Shown here piece after piece: positions 1-46,943 of a stretch of 46,943 nucleotides of DNA (position 1 is the first letter of the stretch; every line of letters begins with the position of its first letter). The notes below the pieces were generated by a model. It saw only the letters and a program-made list of their open reading frames with translations, had not been told where the DNA came from and did not search any database. Origin of the DNA: Opitutaceae bacterium. GTDB taxonomy: Bacteria > Verrucomicrobiota > Verrucomicrobiia > Opitutales > Opitutaceae. Position numbers and translations under genes: made by a program. The stretch spans positions 1 through 46,943 of the forward strand of contig JAUSID010000052.1 of NCBI GenBank assembly GCA_030648295.1. The letters run 5' to 3'.

Positions 1-1227
1 TCGCTGGCGAAACGCGATCACCACCGCGGCGAAAAGGAGCACGGACAATGCGATGCGCCAGAACAAGGCCATGCCGGCGAGCGAGGGCGCGACACCGACG
101 AAGCCGAGCCAGCCCTCCGGGGTGAGCAGCGGAATCCGCCAGCCGAAGTCATAGGAGCGCAGCAGCGTGAAACGTTCAACGAGGCCGACCACGCGGCCGA
201 GGAACAGCACGGCGCAGACCGCGAGCGGCGCCAGCACCACGCAAGTCCAGCGGCCGACGGCGGAGAGTTCGCGCCGACGCAGCGCCATCACGCCGACATA
301 CGCCGTCGCGGGGACGAGGCACGCGATGAGAATGAAATTGTAACTGCCGAGCACGAGCCAGTAGCCGATGGCCAGCACACCACCAAGCCGCCACGCCGCC
401 TTTCCACGCCGACGCAGCCGCCAGGCGCTGATGGCCGCCCACGTGATCAACGCGATCGCCATGGCCGCGAGCAACTGGCTCGGCGCCACCTGGCCCACGG
501 CGTACCACGTCACCGGGCTCATCCCGTAAAGAAGTGCGACGAGCACGGAACTCGGGCCGCGGAGGGCGAGGACGGAGCGGGCGATCCAGAACACGAGGGG
601 GACCGAGCACACCAGCACCATCACGGTCAAAATCGTGGCGAGCTCGTGCGGCGCACAATTCAGGATCGTGCCGTTCAGCGCCATCAGTGCCGCCGGCGTG
701 AAATGATTCAGTCGAATCCAGTAGTCGAAAAAATTGTCGGCGGACTGAACCTGCACGACCTCGGTCAAACCGAGAAATCCTTCGCGACTTCCGCGGCCGA
801 ACTCCATGAAGACCCGCGCACCGGCCGCGTAGTCCGCCGCGTCGCAGCTTCCCAGCGATATCGTCGTCAATCCACGCAAGCCAACCGCGAGCGGCAGGAG
901 CAGGAAAATCAGCGTGACCGTCGCGACCGCCCAGACCGCTGCGAACCGGGCGAGGTCGGCCCGCGCTTCGGAAAAGCGCTTGCGCCGACTCGCGGCGAGC
1001 AGAAGCCCAACGGGAAGGATGAAGCTGGCCCAGGCGTAGGTTTCCGTTCCGCGGAGACCCGACAGCGCGCCCACCCACACGGCCGCTGATTGCAGGGCGA
1101 GGCCGGCGGGCAGGATCAGGACCGGCCAGAAGCGATGCCACGGGCGCGGCATTGCGAGTACCGCCAAGCCCGCGCCCCAAAGTGCGATGTGCAATGCGAG
1201 AGCTGTCGCGACGAGAAAAAATACCAT
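1..1227 (-). CDS. Polytopic membrane protein, GT-C glycosyltransferase-like (3' end outside window)
   Basis: The gene runs off the left edge; about 409 residues are visible with no stop. The ATG at 1227 is the first start after an in-frame TAA 18 bases upstream. The translation has many hydrophobic helices (first residues MVFFLVATALALH) separated by short Arg-rich loops, as in multi-pass inner-membrane proteins. A loop after the early helices carries SCDAADYAAGARVFMEFG, an acidic lumenal-type loop like that of GT-C (PMT/ArnT-like) enzymes. It diverges from the secreted glycosidase at 1342, so 1228-1341 must hold both promoters. The GT-C assignment is inferred from topology and neighbours; membrane localisation is near certain. 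Confidence 0.72.
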   Translation of the reverse strand, partial: MVFFLVATALALHIALWGAGLAVLAMPRPWHRFWPVLILPAGLALQSAAVWVGALSGLRGTETYAWASFILPVGLLLAASRRKRFSEARADLARFAAVWAVATVTLIFLLLPLAVGLRGLTTISLGSCDAADYAAGARVFMEFGRGSREGFLGLTEVVQVQSADNFFDYWIRLNHFTPAALMALNGTILNCAPHELATILTVMVLVCSVPLVFWIARSVLALRGPSSVLVALLYGMSPVTWYAVGQVAPSQLLAAMAIALITWAAISAWRLRRRGKAAWRLGGVLAIGYWLVLGSYNFILIACLVPATAYVGVMALRRRELSAVGRWTCVVLAPLAVCAVLFLGRVVGLVERFTLLRSYDFGWRIPLLTPEGWLGFVGVAPSLAGMALFWRIALSVLLFAAVVIAFRQR

Positions 1228-1341
1228 GCGCTGGACGAATGCTTCTTACGGAAATCATCGGTGCCAAACCAATTTGCGCGACCGCCCTTCGGCCCAACTG
1301 CAACTAAATCCCGGCACCTGCGTCATTTCTGATGCCACAAC

Positions 1342-3831
1342 ATGTACCATTCTGGGCCGTGCTTACTTGCCATTTCATTCTTATTTCTGTCGCCCGCGGC
1401 CTCCACCGTGGCGCAGGAAACGCGTTTGATCCTGGCGGACGAGAACGGCGCCGTTGCCGCGTTTAGTCCATCAGCGGAACAGGAAGGTCGCTGGTCCTGG
1501 ACCGAACTGACGGTTCCCGGCGCCGCCGAACCGCAAGCCATCTCCGTCCGCAACACTCCCATCGTCACCTCCGAGGGCGACGCCACGCTCATCCCGGAGT
1601 GGACGCTGGTTGAGCAGGACGGGGGCCGGCTGGTTTTCGAGCAGGACGCGCCCTCCGCCGGCGTGCGATTCCGCCGCGTGTTCTCATTCGGTCCGGCCAC
1701 GAACGTTTTTCGGATCGCAACGTGGGCGCGGGCGCTCGAGGGCACGCGGGTGCTGAAGCATGCGGGCATTCTCGATGTGCGCGTCCGAGGCGAGAACTTC
1801 CATGAAACCGGCGCGGCACCGGCGTCGTTCCCCCTCTTCGGCGACAATTTTTTCGTGGCCATCGAACACGTCTCGGGCACGTGCAACGCGGATGGCGGAC
1901 GCGTTTATCTCTGGCAAACGCCCCACGTTACCGTCGGCGAAGACTGGCAATTCGTCGCCAGCGCGGTGATTGGCTGGCCCGTGGCGACTGACTGCACCCT
2001 CACGTCGGGTGACCGTCGGACTCGCAACGCGTTCTTCCAGTACCTCAACACGATCCGGGTGAAACCGGCCGACCTCGAGTTGCACACGAACACCTGGTGG
2101 ACGCTGCCCGTGCCGTTTTCGGAATCCGACGTATTGAAGGACATCAACGCGCTGGCCATGGGATTTCGCGATCGCACCGGCATGTTCTTCGACTCGTTCG
2201 CGCTGGATCTGGGCTGGTCGGACAACCGCAGCATCTGGCGGGTCGATGGCAGACGATTCCCGAACGAGCTTCGCACGATCAATGAACGATTGAACGCGCT
2301 CGGCTCGCGGCTTGGCATCTGGGTTTCGCCCGGCAGCGGGTATGCGCCGGGCTTGGACAACACCTGGCTCGAATCCGCGGGCTACGAAGTCTCGCCTTTC
2401 CCTCTCGAGGATCTGCCGAAGGTCGCCTGCTTCGCGCTCGGCGGCCGCTACCAGCGGGAATTCAAGGAGAACCTGCTGTCGCTGGTGCGGACCTATGGCA
2501 TTCGCCACGTGAAGTTCGACTTCATGGCGCACACGTGCGCGATCGCGACTCACCCGCATCCCGCCGGCATCGAGTCCACGTACGCGATCGACGCGGGACT
2601 GGCAGATGTCCTCGACAGCCTCCGAGCGGTGAATCCGAACATCGTGCTCGAGCCACTGTGCACGGGTTATCCGCCGAGCCCTTTCTGGACCACGAAAACG
2701 CCGTATGTCCTCGGCCCCTACGGCGACGACGTTCCCTACGGGCGCGTCGCGAGCCCGGAGTGGATGGAGTCGCTGATCACGGCGCGGGACATCGCCTATC
2801 GGATGGATAGCGAGCGCTGGGTCATGCCGTCGCAGGCGATGGAGACGATCGACATCGTGGTGCAGAGCCCGGGCGATTTCGAGAACCTCGCGGTGATGGC
2901 AATCGGCCGCGGCCGCTGGTTCATTTCGACCTACCTCAAGCCGGAGCTGATGCCGGCGAAGAACTGGGATTTCCTCGCCGCCCTGGTCCGGTGGGCACGC
3001 GCGAACAAACAGTATCTCGGCAACGCCGAGATGATTGGCGGGCAGCCGGAAGCGCGCGAGGCGTACGGCTACATGTTTCACCAGCACGAGAAGGACATCT
3101 TCTGCCTCCGTAATCCGTGGATGGAGGAACGTGAAATCGAGCTGCCCGGGTGCGCGAGCCAGCGCGAGCCACGCGAACTGCGGATGATCTATCCGCGACG
3201 CGAGACGGTCGCCCGGCTCGAGCCCGATGGCACACCGGCGCGGATCGTCCTCGCGCCGTACGAAACGGTCATGCTGGAAACCATTCCGGCGGGCGAGGAG
3301 ACCATCGTCCATTCAAACCCCGAATACAAAGCCATCGTCAGCGAGAACGCGCCGAACGTCGCGGTTCGGGAAGGGAACGACGAGGCGCGCATTCCGGGCC
3401 GTGTGTCGTACCGATGGGCCGGCAGCATCACCGTGCCTGAAATCACCGGCGGTGAACTTTATCTCCTGGTGGAAGGCAACCCCGCGATTAGCGGCTCGAG
3501 TTCGACCATGGGGATCGACGGCAGGGCGCAGGCGTTGAAGACGTCGGCGAGCGCCGGCCAGTTCGGTGCCGCCGCCAGCCCGTCCCCCGAAAACTGGAAA
3601 TGGTTTTCCGCCCCGATTACGCCCGGTATCCACAACGTGGATCTGACCGTGGATGTGCCGCTCGGCAGCTGCTCCATCGGGGTCTTCCTGCGCGGCTCCA
3701 CCACCGGCAGCAGCGAGCCCGCCCCGGCCGACGAGGCGGCCTTGCCGTTGTATCGTCCGGGTCGGCGCGGTTGGTCCCAAGCCGTGCAGCCGCTGCGGTT
3801 GTATCCCGAGCCGCCGCCGGAAGAGCCTTGA
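1342..3831 (+). CDS. Secreted GH36-like (clan GH-D) glycosidase, copy A
   Basis: 829 residues. An N-terminal signal peptide ends near AASTVAQ, so the protein is exported. A beta-sandwich-like N-terminal region (about 30-250) precedes a TIM barrel (about 250-590) with clan GH-D features: DSFALDLGW, a W..D...FPNEL stretch, GIWVSPGSGY, the nucleophile-type motif HVKFDFM (Asp393), and VLEPLCTGYPPSP followed by GDDVPYG (Asp462/Asp463) where GH36 enzymes have the acid/base Ser-Asp. The remaining roughly 240 residues look all-beta. Such enzymes usually act on alpha-galactosides, but the substrate here is unknown. It converges with the methyltransferase at 3868 (36 bases apart). A close paralog lies at 11189. 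No clear ribosome binding site precedes the ATG. Confidence 0.85.
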   Translation: MYHSGPCLLAISFLFLSPAASTVAQETRLILADENGAVAAFSPSAEQEGRWSWTELTVPGAAEPQAISVRNTPIVTSEGDATLIPEWTLVEQDGGRLVFEQDAPSAGVRFRRVFSFGPATNVFRIATWARALEGTRVLKHAGILDVRVRGENFHETGAAPASFPLFGDNFFVAIEHVSGTCNADGGRVYLWQTPHVTVGEDWQFVASAVIGWPVATDCTLTSGDRRTRNAFFQYLNTIRVKPADLELHTNTWWTLPVPFSESDVLKDINALAMGFRDRTGMFFDSFALDLGWSDNRSIWRVDGRRFPNELRTINERLNALGSRLGIWVSPGSGYAPGLDNTWLESAGYEVSPFPLEDLPKVACFALGGRYQREFKENLLSLVRTYGIRHVKFDFMAHTCAIATHPHPAGIESTYAIDAGLADVLDSLRAVNPNIVLEPLCTGYPPSPFWTTKTPYVLGPYGDDVPYGRVASPEWMESLITARDIAYRMDSERWVMPSQAMETIDIVVQSPGDFENLAVMAIGRGRWFISTYLKPELMPAKNWDFLAALVRWARANKQYLGNAEMIGGQPEAREAYGYMFHQHEKDIFCLRNPWMEEREIELPGCASQREPRELRMIYPRRETVARLEPDGTPARIVLAPYETVMLETIPAGEETIVHSNPEYKAIVSENAPNVAVREGNDEARIPGRVSYRWAGSITVPEITGGELYLLVEGNPAISGSSSTMGIDGRAQALKTSASAGQFGAAASPSPENWKWFSAPITPGIHNVDLTVDVPLGSCSIGVFLRGSTTGSSEPAPADEAALPLYRPGRRGWSQAVQPLRLYPEPPPEEP

Positions 3832-3867
3832 TGATTCACGTCCGGCGCGCGACGGCCGCGGAGGGCC

Positions 3868-4605
3868 CTATGGTTTTCGCGCGACCGCAAACACCGAGGT
3901 GCCCCAGGCCCACTGGCCGCCACCGCGCATCCACGCGTGTTCGATGGTCATCAGTCCACGGAACATCGCTTCCACGGCCGCGGGGTATGGTTTGACGTCG
4001 CTCGTCTCGCCATTCGTACGGAAAATTTTGCGTTTCGCCCAAATCAGCGGAAACGGCAGCGCGTTCCAATGGGTCAGCCGCTCGATGGAGAAACCGGCGC
4101 CGTGCAGCAACGTCGCGATTTCCGGCCGTGTGTAGCGGTGTTTGGTGTGCACCGCGTCGTCATGATACGACCACATCCACATATACGCGGGGACATTCAG
4201 CACGAGGAGCCCGCCCGGCCGCAGCACGCGCATAAACTCGGCGGCCGCGTCGGCTGCATTCTCGACCTGGCAAACCACGTCGACGGACACCACCGCGTCG
4301 AAACGCTCCGCCTCGAAGGGCAGCGCGGTGACCGAGGCTTCACGGATTTCCACCGCGGCACCGAACCGTTTTTGCGCCAGCTCGCACGCCAGCGGCATGA
4401 GATCGATGCCGGTCCAGCTTGCCGGCAGCGGCCATTTTCGGGCCCGGTCGATCAAGCCGCCGGTGCCGCACCCGGCATCGAGGATCTCGGCTCCGCTTTT
4501 CAGCCCGGCACGCTCGAGTTCCCGGCCGACGTGTGCATGCAGCGAGTGGAAATACCACATCCGATCCTCCACCTCCGACATCTTGATGTATTCGTTCCGG
4601 TCCAT
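3868..4605 (-). CDS. Class I SAM-dependent methyltransferase
   Basis: 245 residues with a complete Rossmann methyltransferase core. Motif I is ILDAGCGTGG (about 41-50), an acidic GIDLMP follows, then the FDAVVSVDVVCQVE strand and LRPGGLLVLNVPAY (the post-III strand). The family (Methyltransf_11/25) transfers a methyl group from S-adenosylmethionine; here the acceptor is probably a sugar or lipid-linked glycan intermediate, judging only from the neighbours. It lies 56 bases downstream of the membrane protein 4662-6857 on the same strand, suggesting co-transcription. A frameshifted relic of a second copy lies at 13722-13850 in the equivalent place of the duplicated unit. Confidence 0.9.
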   Translation of the reverse strand: MDRNEYIKMSEVEDRMWYFHSLHAHVGRELERAGLKSGAEILDAGCGTGGLIDRARKWPLPASWTGIDLMPLACELAQKRFGAAVEIREASVTALPFEAERFDAVVSVDVVCQVENAADAAAEFMRVLRPGGLLVLNVPAYMWMWSYHDDAVHTKHRYTRPEIATLLHGAGFSIERLTHWNALPFPLIWAKRKIFRTNGETSDVKPYPAAVEAMFRGLMTIEHAWMRGGGQWAWGTSVFAVARKP

Positions 4606-4661
4606 GTGCAGCCGGTTACACCGCCAGCTTCGCCCGCGGATTTCAACTTCGATTCCGCCCC

Positions 4662-6857
4662 CTACTCCGTGCGATCAATCGGGTCGGCTCCGCGTGCCAC
4701 TTTGATTGAGAAATCCTGCAAGCCAATCGTGCGCAACTGATACCGTCCGGTACCAGTGCGGACCGGCGGTGCGCTCGAACGGAGCGCAAGGACATTAATG
4801 CCGGGCGGCAGCAGCAGTTCCGGAATTTCCAGCACCACCGGCGAAGCGCCAACGCGGATGCGCCGGATACCGCGACCATCGAGTTCGAGTGACAGATCGC
4901 GGTCGGTGACTCCCACCAGCGTCAATTTGACCGCGGCCGTAATCGGATGGTCGTAGGGATTGAAGTAGGACAGCATCGCATCGTCATTTGCCCACCGGAT
5001 GCCGTCGCTGCCGCGGGGGTGCCACCCCTGGCCAAAGGTCAGCGCGCGGGCCAGCGGAAGCACGGGTTTGGCGCGGGGATTCAGGAGAATCACGACTTGG
5101 TTTCCGAGTGTCCCTTGGATGCGGCGGGTATAGCCGAGCTCGGTCAGGTCCTTCAGGATCCGCTGCGCCCGATCTTCATAGCCTCTGCGGTTCAAATAGA
5201 GCGCCGCAAACCCGTAGGCTTCCAGCCGTCGAACCAGGGTTGCCGTCGAAACACCCTCGAGGTCGCGCTGCCAGCGACTCCGGGCCCGGGACTTCGCCGC
5301 GCCATAACTGAACCGCAGCGTGTGCGTGGTCAGGAACGGCCGGAAAAGCTCGTAATCGGCGAGCGCCTGCGGTGGGAGCACCTCCGGGAAACCGATCACC
5401 GGCAGCTGGAAAACCATGGCTCCGGCGGGCAACGCCGCCTCGAGGTCTCGTCCGAGCTTAAGATCGGACGTGGCCGTGGACACAATTTCATCCTGCTCGG
5501 GCGGACTCAGGGCGCGCGGAACCTGATCGAGCACCCCGATGCCCGCGATGGCGAACGCCGCGGCGACGCGAATCCAGGCGGGCCATCGGGCCGTGAGCCG
5601 CGACATCCGGATGACGACAAACGTCAGGACGATTGCAGAAATGAAAATGGCGACGCGGTTGGTGGCCCGGAAAATTTGAAACCCCGCGAGGAGCGCGAGC
5701 AGGTTGGTGAGCCCGCCGATTGTCGCGTACACCAGGAGCCAGCCCACCGACAACGCCTGCCCCGGCGGCGGCTGGCGGCGAAGAATTCGATATACCGTCA
5801 GTGCGGCGAGCCAGATCAACGCAATGATGCCGAAGATGCCGAGATACGGCAGGTAAGCTTCACCCCGCCAAATCGACCAGCGCACGTAACGATGTCCCAG
5901 GAACGCCAGTTCCTCCCACCGGTGAAAGGTCGGCGGGATGAACATCTCGATGGGTTTCAGCGCGAAGATTTCGGTCCCCGCATAATTCCGTGCAACGACT
6001 GGCGCGCCGGCCGGTTCCTGCACGTGCACCCACACTTCGAGATGGCTGCAAATGAACGTGAGTCCCGCGAGCGCGATGGCGGTGAGGCCAATCGCCAGGT
6101 TCACTTTTCGCCGTTGAGCGAACCATTGTGCGATCACCGCCCAACCCATGAGCTGGAGCCAGAAAAACAGGTTGTACGGATTGCTGACACCCAGTGCGAC
6201 CGCGGCGCCGAGGCAAACCGCCGCGCCTGGGCTGCGCCACTCGAGCCGGCGGCTTCCCGCCACCAGCCACACCGACAGCAGTGCAAGCGGCACGGTCCAG
6301 GTGAACGCAATCGAGAAATGTCCCAGCCCTCGGTGAAACGTATGGTAGGTAAACGCAAATAGCAGCGCGCCGGTCCATGCCCACTCCCAACGGCAGCGCA
6401 GCCACCGGGCGACGAAATAGAACGCCAGTGCCGCGCTGATGGCGGCGAGCAGCATGACGACATTCGCGGCCGCGAACAATCCCACGACATGCGCAAGGCC
6501 GCCGGCGAGCAGCAACAGTGGTTTATCCGGCGTGGGAAAACCATTCCAGTGCGCGCCGAACGGGGCGCCGAGTCGCTCGATCACTTTCGGGGTAAACGGC
6601 AGGATGTCGCCTTCCGCCGCAGCCTTCATCTGCGCGAGGATTTCCGGCGCGTCGCCGCGATATTCGATCGGAACCGACCAGCTCGCGGCGGTCCAGCGAT
6701 GGTAATGCGCACACCAGATCAAGGTGACGACAAGTACGAGCAGGCCGGTGCGCCACGGCCCAGCCGATGCAGCAAATGATGTTCTCAGGGGTGATCGCAC
6801 GCGCCGCTGGATTGGGTTTTTCTCCGGCGAAGAGCCTTTGAACGCCCGGCCGCTCAT
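4662..6857 (-). CDS. GT-C-like polytopic membrane protein, paralog 1
   Basis: 731 residues. A basic N-terminal tail leads into the first helix (about 37-50), then a periplasmic-type loop with EYRGDAPEIL (Asp69) and GAPFGAHWNGFPTPDKP. About ten further helices follow, and the last roughly 200 residues are soluble and end in a beta-rich domain. A D-containing first loop and C-terminal soluble domain are typical of GT-C and YfhO-like enzymes that transfer sugars from polyprenyl-phosphate donors; function is inferred. Paralogs lie at 6974-9226 and 13851-15959, the latter more similar by eye. It is between the other membrane protein (116 bases upstream) and the methyltransferase (56 bases downstream), so the three probably form one minus-strand operon. 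The start could be later in the tail. Confidence 0.83.
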   Translation of the reverse strand: MSGRAFKGSSPEKNPIQRRVRSPLRTSFAASAGPWRTGLLVLVVTLIWCAHYHRWTAASWSVPIEYRGDAPEILAQMKAAAEGDILPFTPKVIERLGAPFGAHWNGFPTPDKPLLLLAGGLAHVVGLFAAANVVMLLAAISAALAFYFVARWLRCRWEWAWTGALLFAFTYHTFHRGLGHFSIAFTWTVPLALLSVWLVAGSRRLEWRSPGAAVCLGAAVALGVSNPYNLFFWLQLMGWAVIAQWFAQRRKVNLAIGLTAIALAGLTFICSHLEVWVHVQEPAGAPVVARNYAGTEIFALKPIEMFIPPTFHRWEELAFLGHRYVRWSIWRGEAYLPYLGIFGIIALIWLAALTVYRILRRQPPPGQALSVGWLLVYATIGGLTNLLALLAGFQIFRATNRVAIFISAIVLTFVVIRMSRLTARWPAWIRVAAAFAIAGIGVLDQVPRALSPPEQDEIVSTATSDLKLGRDLEAALPAGAMVFQLPVIGFPEVLPPQALADYELFRPFLTTHTLRFSYGAAKSRARSRWQRDLEGVSTATLVRRLEAYGFAALYLNRRGYEDRAQRILKDLTELGYTRRIQGTLGNQVVILLNPRAKPVLPLARALTFGQGWHPRGSDGIRWANDDAMLSYFNPYDHPITAAVKLTLVGVTDRDLSLELDGRGIRRIRVGASPVVLEIPELLLPPGINVLALRSSAPPVRTGTGRYQLRTIGLQDFSIKVARGADPIDRTE

Positions 6858-6973
6858 GCGTGCAAGCCCGCAGTTTTCCGCCGCGATGAGGTTCCTATCC
6901 CGATCGGCAGGGTGGCTCCCGGCAGGCTTGGTCCGGGCCGCCGCGCTCGTGGGGCCGGACTCATCACGCGCAC

Positions 6974-9226
6974 CTAAAGACCAGCAACGCCACGCTTCCG
7001 TTCGGTCGGTTTGTGGGCGGCCGGCAAGCGGGCATCGTCGACCGAGATGTTTACCCGCGATTCCTTGAGCCCGAACGAACGAAGTTGATTCCGACCAGGG
7101 CCCTGCCGAATCGCGGGCGCCGGCGAATGAAGCGAAAACCGGTTCACGCCGGGGGCGAGCTTCACTCCCGGAATCACGATCGTCGACGGCGAAGTACCCA
7201 CCGGCATCACGTGCACAATCGCGTTCTCCAACTTGACCACGACCGTCCGCGGCGAGACGGCCGTGAGTGACAGCTGGATCTCGACCGGCACGGAGGTCGG
7301 ATAGGGATTAAAATAGGACAGCGCCGCGCCCTCGTAGGCCCAGCGTATTCCGTCATCGGGCTGGATGTGCCAGCCTCGCCCGATCGTCAGCGACTTTGCC
7401 ATCGGCGGCCGCGGCCTTTCCCCCGGATGAAGCATGACGACCATCTGGTGTCCGAGCGGACCCTCTAGTTGCCGCGTGTAGCCCAGTTGATTGAGTTCGC
7501 GAAGCAGGCTCTCGCCTCCGTCCTGGTAGCCGCGGCGGTTGAGGTAGAGCGCGGAGAATCCATATTCCTCGAGCTGCGTGACCATCTCACGTGCGGAGTG
7601 CCCCTCGAGTTCCCGCTGCCATCGGCTGCGCGCGCGGTTCTTCGCCGCCCCATAACTGAACCGCAGTGTCTCGGTCGCGAGATACGGGCGGAAATGCTCG
7701 TAGTCGTTCATCAAATGCGGCGTGGCAACCTCGGGGAAACCCAGCACCGGCAGCTGGAAAACCATCGCGTGCGGCGGCAGCGCCGCCTCGAGCTTTTTCC
7801 CGAACTCGCGATCCGCACGTACCATTTTCCCCAGCGTGTCCACCTTGAGCGCGTCTTCAGGGCGCGGCAGCTGTTCGAAAACGCCGATGCCGGCAATGAG
7901 CGCCGCAACGCCGAATCGCACCCAGCGCGGCCAGCCGCCGGAGAGACGGGACAGCCGCGTAACGAGGAAAAAAAGCACGATGGCCGAAACGAAAATCGCC
8001 GCGCGATTGCTGGCCCGGAAGACCTGAAACCCCGCAAACAAAGCGAGGATGTTCGTCACTCCGCCGATCGACGCGTAGGCGATGATCCAGCCCACGGACA
8101 GGGCCTGGCCTGGCAGCGCCCGGCGATCGATGATCCGACGAACGGTGGCGACGACAAGCCACACGAAGCCCGCGATCCCTGCCAGCCCAAGGTAGGGAAG
8201 GAAAATCTCGCCGCGCCAGCCCGACCAGCGGGTGTAGCGATCGCCGAAAAACGCGAGCCAGTCCCAATGATGGAACGACGGCGGGATGAACATCTCGACC
8301 GGTTTCAGCGCGTACATTTCAGTGCCGGCGTAATTACGCGCCAGGAGCGGTAGCGCGCCCGTGTCCTCCACGTACAGCCAGGCCTCGGCCTGCACCACCC
8401 CGAATCCCGCGATCGCGACGAGGATGGCGACGATTCCGATCTGCACGTTGGCACGACGCCGCGCTCCGAACCATTGCAGCACCACGGCCCAACCCATGAG
8501 CTGCAGCCAGAAGAAGAGATTGTACGGATTTGAGACGCCGAGCGCCGCGGCGGCCACAAGGCAGACGATTGCGCCGGGCCGGTGCCAATCCAGCCGCCGG
8601 CTTCCGGCCACCAGCCACACCGCGAGCAGACCGAGCGGCACCGTCCACGTGAATACCAGCGAGAAATGGGACAAACCCCGGTGCACGGTGTGATACGTGT
8701 ATGCGAACAGCAGCGCGCCGGCTGCGGCCCACTCCCACCGGCAGCGCAGCCAGCGGGCGGTGAAAAAAAAGGCGAGCGCAGACGTGACCTGCGCCAGCAG
8801 CAGCCCGATATTCGCCGCCGCATAGAGCCCGACGACGTGCACCAAGGCCCCGAGCGCGAGCATGAGCGGCTTATCCGGTGTCGGATACGCATTCCAGTAC
8901 GCGCCGAACGGCGCCCCGAGCCGTTCGATCACCTGCGGGCGCAGCGGCAGAATGTCGCCTTCCGAGGCCGCCTTCAACCGCGCCAGCGTTTCGTGCGCGT
9001 CGATGTAGTAGTCGGTCGGGACGTGCCAGCTCTCGAGCGTCCAGCGCTCGTAATGCGCCACCCAGATCAGGGCGACGGCACATGCCAGCAGCCCGACCTG
9101 CCATGGCGCCGCCGAAAAACGAGAAAGGATTCGCCGCAGGCTTGCCAAAAGGTGTGGGGATTGGAATCGGGGGATCACTGGTAAACTCCTCGTCCGGCCG
9201 CAGGCGCAAGCCGGGTTCCCTGACAT
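6974..9226 (-). CDS. GT-C-like polytopic membrane protein, paralog 2
   Basis: About 750 residues from the ATG at 9226. An in-frame ATG at 9352 is rejected because it would overlap the divergent GT4 start at 9351 and add an Arg-rich stretch. The architecture matches paralog 1: N-terminal tail, helix, loop with DYYIDAHETLARLK, GAPFGAYWNAYPTPDKP, many helices, the LVAGSRRLDW cytosolic loop, and a C-terminal soluble domain. It is the most divergent of the three (DYYID against EYRGD in the first loop), so it probably stems from an older duplication. It heads the minus-strand run 6974, 4662, 3868. Its upstream leader (about 9150-9235) resembles that upstream of paralog 3 (16059-16140). Sugar-transfer function is inferred. 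Confidence 0.8.
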   Translation of the reverse strand: MSGNPACACGRTRSLPVIPRFQSPHLLASLRRILSRFSAAPWQVGLLACAVALIWVAHYERWTLESWHVPTDYYIDAHETLARLKAASEGDILPLRPQVIERLGAPFGAYWNAYPTPDKPLMLALGALVHVVGLYAAANIGLLLAQVTSALAFFFTARWLRCRWEWAAAGALLFAYTYHTVHRGLSHFSLVFTWTVPLGLLAVWLVAGSRRLDWHRPGAIVCLVAAAALGVSNPYNLFFWLQLMGWAVVLQWFGARRRANVQIGIVAILVAIAGFGVVQAEAWLYVEDTGALPLLARNYAGTEMYALKPVEMFIPPSFHHWDWLAFFGDRYTRWSGWRGEIFLPYLGLAGIAGFVWLVVATVRRIIDRRALPGQALSVGWIIAYASIGGVTNILALFAGFQVFRASNRAAIFVSAIVLFFLVTRLSRLSGGWPRWVRFGVAALIAGIGVFEQLPRPEDALKVDTLGKMVRADREFGKKLEAALPPHAMVFQLPVLGFPEVATPHLMNDYEHFRPYLATETLRFSYGAAKNRARSRWQRELEGHSAREMVTQLEEYGFSALYLNRRGYQDGGESLLRELNQLGYTRQLEGPLGHQMVVMLHPGERPRPPMAKSLTIGRGWHIQPDDGIRWAYEGAALSYFNPYPTSVPVEIQLSLTAVSPRTVVVKLENAIVHVMPVGTSPSTIVIPGVKLAPGVNRFSLHSPAPAIRQGPGRNQLRSFGLKESRVNISVDDARLPAAHKPTERKRGVAGL

Positions 9227-9350
9227 TTTGGAAAGTTGCGCAGCCAATGAATGTCGTAAAGCTGCAAATTCGCCGCCTGTAGCAACATTGCGGTTACGCG
9301 CACAAAGTTTTTGCCAAGATCGACCGCGCAGCCTTCCCTCGGCCGCGACC

Positions 9351-10994
9351 ATGCGACCCAGCCTCCGCTCGATGCCCGCCGGCGGCGCCTTTTCCCGGCG
9401 GTTCTCATCCTACCGCGGGCTGTTCTTCGACGAGTTCGATCTGAACTCGGCGTGGATTCGGGAGCGAGCGGTCGTGCGGCTGCCCTTGTTCGCGGGAACG
9501 CGGACGCTCGTGCTGCGGGGCGAATTTCGGGTTCATCCCGACGTGCGTGGCGTGGAAACGGCACCGCCCGGATTGCGCATCGTGATGAACGGACGCGACG
9601 TGGCCCGGCTTGCCCCGGGCACACCCGGCCCCTGGGAAGTTCGGGTGGCGCGGCCGGATGGGGACGAGGCCACGCTCGAGCTCGCGCCCACGGGCACGAA
9701 TCTCACGAACATGCTGGCCTGGCTCGGCCGGGTGACGGGGCTCGGCCCGTGGCAGCGGTTTCGCGCCCAGAACAAGAACCGACAGCTCCGCGTGACGAGC
9801 ATCACCACGGAGACGGACGAGATGATTTTCGATTTTTCACGGCGAGATGCCCCCTACTCCGCCGATTACGCACGACGTCACGTGAAGCTGGGGATGAACA
9901 TCGTCGGCTTCCTTACCGCCGAACTCGGTGTGGGTGAATCCGCGCGCTGTATGGTGCGGGCGGCGGACGCGGCCGGAATTTCCGCGGCACTCGTGCAACT
10001 GAAGCTCCACTGCAAGAACCGGCTCGGCGACCAAACGTATGCCGCACGTCTGCAGGACGACAATCCGCACGGGGTGAACGTGGTTCACGTCGATCCGCCC
10101 GCGTCGCGCGACATCGATCACCATCACGGCGAAGCGTTTCGCGCCGGAAAATACAACATCGGCTATTTCGCGTGGGAGCTGCCCGAGTTCCCCGATGCGT
10201 GGGTGCCGAGCCTGGACTATTACGACGAAATCTGGAGCCCGAGCGATTTCACGACCGCGGCCATCGCCATGAAATCGCCCATGCCCGTGCTCACTATGCC
10301 GCACGCGATCGGGTTTGCCGCACCGGCAGGGACGAAGTCGCAGTTGCGCGCACGATTCCGGCTGCCGGCCGAGGCCTTTCTTTACCTGGCGCTCTTCGAC
10401 CTGAATTCATACTCGGCGCGAAAGAATCCGCGCGCGGCGATCGATGCATTTCGCCGGTCCGGTCTCGCCGGCAAGGGCGCTGCACTCGTGATCAAGGTGC
10501 AAAATGTTGCGGGCAACGAGGCGGACTTCGCCGCCCTCCAGTCGAGCGTCGAGGATTTGGCCGGCACCGCACTTATCACCGACACGTTGTCGCGCGCCGA
10601 CATTTACGCGCTCGAATCGGCCTGCGATGCCTTCGTGTCGCTTCACCGTTCGGAGGGCTTTGGACTCGCGGTGGCGGAAAGCATGCTTCTCGGCAAGCCG
10701 GTCATTGCAACGGATTGGTCCGCCACCGCCGAATACGTGACCCCGGAAAATGGCTGCCCGGTGCGGGCGCGACTCGTGACGCTCGAGCAAAACCACGGCC
10801 CGTATGCGAAGGGCTCGACCTGGGCCGAGCCGGATCCCGCGCACGCAGCCGAACACATGCGGCGGCTTTTCAATGACCGGGCGCTGGCGGAGAAGCTCGG
10901 CGCCGCGGCCCGCGCAACGATTCAAACGCGTTTCGCGCCCGCCGTGATCGGCGCGCGTTATCGCCTCCGACTCGAAAGCATCGCGACGTTCTGA
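9351..10994 (+). CDS. GT4-family glycosyltransferase with N-terminal beta domain
   Basis: 547 residues from the ATG at 9351; an in-frame upstream ATG at 9228 adds a Cys/Arg-rich stretch overlapping the divergent gene. Residues about 1-165 form a beta-rich domain of unknown role. From about 170 comes a GT-B fold: the NIVGFLTAELGVGESAR start, NIGYFAWELPEFP, then the nucleotide-sugar domain with RSEGFGLAVAE giving the GT4 E-x7-E motif (Glu435/Glu443). GT4 enzymes are retaining and usually add mannose or glucose to lipid-linked or exported glycans; the cytosolic face is expected. It is divergent from the membrane proteins and followed by the second GH36-like gene. Its last 51 coding bases plus 3' flank recur at 16187-16256 as a relic. 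Confidence 0.9.
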   Translation: MRPSLRSMPAGGAFSRRFSSYRGLFFDEFDLNSAWIRERAVVRLPLFAGTRTLVLRGEFRVHPDVRGVETAPPGLRIVMNGRDVARLAPGTPGPWEVRVARPDGDEATLELAPTGTNLTNMLAWLGRVTGLGPWQRFRAQNKNRQLRVTSITTETDEMIFDFSRRDAPYSADYARRHVKLGMNIVGFLTAELGVGESARCMVRAADAAGISAALVQLKLHCKNRLGDQTYAARLQDDNPHGVNVVHVDPPASRDIDHHHGEAFRAGKYNIGYFAWELPEFPDAWVPSLDYYDEIWSPSDFTTAAIAMKSPMPVLTMPHAIGFAAPAGTKSQLRARFRLPAEAFLYLALFDLNSYSARKNPRAAIDAFRRSGLAGKGAALVIKVQNVAGNEADFAALQSSVEDLAGTALITDTLSRADIYALESACDAFVSLHRSEGFGLAVAESMLLGKPVIATDWSATAEYVTPENGCPVRARLVTLEQNHGPYAKGSTWAEPDPAHAAEHMRRLFNDRALAEKLGAAARATIQTRFAPAVIGARYRLRLESIATF

Positions 10995-11188
10995 CGGAGT
11001 GAAAGTAAAGGTGAGAGGGAAAGTGAAGGTGGGGCTGTGCAGCGCCAGCGCGACCAGTAAAAAAACATGAGTCCGGCCAGCGATGCTTATGACCGCCGTG
11101 CGGGTGCAAATAAATACCCCTACTGGACGCGGGCGGTGGCCGCAGTGGGGAAACCTTGGCGGGCGCAGCACGTCACTTCCGAGGACTC

Positions 11189-13693
11189 ATGCCACACCGA
11201 TCGCCGTTTCTCCGGACGGCCACATATTTTCTTCTTGCCTCCGCACTGCACCTGGACGCCGACGAGCCGCGGCTCGCGCTCACGAGCGAGAGCGGAGCCG
11301 TCGCCGTCTTCACCCCATCCGAGGAGGTTCCGGATCAGTGGACCTGGACGGAATTGACCGTTCCCGGCGCGCTGGAACCGCGAAGCGTCTCGGTCCGGAA
11401 AAGCCCCATCGTCACCTCGCGGGGCGAGGACATGCTTTCGCCGGACTGGTCGTTGACGGCTCAGGATGCGAGCCGGCTGGTGTTCGAGCAGGACGCGCCA
11501 TCCGCCGGGGTGCGGGTTCGACGCGTGTTCACGTTTGGCGCCGCGCCGAACACGATTCGCGCCGCCACCTGGGTACGCGCAATCGAAAGGACGGTCGTGC
11601 TGGAACTCGCGGGCCTGCTGGATTTGCGCGTTCCCGGCGACTCGTTCCGGGAAACCGGCGAGGCTCCGACGTCGTTCCCGCTTTTCAGTGAAAACTTCTT
11701 TGCCGGGCTCGAACACGTCTCCGGTCGGAGTTATGCGGACGGGGAGCGAATCTACCTCTGGCAGGCGCCCTACGCCACGGTCGGCGAGGACTGGCAGTTC
11801 ATCGCGACCGCGATCGTGGGCTGGCCGACCGCCAGCGACTGCAACCTCGTGCCGGAGGACCGCCGGGTGCGGGCGGCATTTCTCCAGTATCTGGATACGA
11901 TTCGCGTCCGGCCGGGGGACTTCGAGCTGCACACCAACACGTGGTGGACATTGCCCGTACCGTTCTCCGAGGCCGACGTGCTGAAAGACATCAATGCGCT
12001 CGCCGCCGGCTTTGCGGATCGGACCGGCATGTTCTTCGACTCGTTCGCGCTGGATCTGGGCTGGTCGGACCCGCGCAGCATCTGGCGGGTGGACGCGAAT
12101 AATTTCCCGAACGAGTTTCGGACGATCAACCAACGCCTGGCGGGTCTCGGCACCGGCCTCGGGCTCTGGGTGTCCCCCGGCAGCGGGTATCCACCTGGCT
12201 TGGACAATCAGTGGCTCCAGGGCGCCGGCTACGAGGTCATGCCCTTCCCGTATGTCAACGACCATCTCAGCATCGTTGCCTGCTTTGCCCTGGGCGGCCG
12301 ATATCAGCGCGAGTTCAAGGAGAATCTGCTGTCGCTCGTCAACCGGTACGGAATCCGGCATGTGAAGCTCGATTACATGCCTGAAGTTTGCGACGTCCCG
12401 ACGCACGGACATCCGGTCGGCATGGAGTCTGTTCACGCCATCCAGGCCGGACTGGCGGATGTCATGGACAGCCTGCGTGACGCCAATCCGAACATTGTGC
12501 TCGAGCCGTTGTGCATGGGCTATCCGCCCAGCCCCTGGTGGCTGGCCAAAACGCCGTACGTCCTCGGGCCCTTCGGCGACGACGTGCCGTACGGCCGCGT
12601 GCCCAGCCCGGAATGGATGGAGTCGCTGATCAGCGCGCGGGACATCGCCTACCGTCGGGATCGCGACTACTGGATCATGCCGACGGAAGCGCTCGAGACG
12701 ATCGATATCGTCGTGCAAAGTCCCGGCCAGTTCGAGAACCTGGCCGTGATGGCAATCGGCCGCGGACGCTGGTTCATCTCGACCTATCTCCGGCCCGCAC
12801 TGATGACGCCGCAGAACTGGGATTTCCTGGCGGCGCTCGTGCGCTGGGCCCGCGCCAACAAGCAGTATCTTCGCGGGGCGGAAATGTTTGGCGGCAACCC
12901 GGAAGCCCAGGAAGCGTACGGCTACATGTTTCACAACCACAGCGCGGCGAAGGATGTTTATTGCGCGCGCAATCCCTGGATCGAGCAGCGCTCGCTCGAC
13001 CTCCCGCTTTGTGCGAGCACCACCGAGACCCGCATGCTGCGCATGATTTATCCGCGCCGCGAAGTGGTTGCCTTGCTGCCACCCGGTGCAGAACCGCCAT
13101 CGCTCGTGCTCGCCCCGTATGAGACCGTGATGCTGGAATTGGTCGCAGTGACGGGGGACCTCCCCACTGCCGTCTCCCACTCCCCCATCGATGCGGCCTT
13201 CGAGGCGAGGGAGCCGGTGTGGTCGGTGACACCGGCAAACGACGAGTTGCGCCTGCGCGGTGATCTTCGTTTCGCGTGGAATAGCATCGCGATCGTTCCC
13301 AAGATGGCGGCGGCGGAACTCTGTATCCTCGTGCAGGGAGAGCCGGCGGTCAGCGGAGCGCTCGCCAGCGTCGCCATCGATGATCGCGCCATTACTACCC
13401 GCACGGTCGGAAGCGCGGGGCAGTTTGGAGCGGCGGCCGAGCCGTCGCCGGAGAATTGGAAATGGTTCATCATTCCAGTTGCGGCCGGCACCAGGAAGAT
13501 CGACATCGATGTGACCGTCCCGGTGGACAGCGCGTCGGTCGGCATTTTCCTGCGCGGCTCCGTCGACGTGCAAAACGACCCCGCGCCCGAGGAAGCAGCG
13601 GTGTTTCCAACCTATCGTCCCGGCTCGCGCGGGTGGTCCCAGGCATTGCTACCGTTGACGGCAAGTCCGGAGATGACGGCCGAAGCGCCGTAA
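11189..13693 (+). CDS. Secreted GH36-like (clan GH-D) glycosidase, copy B
   Basis: 834 residues from the ATG at 11189, which has GAGG at 11181-11184 and starts directly with a signal peptide (MPHRSPFLRTATYFLLASA); the in-frame ATG at 11156 is unlikely. It is co-linear with copy A over its whole length: the same barrel motifs, HVKLDYM (Asp395 as putative nucleophile) and GDDVPYG (Asp464/Asp465). Insertions relative to A are small, for example before IVACFALGG. Both copies keep all putative catalytic residues, so both are probably active, perhaps with different substrates. It follows the GT4 gene by 194 bases and converges on the methyltransferase fossil and paralog 3, repeating the layout around copy A. 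Confidence 0.85.
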   Translation: MPHRSPFLRTATYFLLASALHLDADEPRLALTSESGAVAVFTPSEEVPDQWTWTELTVPGALEPRSVSVRKSPIVTSRGEDMLSPDWSLTAQDASRLVFEQDAPSAGVRVRRVFTFGAAPNTIRAATWVRAIERTVVLELAGLLDLRVPGDSFRETGEAPTSFPLFSENFFAGLEHVSGRSYADGERIYLWQAPYATVGEDWQFIATAIVGWPTASDCNLVPEDRRVRAAFLQYLDTIRVRPGDFELHTNTWWTLPVPFSEADVLKDINALAAGFADRTGMFFDSFALDLGWSDPRSIWRVDANNFPNEFRTINQRLAGLGTGLGLWVSPGSGYPPGLDNQWLQGAGYEVMPFPYVNDHLSIVACFALGGRYQREFKENLLSLVNRYGIRHVKLDYMPEVCDVPTHGHPVGMESVHAIQAGLADVMDSLRDANPNIVLEPLCMGYPPSPWWLAKTPYVLGPFGDDVPYGRVPSPEWMESLISARDIAYRRDRDYWIMPTEALETIDIVVQSPGQFENLAVMAIGRGRWFISTYLRPALMTPQNWDFLAALVRWARANKQYLRGAEMFGGNPEAQEAYGYMFHNHSAAKDVYCARNPWIEQRSLDLPLCASTTETRMLRMIYPRREVVALLPPGAEPPSLVLAPYETVMLELVAVTGDLPTAVSHSPIDAAFEAREPVWSVTPANDELRLRGDLRFAWNSIAIVPKMAAAELCILVQGEPAVSGALASVAIDDRAITTRTVGSAGQFGAAAEPSPENWKWFIIPVAAGTRKIDIDVTVPVDSASVGIFLRGSVDVQNDPAPEEAAVFPTYRPGSRGWSQALLPLTASPEMTAEAP

Positions 13694-13721
13694 AGCGGCG
13701 GGATTTTGTCGCCAAACCCGT

Positions 13722-13850
13722 CGCGGTGATACCAGCCGCCCGCGCCCGGATCGTCGATCTGGCAGAGCACGTCAGCGAGGCCACCGCGTCAAATGCGCCG
13801 TCGGCAAAGGGGGGCGCCGTGACCGAGCTTCGTGAATATCGACGGCGCCT
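13722..13850 (-). pseudogene. Fossil of a second methyltransferase gene
   Basis: On the minus strand this stretch aligns with the middle of the methyltransferase at 3868-4605 (bases about 4262-4362). Pieces in shifting frames read VDIHEA, SVTAPPFADGAFDAV and ADVLCQIDDPG, against EIREA, SVTALPFEAERFDAV and VDVVCQVEN in the intact gene. Two single-base deletions relative to that gene break the frame, and both ends are missing. It sits exactly where the duplicated unit should carry the methyltransferase: convergent with the glycosidase and downstream of the membrane protein. Confidence 0.7.
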
Positions 13851-15959
13851 TCACTTCGAGGTTTTGTCGGGCCGGTCGACCTTCAGGAAGAGGTCGTGCA
13901 AACCGAAGGTCCGCAACTGGTATTGGCCGGTGCCGAGCCGCCTTCCCGGCTGGTTCGACCGCAACTCGAAGACGTTCACGCCCGGCTCGAGGTCCAGACG
14001 CGGCACCCGCAGCGGAATCGGAACTTTACCGGCGTGTATCCGGCCCAACTCACGACCGTCGCGTTCAATCCAGACGTCGCGCTCACTGACCGCCTCGACA
14101 ATCAGTTCGAGTGATGCCGGCAAGCGTCGGTCGTAGGGGTTGAAATACGAGAGGATGGCATCGGAATTGGCCCACTTGACGCCTTCGAGGATCCGGGTGT
14201 GCCAGCCGAGTCCGTAGGTTAGCGTGCGGGCCAGCGGAAAAGTCGGGCGGGCCGCCGGGTTTAGCAGCACGACGGTCTGGTGACCGCGCGCGCTTTCGAT
14301 CCGTTGGTGGTAGCCCAATGCGGCCAGCTCGCCCAGCAAACCTTCGGCACGATCCTTGAAGGCCTTTCGATTCACATACACGGCGGAAAACCCGTATTCC
14401 TCCAGCCGGCGAACCAGGGTCGCAGCCGGCACCCGTTCGATGTCGCGCTGCCATCGGCTGCGCGCACGAGATTTCGCCGCACCATAGCTAAACCGCAGCG
14501 TCTCCGTGACCAGATAGGGCCGGAACAATTCGTAATCCGCCATCAGGTTCGGTGCCGAGACTTCGGGAAAGCCCATGATCGGCAATTGAAAAATCGCTGC
14601 CCCCGGGGGCAGCGCCGCCTCGAGTTCGCGGCCGAGGTTAAGATCCGATTTCGCATCCGCCTCGATCTCCGCCACGACGTCTGGCGGCTCGGGCCGGGGC
14701 ACCTGATCGAGAACGCCGATTCCCGCGACGGCAAACGCGAGGCCTCCCCGCAGCCATGCCGGCCAACGGGCCGTGAGCCGCGACATCCGGACGATCAGGA
14801 ATACAATCGCGATCGCAGAGATGAAGATCGCGACCCGGTTGGTCGCGCGGAAAATCTGGAATCCGGCGAGGAGGGCGAGGACGTTGGTCACGCCGCCGAT
14901 CGACGAATAGGCAATCAGCCAGCCGATCGACAACGCATGCCCCGGCAGGGGGCGGCGAAGAAAAATCCGACGCGCGGTCACCAACCCGAGCCAGAGCAGC
15001 GCGGCAATCCCGGCCAGCCCGACATAGGGCAGAAACGCCTCCCCCCGCCACGCCGACCAGCGTTCATACCGGTGGCCCATGAACGCGAGCACATCCGAAC
15101 GATGGAATCGCGGCGGGATGAACATCTCGATCGGCTTCAGCGCATATATCTCCGTGCCGGCATAGTTGCGCATTACGAGCGGTGCACCTTCAGGTTCTTG
15201 CACGAACACCCAAACCTCGAGATGGCTGGCAATGAACGCCACGCCCGCGATTAGAACGGTGGCAACGCCGATCGTGAGATTCGCCCGGCGGCGCCGGCTG
15301 AACCACTGCGCGATCAACGCGAATCCCATCAACTGGACCCAGAACAGCAGATTGTATGGGTTGCTGACTCCGACGGCCACCGCCGATCCCAAACATACCG
15401 CCGCACCGCTGCTCCGCCACTCGAGCCGCCGGCTTTGGGCGACGAGCCAGACCGCGAGCAGCGCAAGCGGCACCGTCCACGTGAATGCGATGGAAAAGTG
15501 ACCGAGACCGCGGTGAAACGTGTGGTAGGTGAACGCATACAGCAGTGCACCGGCCCAGGCCCACTCCCAGCGGCAACGGAGCCAGCGGGCCACGAAATAG
15601 AACGCGAGCGCCGAACTGATCGAGCCGAGCAACATCACAATGTTGGCCGCGGCGAACAAGCCGACCAGGTGCGTCAGCCCTCCCACCAGCAGGAGCAGCG
15701 GTTTGTCCGGCGTCGGAAACGCATTCCAATGCGCTCCGAACGGCGCACCGAGTCGTTCGATGATTTTCGGACGAAACGGCCACATATCGCCGTCAGCCGC
15801 GGCCCGCATTTGCGCGAGAATCTCGGGCGCGTCGCCGCGATACTCGAGCGGAACCGACCAACTCGCGATGCTCCAGCGGTCATAATGCGCACACCATGTC
15901 AGCGTCACAGCGACGATCAGCAGACCCACGTGCCAGACCCCGGCCCACTCTGGCGACAT
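13851..15959 (-). CDS. GT-C-like polytopic membrane protein, paralog 3
   Basis: 702 residues from the ATG at 15959, which is preceded by AGGTGG six bases upstream. The open frame continues to 16340, but that extension has no good start and runs through a GT4 relic. The body closely resembles paralog 1 (EYRGDAPEILAQM, GAPFGAHWNAFPTPDKP, then about ten helices and a beta-rich C-terminal domain). Its upstream leader instead resembles that of paralog 2: where paralog 2 has its ATG, this copy reads ATTG, so the original start may have been lost and replaced by the internal one. This suggests a recombinant between the two paralogs. Role as for paralog 1, inferred. Confidence 0.8.
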   Translation of the reverse strand: MSPEWAGVWHVGLLIVAVTLTWCAHYDRWSIASWSVPLEYRGDAPEILAQMRAAADGDMWPFRPKIIERLGAPFGAHWNAFPTPDKPLLLLVGGLTHLVGLFAAANIVMLLGSISSALAFYFVARWLRCRWEWAWAGALLYAFTYHTFHRGLGHFSIAFTWTVPLALLAVWLVAQSRRLEWRSSGAAVCLGSAVAVGVSNPYNLLFWVQLMGFALIAQWFSRRRRANLTIGVATVLIAGVAFIASHLEVWVFVQEPEGAPLVMRNYAGTEIYALKPIEMFIPPRFHRSDVLAFMGHRYERWSAWRGEAFLPYVGLAGIAALLWLGLVTARRIFLRRPLPGHALSIGWLIAYSSIGGVTNVLALLAGFQIFRATNRVAIFISAIAIVFLIVRMSRLTARWPAWLRGGLAFAVAGIGVLDQVPRPEPPDVVAEIEADAKSDLNLGRELEAALPPGAAIFQLPIMGFPEVSAPNLMADYELFRPYLVTETLRFSYGAAKSRARSRWQRDIERVPAATLVRRLEEYGFSAVYVNRKAFKDRAEGLLGELAALGYHQRIESARGHQTVVLLNPAARPTFPLARTLTYGLGWHTRILEGVKWANSDAILSYFNPYDRRLPASLELIVEAVSERDVWIERDGRELGRIHAGKVPIPLRVPRLDLEPGVNVFELRSNQPGRRLGTGQYQLRTFGLHDLFLKVDRPDKTSK

Positions 15960-16058
15960 GGGGAGCCACCTGGCCGGGAGTTTGACCGCGAGGACGGCGG
16001 CACGCCAATGCACAATCAGTGCCGTTGCAGTATTTCGCAGCAGAAGGCCCAAGTGCTG

Positions 16059-16140
16059 GTGGGGATTGGTTCGGGAGCCGGGTAGTGGTAAGCCGTTGGC
16101 TGGAGCCGGGGGCAAGCGCCCGATACTGACAATCTTGTAA
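16059..16140 (-). repeat. Leader sequence shared with paralog 2 upstream region
   Basis: This stretch upstream of paralog 3 resembles 9154-9235 at the start of paralog 2. Both contain the string GTGGGGATTGG (plus strand, 16059-16069 and 9154-9164), then a GGTAA box, a CAAGC box and a TGACA box in the same order. The resemblance was judged by eye, with several indels. Confidence 0.5.
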
Positions 16141-16186
16141 GAAAATGCCCCCCGCTGGCCAGGCCGCGCGTCTTGCTCCCCGACGC

Positions 16187-16256
16187 GTGATCGGCGCGCG
16201 CTATCGCCGGCGACTCGAAAGCATCGCGACGTTCTGAAGGAGCGAAAGTGAAGGTG
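16187..16256 (+). pseudogene. Relic of GT4 gene 3' end
   Basis: These 70 bases match 10944-11013 without gaps at 64 of 70 positions. The match covers the last 17 codons of the GT4 gene including its TGA stop, plus 19 bases of its 3' flank. Upstream of 16187 no further GT4 sequence is visible. It marks the far end of a second, mostly deleted copy of the five-gene unit. Confidence 0.78.
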
Positions 16257-16273
16257 CCGCTCCAGGCAGGGGT

Positions 16274-16422
16274 TAACCGCGAATGAACGCAAATGAACGC
16301 GAATGTTGCGGACTCGGGCCTGGAGCGGCCGCGCGAGCAATCCAGGACGACGCGCGGGTTAAACGCACTCCGCAGCGAAATGCGCCGTATTATTCGCGTC
16401 CATTCGCGTTCATTCGCGGTTA
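16274..16422. repeat. 149-base element with 31-base inverted termini built of decamers
   Basis: The left arm 16274-16304 and the right arm 16392-16422 are inverted copies matching at 29 of 31 positions. Each arm is a run of ten-base units of the type CGCGAATGAA. The 87-base interior codes for nothing recognisable. A related single arm of decamers (CGCGAATACA, CGCCAATTCA, CGCGAATATA) lies at about 31191-31222. Confidence 0.75.
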
Positions 16423-16445
16423 CTGCCCTTGTCCGGAATTCGTGG

Positions 16446-17384
16446 TTACAACTTGCGGAGCCAGAGCTGGCCGCCGCCGCCGCGCGCGCACATCGGCATG
16501 TGTTCGCGGAACCACGCGTGGCGGGTGTTGAACAGGTAGCCGGTGAACAGCTCGATCCGATAGGCGCGGTTGTACATCAGGAACGCGCGCAGCAAATACT
16601 GCTCGTTCCACGCCCTGCCCTCCTCGAGCCACTCGCGCGGATATTCGAAGTTGCCCGCGACATCGTGGATGTGGATCAGCACGCCCGGCGCCAGGATCGG
16701 CAGGACATCGAAGAAGAGCCGGTTCACGTCGCTGCCGATCTTGCTGACGTGAGACGAGTCGATGAAGAGCACATCGTTGGCGCCGAGGTTCGCGAAAATC
16801 TCGACCGGCACCTCCTGGACACGCCGTTCAATCAAGGTGACCCGGGCGCCATCATCTTCCCGCAGGAGCGGTCGCAGCCGGCTCATGTCGGGATCGATGA
16901 ACGTGAACCGCACGTTGCCGCCGAGCATGCGCTCGTTCAGATCCAGCATCGCCGCCGAACTGAAGCCCGAGCCCACCTCGATGATCCGGCGCGGCCGCGC
17001 CTCGCGCAGCATGCCGTACAGCATGAGCGCGTCGAAGTGGCCGTAGGATGGGTTCTCGAGGTAATAGCGCCGCCCCTCGGTCTGCTTTTCCGGGTACGGC
17101 TGCTCCGGATACCAGCTGGCAAACCGCTCGAGCCGCGCGACCTGTTCCGGCTCGTTCAGCTCGATGCCGGGAAACGGCGGGCCGAATCCCCCGCGCGCAA
17201 ATGCCTCCGCCACCTCCTCCGGCGATGGCAGCGGTGAATAGAAATGTCCGGGAGGGAAAAAATGGGCCCACCCGGCCTGTTGCGCGCGCAGAGCCTGCAC
17301 CTCGGCGCGCAGGCGTGAATCCTCCTGCGGCATCTTCCGCCAGGAAAACAACGCACCCCAGAGCGACTTGAGGTTGATGCCCAT
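16446..17384 (-). CDS. Class I SAM-dependent methyltransferase (Methyltransf_24 type)
   Basis: 312 residues. A short coiled stretch (about 20-38) precedes a GHFYSPLPS region, then the Rossmann core: RIIEVGSGFSSA (about 133-143), TFIDPD, VLFIDSSHVSKIGSD (about 209), and LAPGVLIHIHDV. The VGSG motif and the FIDSSH strand are typical of Methyltransf_24 proteins in polysaccharide and cephalosporin-hydroxylase-like loci. It begins six bases after the stop of the upstream membrane protein, so the two are almost certainly co-transcribed. The acceptor is unknown; a glycan modification is inferred from context. Confidence 0.85.
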   Translation of the reverse strand: MGINLKSLWGALFSWRKMPQEDSRLRAEVQALRAQQAGWAHFFPPGHFYSPLPSPEEVAEAFARGGFGPPFPGIELNEPEQVARLERFASWYPEQPYPEKQTEGRRYYLENPSYGHFDALMLYGMLREARPRRIIEVGSGFSSAAMLDLNERMLGGNVRFTFIDPDMSRLRPLLREDDGARVTLIERRVQEVPVEIFANLGANDVLFIDSSHVSKIGSDVNRLFFDVLPILAPGVLIHIHDVAGNFEYPREWLEEGRAWNEQYLLRAFLMYNRAYRIELFTGYLFNTRHAWFREHMPMCARGGGGQLWLRKL

Positions 17385-17390
17385 GACCGC

Positions 17391-18995
17391 TCAGGGTGGC
17401 GCGAGCGATGGCCGCGCGACGATGTCCAAATTCGAAACATTGAACGAGAGGCGCCGCGGATCCCCGCCGACATTGCGGGCCGGCTGATCGGCCGCGAACC
17501 GCAACTTCGATTCACCGGGTGGCACCACGCAGTCGAAATCGACCCGCGACGACTTCTCCAATATATCGCCCGACCAGAGCGTGACCTCGCCCAGGAAAAC
17601 CTTCACGTGGCGCGGACCGGTTCCGGCGATGCGGCCGTGCAGCGTGAGTGCGAGCGGCCCGGCCGACGCATTCTGTATCCGCAACCAGGATTCGCCACTG
17701 CTCCAGCGCCACCGTACTCCACTGCCCTCCTCGGGCCCATACCAGCCCGGCCCGGGGGTGACCGTCAGCGCTTTTGCCACCTGCGGCTCCGCCTGAACGC
17801 GAATGAATTCCTCCGCCGGGGGCCCCACCTCGCGATACGTCGAAAGGACGGACAGGTTCCCGGCCACCAGCAGCGGCAGCCAGCGCCGTCCTCGCGGCAC
17901 GATGACATTGAAGGCGAGGCTCATCGGCAGCAGCACGCGCGTGAAAGCGCCCGGAAATCCCTCCCATACCGGGGTGGAAAGAAACACCGTCATCAGGGCG
18001 AACATCGCGCCCACCCGCCACCAAGGCTCCGTCCACCGGCGACCCACGGCAATAAACAGCAGCTGCACGGTCACGGCCAGGGTGGCGCTGACCACGCCCC
18101 ACGCCACCCACGGATCCTCCTCCTCCAGGAATGCCTGCACGGCCTCCGCCCATTTTTCAGCCAACCCGAAGAAAGGCAGCGTGAAATTGCCAAGCCCGGG
18201 ATCCTCCGCCGGGCCGAATTTAAACCGCACATAGGCCATCCAGGCAAGCAGCGGGAATACAATCGCCAGCGCCGTCAGGGCGAATCGCGCGAGATTTCGC
18301 CACGAGCGTGACGTGGGATCAAAGAGGCCGGCGACGGCGAGCACACTCGTTTCCTTTCCGAGCCCCGCCAGGGCGAGGACCGCGCCGGCACGCCTGCGGG
18401 ACCCGCGCTCCATCCACGCCATCGCCACCGCGACCAGCAGCAGACTCGGCGCGTCGACCAGCGAATGACGCACGCTCGTGCCCACGCCATGAGAGAACAT
18501 GATTCCAAACCAGCGCAGGAAATTGTTCCAATTAGTCGGCGGAAACCAGCGGAGCAGCACCACTGCCAGTCCAAGCCAGCAAATCACGTTGAGCAGCGAA
18601 TGCGCCTGCACGATCCAAGCCGGCTGTCCGAGTCCCAGCAGCCACGCCGTCCAGCAAAACAGGATTCGCCGCGCCCGGTAAGGCAGGTTGTCGATGGCTT
18701 GCTTCAGTTCGGGGTTATCTAGGGTCGGATAAAGCGCCAGTTGCGCGTAATACGCGCCATCATACCCAGCCGAGTCCTGATACACGTGGTGCGGTATCTT
18801 CCGCAAGGCGGTCACTTTGGTCGCATCGAGAATGTCGCCGATCGAAATGAGACTCGTGAACCCGGTCTTCGGGCTGTAAAACAGCGACACGCCCCACAGG
18901 AAAACCGCGACGCACACCGCCATGGCAAAGGGAACGAGCGAGCCGAGCCCGCGCCGTCCCGCCGTTCCGCCCGCCTTCTGCGTTCGCAATCTCAT
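17391..18995 (-). CDS. GT-C-like polytopic membrane protein with C-terminal beta domain
   Basis: 534 residues from the ATG at 18995; an in-frame ATG at 19085 lies almost in the divergent start at 19105. After a basic tail and first helix comes a loop with GYDGAYYAQLALYPTLDN and YRARRILF, a pattern common in bacterial GT-C-like membrane enzymes where the DGxYY Asp is the putative catalytic residue. About ten helices follow, then a soluble all-beta C terminus (about 390-534). It is unlike the three paralogs further left. It is the first gene of a two-gene minus-strand operon with the methyltransferase at 16446 and is divergent from the GT2 gene. Confidence 0.8.
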   Translation of the reverse strand: MRLRTQKAGGTAGRRGLGSLVPFAMAVCVAVFLWGVSLFYSPKTGFTSLISIGDILDATKVTALRKIPHHVYQDSAGYDGAYYAQLALYPTLDNPELKQAIDNLPYRARRILFCWTAWLLGLGQPAWIVQAHSLLNVICWLGLAVVLLRWFPPTNWNNFLRWFGIMFSHGVGTSVRHSLVDAPSLLLVAVAMAWMERGSRRRAGAVLALAGLGKETSVLAVAGLFDPTSRSWRNLARFALTALAIVFPLLAWMAYVRFKFGPAEDPGLGNFTLPFFGLAEKWAEAVQAFLEEEDPWVAWGVVSATLAVTVQLLFIAVGRRWTEPWWRVGAMFALMTVFLSTPVWEGFPGAFTRVLLPMSLAFNVIVPRGRRWLPLLVAGNLSVLSTYREVGPPAEEFIRVQAEPQVAKALTVTPGPGWYGPEEGSGVRWRWSSGESWLRIQNASAGPLALTLHGRIAGTGPRHVKVFLGEVTLWSGDILEKSSRVDFDCVVPPGESKLRFAADQPARNVGGDPRRLSFNVSNLDIVARPSLAPP

Positions 18996-19104
18996 TCCGC
19001 CGGCCGTGCTCCTCGGCAACCGGGGATCGAACCAGGACGCTGCGGGCGCTTGTATTCCAATTTTCTCACGGGCAGTTTGCGGCATCACAGAACGCAAGCG
19101 CACC

Positions 19105-20283
19105 ATGTCAAATCCCAATGCCGCCGCGCCCATCGAGGTCACGGTTGTCATCCCCTGCCTCGACGAGGAGAAAACCGTCGGGCGCTGTGTCGCCGCGGCC
19201 ATCGCGGCCATGGGCAACGCCAATCTGTCGGGCGAGGTCATCGTCGCCGACAACGGCAGCCGCGACGCGTCGCGCGAGCGGGCCGCCATTGCGGGCGCCC
19301 GGGTCGTCGCCGTGGTACCGCGCGGCTACGGCAGCGCGCTCATGGCCGGCATCGCGGCGGCGCACGGACGTTTCGTGATCATGGGAGATGCGGATGCCAG
19401 CTACGACTTCGGCGAAGTGCCGCGCTTCGTCGCCAAGTTGCGCGAAGGATATGAACTCGTCCAGGGCTGCCGGCTGCCGCGGGGCGGCGGCACGATCGCG
19501 CCCGGGGCGATGCCGTGGTCGCACCGGTGGATCGGAAACCCCGCGCTCTCATTCCTGGCGCGCATATTTTTCTGCACCGGCCTGCACGACATTTATTGCG
19601 GGATGCGCGGATTCACTAGGGGTTTTTTCGGGCGCATGGAGCAGCGCTGCACCGGCATGGAGTTCGCCACCGAGATGATCATCAAGGCCGCACTGCACCG
19701 GGAACGCGTCACCGAGCTGCCCATCACGCTGCATCGCGACGGCCGGGAGGGCACGCGTTCCCACCTGCGGACGTTTCGCGACGGCTGGCGCACGCTCCGG
19801 CTGTTCCTTCTCTATTCGCCGCGCTGGCTGCATCTTTTTCCAAGTGTCGCCCTCCTCGTGCTCGGCGTGGTCTCCGGCGTGCTCGCCTGGTTTGGCGCCA
19901 GAATCGGCCCCGCGACCCTCGGCCCACACACCATGCTCGTCGCGGTCGTGCTGATCCTGCTCGGCTACCAGGGGCTGATGCTGGCGCTTTTCGCCCGCAC
20001 GTTTGCCTGGCGCGAAAATCTCGCGCCCGTGTCGCCCTTTCTCGAGAGATTCTACCGGGTTTTCACGCTCGAGCGCGCGCTGCTCCTGAGTCTGGCCGCG
20101 ACGGTCGCCGGCGCCGCCCTGATCGGGAGCGTGTTCTGGAGATGGCGCGGCGTTCACTTCGGCGCCCTCCCCTACGACATCACCCTCCGGTCCGTTGTCC
20201 CCGGCGTGCTCCTGATCGCGCTCGCGGCGCAGACGTTCTTCGGCAGCTTCGTCATCAGTCTGGCCAGCCTCGAGCGGAAATGA
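19105..20283 (+). CDS. GT2 polyprenyl-phosphate-type glycosyltransferase
   Basis: 392 residues from the ATG at 19105; an upstream in-frame ATG at 18922 overlaps the divergent gene. The N-terminal GT-A domain has VTVVIPCLDEEKTVG, a D-N-G-S-x-D motif, and the metal-binding GDADASYDF (Asp95/Asp97). Two or three transmembrane helices follow from about residue 235. This is the DPM/ArnC layout: it would load a sugar onto undecaprenyl phosphate at the cytosolic face, giving the donor that GT-C enzymes use. The gene ends in an ATGA overlap with the next methyltransferase, indicating translational coupling. The sugar is unknown. Confidence 0.9.
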   Translation: MSNPNAAAPIEVTVVIPCLDEEKTVGRCVAAAIAAMGNANLSGEVIVADNGSRDASRERAAIAGARVVAVVPRGYGSALMAGIAAAHGRFVIMGDADASYDFGEVPRFVAKLREGYELVQGCRLPRGGGTIAPGAMPWSHRWIGNPALSFLARIFFCTGLHDIYCGMRGFTRGFFGRMEQRCTGMEFATEMIIKAALHRERVTELPITLHRDGREGTRSHLRTFRDGWRTLRLFLLYSPRWLHLFPSVALLVLGVVSGVLAWFGARIGPATLGPHTMLVAVVLILLGYQGLMLALFARTFAWRENLAPVSPFLERFYRVFTLERALLLSLAATVAGAALIGSVFWRWRGVHFGALPYDITLRSVVPGVLLIALAAQTFFGSFVISLASLERK

Positions 20284-21029
20284 CCTCCCCGTCCGACCCG
20301 CCGTCGTTCGACGCCTACGCCCGCGATTACGACGCGGCGCTCGACCAGGGTCTCAGCCTCACCGGCGAATCGCGCGATTTCTACGCGCGCCGCCGCGTGG
20401 AGATCGTGCGAGACATGTGCCGGCACCTCGGGCTTCGCATCGGCACCGTCTGCGATTACGGCTGCGGCACGGGCGACACGCTCCCGTTGCTCCACGAATT
20501 GCTCGCGACGGAGCGCCTCATCGGCCTCGATCCTTCGACTGCCTCCCTGGCCGAGGCGCGGCGACGCCACGTGCTTTTCCCCATCGAATGGTACACCCCG
20601 GATGCCCTCGACGCCGCGGCAGCGCATTCCGTCGATGCGGTTTATTGCAACGGCGTGTTCCACCACATTGCGCCGGCGGAGCGCCTCATAGCCGCGCAGC
20701 AGATCGTACGGCTGCTTCGGCCCGGCGGCCACTGGTTCTTCTGGGAGAACAACCCGCTCAATCCCGGCACCCGCTGGGTTATGTCGCGGATTCCATTTGA
20801 TCGCGATGCGATCACCCTCCGGCCGGGCGAGGCTCGCCGGCTGGGCGAGGAGGCGGGCGCGAATTGGATCGAGACCACCTTTCATTTCTATTTTCCCAAC
20901 GCGTTGCGGGCATTCCGGCGCGTCGAAATTTGGCTTCGACGACTACCGTTGGGTGGACAATACCTCGTGGTCCTCCGGAAGCCGTTCGAGGCGCAACGCC
21001 TCGGCACCGGGAGTGCTCCCCGCGACTGA
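20280..21029 (+). CDS. Class I SAM-dependent methyltransferase
   Basis: 249 residues from the ATG at 20280, which overlaps the GT2 stop by four bases; the open frame extends upstream to 20142 inside the GT2 gene. Core motifs are VCDYGCGTGDTLPLL (about 57), GLDPS, DAVYCNGVFHHI and LRPGGHWFFWENNP. The GVFHHI strand and ENNPLNP loop fit small-molecule or lipid-head methyltransferases of the Methyltransf_11/25 type. Tight coupling to a polyprenyl-phosphate glycosyltransferase suggests it modifies the same lipid-linked sugar; that is inference. Confidence 0.87.
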   Translation: MTSPSDPPSFDAYARDYDAALDQGLSLTGESRDFYARRRVEIVRDMCRHLGLRIGTVCDYGCGTGDTLPLLHELLATERLIGLDPSTASLAEARRRHVLFPIEWYTPDALDAAAAHSVDAVYCNGVFHHIAPAERLIAAQQIVRLLRPGGHWFFWENNPLNPGTRWVMSRIPFDRDAITLRPGEARRLGEEAGANWIETTFHFYFPNALRAFRRVEIWLRRLPLGGQYLVVLRKPFEAQRLGTGSAPRD

Positions 21030-21113
21030 AACGCTGTTGCCCGCCGGCCGAATCGCACTCAAGACCAACTTCAATCCCGCCCGGACGCGACCCGCGGCCG
21101 TTGTGCGCCCTGC

Positions 21114-22658
21114 ATGTCACCACCCGATTCGCTCTCCTCCGCCGTCAAACCGCCGCCTTCCGCAGCGGAGTCGAACCGGCCGGCGCGGCCGCCGGCGCCG
21201 CGCTGGTTCATCTGGCTGGGGTGGATCGCCCTGGCGGGCTACGCTGCGTTTCTTGGCGCCAACATGACCGCGGTCGCAGGGGGGGCCGATTCATCGGGAT
21301 ATCTGAACAGTGCCCGGCTGTTCGCAGCGGGAAAAGTTCGAACCGAGCTGCGCGTCCCGCCCGAGTTCTCCGGCCTCGAACTGAAGCGGACGCACTTTAC
21401 CCCCGCGGGATTGGACACCTTCCCGATCCACCAGGACCTGGCACCCGTGTATCCAACCGGGCTTCCGCTACACCTGGCGTTGAGCGGGCGGCTGCTCGGC
21501 TGGAAGGCAGGACCCTTGTTCATGCAGCTGCTCGCCGCGGTGGCTGCGATCTGGCTTTGCTATCGCACCGCGCGCGAGCTCGGCCTGGATTACGCGCTGG
21601 CGGGCGCCGCCGCCGTGATGCTCGCCGCTTTCCCGGTCTTCATTTTCTCGTCGATTCAAACTCTGAGCGACACGCTGGCGACCACGTGGACGATCGCCGC
21701 GCTGCTTCTCGCGCAGCGAGGCCGCGCCGCGCCCGGCTGGGCCGCGGCGTGCGGCGCGGCGCTGGCCATCGCCGTTCTGGTGCGCCCGACGAATGTCTTG
21801 ATCGCGCCGGCGTTGGTCGTGTTGCTGGGATTCAATCTGCGGCGGCTCGCATGGTTTGTCCTCGGCGGCGTTCCCGGTGCGCTCTGGCTCGGACTCTACA
21901 ATCATCACGTCTACGGCGGCGCCCTCCGCTCGGGCTACGGTGACATCTTCGCCGCGTTCGGCGCCGAGTATTTCGCCCCCACCGCCGTGCACTTCACCAA
22001 ATGGCTCGCCCTGTTCCTGCCGCCGGTGGTGCTCGCCCTGCCCTTCGTCGCGCTCGCGTGCCGCGATACCCGCCGTCGCGAGTTGCCCGGCCTGGGCCTC
22101 ATCGTCGCCGCCATCACCGGGTTTTATCTCTTCTGTGCGTTCTCGCACGATGGGTGGGAGTACTTGCGTTATATCATGCCGGCGGTGCCCGCCCTTATTC
22201 TTGCCGCGCTGCTGGGCGTCGAAGCGCTGGCGCGCGGCTGGGGTGCCCGCTGGCCGCACGCGTTCCGGCCCGTCGTCGCGCTCGCCCTCGGACTCTGGGC
22301 GGCGGGCAACTCGTGGCACTGGACTCGAAACCTGCACGTCTTGTATGTGTCGATTTACGAGCGCGCCTACGAGGAGGCGGCAGGTCTGGTGCGCGCACGT
22401 GTTCCCGACCATGCCCTGATGGTGTGCTGCAACATCAGCGGGACTATTTATTTTTACACCGGCATGCCCACGCTGTTGTTCGATTCGGTCGAGCCGGAGG
22501 AGTTCGTCCGGTATGCAGCGCTCGCGCGCAGCGCCGGCCGGCCGGTGTACGCCGCGGTTTTCGACATCGAGGAAGAGGACTCGATTCGGCGCCGCTGCCC
22601 GGGTGTTTGGACACGAGTCGCATCCGCCCGCGACATCGGGATCTGGAAAATGGAATGA
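21114..22658 (+). CDS. GT39/GT-C-like membrane glycosyltransferase
   Basis: 514 residues. A Pro-rich tail precedes the first helix (about 31-50), then a loop with GGADSSGYLNSARLF and a long acidic loop ending APVYPTGLPLHLA. Together these resemble the ArnT/PMT layout of an Asp near helix 1 followed by Y-P-G/H. About ten helices follow, and a small soluble C-terminal domain (about 430-514) with a Rossmann-like ALMVCCNIS strand. It would transfer a sugar from a polyprenyl-phosphate donor, possibly the one made by the GT2 at 19105. It lies 84 bases after the methyltransferase, probably in the same transcript. Confidence 0.83.
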   Translation: MSPPDSLSSAVKPPPSAAESNRPARPPAPRWFIWLGWIALAGYAAFLGANMTAVAGGADSSGYLNSARLFAAGKVRTELRVPPEFSGLELKRTHFTPAGLDTFPIHQDLAPVYPTGLPLHLALSGRLLGWKAGPLFMQLLAAVAAIWLCYRTARELGLDYALAGAAAVMLAAFPVFIFSSIQTLSDTLATTWTIAALLLAQRGRAAPGWAAACGAALAIAVLVRPTNVLIAPALVVLLGFNLRRLAWFVLGGVPGALWLGLYNHHVYGGALRSGYGDIFAAFGAEYFAPTAVHFTKWLALFLPPVVLALPFVALACRDTRRRELPGLGLIVAAITGFYLFCAFSHDGWEYLRYIMPAVPALILAALLGVEALARGWGARWPHAFRPVVALALGLWAAGNSWHWTRNLHVLYVSIYERAYEEAAGLVRARVPDHALMVCCNISGTIYFYTGMPTLLFDSVEPEEFVRYAALARSAGRPVYAAVFDIEEEDSIRRRCPGVWTRVASARDIGIWKME

Positions 22659-22798
22659 CCGCGATTCTCTGTGTAGTCCACGCTCATGCGTTGGCCCGGT
22701 GCCGTCACGTGTCGCCGAAAACCGCTCGCTTCGCGTTCGCCCGCCCGCGGTCGTGCTTCACGATCCGTGGCTCGTGCTGGCAACCGTAGCCGCCACTC

Positions 22799-23974
22799 AT
22801 GTCGGTGCCTCTCCTCATCGATCTTTCGCACACGTGCCACACGCGCGCGCGAACGGGCATTCAACGCGTGGTGCGATCGCTGCGAGCCGCATTGGGTGAC
22901 GCCGGCGTCGCGGTGACGCATGATCCGTACGCCCGCCGCTGGCGGCAGTTGCAGCGCTGGGAGGAGGACAACCTGAAATCGCAGGCGCCCGCCCCGAAGC
23001 GCGGTGCGCACTGGAGCATGGCCGCGCGGTTCCGCAGCCGCGCGTCGCGGGTCTTCACCCGCGCCGGCGGACCACATCTGCCGGAAAATTGCGGGCTCGT
23101 GGTGCCCGAGGTATTTTCGCCCGCCGTCGCGCGCGCCTGGCCTGAATTGTTCGCCGTGGTTCAAGGCCCGCGCGTCGCCATCTTTCACGACGCGATCGCG
23201 CTGAAGCTTCCGGAGGTGACGCCCGCCAGAACGGTCGCGCGGTTTCCCGCCTATATGTCGGAGTTGCTCGCCTTCGATGGCGTGGTGGCCATTTCGGAGG
23301 AATCGCGCGACTCGCTCATCGGCTATTGGGACTGGCTCGGCGCGCGTCAGCGGCCGGCCGTGCACACGATCGGCTGGGGAATCGATTTCGAAGTGCCACC
23401 TGCCTCAACCGGGCCGCGCGGCGAATCGACCCTTCCCGTCGTCCTTTGTGTCGGCAGCATCGAGGGCCGCAAGAACCACGAGGCACTCCTCGACGCGGGT
23501 GAAGCGCTTTGGGGGCGTGGGCTGAAATTCACGCTGCATTTGATTGGGCTCGCGCAGCCGCAAACCGGCGCGGCCGCCCTCGTCCGGATTCGCGAACTCC
23601 AGGCCGCAGGCCGGCCGTTGCGGTACGACGGACCGGTGACGGATGACGCGTTGAATTCCGCCTACGCTGAATCGGCGTTCACGGTATATCCATCGCTGAT
23701 GGAAGGTTTCGGTTTGCCGGTGCTCGAAAGCCTCGCGCATGGCCGGCCGTGCATTTGCTCGGGTGGCGGCGCACTCGGCGAATCCGCGCGCGATGGTGGC
23801 TGCGTCACCCTCGACTCGACCGACGCCGACGCCATCGCCCGCGCGATCGAAAAACTGCTGAAGTCCCCGGCCGAAGTGGCCCGGCTGCAGGGGGAGGCGC
23901 GCGCGCGAAAATTCAAGACGTGGGCCGCCTATGTCGTCGAACTTCGTGGGTGGCTGCGCGCACTGCCCCGATGA
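22799..23974 (+). CDS. GT4-family glycosyltransferase
   Basis: 391 residues. The N terminus has LLIDLSHTCHTRARTGIQRVVRSL, common in GT4 enzymes of mannan-like polysaccharide loci. The C-terminal GT-B domain has VLCVGSIEGRKNHEALL and SLMEGFGLPVLESLAHG, giving an E-x7-E motif at Glu302/Glu310. It is expected at the cytosolic face, adding a hexose to a lipid-linked glycan. It follows the membrane enzyme by 140 bases that hold no gene. It is not a close relative of the GT4 at 9351. Confidence 0.88.
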   Translation: MSVPLLIDLSHTCHTRARTGIQRVVRSLRAALGDAGVAVTHDPYARRWRQLQRWEEDNLKSQAPAPKRGAHWSMAARFRSRASRVFTRAGGPHLPENCGLVVPEVFSPAVARAWPELFAVVQGPRVAIFHDAIALKLPEVTPARTVARFPAYMSELLAFDGVVAISEESRDSLIGYWDWLGARQRPAVHTIGWGIDFEVPPASTGPRGESTLPVVLCVGSIEGRKNHEALLDAGEALWGRGLKFTLHLIGLAQPQTGAAALVRIRELQAAGRPLRYDGPVTDDALNSAYAESAFTVYPSLMEGFGLPVLESLAHGRPCICSGGGALGESARDGGCVTLDSTDADAIARAIEKLLKSPAEVARLQGEARARKFKTWAAYVVELRGWLRALPR

Positions 23975-24115
23975 AAGTGAGCAAAAATCCCCGGGCTCTG
24001 CGGCCGGAAAATTGCGGCGTTCGCGCCGAAGATCGCCGCAAGTCCCAATCGGGACCAGCACTCCAGTCTTTACATTTGCAATAGGCATGGCCGCTGCTCA
24101 GCGTCACCTCGCACA

Positions 24116-25312
24116 ATGGCGCTATCCTTCTTCACCAAGAACAAGAAAGCCCTCCTGGCGCGCTGCCGCGACGATTACCAGACCAAGATGCGGCTGAAAT
24201 ATGCGCCTTGGTACCACTCGATGGAGGCGCAGAAGGGTACGACCGTGCGGTTGGCCGGCAAGGAAATGATCATGCTGTCCAGCAACGACTACCTTGGGCT
24301 TTCCTTTCACCCGAAGGTCGTGGAAGCCGGTCGCGCCGCGCTGCTGAAATGGGGCACGAGCACCACGGGGGCGCGGACCTCGAACGGTACCCGCACGTAT
24401 CACTTGGAACTGGAGGAGAAGCTGGCTGATTTTCTGGGCCGGGAGGCCTGCCACATCTCGGTCGCCGGCTATCTCGCTTGCATGTCGAGCGTGGCTTCGT
24501 TCGCGCAAAAAGGTGATGTCATCCTGGCCGACAAGAACATCCACTCGTGCCTCTGGGATGGAATCCGGCTGTCGGTGGCGACCGTCGAACGTTTTTCGCA
24601 CAACAGCCCGGACGACCTCCGCAATGTCATCGCCGCGGTCAGTCCCGACACACCGAAGATGCTCGTCATCGAAGGTGTCTACTCGATGGAAGGTCACATC
24701 GCGCGGCTGCCGGAGTTGTCCGAGATCGCGGAAGAACACGGCTGCTTCACCGTCCTCGACGACGCCCATGGTTTTGGCGTCCTCGGCCGGCAGGGGCGCG
24801 GTACGGTCGATCACTTTGGATTGAACGACAAGGTGGACGTCATTTGCGGCAGCATGTCCAAGTCGCTGGCGAGCACCGGCGGTTTTGTCGCGTCCTCGAA
24901 GGACGTGATTGAGTACCTTCGCAGCCATTCGAAGCAGACGATTTTCTCCGCCGCGATCAGCCCCAGCCAGGCGGCATGCGCCCAGGCTTCGCTGGAAATC
25001 ATGCAGACCGAGCCCGACCATCTCGACCGGCTTTGGGCCAACACGCGCAAGTACCGCGCGATCCTGAAATCGCTCGGGCTCGATACGTGGGAAAGCGAAA
25101 CCCCGGCGGTGCCGATCGTGCTCGGCTCGAAGGAGCGCGTGTATCCATTCTGGAAGGCGCTGCTCGACAAGGGCGTCTTCACCGTCATGTCGATCGCGCC
25201 CGGCGTGCCGGTGGGCAAGGATCTCATTCGCACCGCGATTTCCGCGATGCACACGGACGAGCAGCTCGAGAAGATCGCGGACGCGATGGCGTACGCCTTG
25301 AAGAAGCTGTGA
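24116..25312 (+). CDS. Alpha-oxoamine synthase, serine palmitoyltransferase-like
   Basis: 398 residues, full length for the family. Motifs include NDYLGLSFHP, TGARTSNGTRTYHLELEEKL, the PLP-ring-stacking region KNIHSCLWDG, ECxY-type EGVYSMEG, DDAHGFGVLG, and GSMSKSLASTGG with the PLP lysine at Lys249. This PLP-dependent family condenses an amino acid with an acyl-CoA (serine palmitoyltransferase, BioF, Kbl). The SKSLASTGGF-type lysine motif fits serine palmitoyltransferases better than BioF. If so it would start sphingoid-base synthesis in the cytoplasm. No other sphingolipid genes are in the window, so a glycine C-acetyltransferase role is not excluded. Confidence 0.87.
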   Translation: MALSFFTKNKKALLARCRDDYQTKMRLKYAPWYHSMEAQKGTTVRLAGKEMIMLSSNDYLGLSFHPKVVEAGRAALLKWGTSTTGARTSNGTRTYHLELEEKLADFLGREACHISVAGYLACMSSVASFAQKGDVILADKNIHSCLWDGIRLSVATVERFSHNSPDDLRNVIAAVSPDTPKMLVIEGVYSMEGHIARLPELSEIAEEHGCFTVLDDAHGFGVLGRQGRGTVDHFGLNDKVDVICGSMSKSLASTGGFVASSKDVIEYLRSHSKQTIFSAAISPSQAACAQASLEIMQTEPDHLDRLWANTRKYRAILKSLGLDTWESETPAVPIVLGSKERVYPFWKALLDKGVFTVMSIAPGVPVGKDLIRTAISAMHTDEQLEKIADAMAYALKKL

Positions 25313-25313
25313 T

Positions 25314-25348
25314 GGTTTGGCCTGCTGGTTTGGCCTGCTGGCCAAACC
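25314..25348 (+). repeat. Tandem 13-mer and perfect hairpin after the oxoamine synthase
   Basis: GGTTTGGCCTGCT occurs twice in tandem (25314-25326, 25327-25339). The second copy pairs with GGCCAAACC (25340-25348), giving a 9-bp stem with a TGCT loop two bases after the stop codon. No T-run follows, so a terminator function is possible but not typical. The 120 bases after it carry a fragment of the CTGAGCCTGTCGAAGG-type repeat (about 25398-25418). Confidence 0.55.
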
Positions 25349-25468
25349 AAGGGTAAAAAACACTCCAAAGCAGCGGAACCTTGCAGCGCGCAGTGCTGCT
25401 TGAGCCTGTCGAAGGAGTCGATGTCGTCGTCGCGCCGGCACCATGAGCCCCGTACGACCGACCGGCTG

Positions 25469-26062
25469 CTATCTCAACGGCCCCACCCGCTCGTGAACAC
25501 TCTCGCGGAGCATTGTCATTGCCGCCCGGTATTCGGGGGATGACGTGCCGTTGCTGAACAGGGTGAATACCGCGACGACACCGGGCCACGACTTAACCCC
25601 GGTCGTCACGTTCAAATACTCGTTGGGCGGCGGACTCGTTTTGCCGGCGAGGGCGCGGTCCGTGAAAACACAATACGTGCCGCGTCCGTTCTTCGGCTCC
25701 AGTTCCTCGAACTGCATCGCCCGCTCCTCGGACCCGGCGAGGAATTCCTGAAACAACTGGTGCATCAGTTCCTTTCGGGCGAACCCATCGCTGAAGCGTT
25801 CCTCGGGATCCGGGAGAAACGTGATCTCGAGTGACACCCGCTCCTTCGCGTCAAAAACCCTCACTGCCGGCACGCCACGCGCGTCGCTGCCCCGATTCAT
25901 CATGAAGCCTTCCGGCAGCTCGATCAGAATTTTTCGATTTTCGAAAAGCTCGATGCTCTGCGACTCCGTATTTGTCGCCGGCGGTTTCGCCCGCTTGGCG
26001 GCACCGGTGACGAGCAGGACAACCGCCAGAAAAATTGGGAGCCGGACAAGAAATGCTTTCAT
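25469..26062 (-). CDS. Exported protein of unknown function
   Basis: 197 residues from the ATG at 26062, chosen because it opens a signal peptide (MKAFLVRLPIFLAVVLLVTGA); the open frame to 26248 adds a Cys/Arg-rich stretch. The mature part is about 170 residues with alternating strands and a helix, including RKILIELPEGFMMN and FTLFSNGTSSPEYRAAM. The layout resembles small periplasmic proteins that handle a stress or lipid signal, but I do not recognise a family. It is convergent with the oxoamine synthase. Confidence 0.7.
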   Translation of the reverse strand: MKAFLVRLPIFLAVVLLVTGAAKRAKPPATNTESQSIELFENRKILIELPEGFMMNRGSDARGVPAVRVFDAKERVSLEITFLPDPEERFSDGFARKELMHQLFQEFLAGSEERAMQFEELEPKNGRGTYCVFTDRALAGKTSPPPNEYLNVTTGVKSWPGVVAVFTLFSNGTSSPEYRAAMTMLRESVHERVGPLR

Positions 26063-26240
26063 GCAACGATGATCGGTGGGGTTTTCCGCTGGCGCCGCGA
26101 CGGCGCGGAAAGCCGAAGCGCACCGTTGCATGAGGTCGACCGCGCGGCAAATCCGATCCGAGGCGGGTCCTCGGTCGTGCAACGCCCGAGATGACAGCGC
26201 TACGGCATTTTCGACCGAAACGCATACGGCTTCCCCGCCA

Positions 26241-26270
26241 ATCCGCAATCCGCAATCCGAAATCCGAAAT
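26241..26270. repeat. Heptamer tandem repeat
   Basis: Four seven-base units (ATCCGCA twice, ATCCGAA twice) follow each other between the exported protein and the ArsR fusion gene. Other seven-base-period tracts lie at about 28918-28945, 29036-29080 and 33588-33618. Confidence 0.65.
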
Positions 26271-26288
26271 TGGAAACCTCCCCTGATC

Positions 26289-27281
26289 CTACGCGCGCCC
26301 CGACTTCACCCCGCTGGCAAGGAGTGTCTCGAAAAACGGCTCCGTCGTTTCCTTCGCCACCGCGGTCACCTCGACCTTCGTGAACCCCGCCTTCTTCAGG
26401 AAACCGTGCAGCGCGCTCTCCCGGAATCCGAGCCACACGTCGGCGTAGAGTTCCCGCGCCTTCTCGAACGTGTGCTCGTTCAAATCGAGCACGAGCACCT
26501 GGCCGCCTGATCGCAGGATTCGGTGCGCCTCGTTGACGGCGACCTGCGGCCGCTGTGCGTGATGCAGCGCCTGGCTGAAGATGGCGAGATCCACCGAACG
26601 ATCCGGCAGCGGCACCTGCTCGATGTCGCCAAGCTTGTAGGCGAGATTGCCCAATCCGTTTCTCCGCGCGAGGTCGGTGCCGACCTCGACCATTCGCGGC
26701 GAGTTGTCGATACACCAGACCTGCCGCGCCCGATGCGCGAGCAATTGCGAGATCAGCCCCTCCCCTGCCCCGAGATCCGCGATGTCGATCGCCGGCGTGA
26801 GTCGCAGCGCCAGATGCCCAATCGCCTCCCATGATCGGCCCGGGCAGTAGTTTTTTCCCAGCCGGCCCGCGATGAGGTTGAAATATTGTTCCTGGGTACG
26901 CCGCCGCTTCAGCAGGATCCGATCAAGGTTGTCACGATCCTCGCCGATGATCGGCAGCTCGGCGACGGAATCGATCGCTGACTTGATCAACGCGAGCGTC
27001 TTGGCGGGCAAATCGGCGCGCAGCGAATAAAACGCCTTCTTCCCCTCGCGACGGTCGGCCACGAGGTTCACCTGCCGAAGCAACGCCAGTTGCGAGGAGA
27101 TCCGCGACTGGCCCATGCCGAGGATGTCCTGCAACTCCGCGACCGAAAGCTCCTCCCGGGCGACAAGCGCGAGCAGCCGCAGTCGCGTTGGATCCGAGAG
27201 GACCTTCAGGATATCCCAAGAGGCGTTCACGCCGGCGGACGTTGGGGAACGATCAGTCCGAACGCAATTTCCGTCCTCCAC
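26289..27281 (-). CDS. ArsR-family regulator fused to a SAM methyltransferase
   Basis: 330 residues. Residues about 20-105 are an ArsR winged helix (ILKVLSDPTRLRLLALV, LSVAELQDILGMGQSRISSQ). Residues about 150-330 are a class I methyltransferase core (IADLGAGEGLISQLLAH, CIDNSPRMVEVG, VDLAIFSQALHHA, LRSGGQVLVLDL). Such fusions occur in several phyla, and the methyltransferase part may serve as a SAM or SAH sensor rather than an enzyme; that is inference. No metal-site Cys pair is obvious in the ArsR part. The target genes are not evident in the window. A GTG about 16 codons in is an alternative start. Confidence 0.9.
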   Translation of the reverse strand: MEDGNCVRTDRSPTSAGVNASWDILKVLSDPTRLRLLALVAREELSVAELQDILGMGQSRISSQLALLRQVNLVADRREGKKAFYSLRADLPAKTLALIKSAIDSVAELPIIGEDRDNLDRILLKRRRTQEQYFNLIAGRLGKNYCPGRSWEAIGHLALRLTPAIDIADLGAGEGLISQLLAHRARQVWCIDNSPRMVEVGTDLARRNGLGNLAYKLGDIEQVPLPDRSVDLAIFSQALHHAQRPQVAVNEAHRILRSGGQVLVLDLNEHTFEKARELYADVWLGFRESALHGFLKKAGFTKVEVTAVAKETTEPFFETLLASGVKSGRA

Positions 27282-27389
27282 GCGCGAGTGCGGCGGAGCG
27301 CCACCCCATCGTAGCTGCGAACGTGAGCGAGTGGAGCGCGCACCGCTTCACGCCGCACCACGAAAGTGGCTGCGGCTTCCCCGTTCGGC

Positions 27390-27419
27390 AAAAAAAGAGC
27401 CACACGTTCGGTGCGGCTC
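27390..27419 (-). terminator. Rho-independent terminator after rplI
   Basis: Read on the minus strand, the stem GAGCC-CAC pairs across the loop with GTG-GGCTC (27397-27419) and is followed by seven T (27396-27390). A second 7-bp hairpin (27424-27430 with 27437-27443) lies between it and the rplI stop. Confidence 0.82.
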
Positions 27420-27458
27420 GGAGCGCATCCTTTTCAGGATGCGGGATTCGATGGCGGC

Positions 27459-28028
27459 TTATTCCCTGCGCGGACGACGCTCGGTGCGTTCGCCGCGGTC
27501 GGGACGGTCACCGCGCCGCTCGTAACCCGCGCCTTTTTCGGCCGGCTTCTCTTCGGGCGCGGCGGGCTCGATCGGATTCTCGGATACGACGTCGAAGGGC
27601 ACCTCGACGGTGACATCGGGGTGCAGTTTGATCTTCACCTCGTGCTTGCCGAGCGTCTTCACCGGCGTGAAGAGATGGATCTTCCGCTTGTCGAGTTCGA
27701 CACCCGCGGCAGTGATCTTCTCGTGAATGTCCGTCGCGGTGATGGCGCCGAACATCCGGCCGCCTTCCCCCGTCTTCACCGCGAAGGCGAGGCTCGTCTT
27801 CTCGAGTTTCTTTGCCAGCTCCTGCGCCCGCGTGAGCTCGGACTGCTCGCGCTCGGCACGGCGCTTTTTCAGCGACTCGACCTGCTTGCGGTTCGCACCG
27901 GTAAGCGGCACCGCGATTTTCCGCGGCAGCAGGAAATTGCGCGCATAACCCGCGCGGACTTTGACTTGATCGCCTTCGCCGCCGAGACCTTCGACGGGTT
28001 TGACGAGGAGAACTTCTGTATGGGCCAT
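27459..28028 (-). CDS. rplI: Ribosomal protein bL9
   Basis: 189 residues. The N-terminal domain is typical (VKVRAGYARNFLLPRKIAVP), followed by the long connecting helix (about 45-75) and the C-terminal rRNA-binding domain (about 78-150). A charged tail of about 40 residues, rich in Arg, Asp, Glu and Pro, extends beyond the usual 148 or so residues. bL9 binds the L1-stalk base of 23S rRNA. It is the last gene of the rplY-pth-rpsF-ssb-rplI block, but a terminator and a palindromic repeat separate it from ssb, so it probably has its own promoter. rpsR, its usual neighbour, is missing. Confidence 0.95.
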   Translation of the reverse strand: MAHTEVLLVKPVEGLGGEGDQVKVRAGYARNFLLPRKIAVPLTGANRKQVESLKKRRAEREQSELTRAQELAKKLEKTSLAFAVKTGEGGRMFGAITATDIHEKITAAGVELDKRKIHLFTPVKTLGKHEVKIKLHPDVTVEVPFDVVSENPIEPAAPEEKPAEKGAGYERRGDRPDRGERTERRPRRE

Positions 28029-28174
28029 TTTGGATTTGGTTTAAAACGTGCGCCGGGGCGCGGGCTTGTCCGCCAGGAGCGGGTTGTGGTTTTCGGGTGT
28101 CACGACGGCACTCGCCGCCGACGGCGCCGCGGAGGCGGCGCCGCTACAATCAATTTCAGTTTTGCTTCTTCTGA

Positions 28175-28204
28175 ATAAAAAGCAGGCAGCTTTTCACCGC
28201 CTGC
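28175..28204 (-). terminator. Rho-independent terminator after ssb
   Basis: On the minus strand GCAGGC (28204-28199) pairs with GCCTGC (28187-28182) and is followed by TTTTTATT. It would end the rpsF-ssb transcript before rplI. Confidence 0.75.
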
Positions 28205-28249
28205 GGAAAAAATAAAAAGTGTTCAGGGCGTGTCTTCAAAACGGGAGTC

Positions 28250-28314
28250 CGGCGTAGCGGAAGCCGTGAGGCTTTCGCCATACCGACGAAACGCTCACGC
28301 GTTCCGCTACGCCG
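28250..28314. repeat. Palindromic repeat, family A copy 1
   Basis: The arms 28250-28277 and 28287-28314 pair at 24 of 28 positions (outer part CGGCGTAGCGGAA) around a 9-base loop. The inner 24 bases of the right arm (28287-28310) are identical to 37125-37148 inside the broken hsdM gene. The flank to 28394 also has a TTAGTC-rich tract. Together these explain the 366-base gap between ssb and rplI, which holds no gene. Confidence 0.82.
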
Positions 28315-28394
28315 AGCTTCTGCAACGAGGTTTGAAAACACGGCTTAGTCTCCGGCGTCCTTTAGTCTCTTAGTCCCCTTAGTCGCTTCAACCT

Positions 28395-28904
28395 TCAGAA
28401 CGGGACATCTTCGTCGAGGTTTTCGGTCGACCCCGGCTTCGCGCCGCCGGGACGCGGCGGGGGCGAATGGCGCTCGGGTGAAGCGGTTTGGTCGATGTCG
28501 CTCGCGGGAGCGCCGGCAGCACTGCCACCGCCGCCGCCACTGCCACTGCCACCACCGCCGCCACCACCGCGACCGTCACCGAGAAATTCGAACTGCTCGA
28601 GGACGACCCGCATCTTGCTCTTCTTTTCCTTCGTGTTCTTGTCCTCCCACTGGTCGAGCTTCAGCCGGCCCTCGACGAACAGCGGCCGGCCCTTGGTCAC
28701 GAACTTGGCGATGGTCTCACCCTGTTTGCCCCACGCCTCGATATCGACGAAGATGACCTCCTCGCGGCTCTCGCCGGACTCCATTTTGAACTTCCGGTTG
28801 ATCGCGAGCGAGAACTGGCAGATCGAGGTGCCCTTGGGTGTCACGCGCAACTCGGGGTCGCGGGTGAGATTGCCCATGAGCATGACTTTATTGAGCGAAG
28901 GCAT
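28395..28904 (-). CDS. ssb: Single-stranded DNA-binding protein
   Basis: 169 residues. An OB fold (about 1-110) begins MPSLNKVMLMGNLTRDPELR and contains the usual SLAINRKF and EVIFVDIEAWGKQGETI strands. A Gly/Ser-rich flexible linker (about 112-130) leads to the acidic tip DEDVPF that binds replication and repair partners. It protects single-stranded DNA and recruits other proteins. It lies 181 bases downstream of rpsF; that gap holds only short repeated tracts (GGAGCTA-type at about 28918-28945, CTTCTGG-type at about 29036-29080). Confidence 0.95.
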   Translation of the reverse strand: MPSLNKVMLMGNLTRDPELRVTPKGTSICQFSLAINRKFKMESGESREEVIFVDIEAWGKQGETIAKFVTKGRPLFVEGRLKLDQWEDKNTKEKKSKMRVVLEQFEFLGDGRGGGGGGGSGSGGGGGSAAGAPASDIDQTASPERHSPPPRPGGAKPGSTENLDEDVPF

Positions 28905-29033
28905 GGCTGCTGGAGTGCTAAGGGCTAGGAGCTAGGAGCAAAGGGCTGATGGCGCGGGGCGAAGGGCCACAGAATGGAGGTCTCGCGGGTGTTGGCGAGG
29001 AGCTTGTGCGGCTGACGCAGTCGTTTGGGTTTT

Positions 29034-29083
29034 GATCTCTGACCTCTGGCTTCTGGCATCTGACTTCTGGCTTCTTGCCCCAT
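29034..29083. repeat. Heptamer tandem tract upstream of ssb
   Basis: Variants of the unit CTTCTGG or CATCTGA repeat with a seven-base period for about 45 bases in the rpsF-ssb gap. A second short tract with GGAGCTA units is at about 28918-28945. Confidence 0.55.
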
Positions 29084-29085
29084 CG

Positions 29086-29397
29086 TCAGGCCGACTGGAT
29101 GAACGTGCGATAAACGCTGCTGTTCAACCGCAGTCGCTCGCGCAACTGCGCCGGCGCTTCGCCGGGGGCGGTGAAGTTGATGTGCACGTAGTTCGCGCCC
29201 GTCAGCTTCTTGTCCGTCACGCGGATGAAGTCCTTCTTGCCGATGTTATCGACGGCGGTGACTTCGCCTTTGACCTCGGCAATGACTTTTTTCACGCCTT
29301 CGACGATTTGGTCGATCGATTCTTCCTTGCCCCGGTTGTCGAGGATGAAGGTCGCGCGATAATTGCGTTGTTTGGTGGGAGTGGCGGTGGCGGTCAT
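29086..29397 (-). CDS. rpsF: Ribosomal protein bS6
   Basis: 103 residues with the bS6 pattern: YRATFILDNRGKEESIDQIV, then GEVTAVDNIGKKDFIR and YVHINFTAPGEAPAQLRERLRLN. bS6 sits on the platform of the 30S subunit, paired with bS18. Its start overlaps the pth stop by four bases (ATGA), so translation is coupled. A short N-terminal extension (TATATPTKQ) precedes the usual start. Confidence 0.93.
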   Translation of the reverse strand: MTATATPTKQRNYRATFILDNRGKEESIDQIVEGVKKVIAEVKGEVTAVDNIGKKDFIRVTDKKLTGANYVHINFTAPGEAPAQLRERLRLNSSVYRTFIQSA

Positions 29398-29978
29398 TTT
29401 GGGTCTCTGCGATTAAGCTGGTTCATGGCCGTCTCGGGGCCGCGGGCGAGCAGCAGTTCGAGTCCGGTCACGTAATGGTCGATTTTTTGGTTAACGATAA
29501 TCTGTTGTTCAGGAGTAAATTTTCCGAGGACGAAGTCGGCCATGTCCATCTCCGACGGTTCTTTCGGCCCGACGCCGAGCCGGTAACGAACGAATCCGTT
29601 GCCGACGTGCTCGAGCAGGCTTGCGACGCCGTTGTGTCCGCCAGCACTGCCGGTGACGGAGACCTTGATCAATCCGAGATCGATCGTGAGGTCGTCGTAG
29701 ACGGCGGCGATTGCCTCCGGCGCGATTTTGTAGAATCGCGCCAGTGCGCTGACCGAACGGCCGCTGTCGTTCATGAATGTCAGCGGCTTGATCAACCAGC
29801 GCGTGCGATTCGGACCGAGGTCCCAGCGGGCGACCTCGGCGTTGAAGGCGGCCGACCGCTTCCAGGCGAGGCGGTGCTTTTTCGCGAGCGCGTCGAGCAC
29901 CACCCAGCCAGCATTGTGGCGCGTGTGCTCGTAAGCGCGGCCCGGGTTGCCGAGGCCGGCAACGAGCGAGAGGAACAT
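29394..29978 (-). CDS. pth: Peptidyl-tRNA hydrolase
   Basis: 194 residues. The family signatures are present: LVAGLGNPGRAYEHTRHNAGW with the catalytic His (about 21), LIKPLTFMNDSGRSV, YDDLTIDLG and GSAGGHNGVASL. It frees tRNAs from peptidyl-tRNA dropped by stalled ribosomes. It follows rplY by 63 bases that contain a strong hairpin, and overlaps rpsF. Confidence 0.96.
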   Translation of the reverse strand: MFLSLVAGLGNPGRAYEHTRHNAGWVVLDALAKKHRLAWKRSAAFNAEVARWDLGPNRTRWLIKPLTFMNDSGRSVSALARFYKIAPEAIAAVYDDLTIDLGLIKVSVTGSAGGHNGVASLLEHVGNGFVRYRLGVGPKEPSEMDMADFVLGKFTPEQQIIVNQKIDHYVTGLELLLARGPETAMNQLNRRDPK

Positions 29979-29999
29979 GACTCAAAGAACAATCGTCCT

Positions 30000-30025
30000 G
30001 CCCCGTCGCGGTCAAGCGACGGGGC
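30000..30025 (-). terminator. 10-bp hairpin between rplY and pth
   Basis: GCCCCGTCGC (30000-30009) pairs perfectly with GCGACGGGGC (30016-30025) across a 6-base loop. The T-rich run after it on the minus strand is short and interrupted, so it may attenuate rather than fully end the rplY transcript. Confidence 0.5.
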
Positions 30026-30041
30026 GGAGCGGAAAACGCGC

Positions 30042-30902
30042 TTACTTCTTCGCGGGCGCGGCGGGCCTCGCCGCACCGGCGGCAGCGGGTTTGGCGCCAG
30101 CGGGCGCGGCACCGGGTTTCGCGGGCGCGGCGCCGGGCTTCGCACCGGGAGCGCCAGCGGCGCCGGGCTTGGCCCCGGCAGCGCCAGCGGCGGCGGGAGC
30201 AGCCGCGGCACCGGCGGCACCGGCAGCGGCCGGAGCGGCACCAGGAGCTCCCTCGACGGGAGCGGCACCCGCGGCAAGGGCCTCGGCACCTTCGCCAGCG
30301 GTCGGCACGGCGGCGACGACTTCCTGCACGATTTCCGCGACGGGCTCGACGCACGAAACGATTGGCTGGCCCTTCGGATCCATGAACTCGACCCCGGCGA
30401 CCGGCTTGAGTCCGGCGACCTTGAAGGTTTCGCCGACTTTCAGCTCGGTCACATCCACCGTGATCGCCTCGGGGAGATCCTTTGCCAGCACCCGAATCCG
30501 CAGCAGGTGCGAGTTGATTTCCAACACGCCGCTCTGGTTCTTCACGCCGAACGATTCGCCCGCCAGGTGAACCGGGATGCGGATTTCAAATTTTTCGTCG
30601 GACTTAACTTCCTGCAGGTCGACGTGCAGGTACTTGTCCGTGATCGGATCGCGCTGGACCTCCTGGAGGAACGAAAGCGCCTTGTCCGGCTTCTCGTTGC
30701 GCTGGAGTTCGATGAGCACCGCGCGGTCGCCGACGGTCTTCAGCAGTCGGACGAACTCCGTCCCTTCAATGGAGAGCGACTCCGGCTTGGTGTGTTTGCC
30801 GTAAAGAATCGCGGGGACGCGATTGGCTTTGCGGAGTCGGCGGGATGCGCTGCGGCCCGTCTGGGCGCGTTCAGCGACATAAAGTTTGAATTGTTGGCTC
30901 AT
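30042..30902 (-). CDS. rplY: Ribosomal protein bL25/Ctc with long Ala/Pro/Gly tail
   Basis: 286 residues from the ATG at 30902, which has an AGGGGG-type site upstream; the open frame to 30989 is not needed. Residues about 1-95 are the 5S-rRNA-binding domain (TGRSASRRLRKANRVPAILYG). Residues about 96-190 are the Ctc/TL5 C-terminal domain (HVDLQEV, IPVHLAGESFGVKNQSGVLE). After that come about 80 residues made almost only of Ala, Gly, Pro and a few Lys (repeats of GAKPGAA type), probably disordered. The long tail is unusual for this protein. It heads the minus-strand block. Confidence 0.95.
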   Translation of the reverse strand: MSQQFKLYVAERAQTGRSASRRLRKANRVPAILYGKHTKPESLSIEGTEFVRLLKTVGDRAVLIELQRNEKPDKALSFLQEVQRDPITDKYLHVDLQEVKSDEKFEIRIPVHLAGESFGVKNQSGVLEINSHLLRIRVLAKDLPEAITVDVTELKVGETFKVAGLKPVAGVEFMDPKGQPIVSCVEPVAEIVQEVVAAVPTAGEGAEALAAGAAPVEGAPGAAPAAAGAAGAAAAPAAAGAAGAKPGAAGAPGAKPGAAPAKPGAAPAGAKPAAAGAARPAAPAKK

Positions 30903-31421
30903 GGTTTCGTTCCCCCTGTCGCCCCGGAATTGGAGGCAGGCGTAATGGAAAAGAGGGTCAGGTGATAGGGTCGGAAGAGGCGAATGCAACCAAAACTTTG
31001 GCGGTGCGGCCGGTGCAGCGGCGCCAATTCTCCAAACTACTCTGAAACCGGCGCCTCCATGCGCGAATCCGATTTGCCGCGCTGCCGGGCAAGCCTGATA
31101 CGGGGCTGAAGCTCCCTTCCAGCTGGCCTCGTGCTGGCGGCAGCTTCATCCCTCTTTCGCGTCTGCGCCAAGCGCCCCAATTCAGTTCACCCGCGAATAC
31201 ACGCCAATTCACGCGAATATACGACGGGCATGCCCTTCGACGCGGGCCGTTGGCCCTTGCTCAGGGCCATGGCTGATGTCGCTTCACTCGGTACGCCGCG
31301 CTTCGGCAACCAACGCGTTCATGTCATTCGAGTATGCCGGCCGCAGGCCATGAGCCCCTCGACTGCGCTCGGGGCCCTGAGCTCGTCGAAGGGGCAAGCC
31401 GTGCTTGGACGGCGCGTCGAA
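30903..31421. other. Gene-free region upstream of rplY with repeat fragments
   Basis: No coding sequence is convincing on either strand. The part nearest rplY must hold its promoter, though no clear -10/-35 pair stands out. A run of decamers (CGCGAATACA type) lies at about 31191-31222. Two fragments of the CTGAG..CGTCGAAGGG repeat lie at about 31229-31270 and 31372-31405, the second with its own hairpin. Confidence 0.6.
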
Positions 31422-31424
31422 TGG

Positions 31425-31496
<72 letters not shown>

Positions 31497-32194
31497 ACGT
31501 GGCTCCCGCCGCGAGCGGCGTGAATGAGGGGTCGAAAAACACGGCGGCGACTGTCCTTGTCAACGCTGCTTTTGCCCCTGTGGCCGGAAATTAGCCGCCG
31601 CCCGCGTATTATGGCGTTTCGCCGCCGAAATCGAGGACGCCGTCACTGCCTGCGCCGGCGCGGACGACTTGGCCGCGCGGTGTTCCACGGCGCGCTCAAC
31701 TCTCCCGCAGCATCAGCCAAGGATTGCTCCGCGCTCCTGGCGCGGTTGAACTCGTTTCTCTCCAGCATGTCGCCCGAAGCTGCCGCACGCGAAAAAATCG
31801 ACGCACTCCTCGTCGCGGCAGGCTGGGCGATCCAGGACTACAAGGCTTTCAATCCCGCTGCCGCCCGCGGCATCGCACTCCGGGAAGTCCCGCTCGATTC
31901 CGGCCGTTGCGATTATCTCCTCCTCGTCGATCGCATTCCTCTCGGCGTGATCGAGGCCAAGAAGGAAGGCACTACGCTCTCCACCGTTTCCGACCAATCC
32001 AGTCACTACGGCGAAAACCTCCCCGATTTCCTCGCGAATCTTCTGCCCGGCACGAAAAAAATTCCTTTCGCCTACGAATCCACCGGGGTCGAAACCCTCT
32101 TCCGCGACGAACGCGACCCGCATCCCCGCTCACGTCGCGTCTTCGCGTTTCACCGGCCGGAGACCTTGCGCGAGTGGCTCGCGGAAGGATCTCA

Positions 32195-32262
32195 GGCCGG
32201 TGCCCTGAGCCTGCCTGCCCTGAGCCCGTCGAATGGGTCGAAGGGCTCCGCTCATCCCACTT
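32195..32262. repeat. CCTGAGCCCGTCGAAGGG-type repeat inside hsdR
   Basis: The tandem CCCTGAGCCTG and CCCTGAGCCCGTCGAATGGG with GTCGAAGGGC fall between REWLAEG and the conserved RTCQIEAI, and translate as ALSLPALSPSNGSKG. Intact relatives have no such stretch. The same family appears at about 25398, 31229 and 31372. Confidence 0.72.
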
Positions 32263-33164
32263 TGAGAGGCCGCCTCGCCGCTCTCCCCACCGCGCACCCG
32301 CTCCCGACCACCAATCTCCGAACCTGCCAGATCGAGGCCATCACATTCCTCGAAGCCTCCTTCGCCGTTGATCGTCCCCGCGCGCTCATCCAGATGGCCA
32401 CCGGCGCCGGCAAGACCTACACCGCCTGCGCCTTCACCTACCGTCTGATCAAGTTCGCCGGCGCCCGTCGCGTCCTCTTCCTCGTCGACCGCGCCAATCT
32501 CGGCAAGCAGGCCAAGGGCGAGTTCGACCAATTCGTCGCCCCCGACACCGGCCGCAAGTTCACCGAGGTCTACAACGTCCAGCACCTCACCTCCAACACC
32601 CTCGACACTGTCGCGCGCGTCACCATCTGCACGATCCAGCGGCTCTACTCGATTCTCCGCGGCGAGGCCGAGTTCGACGAGGACCTCGACGAAAAATCCG
32701 CCGCCGAGCTCAGCGCCGCCGATGCCCGTCCCAAAGACGTCGCCTACAACGCCGCCGTTCCACCCGAAGCCTTTGACTTCATCGTGACCGACGAGTGCCA
32801 CCGCTCCATCTACGGCCTCTGGCGCCAGGTGCTGGAGTATTTCGACGCGCACCTCGTCGGCCTCACCGCCACGCCCGGCAAACAGACCGTCGGTTTTTTC
32901 AACCAGAACCTCGTGATGGAATACACTCACGAGCGCGCCGTCGCCGACCGCGTCAGCCCACCGTTGCCTTCCCCACGCTCCTCCTCGGCGTCGCCCTCGG
33001 CAAACGCGACGAAGACACGCTCACGACCCTCGCGGGTCGTCTCACCCGCCTCGACCAATCGTTGAAACGCGAAGACGCGAAGAAGCTCAGCGCCCTCGCC
33101 GGCGGAAAGTCCCTCGGCGAACTCGCCAAGAATCTTCTCAACGCATTCGATCCCGACTTTGTCG

Positions 33165-33186
33165 TGGCACGGGCGTCCCCGCCCGT
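33165..33186. repeat. CACGGGCG hairpin inside hsdR
   Basis: CACGGGCG and CGCCCGTG pair with a 4-base TCCC loop, and the stretch translates as ARASPPVMDG in a poorly conserved spot of the C-terminal domain. It is a second palindrome type in this gene. Confidence 0.62.
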
Positions 33187-33587
33187 GATGGATGGCTCGC
33201 TCCCTTGCGAACCCACGCCCGCCGAGCTCGCCTCCGCCCGCAAATCCCTCCTCGCCGCCGCCTGCGCCCCCTTCGAAAACAACGTCCTCCGCGACGCCCT
33301 CGCCAAAGCGAAGCAGGACGCCGAACAGACCATCGACACCGTCACGATCGACCAGGTCGAGTTCGCCGGCTTCGACGCCGCAGCGAAGGAAAAAGCGGCG
33401 AACCTCACCCGGTCGTTTCGCCACTACATCGAGGAGCACAAAAGCGAAATTGCCGCGCTCCAGATTCTCTACTCCCGACCCTACAAGCAGCGTCTCAACG
33501 AAGACATGCTGAAGGAACTTGAAGCGAAGTTGAAGCAAGAGCCCACCTTCGGCCCCGATCCCGTGAACTCTGTTTGGCGGGCATTTG

Positions 33588-33618
33588 AAACTTGTCACTC
33601 GTCACAGGTCACTCGTCA
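33588..33618. repeat. Heptamer tandem tract inside hsdR
   Basis: TCACTCG, TCACAGG, TCACTCG and TCACT follow with a seven-base period and translate as CHSSQVTRHS. The reading frame stays open across it. Confidence 0.65.
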
Positions 33619-33740
33619 CTCCGGCGCAACGCGCCGGTTCGCCGACCTCGTTTCGCTCGTGCGCTTCGCCCTCGAACAACAGCCCGTTCTCGAACCGTTT
33701 TCAGACTCGGTGAACGAGAGATTCGAGCAATGGCTGCAAA

Positions 33741-33804
33741 GTAGAAGCGGCGTCCCGCCGCTTGCCCTAGCCAACGACGATAAGCGGCGAGACGCCGCTT
33801 CCAC
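33741..33804. repeat. Cruciform palindrome inside hsdR
   Basis: The arms 33741-33763 and 33782-33804 are inverted copies at 21 of 23 positions, and each arm can itself fold (AAGCGGCG with CGCCGCTT). It translates as RSGVPPLALANDDKRRDAAS between EQWLQS and TFTPDQLAWL, with the frame maintained. Confidence 0.78.
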
Positions 33805-33888
33805 TTTCACTCCCGACCAACTCGCCTGGCTGCACCTCATCCGCGATCACATCGCCACCAGCCTGAGCATCGAGCCGGACGACTTCGG

Positions 33889-34965
33889 TTAGCTCTCCAT
33901 ACCGCCAGTAGTCTTCGCCCAAGCCTCGCGGAAGGTTCTGGGCGACGCCATGAATGCCCAAAGGAATTTCGGCAGAATCGCTGGCGATGGTTTGAGAAGG
34001 GCGATGTGTCGCTGGAAACAGAATTGCCGCTCGGTATTAACCAGAACGGGGATGCCAATTGTCGCACCAACAACCGAGTAAAGCACATCGTTGGTTTGCG
34101 GAACTCGGTCGGCTTTTATCTGCGCGAAATACTCTGAGGGCACGAACCGCGTGTCGGAAAAATCGAGCCGTCCGGAGCTGATGTTACCGATGGTGAGGAA
34201 CGGGATTCCGTCTGAAACTTTCGGAGGCGGCTGGTGATCACCGTCGGTGACTTTGGAGCAGGCGTCCTCGAGGGTCATCTGTTTCCAATGTCCGCTTTCT
34301 CTAGGGACGAGGCCGCCTTCGCAGGCGGCTTTGAGGACGGCGGTGCGGTAGCGTTTGAGGTTGGCTTGCGTGCGGCGCAACGCGGCGACTCCGGCGTCCA
34401 GGCGTGTGAGTTGCTTTTCGATCTCCGCCACGATCCGGCGTTGTTCGGAGAGCGAGGGAACGGGAATCTGAAACCGCTGGAAGACGGGTAACTCCAAACT
34501 CTGAACCGTCGTGCCAGTCTTGGTGCAGGTGTGAAGAATCTCTCGCTCGAACGCCTTTAACGCCAACGCCAGAAACTCAGGTGCGACGTCCTTTCGCGGT
34601 TCAACGGCTTTGATGTCTTGGTTCAGCGCAACTCGTCGCGTCGTGATGGCGACCGGCAGCGTGTGCTGCAGGATGCCGCTTCGCGCGACGACGAGGACGC
34701 TACCGACCTCGACCATATTTGTTGATGATTCGCTGACGGCTGCCGCAGTGATGTGATCTTGAGCGTCATCGATGAGCGGCTGCTTCATGTCCTTCGGAGA
34801 CACCCAAGGTATCGTGCCGCCGGTCCAGTATTTGGGATTGGCCTTGCTCGGCGTTCCTCCGCCGAACCACCGGCCAATTTCACCAAGCGGCACCATGGGC
34901 CACGGCGCGTTGGGGATAACGCGCCCTACCTTCGGAACAGGTGGCGATGTGAGTGCGTTCACCAT
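33889..34965 (-). CDS. hsdS: Type I specificity subunit, C-terminally truncated
   Basis: 358 residues from the ATG at 34965. The first target-recognition domain (about 20-165: MVPLGEIGRWFGGGTPSK, IPWVSPKDM, LPVFQRFQIPVPSLSEQRRI) is followed by the central conserved helix (VAEIEKQLTRLDAGVAAL). The second domain starts at about 250 (TLEDACSKVTDGDHQPPP) and stops after KTTGGMES, before the second conserved P-x-P-P-L-x-E-Q helix. The stop lies four bases from the broken end of hsdR, so the same rearrangement probably cut both. It would direct sequence recognition if an M subunit existed, but hsdM is broken too. Its start overlaps the NYN gene by seven bases. Confidence 0.78.
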   Translation of the reverse strand: MVNALTSPPVPKVGRVIPNAPWPMVPLGEIGRWFGGGTPSKANPKYWTGGTIPWVSPKDMKQPLIDDAQDHITAAAVSESSTNMVEVGSVLVVARSGILQHTLPVAITTRRVALNQDIKAVEPRKDVAPEFLALALKAFEREILHTCTKTGTTVQSLELPVFQRFQIPVPSLSEQRRIVAEIEKQLTRLDAGVAALRRTQANLKRYRTAVLKAACEGGLVPRESGHWKQMTLEDACSKVTDGDHQPPPKVSDGIPFLTIGNISSGRLDFSDTRFVPSEYFAQIKADRVPQTNDVLYSVVGATIGIPVLVNTERQFCFQRHIALLKPSPAILPKFLWAFMASPRTFREAWAKTTGGMES

Positions 34966-35582
34966 GTCGCGGGTTTGTGGAACGGGCCGGTGGCGTCGGT
35001 GAGCGGCGAAGGAAACTGGCTGGCGCCGAGCACGCCGGCACGGATTTGCTTGTAGAAATCGACCTCGCCGTGGAGTGAGCGGGCCGGGCGTTGCTGCGGG
35101 TTGAGGATGCCCACCTTTTTGCCGAGTTGGGCGCGCACCGCACGGATGGGGCCGAGGAGATCGGAGTCGTTGGTGACGAGCACGGCGCACTCATAGGCGT
35201 TGGCGAAACCGTCGACGAGCATCTGCGTGGCTAGGTTTACATCGGAGCCCTTTTCGTCGGTCCGCCAGACCAGGGCGGTGCTGGGGCCGCCGGGTGGCGG
35301 AGCGACCAGCATCATCCGCACTTGGTGGGATTTGAAGTAACCGAGCTGAATCGTGAGATTGGGCAGCGTCCGGAGCGCGCGGAAATAGGTTTGCTGGCGA
35401 ATGGGTTGATCGGGATCTCCTGGTCGCGCGGTAACATTGGCGGAGAAGTAGTGGATCGCAGTGATCGTGTGGCCGGGCAGGAGCAGAGCGGCCATCGCTG
35501 CGGGATTGACCCACTTGAACGGCGAATCCTTCAGGCAGCCGTAGTAGAGGTTGAAGCCGTCGATGTAGAGGTGCGTCCTCAC
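34959..35582 (-). CDS. NYN-domain (PIN-like) putative ribonuclease
   Basis: 207 residues from a GTG at 35582, chosen because the protein then begins VRTHLYIDGFNLYYG, the first strand of NYN domains; an ATG at 35660 adds an unrelated stretch. The acidic metal-binding residues are visible: Asp in YIDGFN, Asp in EKGSDVNLATQ, and the NDSDLLGPI motif. VGILNPQQRPAR follows. NYN proteins are mostly metal-dependent RNases. It overlaps hsdS by seven bases, so the two are co-translated. A nuclease gene coupled to a specificity subunit suggests a defence accessory, but the locus has decayed, so this is inference. Confidence 0.77.
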   Translation of the reverse strand: MRTHLYIDGFNLYYGCLKDSPFKWVNPAAMAALLLPGHTITAIHYFSANVTARPGDPDQPIRQQTYFRALRTLPNLTIQLGYFKSHQVRMMLVAPPPGGPSTALVWRTDEKGSDVNLATQMLVDGFANAYECAVLVTNDSDLLGPIRAVRAQLGKKVGILNPQQRPARSLHGEVDFYKQIRAGVLGASQFPSPLTDATGPFHKPATW

Positions 35583-35691
35583 GGCTGTAAAAATAAGCAG
35601 GGGCCACCTTTCGATGGCCCCGCGCCCGGCGTCGAAACGACCGGGGAGATGATGCTGCACAGGGAAACCCAGCGTTGGGTTATGTCAAGGG

Positions 35692-35735
35692 GAGAGACGG
35701 GGAGATTCGAACCCCCGGTGGTGCGGTGCAACCTC
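35692..35735 (-). other. tRNA 3'-end relic (Ser-like)
   Basis: On the minus strand GGGGGTTCGAATCTCCCC forms a T arm, followed by GTCTCTCC as the 3' acceptor strand. No 5' partner (GGAGAGAC) lies within about 150 bases, so there is no full tRNA. A 3' half alone is what integration of an element into a tRNA gene leaves behind; an attachment-site role is inferred. Confidence 0.45.
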
Positions 35736-35789
35736 GAGAGCAGGCGGGGCGCAAACTGGTCAACCCTCGCCATAATGACTGGATAAGAT

Positions 35790-35852
35790 TTCCGCAACGG
35801 CGTTGCGGAATTGTGCGCCCACTGAAATTTGGCAACGGCTCGTTGCCAAATT
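35790..35852. repeat. Two adjacent perfect hairpins with GCAACGGC cores
   Basis: TTCCGCAAC (35790-35798) pairs with 35802-35810 over a 3-base loop. AATTTGGCAACG (35826-35837) pairs with 35841-35852 over a 3-base loop. Both share the core GCAAC-GGC-GTTGC. They interrupt the space between the hsdR tail fragment and the tRNA relic. Confidence 0.75.
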
Positions 35853-35901
35853 GGGTCGAGCCCGGGGGATTCACCAACATTCGGTTTGGCGGGTTTCGCG
35901 C

Positions 35902-36012
35902 TCATGCGGCGAGGGTCTCGTTAAGTTCTTCCAGGAGCTTCGGCAACTGCTCGCCGAACAGCTGATGAGCGCGGCCGACGCCGCCGCGCTGGGCGAAGGG
36001 AGAATATGTGAA
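35902..36012 (-). pseudogene. hsdR: Detached 3' end of hsdR
   Basis: The minus strand reads FTYSPFAQRGG, then AHQLFGEQLPKLLEELN and LAA with a stop at 35904-35902. This is the conserved C terminus of EcoEI-type R subunits, which follows a D-D-F motif; the main hsdR stops at SIEPDDFG. If the segment between 33887 and 36009 were turned round, DDF and TYSPF would join in frame. This points to an inversion that carried hsdS and the NYN gene with it. Confidence 0.78.
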
Positions 36013-36274
36013 CGAGCTTGTGGCGCACTACGGCGGGGCTGCTCGAGAAAGCGTGCACCGTTTGATCCGGGAAAGGCGCGAGGTCAGCTTCGATGAGGTG
36101 TATGCGGTCGGCATGCGTTTTCCAACGGTTCAGCTCTCAGCATTGCGGAAGTGGACCGATGAGGTGGGTGACATCGTGAACCTCGGCGAACGCGAAAAGG
36201 TCGGAAAGCCCGGGGCAAATCATCGCATCAAGTTTCGCGATGGCAGCAGTGTCACCGGCGAATTTAGGTTCTGA
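36008..36274 (+). CDS. Small protein of unknown function
   Basis: 88 residues from a GTG at 36008 with AGGGAG six bases upstream. It is charged (REREKV, RLIRERREV), has no signal or membrane segment, and ends in a Lys/Arg-rich GANHRIKFRDGSSVTGEF. I do not recognise it. The ribosome binding site overlaps the hsdR tail fragment on the other strand, so the gene either arrived with the rearrangement or is a chance frame. Confidence 0.45.
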   Translation: MNELVAHYGGAARESVHRLIRERREVSFDEVYAVGMRFPTVQLSALRKWTDEVGDIVNLGEREKVGKPGANHRIKFRDGSSVTGEFRF

Positions 36275-36310
36275 TCGATGACCGTTACCCGGCATACATT
36301 CAAAAAGCGA

Positions 36311-36363
36311 CCACCCCGGCTACTCTTGCGAGAGAACCCCTTGGGTTCTTGTCACCGGGGTGG
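36311..36363. repeat. Nested hairpin (cruciform-like)
   Basis: CCACCCCGG (36311-36319) pairs with CCGGGGTGG (36355-36363). Inside, AGAACCC (36333-36339) pairs with GGGTTCT (36343-36349). No T-run follows. It lies between the small gene and the hsdM start. Confidence 0.6.
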
Positions 36364-36509
36364 AACCTTTGGAACGAAGGCCCCCGATGTTCACCGGGAC
36401 CTTTTGCCGACCGGGGATCCCCAATCCAGCGCGCCGAAACAAATCCGCGCGTAGTCGCCTTGCAAGGAATCATTCATGACCGCTCCCGCTCTCGTCCAAA
36501 AGCTCCCTC

Positions 36510-36611
36510 CTTCGCCAAGGCTTCGGCGGGCAGGCTGGAATTCCCCGCCTCCGCCGGGCTACGGCGCGGCAAGCTGCAACATCCTTCCGCCTTCGCCGAG
36601 GCTTCGGCGGA
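36510..36611. repeat. Paired CTTCGCC-AAGGCTTCGGCGG repeats between the two hsdM starts
   Basis: CCTTCGCCAAGGCTTCGGCGG (36509-36529) recurs as CCTTCGCCGAGGCTTCGGCGG (36590-36610) with one change. A hairpin-forming GC-rich stretch lies between the copies. The insertion separates the two copies of the hsdM start. Confidence 0.72.
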
Positions 36612-37071
36612 CAAACCGGGATGACTCCTCTTTCATTCGATGACCGCTCCCGCGCTGGTTCAGAAACTGTGGAATTACTGCAACAACCGCGACGATTTCT
36701 GGGCCACCACGAGCAACAAGCAGCTCAACTTTCTCCAGCACATCTTCACTATATTAAAGCAGCACGGCCGCGCCGCCGTCGTCCTCCCGGACAACGTCCT
36801 GTTCGAAGGCGGCGCGGGCGAAATCATCCGCCGGCAACTCCTCCAGCAAGCCGATGTCCATACCCTCCTCCGCCTACCCACCGGCATCTTTTATGCCCAA
36901 GGCGTGAAGGCCAACGTGCTGTTCTTCGACCGCAAGCCCGCCGCCGACAAAAAAGCCTGGACCGAGAAACTCTGGATCTACGACCTCCGCACGAACCAGC
37001 ACTTCACGCTCAAGGAAAACACCCTCAAGCGCAGCGACCTCGACGACTTCGTCGCGTGTTATTTTGGCAGG

Positions 37072-37148
37072 GTAGCGGAAGACATGAGTCTTTCGTCCGG
37101 GAAAGCCGGTAAGAAGTCCAAGCCCGAAACGCTCACGCGTTCCGCTAC
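37072..37148. repeat. Palindromic repeat, family A copy 2, inside hsdM
   Basis: The left arm 37072-37095 is an imperfect inverted copy of the right arm 37125-37148, and the right arm is identical over 24 bases to 28287-28310. It translates as VAEDMSLSSGKAGKKSKPET and onward in frame, replacing the variable stretch after the FVACYF motif. Confidence 0.82.
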
Positions 37149-37473
37149 GAGGCATGACCGGAAAGAAACCGAGCGCTTCAAATCCTTCACCTACGACGAG
37201 GTGATCAAGCGCGACAAGGTAAACCTGGATATCTTTTGGCTGAAGGACGACGCTCTCGAAGACAGTGCGAATCTCCCGGCCCCGGGAATCATCGCCGCCG
37301 ACATCGTCGCCGACCTCGAAGCGGCGCTTGAACAATTCAGCGAGATCGAAGGCGACTTGGAGCCATGACTGGTAACTTTCGCAATTTCTCCTGAGACCGG
37401 ATCCTGCAGGTTGTCTCATTCACACGGATACGCTGTGCTGGCGGAACGAAGGTCAGCGGCGCAACGCGGATGA

Positions 37474-37719
37474 ACCTGCCCCTCCGGTAACTCGCGCGCC
37501 CGACCCGCGTCCGGCGGTTTCCAGCATTACCTCCGAATCCGGTACGGCCCGTTCGGCACCAAGTTCGCCCACCGCACCTGGCGGTATCAACCCGGCGTTG
37601 GCGTGGCCTGGAGAGTCCCGTCCAACCGCCGGCTGCAACTCGCGGCGGAGGCGGTCCATTTCTCCACGCCGCGGGTGAGGGCGCTGAGCCTGATCGGAAC
37701 GGTCGCGTTTGTGTTTTAG
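37474..37719 (+). pseudogene. C-terminal fragment, beta-barrel-like
   Basis: An open stretch of 81 codons without a start reads FQHYLRIRYGPFGTKFAHRT, then QPGVGVAWRVPS, RLQLAAEAVHFSTPRVRAL and ends IGTVAFVF. Alternating strands and a terminal Phe are the usual C terminus of outer-membrane beta-barrels. An upstream TGA (37471) cuts it off. Otherwise the 37369-38103 region holds no gene; a 16-base palindrome (TCGGCTAGCTAGCCGA) lies at 37974-37989. Confidence 0.42.
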
Positions 37720-38070
37720 CCGGAGTTCGTCGCTTCGGCATGGAGCGAAACGGTGCCTGGCAGCCAGCTTCCAGTAGCCGTTGGCCGCACCCGCGCCAAG
37801 GCAATTGGATAGAGCGACTCGAACGCGTACGGAATTTCCGTCCTGTGCCGCTTAAGATTCAGAGGTGGCGGCCACTTCAATACACGATTATGTTCCATCG
37901 GACTCGCGCTCCTCGTGGTGCTCGCCGGGGATGAGGGCATCGCTCGTCCTGTTTGTCCTTCTCGGTCTCCTCTTCGGCTAGCTAGCCGAGGCGGCGGTTG
38001 CGGCGCACGGGGGCGGCCACGCCATCGGTGATTCCCGCTTCATAGCAGTCGGAACGATACAGTGAAATGT

Positions 38071-38101
38071 AGGGCCGTCGCTCGCCGACGGGCCGTTTTT
38101 T
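38071..38101 (+). terminator. Hairpin with T6, terminator or repeat
   Basis: GGGCCGTCG and CGACGGGCC pair with one mismatch over a 5-base loop and are followed by six T. It looks like a terminator, but a GTAGGGCCG-type start also fits a palindromic repeat of the kind found elsewhere in the window. Confidence 0.5.
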
Positions 38102-38103
38102 AA

Positions 38104-38255
38104 ATGAAACTCGAGGCGGCAATCCAATCGATCCACGCGCACCCCGCCGTGAGCGGCGTGATCGATTGGAAGGAAATCGCGCTGCTCTACGACGATGCCG
38201 GATCCTCTTTCGCGTCTGTCAACGGCCGGCATGGCCAAGCTTGGCGGAACCTATC
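38104..38255 (+). pseudogene. Fragment of an ECF-type sigma factor (ECF42-like)
   Basis: KLEAAIQSIHAHPAVSG, then DWKEIALLYDD, is the conserved helical part of SigJ/ECF42-type proteins (L-x-A-A-I-x-x-x-H-A ... D-W-x-x-I-x-x-L-Y). One frame over, PDPLSRLSTAGMAKLGG continues as the usual P-S-P-x-x-x-x-N-R-A-V-A segment. A frameshift near 38195 and loss of both ends make it a relic. It ends just before the VWA gene. Confidence 0.55.
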
Positions 38256-38282
38256 CGTGGCTGGCGTTACGCATCAGACGTC

Positions 38283-40223
38283 ATGCGCCGCATCGTCTTC
38301 ACTCCCATGAGCCTCGAAACCAGCGCCCACCAGTGGCTGCGCGTCCTGTGCCTGGCAGTAATGCTGGTGATGGTGCCGGCCTTCGCCGCCGACACTCCCG
38401 CGCCCACGAGCGATGCTGCGGCCACGAACCGCGCCGCGCCCAGCGACAGTGCGATCGTCTCGACGACTCCGATGGAGATCGAAGCCGAGGGAACCGGAGT
38501 GCACGGGCAACTCGTCGTCGCCCCGGAGATTATCAGCCCCGACACGCGCGCCGATCTGATCTTCACCATCACGGCGGAGCCGGCGTATGGTCGGGTGGGA
38601 CTGGCTGGGGGCGGGGATGAGGCGGATTTCTTCAAGAACAAGACTTCGCGCCTCGGCTATTTCGCGTATCGACCGGCGGAGGGTTACGCGGGCAAGGACT
38701 CGTTTGCCTACACCGTGCGCAATGAAACGTCCGGCCTCGTGTTCAAGAATACCGTCGCGATCCAGGTGAAGCCGGCGCCCGCGGTCATGCTGGAGAAGTT
38801 CGAGGTCAGCGCCGACCGCGAGCGCTCCATGAATGTGCGCGAGGTTTCTCTCACGACGCGCCCGAATTCGCCCGTCACATACAAGGTCCCCAGCCACGAG
38901 GATTTCATGACGCCGGCCGACCGCGTCGTCATCGCCGCCCCCAAGGTCGCATATCTGCTGGACGACAAGGTGAAACCGCAGCACGGCACGGCCAGGCTCG
39001 ATCGCGCCACCGGCCAGCTCACCTATGCGCCCAACCCGGGTTTCATCGGCGAGGATCGCTTCAAGTATTACACGATGGACGAAAACAACGCGCACCTCGG
39101 CGTGGAAAATGTCATCGCGGTCAACGTCGAGCCGATCCGCAACGTGAAGCATATTTCGATCGATCGATCGCGCAGCCGCGAGGTCGACCTCGTGTTCGTC
39201 ATCAACAATTCGCCCTCGATGTCGGCACACCAGAGCCGCATCGCGGCCAACCTGAGTCGTTTTCGGCAACTCTTCCACACCCGCGATCTCGACTACCGGA
39301 TCGGAGTGCTGACGACCGATTTCGTGAACGCGGATCCGGGCCGCCGGCCCGACGATCAGCCGTACTTCAAGGAGGTCCGCTCCGTGCAGCTCGACCCGGC
39401 GGGCAACCCGGTGCCCGACAGCCGCGGCCGGCCGAAGCAGGTGACCAAGCGCGTCGCGAGCAACGGCACGCTTGTGACGCTTCCGGTGATGGCCCAGCCC
39501 TGGGTCACGCCCCGGACGCCGGACAGCATCTTCGCCGAACTCGTGAAAGTGGGCACGAATGGCGACAGCGACCGCACGGCGTTCACCTCCGTGTATAATT
39601 TCGTCGCGGGTTACTACAACAAGCAGCACGCGTTCCTGCGGCCCGACGCCACCACGATCGTGGTCTTCTTCATGGATGAGGAGGAGACGCGCATGGCCGT
39701 GTGGAAGGAGCAAAGGAACGGCCCGCCTCAGGCCGAGTGGATCGAAAACGGAAAACTCCCCGAGCTGCTGAACCAATACAACGCGCGCAATCCCCACAAA
39801 CGCCAGACGCTCGATGGCTATATCAATTACTGGGTGCTGCGTCCCTTCATCATCGCCAAGGGCAACAAGCGCGGAAAGCTCGAGATGCACGCGGTGGTGT
39901 CGCCGGACAACCTCTCGCACCGGCGCGCGGCCGAGCTGACGGGCGGCACGGTGCTGAACATCGAGACTGATTTCTCCGGGCCGCTGGCCGCGCTGGGCGA
40001 CCGCATCGCCGACACCGTCGCCGTCGCGCTCGAGCCGGTCGAGGCCACCGCGACCTTCTACAAAAAGAGCCTGCGCGTGCTGGTCGATGGCGAGGAGGTG
40101 CGCCCCGACCCGCAAAACGGCTGGGTCTACGACGAACTCACGCACAGCATCCGCTTCCAGGGCGCCGCCAAGAAGAAGGCCTTCCTCGGGAAGATCGACA
40201 TCACCTACGAAGAGCACCTGTGA
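38283..40223 (+). CDS. Exported protein with cadherin-like repeats and VWA-like domain
   Basis: 646 residues from the ATG at 38283 (an ATG at 38307 is equally possible; neither has a clear binding site). A signal peptide ends near VPAFAAD. Two Ig/cadherin-like modules follow (GYFAYRPAEGYAGKDSFAYTV at about 120, and LTYAPNPGFIGEDRFKYY at about 250). A VWA-like domain starts at about 300 (EVDLVFVINNSPSMSAHQ); the MIDAS motif D-x-S-x-S has Asn308 in place of Asp. VVFFMDEEET and DGYINYWVLRPF follow. It probably acts at the cell surface in adhesion or assembly. A 40-base relic of its 3' part lies at 40888-40927. Confidence 0.8.
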   Translation: MRRIVFTPMSLETSAHQWLRVLCLAVMLVMVPAFAADTPAPTSDAAATNRAAPSDSAIVSTTPMEIEAEGTGVHGQLVVAPEIISPDTRADLIFTITAEPAYGRVGLAGGGDEADFFKNKTSRLGYFAYRPAEGYAGKDSFAYTVRNETSGLVFKNTVAIQVKPAPAVMLEKFEVSADRERSMNVREVSLTTRPNSPVTYKVPSHEDFMTPADRVVIAAPKVAYLLDDKVKPQHGTARLDRATGQLTYAPNPGFIGEDRFKYYTMDENNAHLGVENVIAVNVEPIRNVKHISIDRSRSREVDLVFVINNSPSMSAHQSRIAANLSRFRQLFHTRDLDYRIGVLTTDFVNADPGRRPDDQPYFKEVRSVQLDPAGNPVPDSRGRPKQVTKRVASNGTLVTLPVMAQPWVTPRTPDSIFAELVKVGTNGDSDRTAFTSVYNFVAGYYNKQHAFLRPDATTIVVFFMDEEETRMAVWKEQRNGPPQAEWIENGKLPELLNQYNARNPHKRQTLDGYINYWVLRPFIIAKGNKRGKLEMHAVVSPDNLSHRRAAELTGGTVLNIETDFSGPLAALGDRIADTVAVALEPVEATATFYKKSLRVLVDGEEVRPDPQNGWVYDELTHSIRFQGAAKKKAFLGKIDITYEEHL

Positions 40224-40399
40224 GGATTTTGCGCCGTAACGGATCCCTCAGTTGTTCGGATGAATTTGAATCAATTCCAACCGTACCCGCAGGCGCTTGA
40301 AACGTCGGTGGTGCTTTGGGATTCGGCCGTCGGCGGAGACTTCTCGGTTCCAAGGGCGCCTGGTTTGACAGTCTGGATCACGGCGACATGCTGCCGTCC

Positions 40400-40597
40400 A
40401 TGAACTACCGCGTGACGCTGTTTCAATCGGATGAAGGCTGGGCGGTGAGCTGTCCGGATCTGCCGGGCTGTCATTCGCAGGGCACGACGCGCGAGGAGGC
40501 GCTGGAGAATATCCGGGAAGCGATCCGACTCTGGCTCGAGGTGGAGTCGGAGGAGACTGGCCTGAAGAGATTCGAGCAGGCCGAAGTCACGATCTGA
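40400..40597 (+). CDS. hicB: HicB-type antitoxin
   Basis: 65 residues from the ATG at 40400 (an ATG at 40388 adds four residues). The HicB fold is clear: YRVTLFQSDEGWAVSCPDLPGCHSQGTTREEALENIREAI. HicB blocks the HicA mRNA interferase and usually binds DNA to repress the pair; here no C-terminal DNA-binding domain is visible. The stop overlaps the toxin start (TGATG). The order antitoxin-toxin is the reverse of the classic hicAB. A TTGACA box lies at 40365-40370, but no good -10 box follows. Confidence 0.85.
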   Translation: MNYRVTLFQSDEGWAVSCPDLPGCHSQGTTREEALENIREAIRLWLEVESEETGLKRFEQAEVTI

Positions 40598-40809
40598 TGC
40601 CGCGGATTCCCGGGATCAGTCAGCGGGAGTCCGTCCGCGTTTTCGAAAAGCTCGGCTACCGCATCGTGCGCCAGAGCGGACATATTGTGATGAGCAACGG
40701 ATAGACCCGGCTTATCATTCCCCGGAACACTACAATCAACGCGAACACGATGGGCGCGATCGCCCGCGATGCCGGACTGACGCCGGAGCAATTTCGGGCG
40801 CTGTTGTAA
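40597..40809 (+). pseudogene. hicA: HicA-type toxin with amber codon
   Basis: From the ATG at 40597 the frame reads MPRIPGISQRESVRVFEKLG, YRIVRQSGHIVMSNG, then TAG (40702-40704), then TRLIIPRNTTINANTMGAIA, RDAGLTPEQFRALL and a TAA at 40807. With the TAG read through, the 70 residues are a complete HicA with the catalytic His in SGHIVM. Relatives have Glu at the TAG position, which is one base change from GAG. The toxin is therefore probably inactive, leaving hicB an orphan. Confidence 0.86.
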
Positions 40810-40887
40810 GCGGAGCTGGTTCATTCTTCCGGATCGGGCGACTCTTGCACGAACGTGCAAAGTGCAAAGTCAGACTCCGTTTTTTCT

Positions 40888-40927
40888 GCGCACCGGCGCG
40901 GCCGAGTTCACGGGCGGCACGGTGTTC
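40888..40927 (+). pseudogene. Relic matching the VWA gene 3' part
   Basis: CACCGGCGCGGCCGAG-type sequence followed by ACGGGCGGCACGGTG matches 39917-39956 with a 2-base deletion and a few changes. The surrounding 40810-41128 has no gene on either strand. Confidence 0.42.
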
Positions 40928-40978
40928 CCGCGGGCTTAAAAGCAAAATGCGCCGGAGGCGCACAAGCCGCCGCGGTTT

Positions 40979-40998
40979 ACCCGCCTTCGGCGGGTTTT
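40979..40998 (+). terminator. Rho-independent terminator
   Basis: ACCCGCC and GGCGGGT pair over a TTC loop and four T follow. It would end the hicBA transcript. Confidence 0.68.
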
Positions 40999-41128
40999 GC
41001 CCAAGCCGGGAAATGCTCGCATAGACGCGCGCCCCTTCGCGGGCGTTCGCCCCTTTTCCGCACCCGAAAAGTTCCCATGCGACACGATTCGAAGAACGCG
41101 TCGCTCCGCTGCATTGTTCCGGCCAAGC

Positions 41129-42508
41129 TTATCCGATCCACCGGAACAGCGGTGGAAAAACAATCACGACCATCGCCGCCCACGCCGCGTAAACGGGCAC
41201 ATAACCGGTCTGCCACCGTTCGAGGCTCGCAAACGATCCGCGCCCCAGCAGGAACCGGATGTAGAGCACGGCGGACCACGCCAGGTTGACCAACAGAACG
41301 ACGTTCTCGCCGAGCGCGGCCACGCGGTTCGGGCTGAAGCCGAATTCGCTGATCCGTGCGCCGATCGCCCACAACGCGACCGCGTCGGCCACCAACGCGC
41401 TGACCACCAGGACGACCTGCACCACATCGAACGCGCCCGGGGGTGACTGCGGGTTGCGGGCCGAGAGGGAATAGAGCAGCAGGCCGAGCACCACCACGAG
41501 GAGCAGGTCGAAGCCAATCAACAGCTCCCGCTCGATGGCGATTCCCCGCCCGGACACCAACAGGGCCCCCAGGAACGCGACCAGCATGGCTGCGAACAGC
41601 GGCGTGAAAAGGCGCGTCAGCACCGGCGCCATGTTCTCGATCACGCCCTTTTTGGCTTCGACCAGCCAGGATGCGACTAGGACGGCGCCAGCCGCGCCGC
41701 AGGGGATCAGCCATGAGCCGAGGAACGATTCGATCTTGATGCCGATGCTCTGGAACGTGAGCGCCATGAACGCGCAGAGGACGCCGCCGCCGAGCGCGAT
41801 CAGCACGTAGTAAATGAAGAGCTCGCCCGAGAACCGGATGAAGTCCATGCGACCGTTCACCTCGCCCCACCGGCCGCCGGCGTAAGCGACGCCCACGGTC
41901 AGCAAGAGCGCGATCGGCAGGTGCAGCGCCGTGAGTTGCTCGAAGTCGCGGGCCCGGCCAAACCCGGGCAAGTTGGCGAAGACCGCCGCCACAACGAACG
42001 CGGCCGCGAGCCACCCGACCGTGCGCACCGTGAGTCGCCGTTTCCAGACGAAGTAACCGATCAGGCAGGGCAGCACGAAGAGACTGGCGTTGCGGAGGTA
42101 GAAGCCCTCGTGGTGGTTCTCGTTCGGGTCGATTCCGAACAGTGCCGGCACCTTGATCGCCACGGCCGCCAGCACCGCCAGCGAGAAGGCAACGATGCCC
42201 TCCGTGCGCGCCCGCGCGTTGCGTTCGCCGGAATCGGCTGGGGCCACGACGAGCTGCTTCCACACGCGATCCGAGTGCTCGCGCGCGAACTCGCCCGCCA
42301 GGGCGTCGCGACTGCCGATGCGCTTCACCGCGACCAGGAACGCTTCATCGGTCGCGAGCCCGGCGCGGGTGAGGCCCGCGATCTCCGCGCGGAGCTGCGC
42401 TTCCAAGCTCGCGAGATCGACCGCCTGGCCGGTTGGCCGGCGGCGGAGGTGGCTCCGCCATCGTTCGATCTGCTCCTCGAGTGACTCGGGTTGATTCGCA
42501 TCGGCCAT
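41129..42508 (-). CDS. Membrane protein with permease-prefix-like N terminus
   Basis: 459 residues. The first 90 or so residues are soluble and helical (EQIERWRSHLRRRP, DLASLEAQLRAEI, ATDEAFLVAVKRIG), the pattern of the permease-prefix domain found in front of MacB-like or PadR-linked membrane proteins. About eleven helices follow, with no ATP-binding motif. The membrane part resembles DUF4153 proteins (NENHHEGFYLRNASLFVLP). Function unknown; an inner-membrane sensor or transport accessory is possible. The 42509-42926 region upstream is gene-free apart from two repeats. Confidence 0.8.
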   Translation of the reverse strand: MADANQPESLEEQIERWRSHLRRRPTGQAVDLASLEAQLRAEIAGLTRAGLATDEAFLVAVKRIGSRDALAGEFAREHSDRVWKQLVVAPADSGERNARARTEGIVAFSLAVLAAVAIKVPALFGIDPNENHHEGFYLRNASLFVLPCLIGYFVWKRRLTVRTVGWLAAAFVVAAVFANLPGFGRARDFEQLTALHLPIALLLTVGVAYAGGRWGEVNGRMDFIRFSGELFIYYVLIALGGGVLCAFMALTFQSIGIKIESFLGSWLIPCGAAGAVLVASWLVEAKKGVIENMAPVLTRLFTPLFAAMLVAFLGALLVSGRGIAIERELLIGFDLLLVVVLGLLLYSLSARNPQSPPGAFDVVQVVLVVSALVADAVALWAIGARISEFGFSPNRVAALGENVVLLVNLAWSAVLYIRFLLGRGSFASLERWQTGYVPVYAAWAAMVVIVFPPLFRWIG

Positions 42509-42670
42509 GGCTCAGGTTCCGGTACCCGTGTGAAGTAATAATGAAGTCACGGAGAAGTGGAGGTGAATTCGCGGGGAGGCTGCTTGGCTCCTGCAAACGC
42601 TGCGCATGCTGGTCAGTGGTGTGGCTGTGCGCCCCGACCCACGCCTTTGTCGCGGCGCAGCGTTACGGAG

Positions 42671-42734
42671 CGGCGGCTTTCCAGCCGCCGAGGTACGTTC
42701 CACCGATCGGCCTCGGGCGACTGGAAAGTCGCCC
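42671..42734. repeat. Pair of hairpins upstream of the DUF1592 gene
   Basis: CGGCGGCT (42671-42678) pairs with AGCCGCCG (42683-42690) over TTCC. GGGCGACT (42715-42722) pairs with AGTCGCCC (42727-42734) over GGAA. They look like the two halves of one palindromic repeat. Confidence 0.72.
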
Positions 42735-42926
42735 CTCCGACGATGTCAGCCGCGAAAATACATCACTCCAGCCGCTCACGCGTCCTCCATCACTCGTTGC
42801 CGTGGCGCGGCGGGCGCACCACCTACCGCCAGCTCCGTCACTCGGTTGTGAAATGCTCGCTCCGATTAAATTTGAGCGAAGGCGGATGACCCGTGAGAGT
42901 GTGGGCCCCACGAGCATGAAAACGGA

Positions 42927-44852
42927 ATGACCATGGCCGCAGCTTTTCCCCGGGGCGTGATGGCCCTGATTCTTTTTGGCTTTGCGCTCCCTCTTGCCGG
43001 GCTTTGCCAAGCCGAGCCGGCGCACGAGGAGGATTTTGCGGCGCGACAGGCCGAGATTAAAAAGTCGTTTCGCGAGCGCGTTGTCCCCTTTGTCACGACC
43101 TATTGCGTGGAATGCCACGGCAACCGGAGACCGACGAAGGCGGGAGTCAACTTCCAGGCCGCGTTCAAAGACCCCGGCAGTCCTGCCTTCAGCAAGAACT
43201 GGAAGCAGGCGCTCGTCATGGCGAAGGCGTACGACATGCCGCCGGACGATGCCGAAAAGCAGCCGGCGGATGAGGAGCGGCAGATGTTCGTCGACTGGAT
43301 TGCGAAGCTCAAGTTTCTCAGCCCGCCGGATCCGGGTCCGTTCGTGATCCGTCGGCTGAACAAGGTGGAATATGGCAACACCCTGCGCGATCTCTTCGGG
43401 GTTGATCCGGCGATCGCCCGCGAGCTGCCGGAGGAAGTGTTCGGTGCGGGATATCTGAATACGCTCTCGCCCCTCCAGTCGGAGCAGTATCTCGGGATCG
43501 CGAACGAGGTATTGGATCGAATCCTGGCCCCGGCCGACGCCCCCCCGACTCCGATGCAAAGGCGGCTGTTCGGTGAACCACCGCCGCCCGGGGCGGATGT
43601 CCGGGCCGCGGCGCGAAACGTCGCTCGCTCGCTGGCCCGAAGCGCCTATCGCCGCCCTCCCTCGGAGGAGGAACTGGATGTACTCGTCGGGGTGTTCGAT
43701 CTGGCGCGCGAAAACCAACTCGCTTACCCGGCGGCGCTGCGCCTGATGCTCAAGGCGGTCCTCGTTTCGCCCCAGTTCCTCTTTATCACGCCAGCGCGGG
43801 AGGTTGAATCCGGCCGCGGTGTCGTCCCGCTGGATGACTATCAACTGGCATCCCGCCTATCGTATCTGTTGTGGGCCACCATGCCCGATGCGGACCTATC
43901 GGCACTGGCCGACAGCGGAAAACTACACGAGCCGGCAATTCTGAGGGAGCAGGTCAGGCGATTGCTGCAGGATCAACGGTCGCGAGCGTTGTTCGACGGG
44001 TTCGGGGCGCAGTGGCTGGGGCTGGGAGAGCTGGAGGGCAAGACGTTCGATCCGGCCAAATTTCCCCTCATGACCGGCGAGGTGCGCGCAGCGATGTATG
44101 ACGAGGCCCGCCTGTTTTTCGAAAGCATCGTGCGCGAAAACCGAAGCGTGGTCACTTTTGTGGACAGCGATTACACCTTTCTCAACGGAGCGCTGGCCAC
44201 GCTTTATGGACTGGAAAAAACCGTCACCGGACCGGCGATGCGTAAGGTGCAACTGACCGACACCAATCGTGGCGGCATTCTGAGCATGCCCGGCATTCTC
44301 GCGACGACCTCGTTTCCCGATCGCACCAGCGCCGTCAAACGCGGCGTGTGGGTGCTCGAGCAGGTACTCGGCGAACACGTGCCGCCCGCCCCGCCAAACG
44401 TTCCGGCGCTGGAGCAACAGGACAAGGAGAAGGTCGCGCATCTGACTCTCCGCCAGCGCACCGAACTGCACCGCACGGATCCGACCTGCGCCAACTGTCA
44501 CCGAATCCTCGATCCCATCGGATTTGGGCTGGAGAACTTCGATGCCATCGGGCGCTGGCGGGAGGAGGACGATTCGGGCGGTGCGATCGACGCCGCGGGT
44601 GAGCTTCCGGGTGGAAAACGCTTTTCGTCTCCGCGAGAGCTCAAAGCCATCATTGCCGCCAAACAGGCTGAGCTCGCGCGCAACCTGACGGAGAAACTGC
44701 TGGCCTATGCCCTCTGCCGCCAGCTCGAGGGCTACGACGAAATCGTGGTGGATCGCCTGATGGACACCATCGCCAGGGATGGCTATCGTATGCAGACCCT
44801 GATCGCCGAAATCGTCACGAGCTACCCCTTCACCCAGCGCCGTATCCAATAA
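42927..44852 (+). CDS. DUF1592/DUF1588 family heme-binding exported protein
   Basis: 641 residues. A signal peptide ends near LAGLCQA. A cytochrome-c-like site C-V-E-C-H lies at 60-64. DUF1587 ([16 protein letters not shown]) follows, then DUF1595 ([18 protein letters not shown]), DUF1592 ([20 protein letters not shown]), DUF1588 ([25 protein letters not shown]) with a second heme-type site C-A-N-C-H at 521-525, and DUF1585 at the C terminus. The family is abundant in Planctomycetes and Verrucomicrobia and is always next to a DUF1552 protein; its reaction is unknown. The pair is probably periplasmic and redox-active. Confidence 0.92.
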
Positions 44853-44872
44853 CCCGTCGGACCTTCATATTT

Positions 44873-44924
44873 GGAGGGACGACCTCCGCGTCGTCCGCGG
44901 CCCGCGCAGAGGCGGGCCCTCCAG
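44873..44924. repeat. Clover-like palindromic repeat between the DUF1592 and DUF1552 genes
   Basis: An outer TGGAGGG (44873-44879) pairs with CCCTCCA (44918-44924). Inside are two 7-bp hairpins, GGACGAC with GTCGTCC and GGCCCGC with GCGGGCC. It fills half of the 113-base gap. Confidence 0.72.
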
Positions 44925-44965
44925 GTACGCGCAATGACACTGTAAATAGTAACCCACCCCACCCC

Positions 44966-46348
44966 ATGAGCAGCAACACCCTCATCGATCGTCGCACGTG
45001 CCTGAAAGGGATCGGCGTCGCCCTCGCCCTGCCCCTGTTCGAGAGCATGGGCTGGGCCGAACCGGAAAAGAAAAAAGCGAAGCCACCGGTTCGCCTCGGA
45101 TTCATGTATATGCCCCACGGGGTCATCATGGACCAGTTCTGGCCCGCGAGTCCCGAGAGCTTCCTGACCGCGCCGCCCCTTGCATTGGAGTCGCTGCGTC
45201 CCGTGCTCGATCAATGCCTGCTGATAAAGGGAATCTCGGGCATTCCGATCGCGCCTTTCGACGGCGCCCCGCACGCCCTCGAATTATCAACCTGGCTTAC
45301 CGCGCGGCTGCCGGATGCGGAGCGACGGAGCCAGGTCAACATTTCGATTTCGGCGGACCAGATCGCCGCGAACTACGTGGGCCATTTCACGTCGTTGCCG
45401 TCCCTGGAACTGGCCACCATGCCGCAGACGCACAAGGAAAACCAGGCCGGGCTGCACGAGGCGTATTATTCGCACTGCAGCTTTCGCTCCGCCACCCAGG
45501 CCGTGCCCGCCGAGGTGAATCCACGCAACGTGCTCAACCGGCTCTTCGGGATGCGCGACCAGACGGGCCGCAAGGTGGGCCCGGCTGACGCGCTGGACCG
45601 GAAGATGCTGGATTTGGTGATCGGAGGCGCGCGAGACCTTCGGCGCAAGCTGCCCCAGAGCGACCAGCACAAGCTGGATGAATATCTGGATAGCGTGCGT
45701 TCGGTGGAGCGGCGCATTGCCGCGATCGAATATCGCCAGAAAGAGGCGGCCCTGGAGGCGGCCGGCGTCAGCGTGAGCAAACGCCACGCGTCCGATTCCC
45801 CGCCGATCGAGATCAAAATTCCGGTGGGGGACAAACGCAGCGAGTATATGCAGGTGATGTGTGACCTCAACGTGCTGGCGTTCCAGACCGACACCACGCG
45901 CGTCAGCACCTACATTGGCTCCACGCCGAACGGTGTTTCGTATCCGGAGCTCGGGTTCACGAACACGCATCATTCGCAGACGCATCACGCCAACGATGCG
46001 GAAAAGGTCGGGAAAGTCGCCGCGATCACCGCCTTCAACGTCGAGCAGTTCGCCTATATGATCAGACGCATGCAGAGCATCCGGGAAGGCGACGGCACCC
46101 TGCTCGACAACTGCATCATGATGTGGGGCTCCGGCCTGGAGGATGGCAACAAGCACACCCGGGAGAACCTGCCCTTCATCGTCGCCGGCCGCGGCGGCGG
46201 CACGATCAACACCGGACGGTTCTTAAATAATGTCCGCGGAAACCAAGGCGACCTGCTCACCACGCTGCTCGGGTGTGCCGGCGTCCCGCTGGACCGCCCG
46301 ATTGGCATCGCGACCAAGGAGATCACGGAGATGAGGGCGACGATCTGA
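44966..46348 (+). CDS. DUF1552 family Tat-exported protein
   Basis: 460 residues. The N terminus has [19 protein letters not shown], a twin-Arg (9-10) Tat signal, so it is exported folded. The rest has the DUF1552 pattern: [54 protein letters not shown], and [14 protein letters not shown] followed by [28 protein letters not shown], probably the active-site region. Partner of the DUF1592 protein immediately upstream; the substrate is unknown. Confidence 0.92.
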
Positions 46349-46648
46349 GCCCGTAACCGGGAAATTTCACCCTCTGCTCCGCTGCGAACGCACAGTGTGT
46401 TCGCTGGTGCCGTGCGCCGACGCGCGCTCCACGATTTCCCGGCTAACCCGGTTATTTCATAGCCGAAGCGGTTTTTCGATTTTTCCGGTGGTGAGTGCGA
46501 AAAGGATCGGTGGCCGGCCTGTTTTTCGTCGGGGGCGCGGCCCAACAGGGTCGCCGACGTCAAAACCCTGTTTTTCTGCGGTGCGCGCCAACGCTCCGCC
46601 GATCCGGCGCGGATCACGCGCCGGTTTTTGGCGATCTGGGGTCCGCGG
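46349..46648. other. Gene-free stretch before the insertion sequence
   Basis: No gene is convincing. The strings GTAACCGGGAAATTTCA (about 46352) and CTAACCCGGTTATTTCAT (about 46443) could be the terminal repeat of the IS1380 element and a neighbour, but without the element's other end this cannot be tested. Confidence 0.4.
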
Positions 46649-46943
46649 CTATCCGTCCGCGGGCGCGAGCCGCATCAGCCGGGCGTGACAGAGCCGAAAC
46701 AAGTCCTGCCGCGGATAGGCGCTGCTGAGTTGGATATATACCCGCCGCACGCTCACCGTTACCCGCGCGGCCACTTTCAACAATTTTAACCGGATGGTCC
46801 CGGCGGTCGCCCGCGCCAGCTCCGTGCCGTAACAGCCCAGGGTGCGCAGCCGTTCCAAGAGCAGATACGCGAAGCTCGCCAGCCAGAGGCGCAGTTGGTT
46901 GCTGGCCAGAAAGTGCGTGCTCAGCTTATCGGCTTCCAAGTCC
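46649..46943 (-). mobile_element. IS1380-family transposase, C-terminal part, runs off right edge
   Basis: The minus strand enters at the window edge with DLEADKLSTHFLASNQLRLW and continues LLERLRTLGCYGTELARATA and GTIRLKLLKVAARV to a stop at 46649. This is the conserved C terminus of IS1380 transposases, with the catalytic-region Glu and the TxRLKLLK block. About 97 of some 450 residues are in the window, so intactness is unknown. Confidence 0.86.

Follow-up and report, generated by a model that had tools for sequence, protein, structure and literature searches.

Organisation of the locus

We analysed 46,943 nt of DNA from an Opitutaceae bacterium (assembly GCA_030648295.1, contig JAUSID010000052.1, positions 1 to 46,943, forward strand), here called the window, and studied the duplicated region at 1342..16256. 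To its left lies GTC_left (1..1227, minus strand), a conserved flank whose open frame for a membrane protein is truncated by the contig end. The first unit begins with GH_A (1342..3831, plus strand), a GH36-like glycosidase with a Melibiase match of E=6.8e-4 and, by eye, a signal-peptide-like start. It is followed by MT (3868..4605, minus strand), the intact copy of a class I SAM methyltransferase (Methyltransf_11, E=1.1e-20), MP1 (4662..6857, minus strand), a multi-pass membrane protein with a C-terminal carbohydrate-binding-like domain, and a GT4 glycosyltransferase (9351..10994, plus strand; Glycos_transf_1, E=6.8e-14). A further membrane protein, MP2 (6974..9352, minus strand; start perhaps near 9226), is encoded between MP1 and GT4. 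The second unit consists of GH_B (11156..13693, plus strand; likely start 11189), a second GH36-like glycosidase, a methyltransferase fossil termed MT' (13722..13847, minus strand), the membrane protein MP3 (13851..16340, minus strand; start perhaps near 15959) and a 3′ relic of GT4 with its trailer, GT4' (16167..16256, plus strand), located towards MT24, where GT4 ends are also found in relatives. Only GH_B and MP3 are intact in this unit; the other two genes are reduced to relics. The conserved right flank is formed by MT24 (16446..17384, minus strand; Methyltransf_24, E=6.9e-12) and the membrane protein GTC_d (17391..19289, minus strand), the latter placed by synteny with relatives. Between the relic and MT24 lies a dispersed palindromic element (16265..16434, no strand; fold z=-7.05), which has 336 arm matches across the genome.

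A tandem duplication of four genes

To find co-linear blocks, the window was compared with itself by blastn. GH_A (1384-3827) matched GH_B (11228-13689) with 69.5% nucleotide identity, and MP1 (4709-6765) matched MP3 (13889-15945) with 70.4%. Two shorter blocks joined the methyltransferase to its fossil (4251-4357 and 13743-13847, 72%) and the GT4 3′ tail with its trailer (10927-11013, plus strand) to the relic (16167-16256, 84%). MP2 was 67% identical to MP1 and 65% to MP3. The co-linear similarity, in the same orientation, also covers non-coding sequence. A tblastx self-comparison gave 2716 rows, mostly noise among the matches listed, and was set aside. In the phylogenetic trees GH_A and GH_B, with 64% amino acid identity, are sisters (support 100/99), as are the full-length MP1 and MP3 (100/99). 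The preliminary description had proposed a decayed tandem duplication with the same gene order and orientation in both units. This is borne out by the self-comparison, the sister relationships and the presence of a single locus in relatives (see below), and the co-linearity extends beyond the glycosidases to the methyltransferase fossil, the membrane proteins and the GT4 tail.

The duplication stands, but not the five genes at first assigned to each unit. MP2 forms a clade with G131b, G133b and G054b (100/100), and its orthologues occupy separate loci in these three genomes (G131, G133 and G054). Since the MP2 paralogue is older and has orthologues elsewhere, the duplicated unit comprises four genes, GH-MT-MP-GT4, with MP2 outside it.

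MP3 had also been described as a fusion of two membrane-protein bodies. We built trees of alignment columns 1-400 and 400-708 separately (21 of 40 rows). MP3 was sister to MP1 in both, with support of 98/97 for the first segment and weakly, at 67/75, for the second, and MP2 stayed in its own clade. A quicker tree of the C-terminal part placed both MP1 and MP3 nearest to G129. Thus, neither segment of MP3 groups with MP2. As for the reported MP2-like leader of MP3, the DNA at 9130-9235 and 16034-16141 (no strand) does match, though weakly: 72/102 aligned bases are identical, and the score of 23 exceeds the highest value from 500 block shuffles, 19. The matching stretch is positioned upstream of the body of MP3 and is not part of it. 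Because searches upstream of the three MP2 orthologues did not find this leader, it is more simply read as promoter-side DNA adjoining GT4 that would have been copied along with the unit.

Relics of probably different ages

The methyltransferase fossil, first estimated at about 130 bases, is real. It spans 105-126 bases, a finer alignment stretching to 13722-13847, and the piece at 13743-13850 scored 42, whereas the best of 500 dinucleotide-preserving shuffles reached 22.5. Its identity to MT is 38/44, 31/40 and 24/41 at the first, second and third codon positions in an alignment with seven one-base gaps (Fisher p=0.008 for positions 1 and 2 against 3). The 23 live MT orthologues show the same pattern, with median identities of 0.84, 0.76 and 0.46. 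The second-unit methyltransferase was indeed lost, but it did not decay throughout; since the fossil keeps coding-type substitution, it died late. These remains suggest a long working life before decay.

The GH copies are identical at 0.74, 0.79 and 0.51 of first, second and third codon positions, and the MP1/MP3 copies at 0.76, 0.83 and 0.46. At fourfold sites, identity is 0.480 for GH (0.388 expected at saturation) and 0.439 for MP (0.363). Silent sites are thus near saturation, and both pairs of copies show purifying selection. The end of GT4 is far more alike. The identity of 64/70 reported for the relic was reproduced over the gap-free last 70 bases, with 48/51 through the stop codon and 16/19 after it. 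Pooling 8/9 fourfold sites with the 16/19 trailer bases gives 24/28, compared with 130/296 for MP1/MP3 (Fisher p=1.7e-5) and 147/306 for GH (p=1.1e-4); with 28 informative sites and a tail chosen post hoc as the best match, these p values are optimistic. The trailers of 21 GT4 orthologues have just 1-8 of 19-20 bases in common with the window tail. Because silent sites elsewhere are near-saturated, we conclude that the GT4 end was probably homogenised or joined later; gene conversion and a later join would leave an identical picture.

The locus in relatives

We mapped gene order at 42 relative loci, which revealed a conserved order of GTC_left, MT, MP, GT4, MT24 and GTC_d. MT-MP-GT4 occurs in that order in 16 of the 42, one set each; a GTC_left homologue lies beyond MT in 15 of these 16 and MT24 beyond GT4 in 10. 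The window has this locus once, with the doubled GH-MT-MP-GT4 inside and GTC_left and MT24/GTC_d outside both units. The relic stop codon is 208 bases from MT24, or 38 after subtraction of the 170-base palindrome; the matches to GT4 and MT24 are separated by 20-240 bases in eight relative loci and by 0.7-4.8 kb in six others. The search for an intact two-unit arrangement in related genomes yielded none among the 42 mapped loci. GT4 is the sole match to its own protein in the host genome (G000, E<=0.001).

Among relatives, GH forms part of the locus only in G155 and, as far as its contig extends, G153; every other relative locus with MT-MP-GT4 is without it. The order GH-MT-MP is confined to the window among mapped loci, G155 and G153 having MT-GH-MP. 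In both, GH and MP group with the window (MP also with G129), whereas MT and GTC_left, and GT4 of G155, group with their congener G152 and with G031. This GH and MP pair amid local flanks in two relatives of another genus suggests a moving cassette. The GH homologues found in G023, G131, G133 and G130 have neither MP nor GT4 in the surrounding 18-20 kb; among ten scanned neighbours of the G023 homologue were an esterase-type and a GH88 protein. In an order-wide draw of 372 genomes, a GH match at E<=1e-60 was found in the host genome only; the six relatives already known are absent from this draw, which therefore does not cover the family.

Predicted products

The Melibiase scores of the glycosidases, 19.2 and 20.6 bits, are under the Pfam gathering cut-off of 27, and no PDB sequence matched at E 0.01. 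The top Foldseek matches were GH36-type enzymes (rank 1, E=6.7e-13; TM 0.17-0.2 at the first ranks). As the structure models are poor (mean pLDDT 55 for GH and 47 for MP), fold matches serve as leads only. Both glycosidases retain their putative catalytic residues, as first proposed: D393 and D462/D463, in the HVKFD/HVILD and GDD stretches, are conserved in 8/8 family members and, by analogy with the GH36 family, are the putative nucleophile and acid/base. The accompanying suggestion that the second unit was kept for another substrate specificity is hypothetical. PDB sequence searches with GT4 and MP gave nothing useful, and MP1 matched no Pfam family. The C-terminal domain of MP1 resembles CBM6/35/36 in a low-confidence model. 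MP may be a GT-C glycosyltransferase, a class with an acidic residue in the first outer loop: numerous helices are predicted and one Asp is conserved (D69 of MP1), with a model pLDDT of 47 and no relevant Pfam match.

Inferred history of the locus

Gene order, synteny and phylogeny are direct observations, and from them we infer the order of events. The conserved locus would first have acquired a GH36-like gene, placed between GTC_left and MT, and the block GH-MT-MP-GT4 would then have doubled in tandem within it. Both units probably remained functional for long, so that the copies of GH and of MP drifted apart until 64-68% identity was left and their silent sites were almost saturated; recombination may meanwhile have kept the GT4 ends similar. 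The older paralogue MP2 would have been inserted between MP1 and GT4. Late loss of MT' and GT4' would have left two glycosidase/membrane-protein pairs with one methyltransferase and one GT4 in common. We give this old in-place doubling, with long use of both units and late loss, a probability of roughly 0.57. The lack of a two-unit relative in the 42 loci, the restriction of the order GH-MT-MP to the window, the weak C-terminal sisterhood of the membrane proteins, the optimistic p values for the GT4 tail and the gappy fossil alignment count against it. As to biochemical roles, GT4 may act at the inner face, lengthening a lipid-linked sugar, and a GT-C-like MP at the outer face, where it may transfer a sugar that MT would cap and secreted GH would trim.

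A less probable course is that two long-diverged GH-MT-MP-GT4 alleles were recently joined in tandem via an already common GT4 end, the divergence predating the tandem. The GT4 tail, more alike than the silent sites of GH and MP permit, fits this, as do the different affiliations of inner and flanking genes in G155 and G153. Moreover, GH and an MP1-type membrane protein occur together on one contig of G155, and a second contig has no GH and another type of membrane protein. The GT4 sequences of these two contigs agree at 58-78 of 100 columns in blocks one to five, at 83-89 in blocks six to nine and at 90-99 thereafter (last block 87/87). Each contig also has an exact 149-base overlap with the beginning of contig C600, as alleles sharing one flank would. 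However, GH_A/GH_B and MP1/MP3 are mutual nearest rows in the full-length trees and no single-unit donor was found. In addition, a plain single crossover in the tail leaves one tail per allele, and near-identity needs tails that were already alike. More speculatively, a mobile writer-trimmer cassette (GH36-like and GT-C-like) might be swapped across genera of the family at a fixed glycan locus via GT4 recombination; the window would then hold two stacked alleles with one GT4 and one methyltransferase in common, one cell making two surface-glycan versions.

Doubling of all five genes with subsequent fusion of both unit-2 membrane-protein copies would account for the weak leader match of MP3 to MP2 DNA, but is very improbable given the older origin of MP2, the grouping of the MP3 body segments and the failure to find the leader upstream of the MP2 orthologues. 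An assembly artefact joining two strains at a short repeat is likewise highly unlikely: the host assembly has 294 contigs and 4.02% contamination, and G155 shows an assembly fork within GT4, but the longest exact match between tail and relic is 27 bases, unit 2 is eroded at both MT' and GT4', unexpected from joining two intact strains, and the outer flanks on both sides remain in place and in synteny, GTC_left as far as the contig end.

The window offers a legible example of what is probably a surface-glycan locus, seen after it had doubled. The genes kept twice (glycosidase and membrane protein), set against those in common (GT4 and methyltransferase), point to the parts that may set specificity. 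Relics of one duplication can differ in age, and here the most similar piece does not date the event. The pairing of GH and MP offers a testable functional link for membrane proteins whose family has no Pfam model and for a glycosidase that scores below the cut-off of its own. The late death of MT', the GT4 end homogenised or joined later and the possible moving cassette are suggested here as new points beyond the earlier reading.

Comparison with known systems

Variable surface-polysaccharide loci, such as those for O-antigen and capsule, have conserved flanks and exchangeable inner genes. Our locus shares with them the conserved flanking glycosyltransferases and exchangeable inner genes, with discordant trees for MP and its neighbours. 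Unlike in those loci, the GH36-like gene seems to travel with the membrane protein gene, and the locus is tandemly doubled. The weak Melibiase match, the Foldseek ranking and the retained Asp residues liken GH_A and GH_B to GH36 alpha-galactosidases and alpha-galactosaminidases (clan GH-D); unlike these, they score below the Pfam cut-off and match no PDB sequence, and their activity is putative. Tandem duplicates are known to undergo concerted evolution by gene conversion. Similarly, one end of the duplicated block is far more similar than the remainder, but in contrast to concerted evolution the trace is a 90-base relic alone, with unreadable direction and tract.

Duplication within a conserved locus

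The window, which is all of contig C89 from a genome of 9.1 Mb in 294 contigs, was compared with itself by blastn. Co-linear similarity blocks in the same orientation were recovered, as the preliminary description of a decayed tandem duplication had proposed. A first unit consists of a GH gene (GH_A), a methyltransferase (MT), a membrane protein (MP1) and a glycosyltransferase (GT4), and is matched by GH_B, a methyltransferase fossil (MT', 13722–13847), MP3 and a GT4 3′ relic with its trailer (16167–16256). A piece of the MT fossil scored 42 against a maximum of 22.5 in 500 shuffles, and the GT4 relic was confirmed: of its last 70 bases, 19 of which lie past the stop codon, 64 are identical. 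The window is a true record of tandem duplication inside a conserved glycan locus, with parts of discordant age.

Among 252 family genomes, the membrane-protein alignment matched 81 (E ≤ 1e-20), GT4 181 (E ≤ 1e-30) and the GH alignment 7, own genome counted (E ≤ 1e-60). Window genes were mapped on 42 relative loci picked mainly from the top MP, GH and GT4 matches, including some second loci from one genome. MT-MP-GT4 occurs in the window's order and orientation in 16 of these, intervening genes permitted; contig C477 of G155 is a 17th case, its MT truncated at the contig end. The left-flank gene GTC_left (1–1227) lies beyond MT in 15 of the 16 ordered loci, and the right-flank gene MT24 (16446–17384) beyond GT4 in 10 of the 16 within the stretch fetched. 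Counter to a fixed order, MT is placed elsewhere in G037 and G182, G141 has no MT at the locus, and G187, G128 and G145 carry a partial gene set within the stretch fetched; the loci of G153, G144 and G136 are truncated by contig ends. Since this arrangement recurs in the mapped relatives, the window is a single copy of a conserved locus, doubled internally.

Between the relic stop and MT24 lie 208 bases, 170 of them a dispersed palindrome (16265–16434, fold z = −7.05); the GT4–MT24 gap in relatives is 20–240 bases in eight loci and 0.7–4.8 kb in six. The palindrome arm pattern, allowing up to three mismatches, has 336 matches in its own genome, 64 in G128, one to four in four others and zero in 21 of 27 genus genomes; it resembles a REP/MITE-type repeat that expanded recently. 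Further along are a ResIII/HSDR_N restriction-type helicase gene (31524–33065) and a DUF1592/1588/1585 protein that has weak matches of cytochrome type, then a DUF1552 protein (42927–46348).

Relationships of the duplicated genes

MP1 is sister to MP3 (branch supports 100/99) in a tree of 40 membrane proteins (the best match from each of 37 loci plus three from the window), and GH_A to GH_B in a tree of eight (100/99). The extra membrane protein MP2 (6974–9352) forms a 100/100 clade with proteins from separate loci of G131, G133 and G054; in three relatives the MP2 orthologues occupy a locus of their own (L080, L081, L082), where they adjoin a homologue of window gene 21114–22658. When trees were built by segment from 21 of the 40 rows, MP1+MP3 was supported at 98/97 in columns 1–400 and was the best yet weak grouping (67/75) in columns 400–708. 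MP2 joins MP3 in neither, which argues against the earlier proposal that MP3 is a fusion of two membrane proteins. The MP1+MP3 sisterhood is less certain because a quicker tree of the C-terminal part places each nearest G129 by path.

The leaders of MP2 and MP3 (9130–9235 and 16034–16141) are identical at 72 of 102 aligned bases. Among 37 upstream regions, window MP1 included, G125 alone passed the preset mark, for the MP2 leader; slightly over the maximum of their own 60 shuffles were G133 and G006 for that leader and G131c for the MP3 leader. Upstream of the three MP2 orthologues no score exceeded the shuffles. We infer that the match is GT4-side promoter DNA duplicated along with the unit, rather than a fused protein.

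Discordant ages and probable late loss

The GH pair and MP1/MP3 retain purifying selection, yet their fourfold sites are nearly saturated, 0.480 and 0.439 being identical versus 0.388 and 0.363 expected at saturation. The GT4 tail and the relic agree at 8/9 fourfold sites and at 16/19 bases of the trailer. This trailer is unconserved: 21 orthologues (rows G133, G182 and G125 poorly aligned) match GT4 at 1–8 of 19–20 bases and the relic at 2–9. Pooled tail sites (24/28 identical) differ from both the MP1/MP3 and the GH background, with p-values of 1.7e-5 and 1.1e-4 that are optimistic because the tail was picked for its match. Either GT4 was homogenised during a two-copy stage, or the units joined later via an already common GT4 end.

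MT' and MT agree at 38/44, 31/40 and 24/41 of codon positions 1, 2 and 3 (positions 1+2 versus 3, p = 0.008), and 23 live orthologues show an equal slope over the same stretch (medians 0.84, 0.76 and 0.46). Given this likeness, most MT' substitutions probably arose during its coding life, with late death.

Possible movement of GH and MP

In G155 (C286) and G153, both of another genus, g26, GH lies between MT and MP. Their GH cluster with those of the window. Their MP join the window and G129 (89/86; 100/99 in a wider set of nine) and stand apart from the MP in four further g26 genomes. The MT and GTC_left of the two genomes, and the GT4 of G155, cluster with G152, of their own genus, and G031 (GT4 and GTC_left in quick trees). 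This disagreement suggests that GH and MP were transferred as a pair.

G155 contig C477 carries another MP type and lacks GH. The GH+ and GH− versions merge into one contig within GT4 (C286, C477 and C600; L087, L086 and L114), C286 and C477 each overlapping C600 by 149 exact bases. Per 100-column block, the GT4 copies agree at 58–78 columns over the first five blocks, at 83–89 over the four that follow, and after these at 99, 90, 97 and 99, with 87/87 in the last. Because C600 continues 2.8 kb beyond GT4, two strains with a common flank, in a possibly mixed bin, seem likelier than two copies in one genome, and the two-version locus is a probable strain polymorphism. Downstream of GT4 on C600 (L114, 464–3295) is an open frame resembling, by eye, a TonB-dependent receptor; many other genomes have MT24 there.

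Function of the locus

The GH pair scores 19.2 and 20.6 bits for Melibiase, under the cut-off of 27, and Foldseek ranks GH as GH36-like on a poor structure model; together these hint at a GH36-like protein. D393 and D462/D463 are retained in 8/8 family members, and a signal peptide was judged by eye. MP has numerous predicted helices and a C-terminal domain resembling CBM6/35/36 in a poor model, and may be of GT-C type. Nearby genes encode, among others, glycosyltransferases of GT2, GT4 and Alg9-like type as well as a methyltransferase and an aminotransferase, a set that would fit a surface glycan. The end state is two GH/MP pairs plus MP2, with one GT4 and one MT in common, and the duplicated pairs might serve a second substrate.
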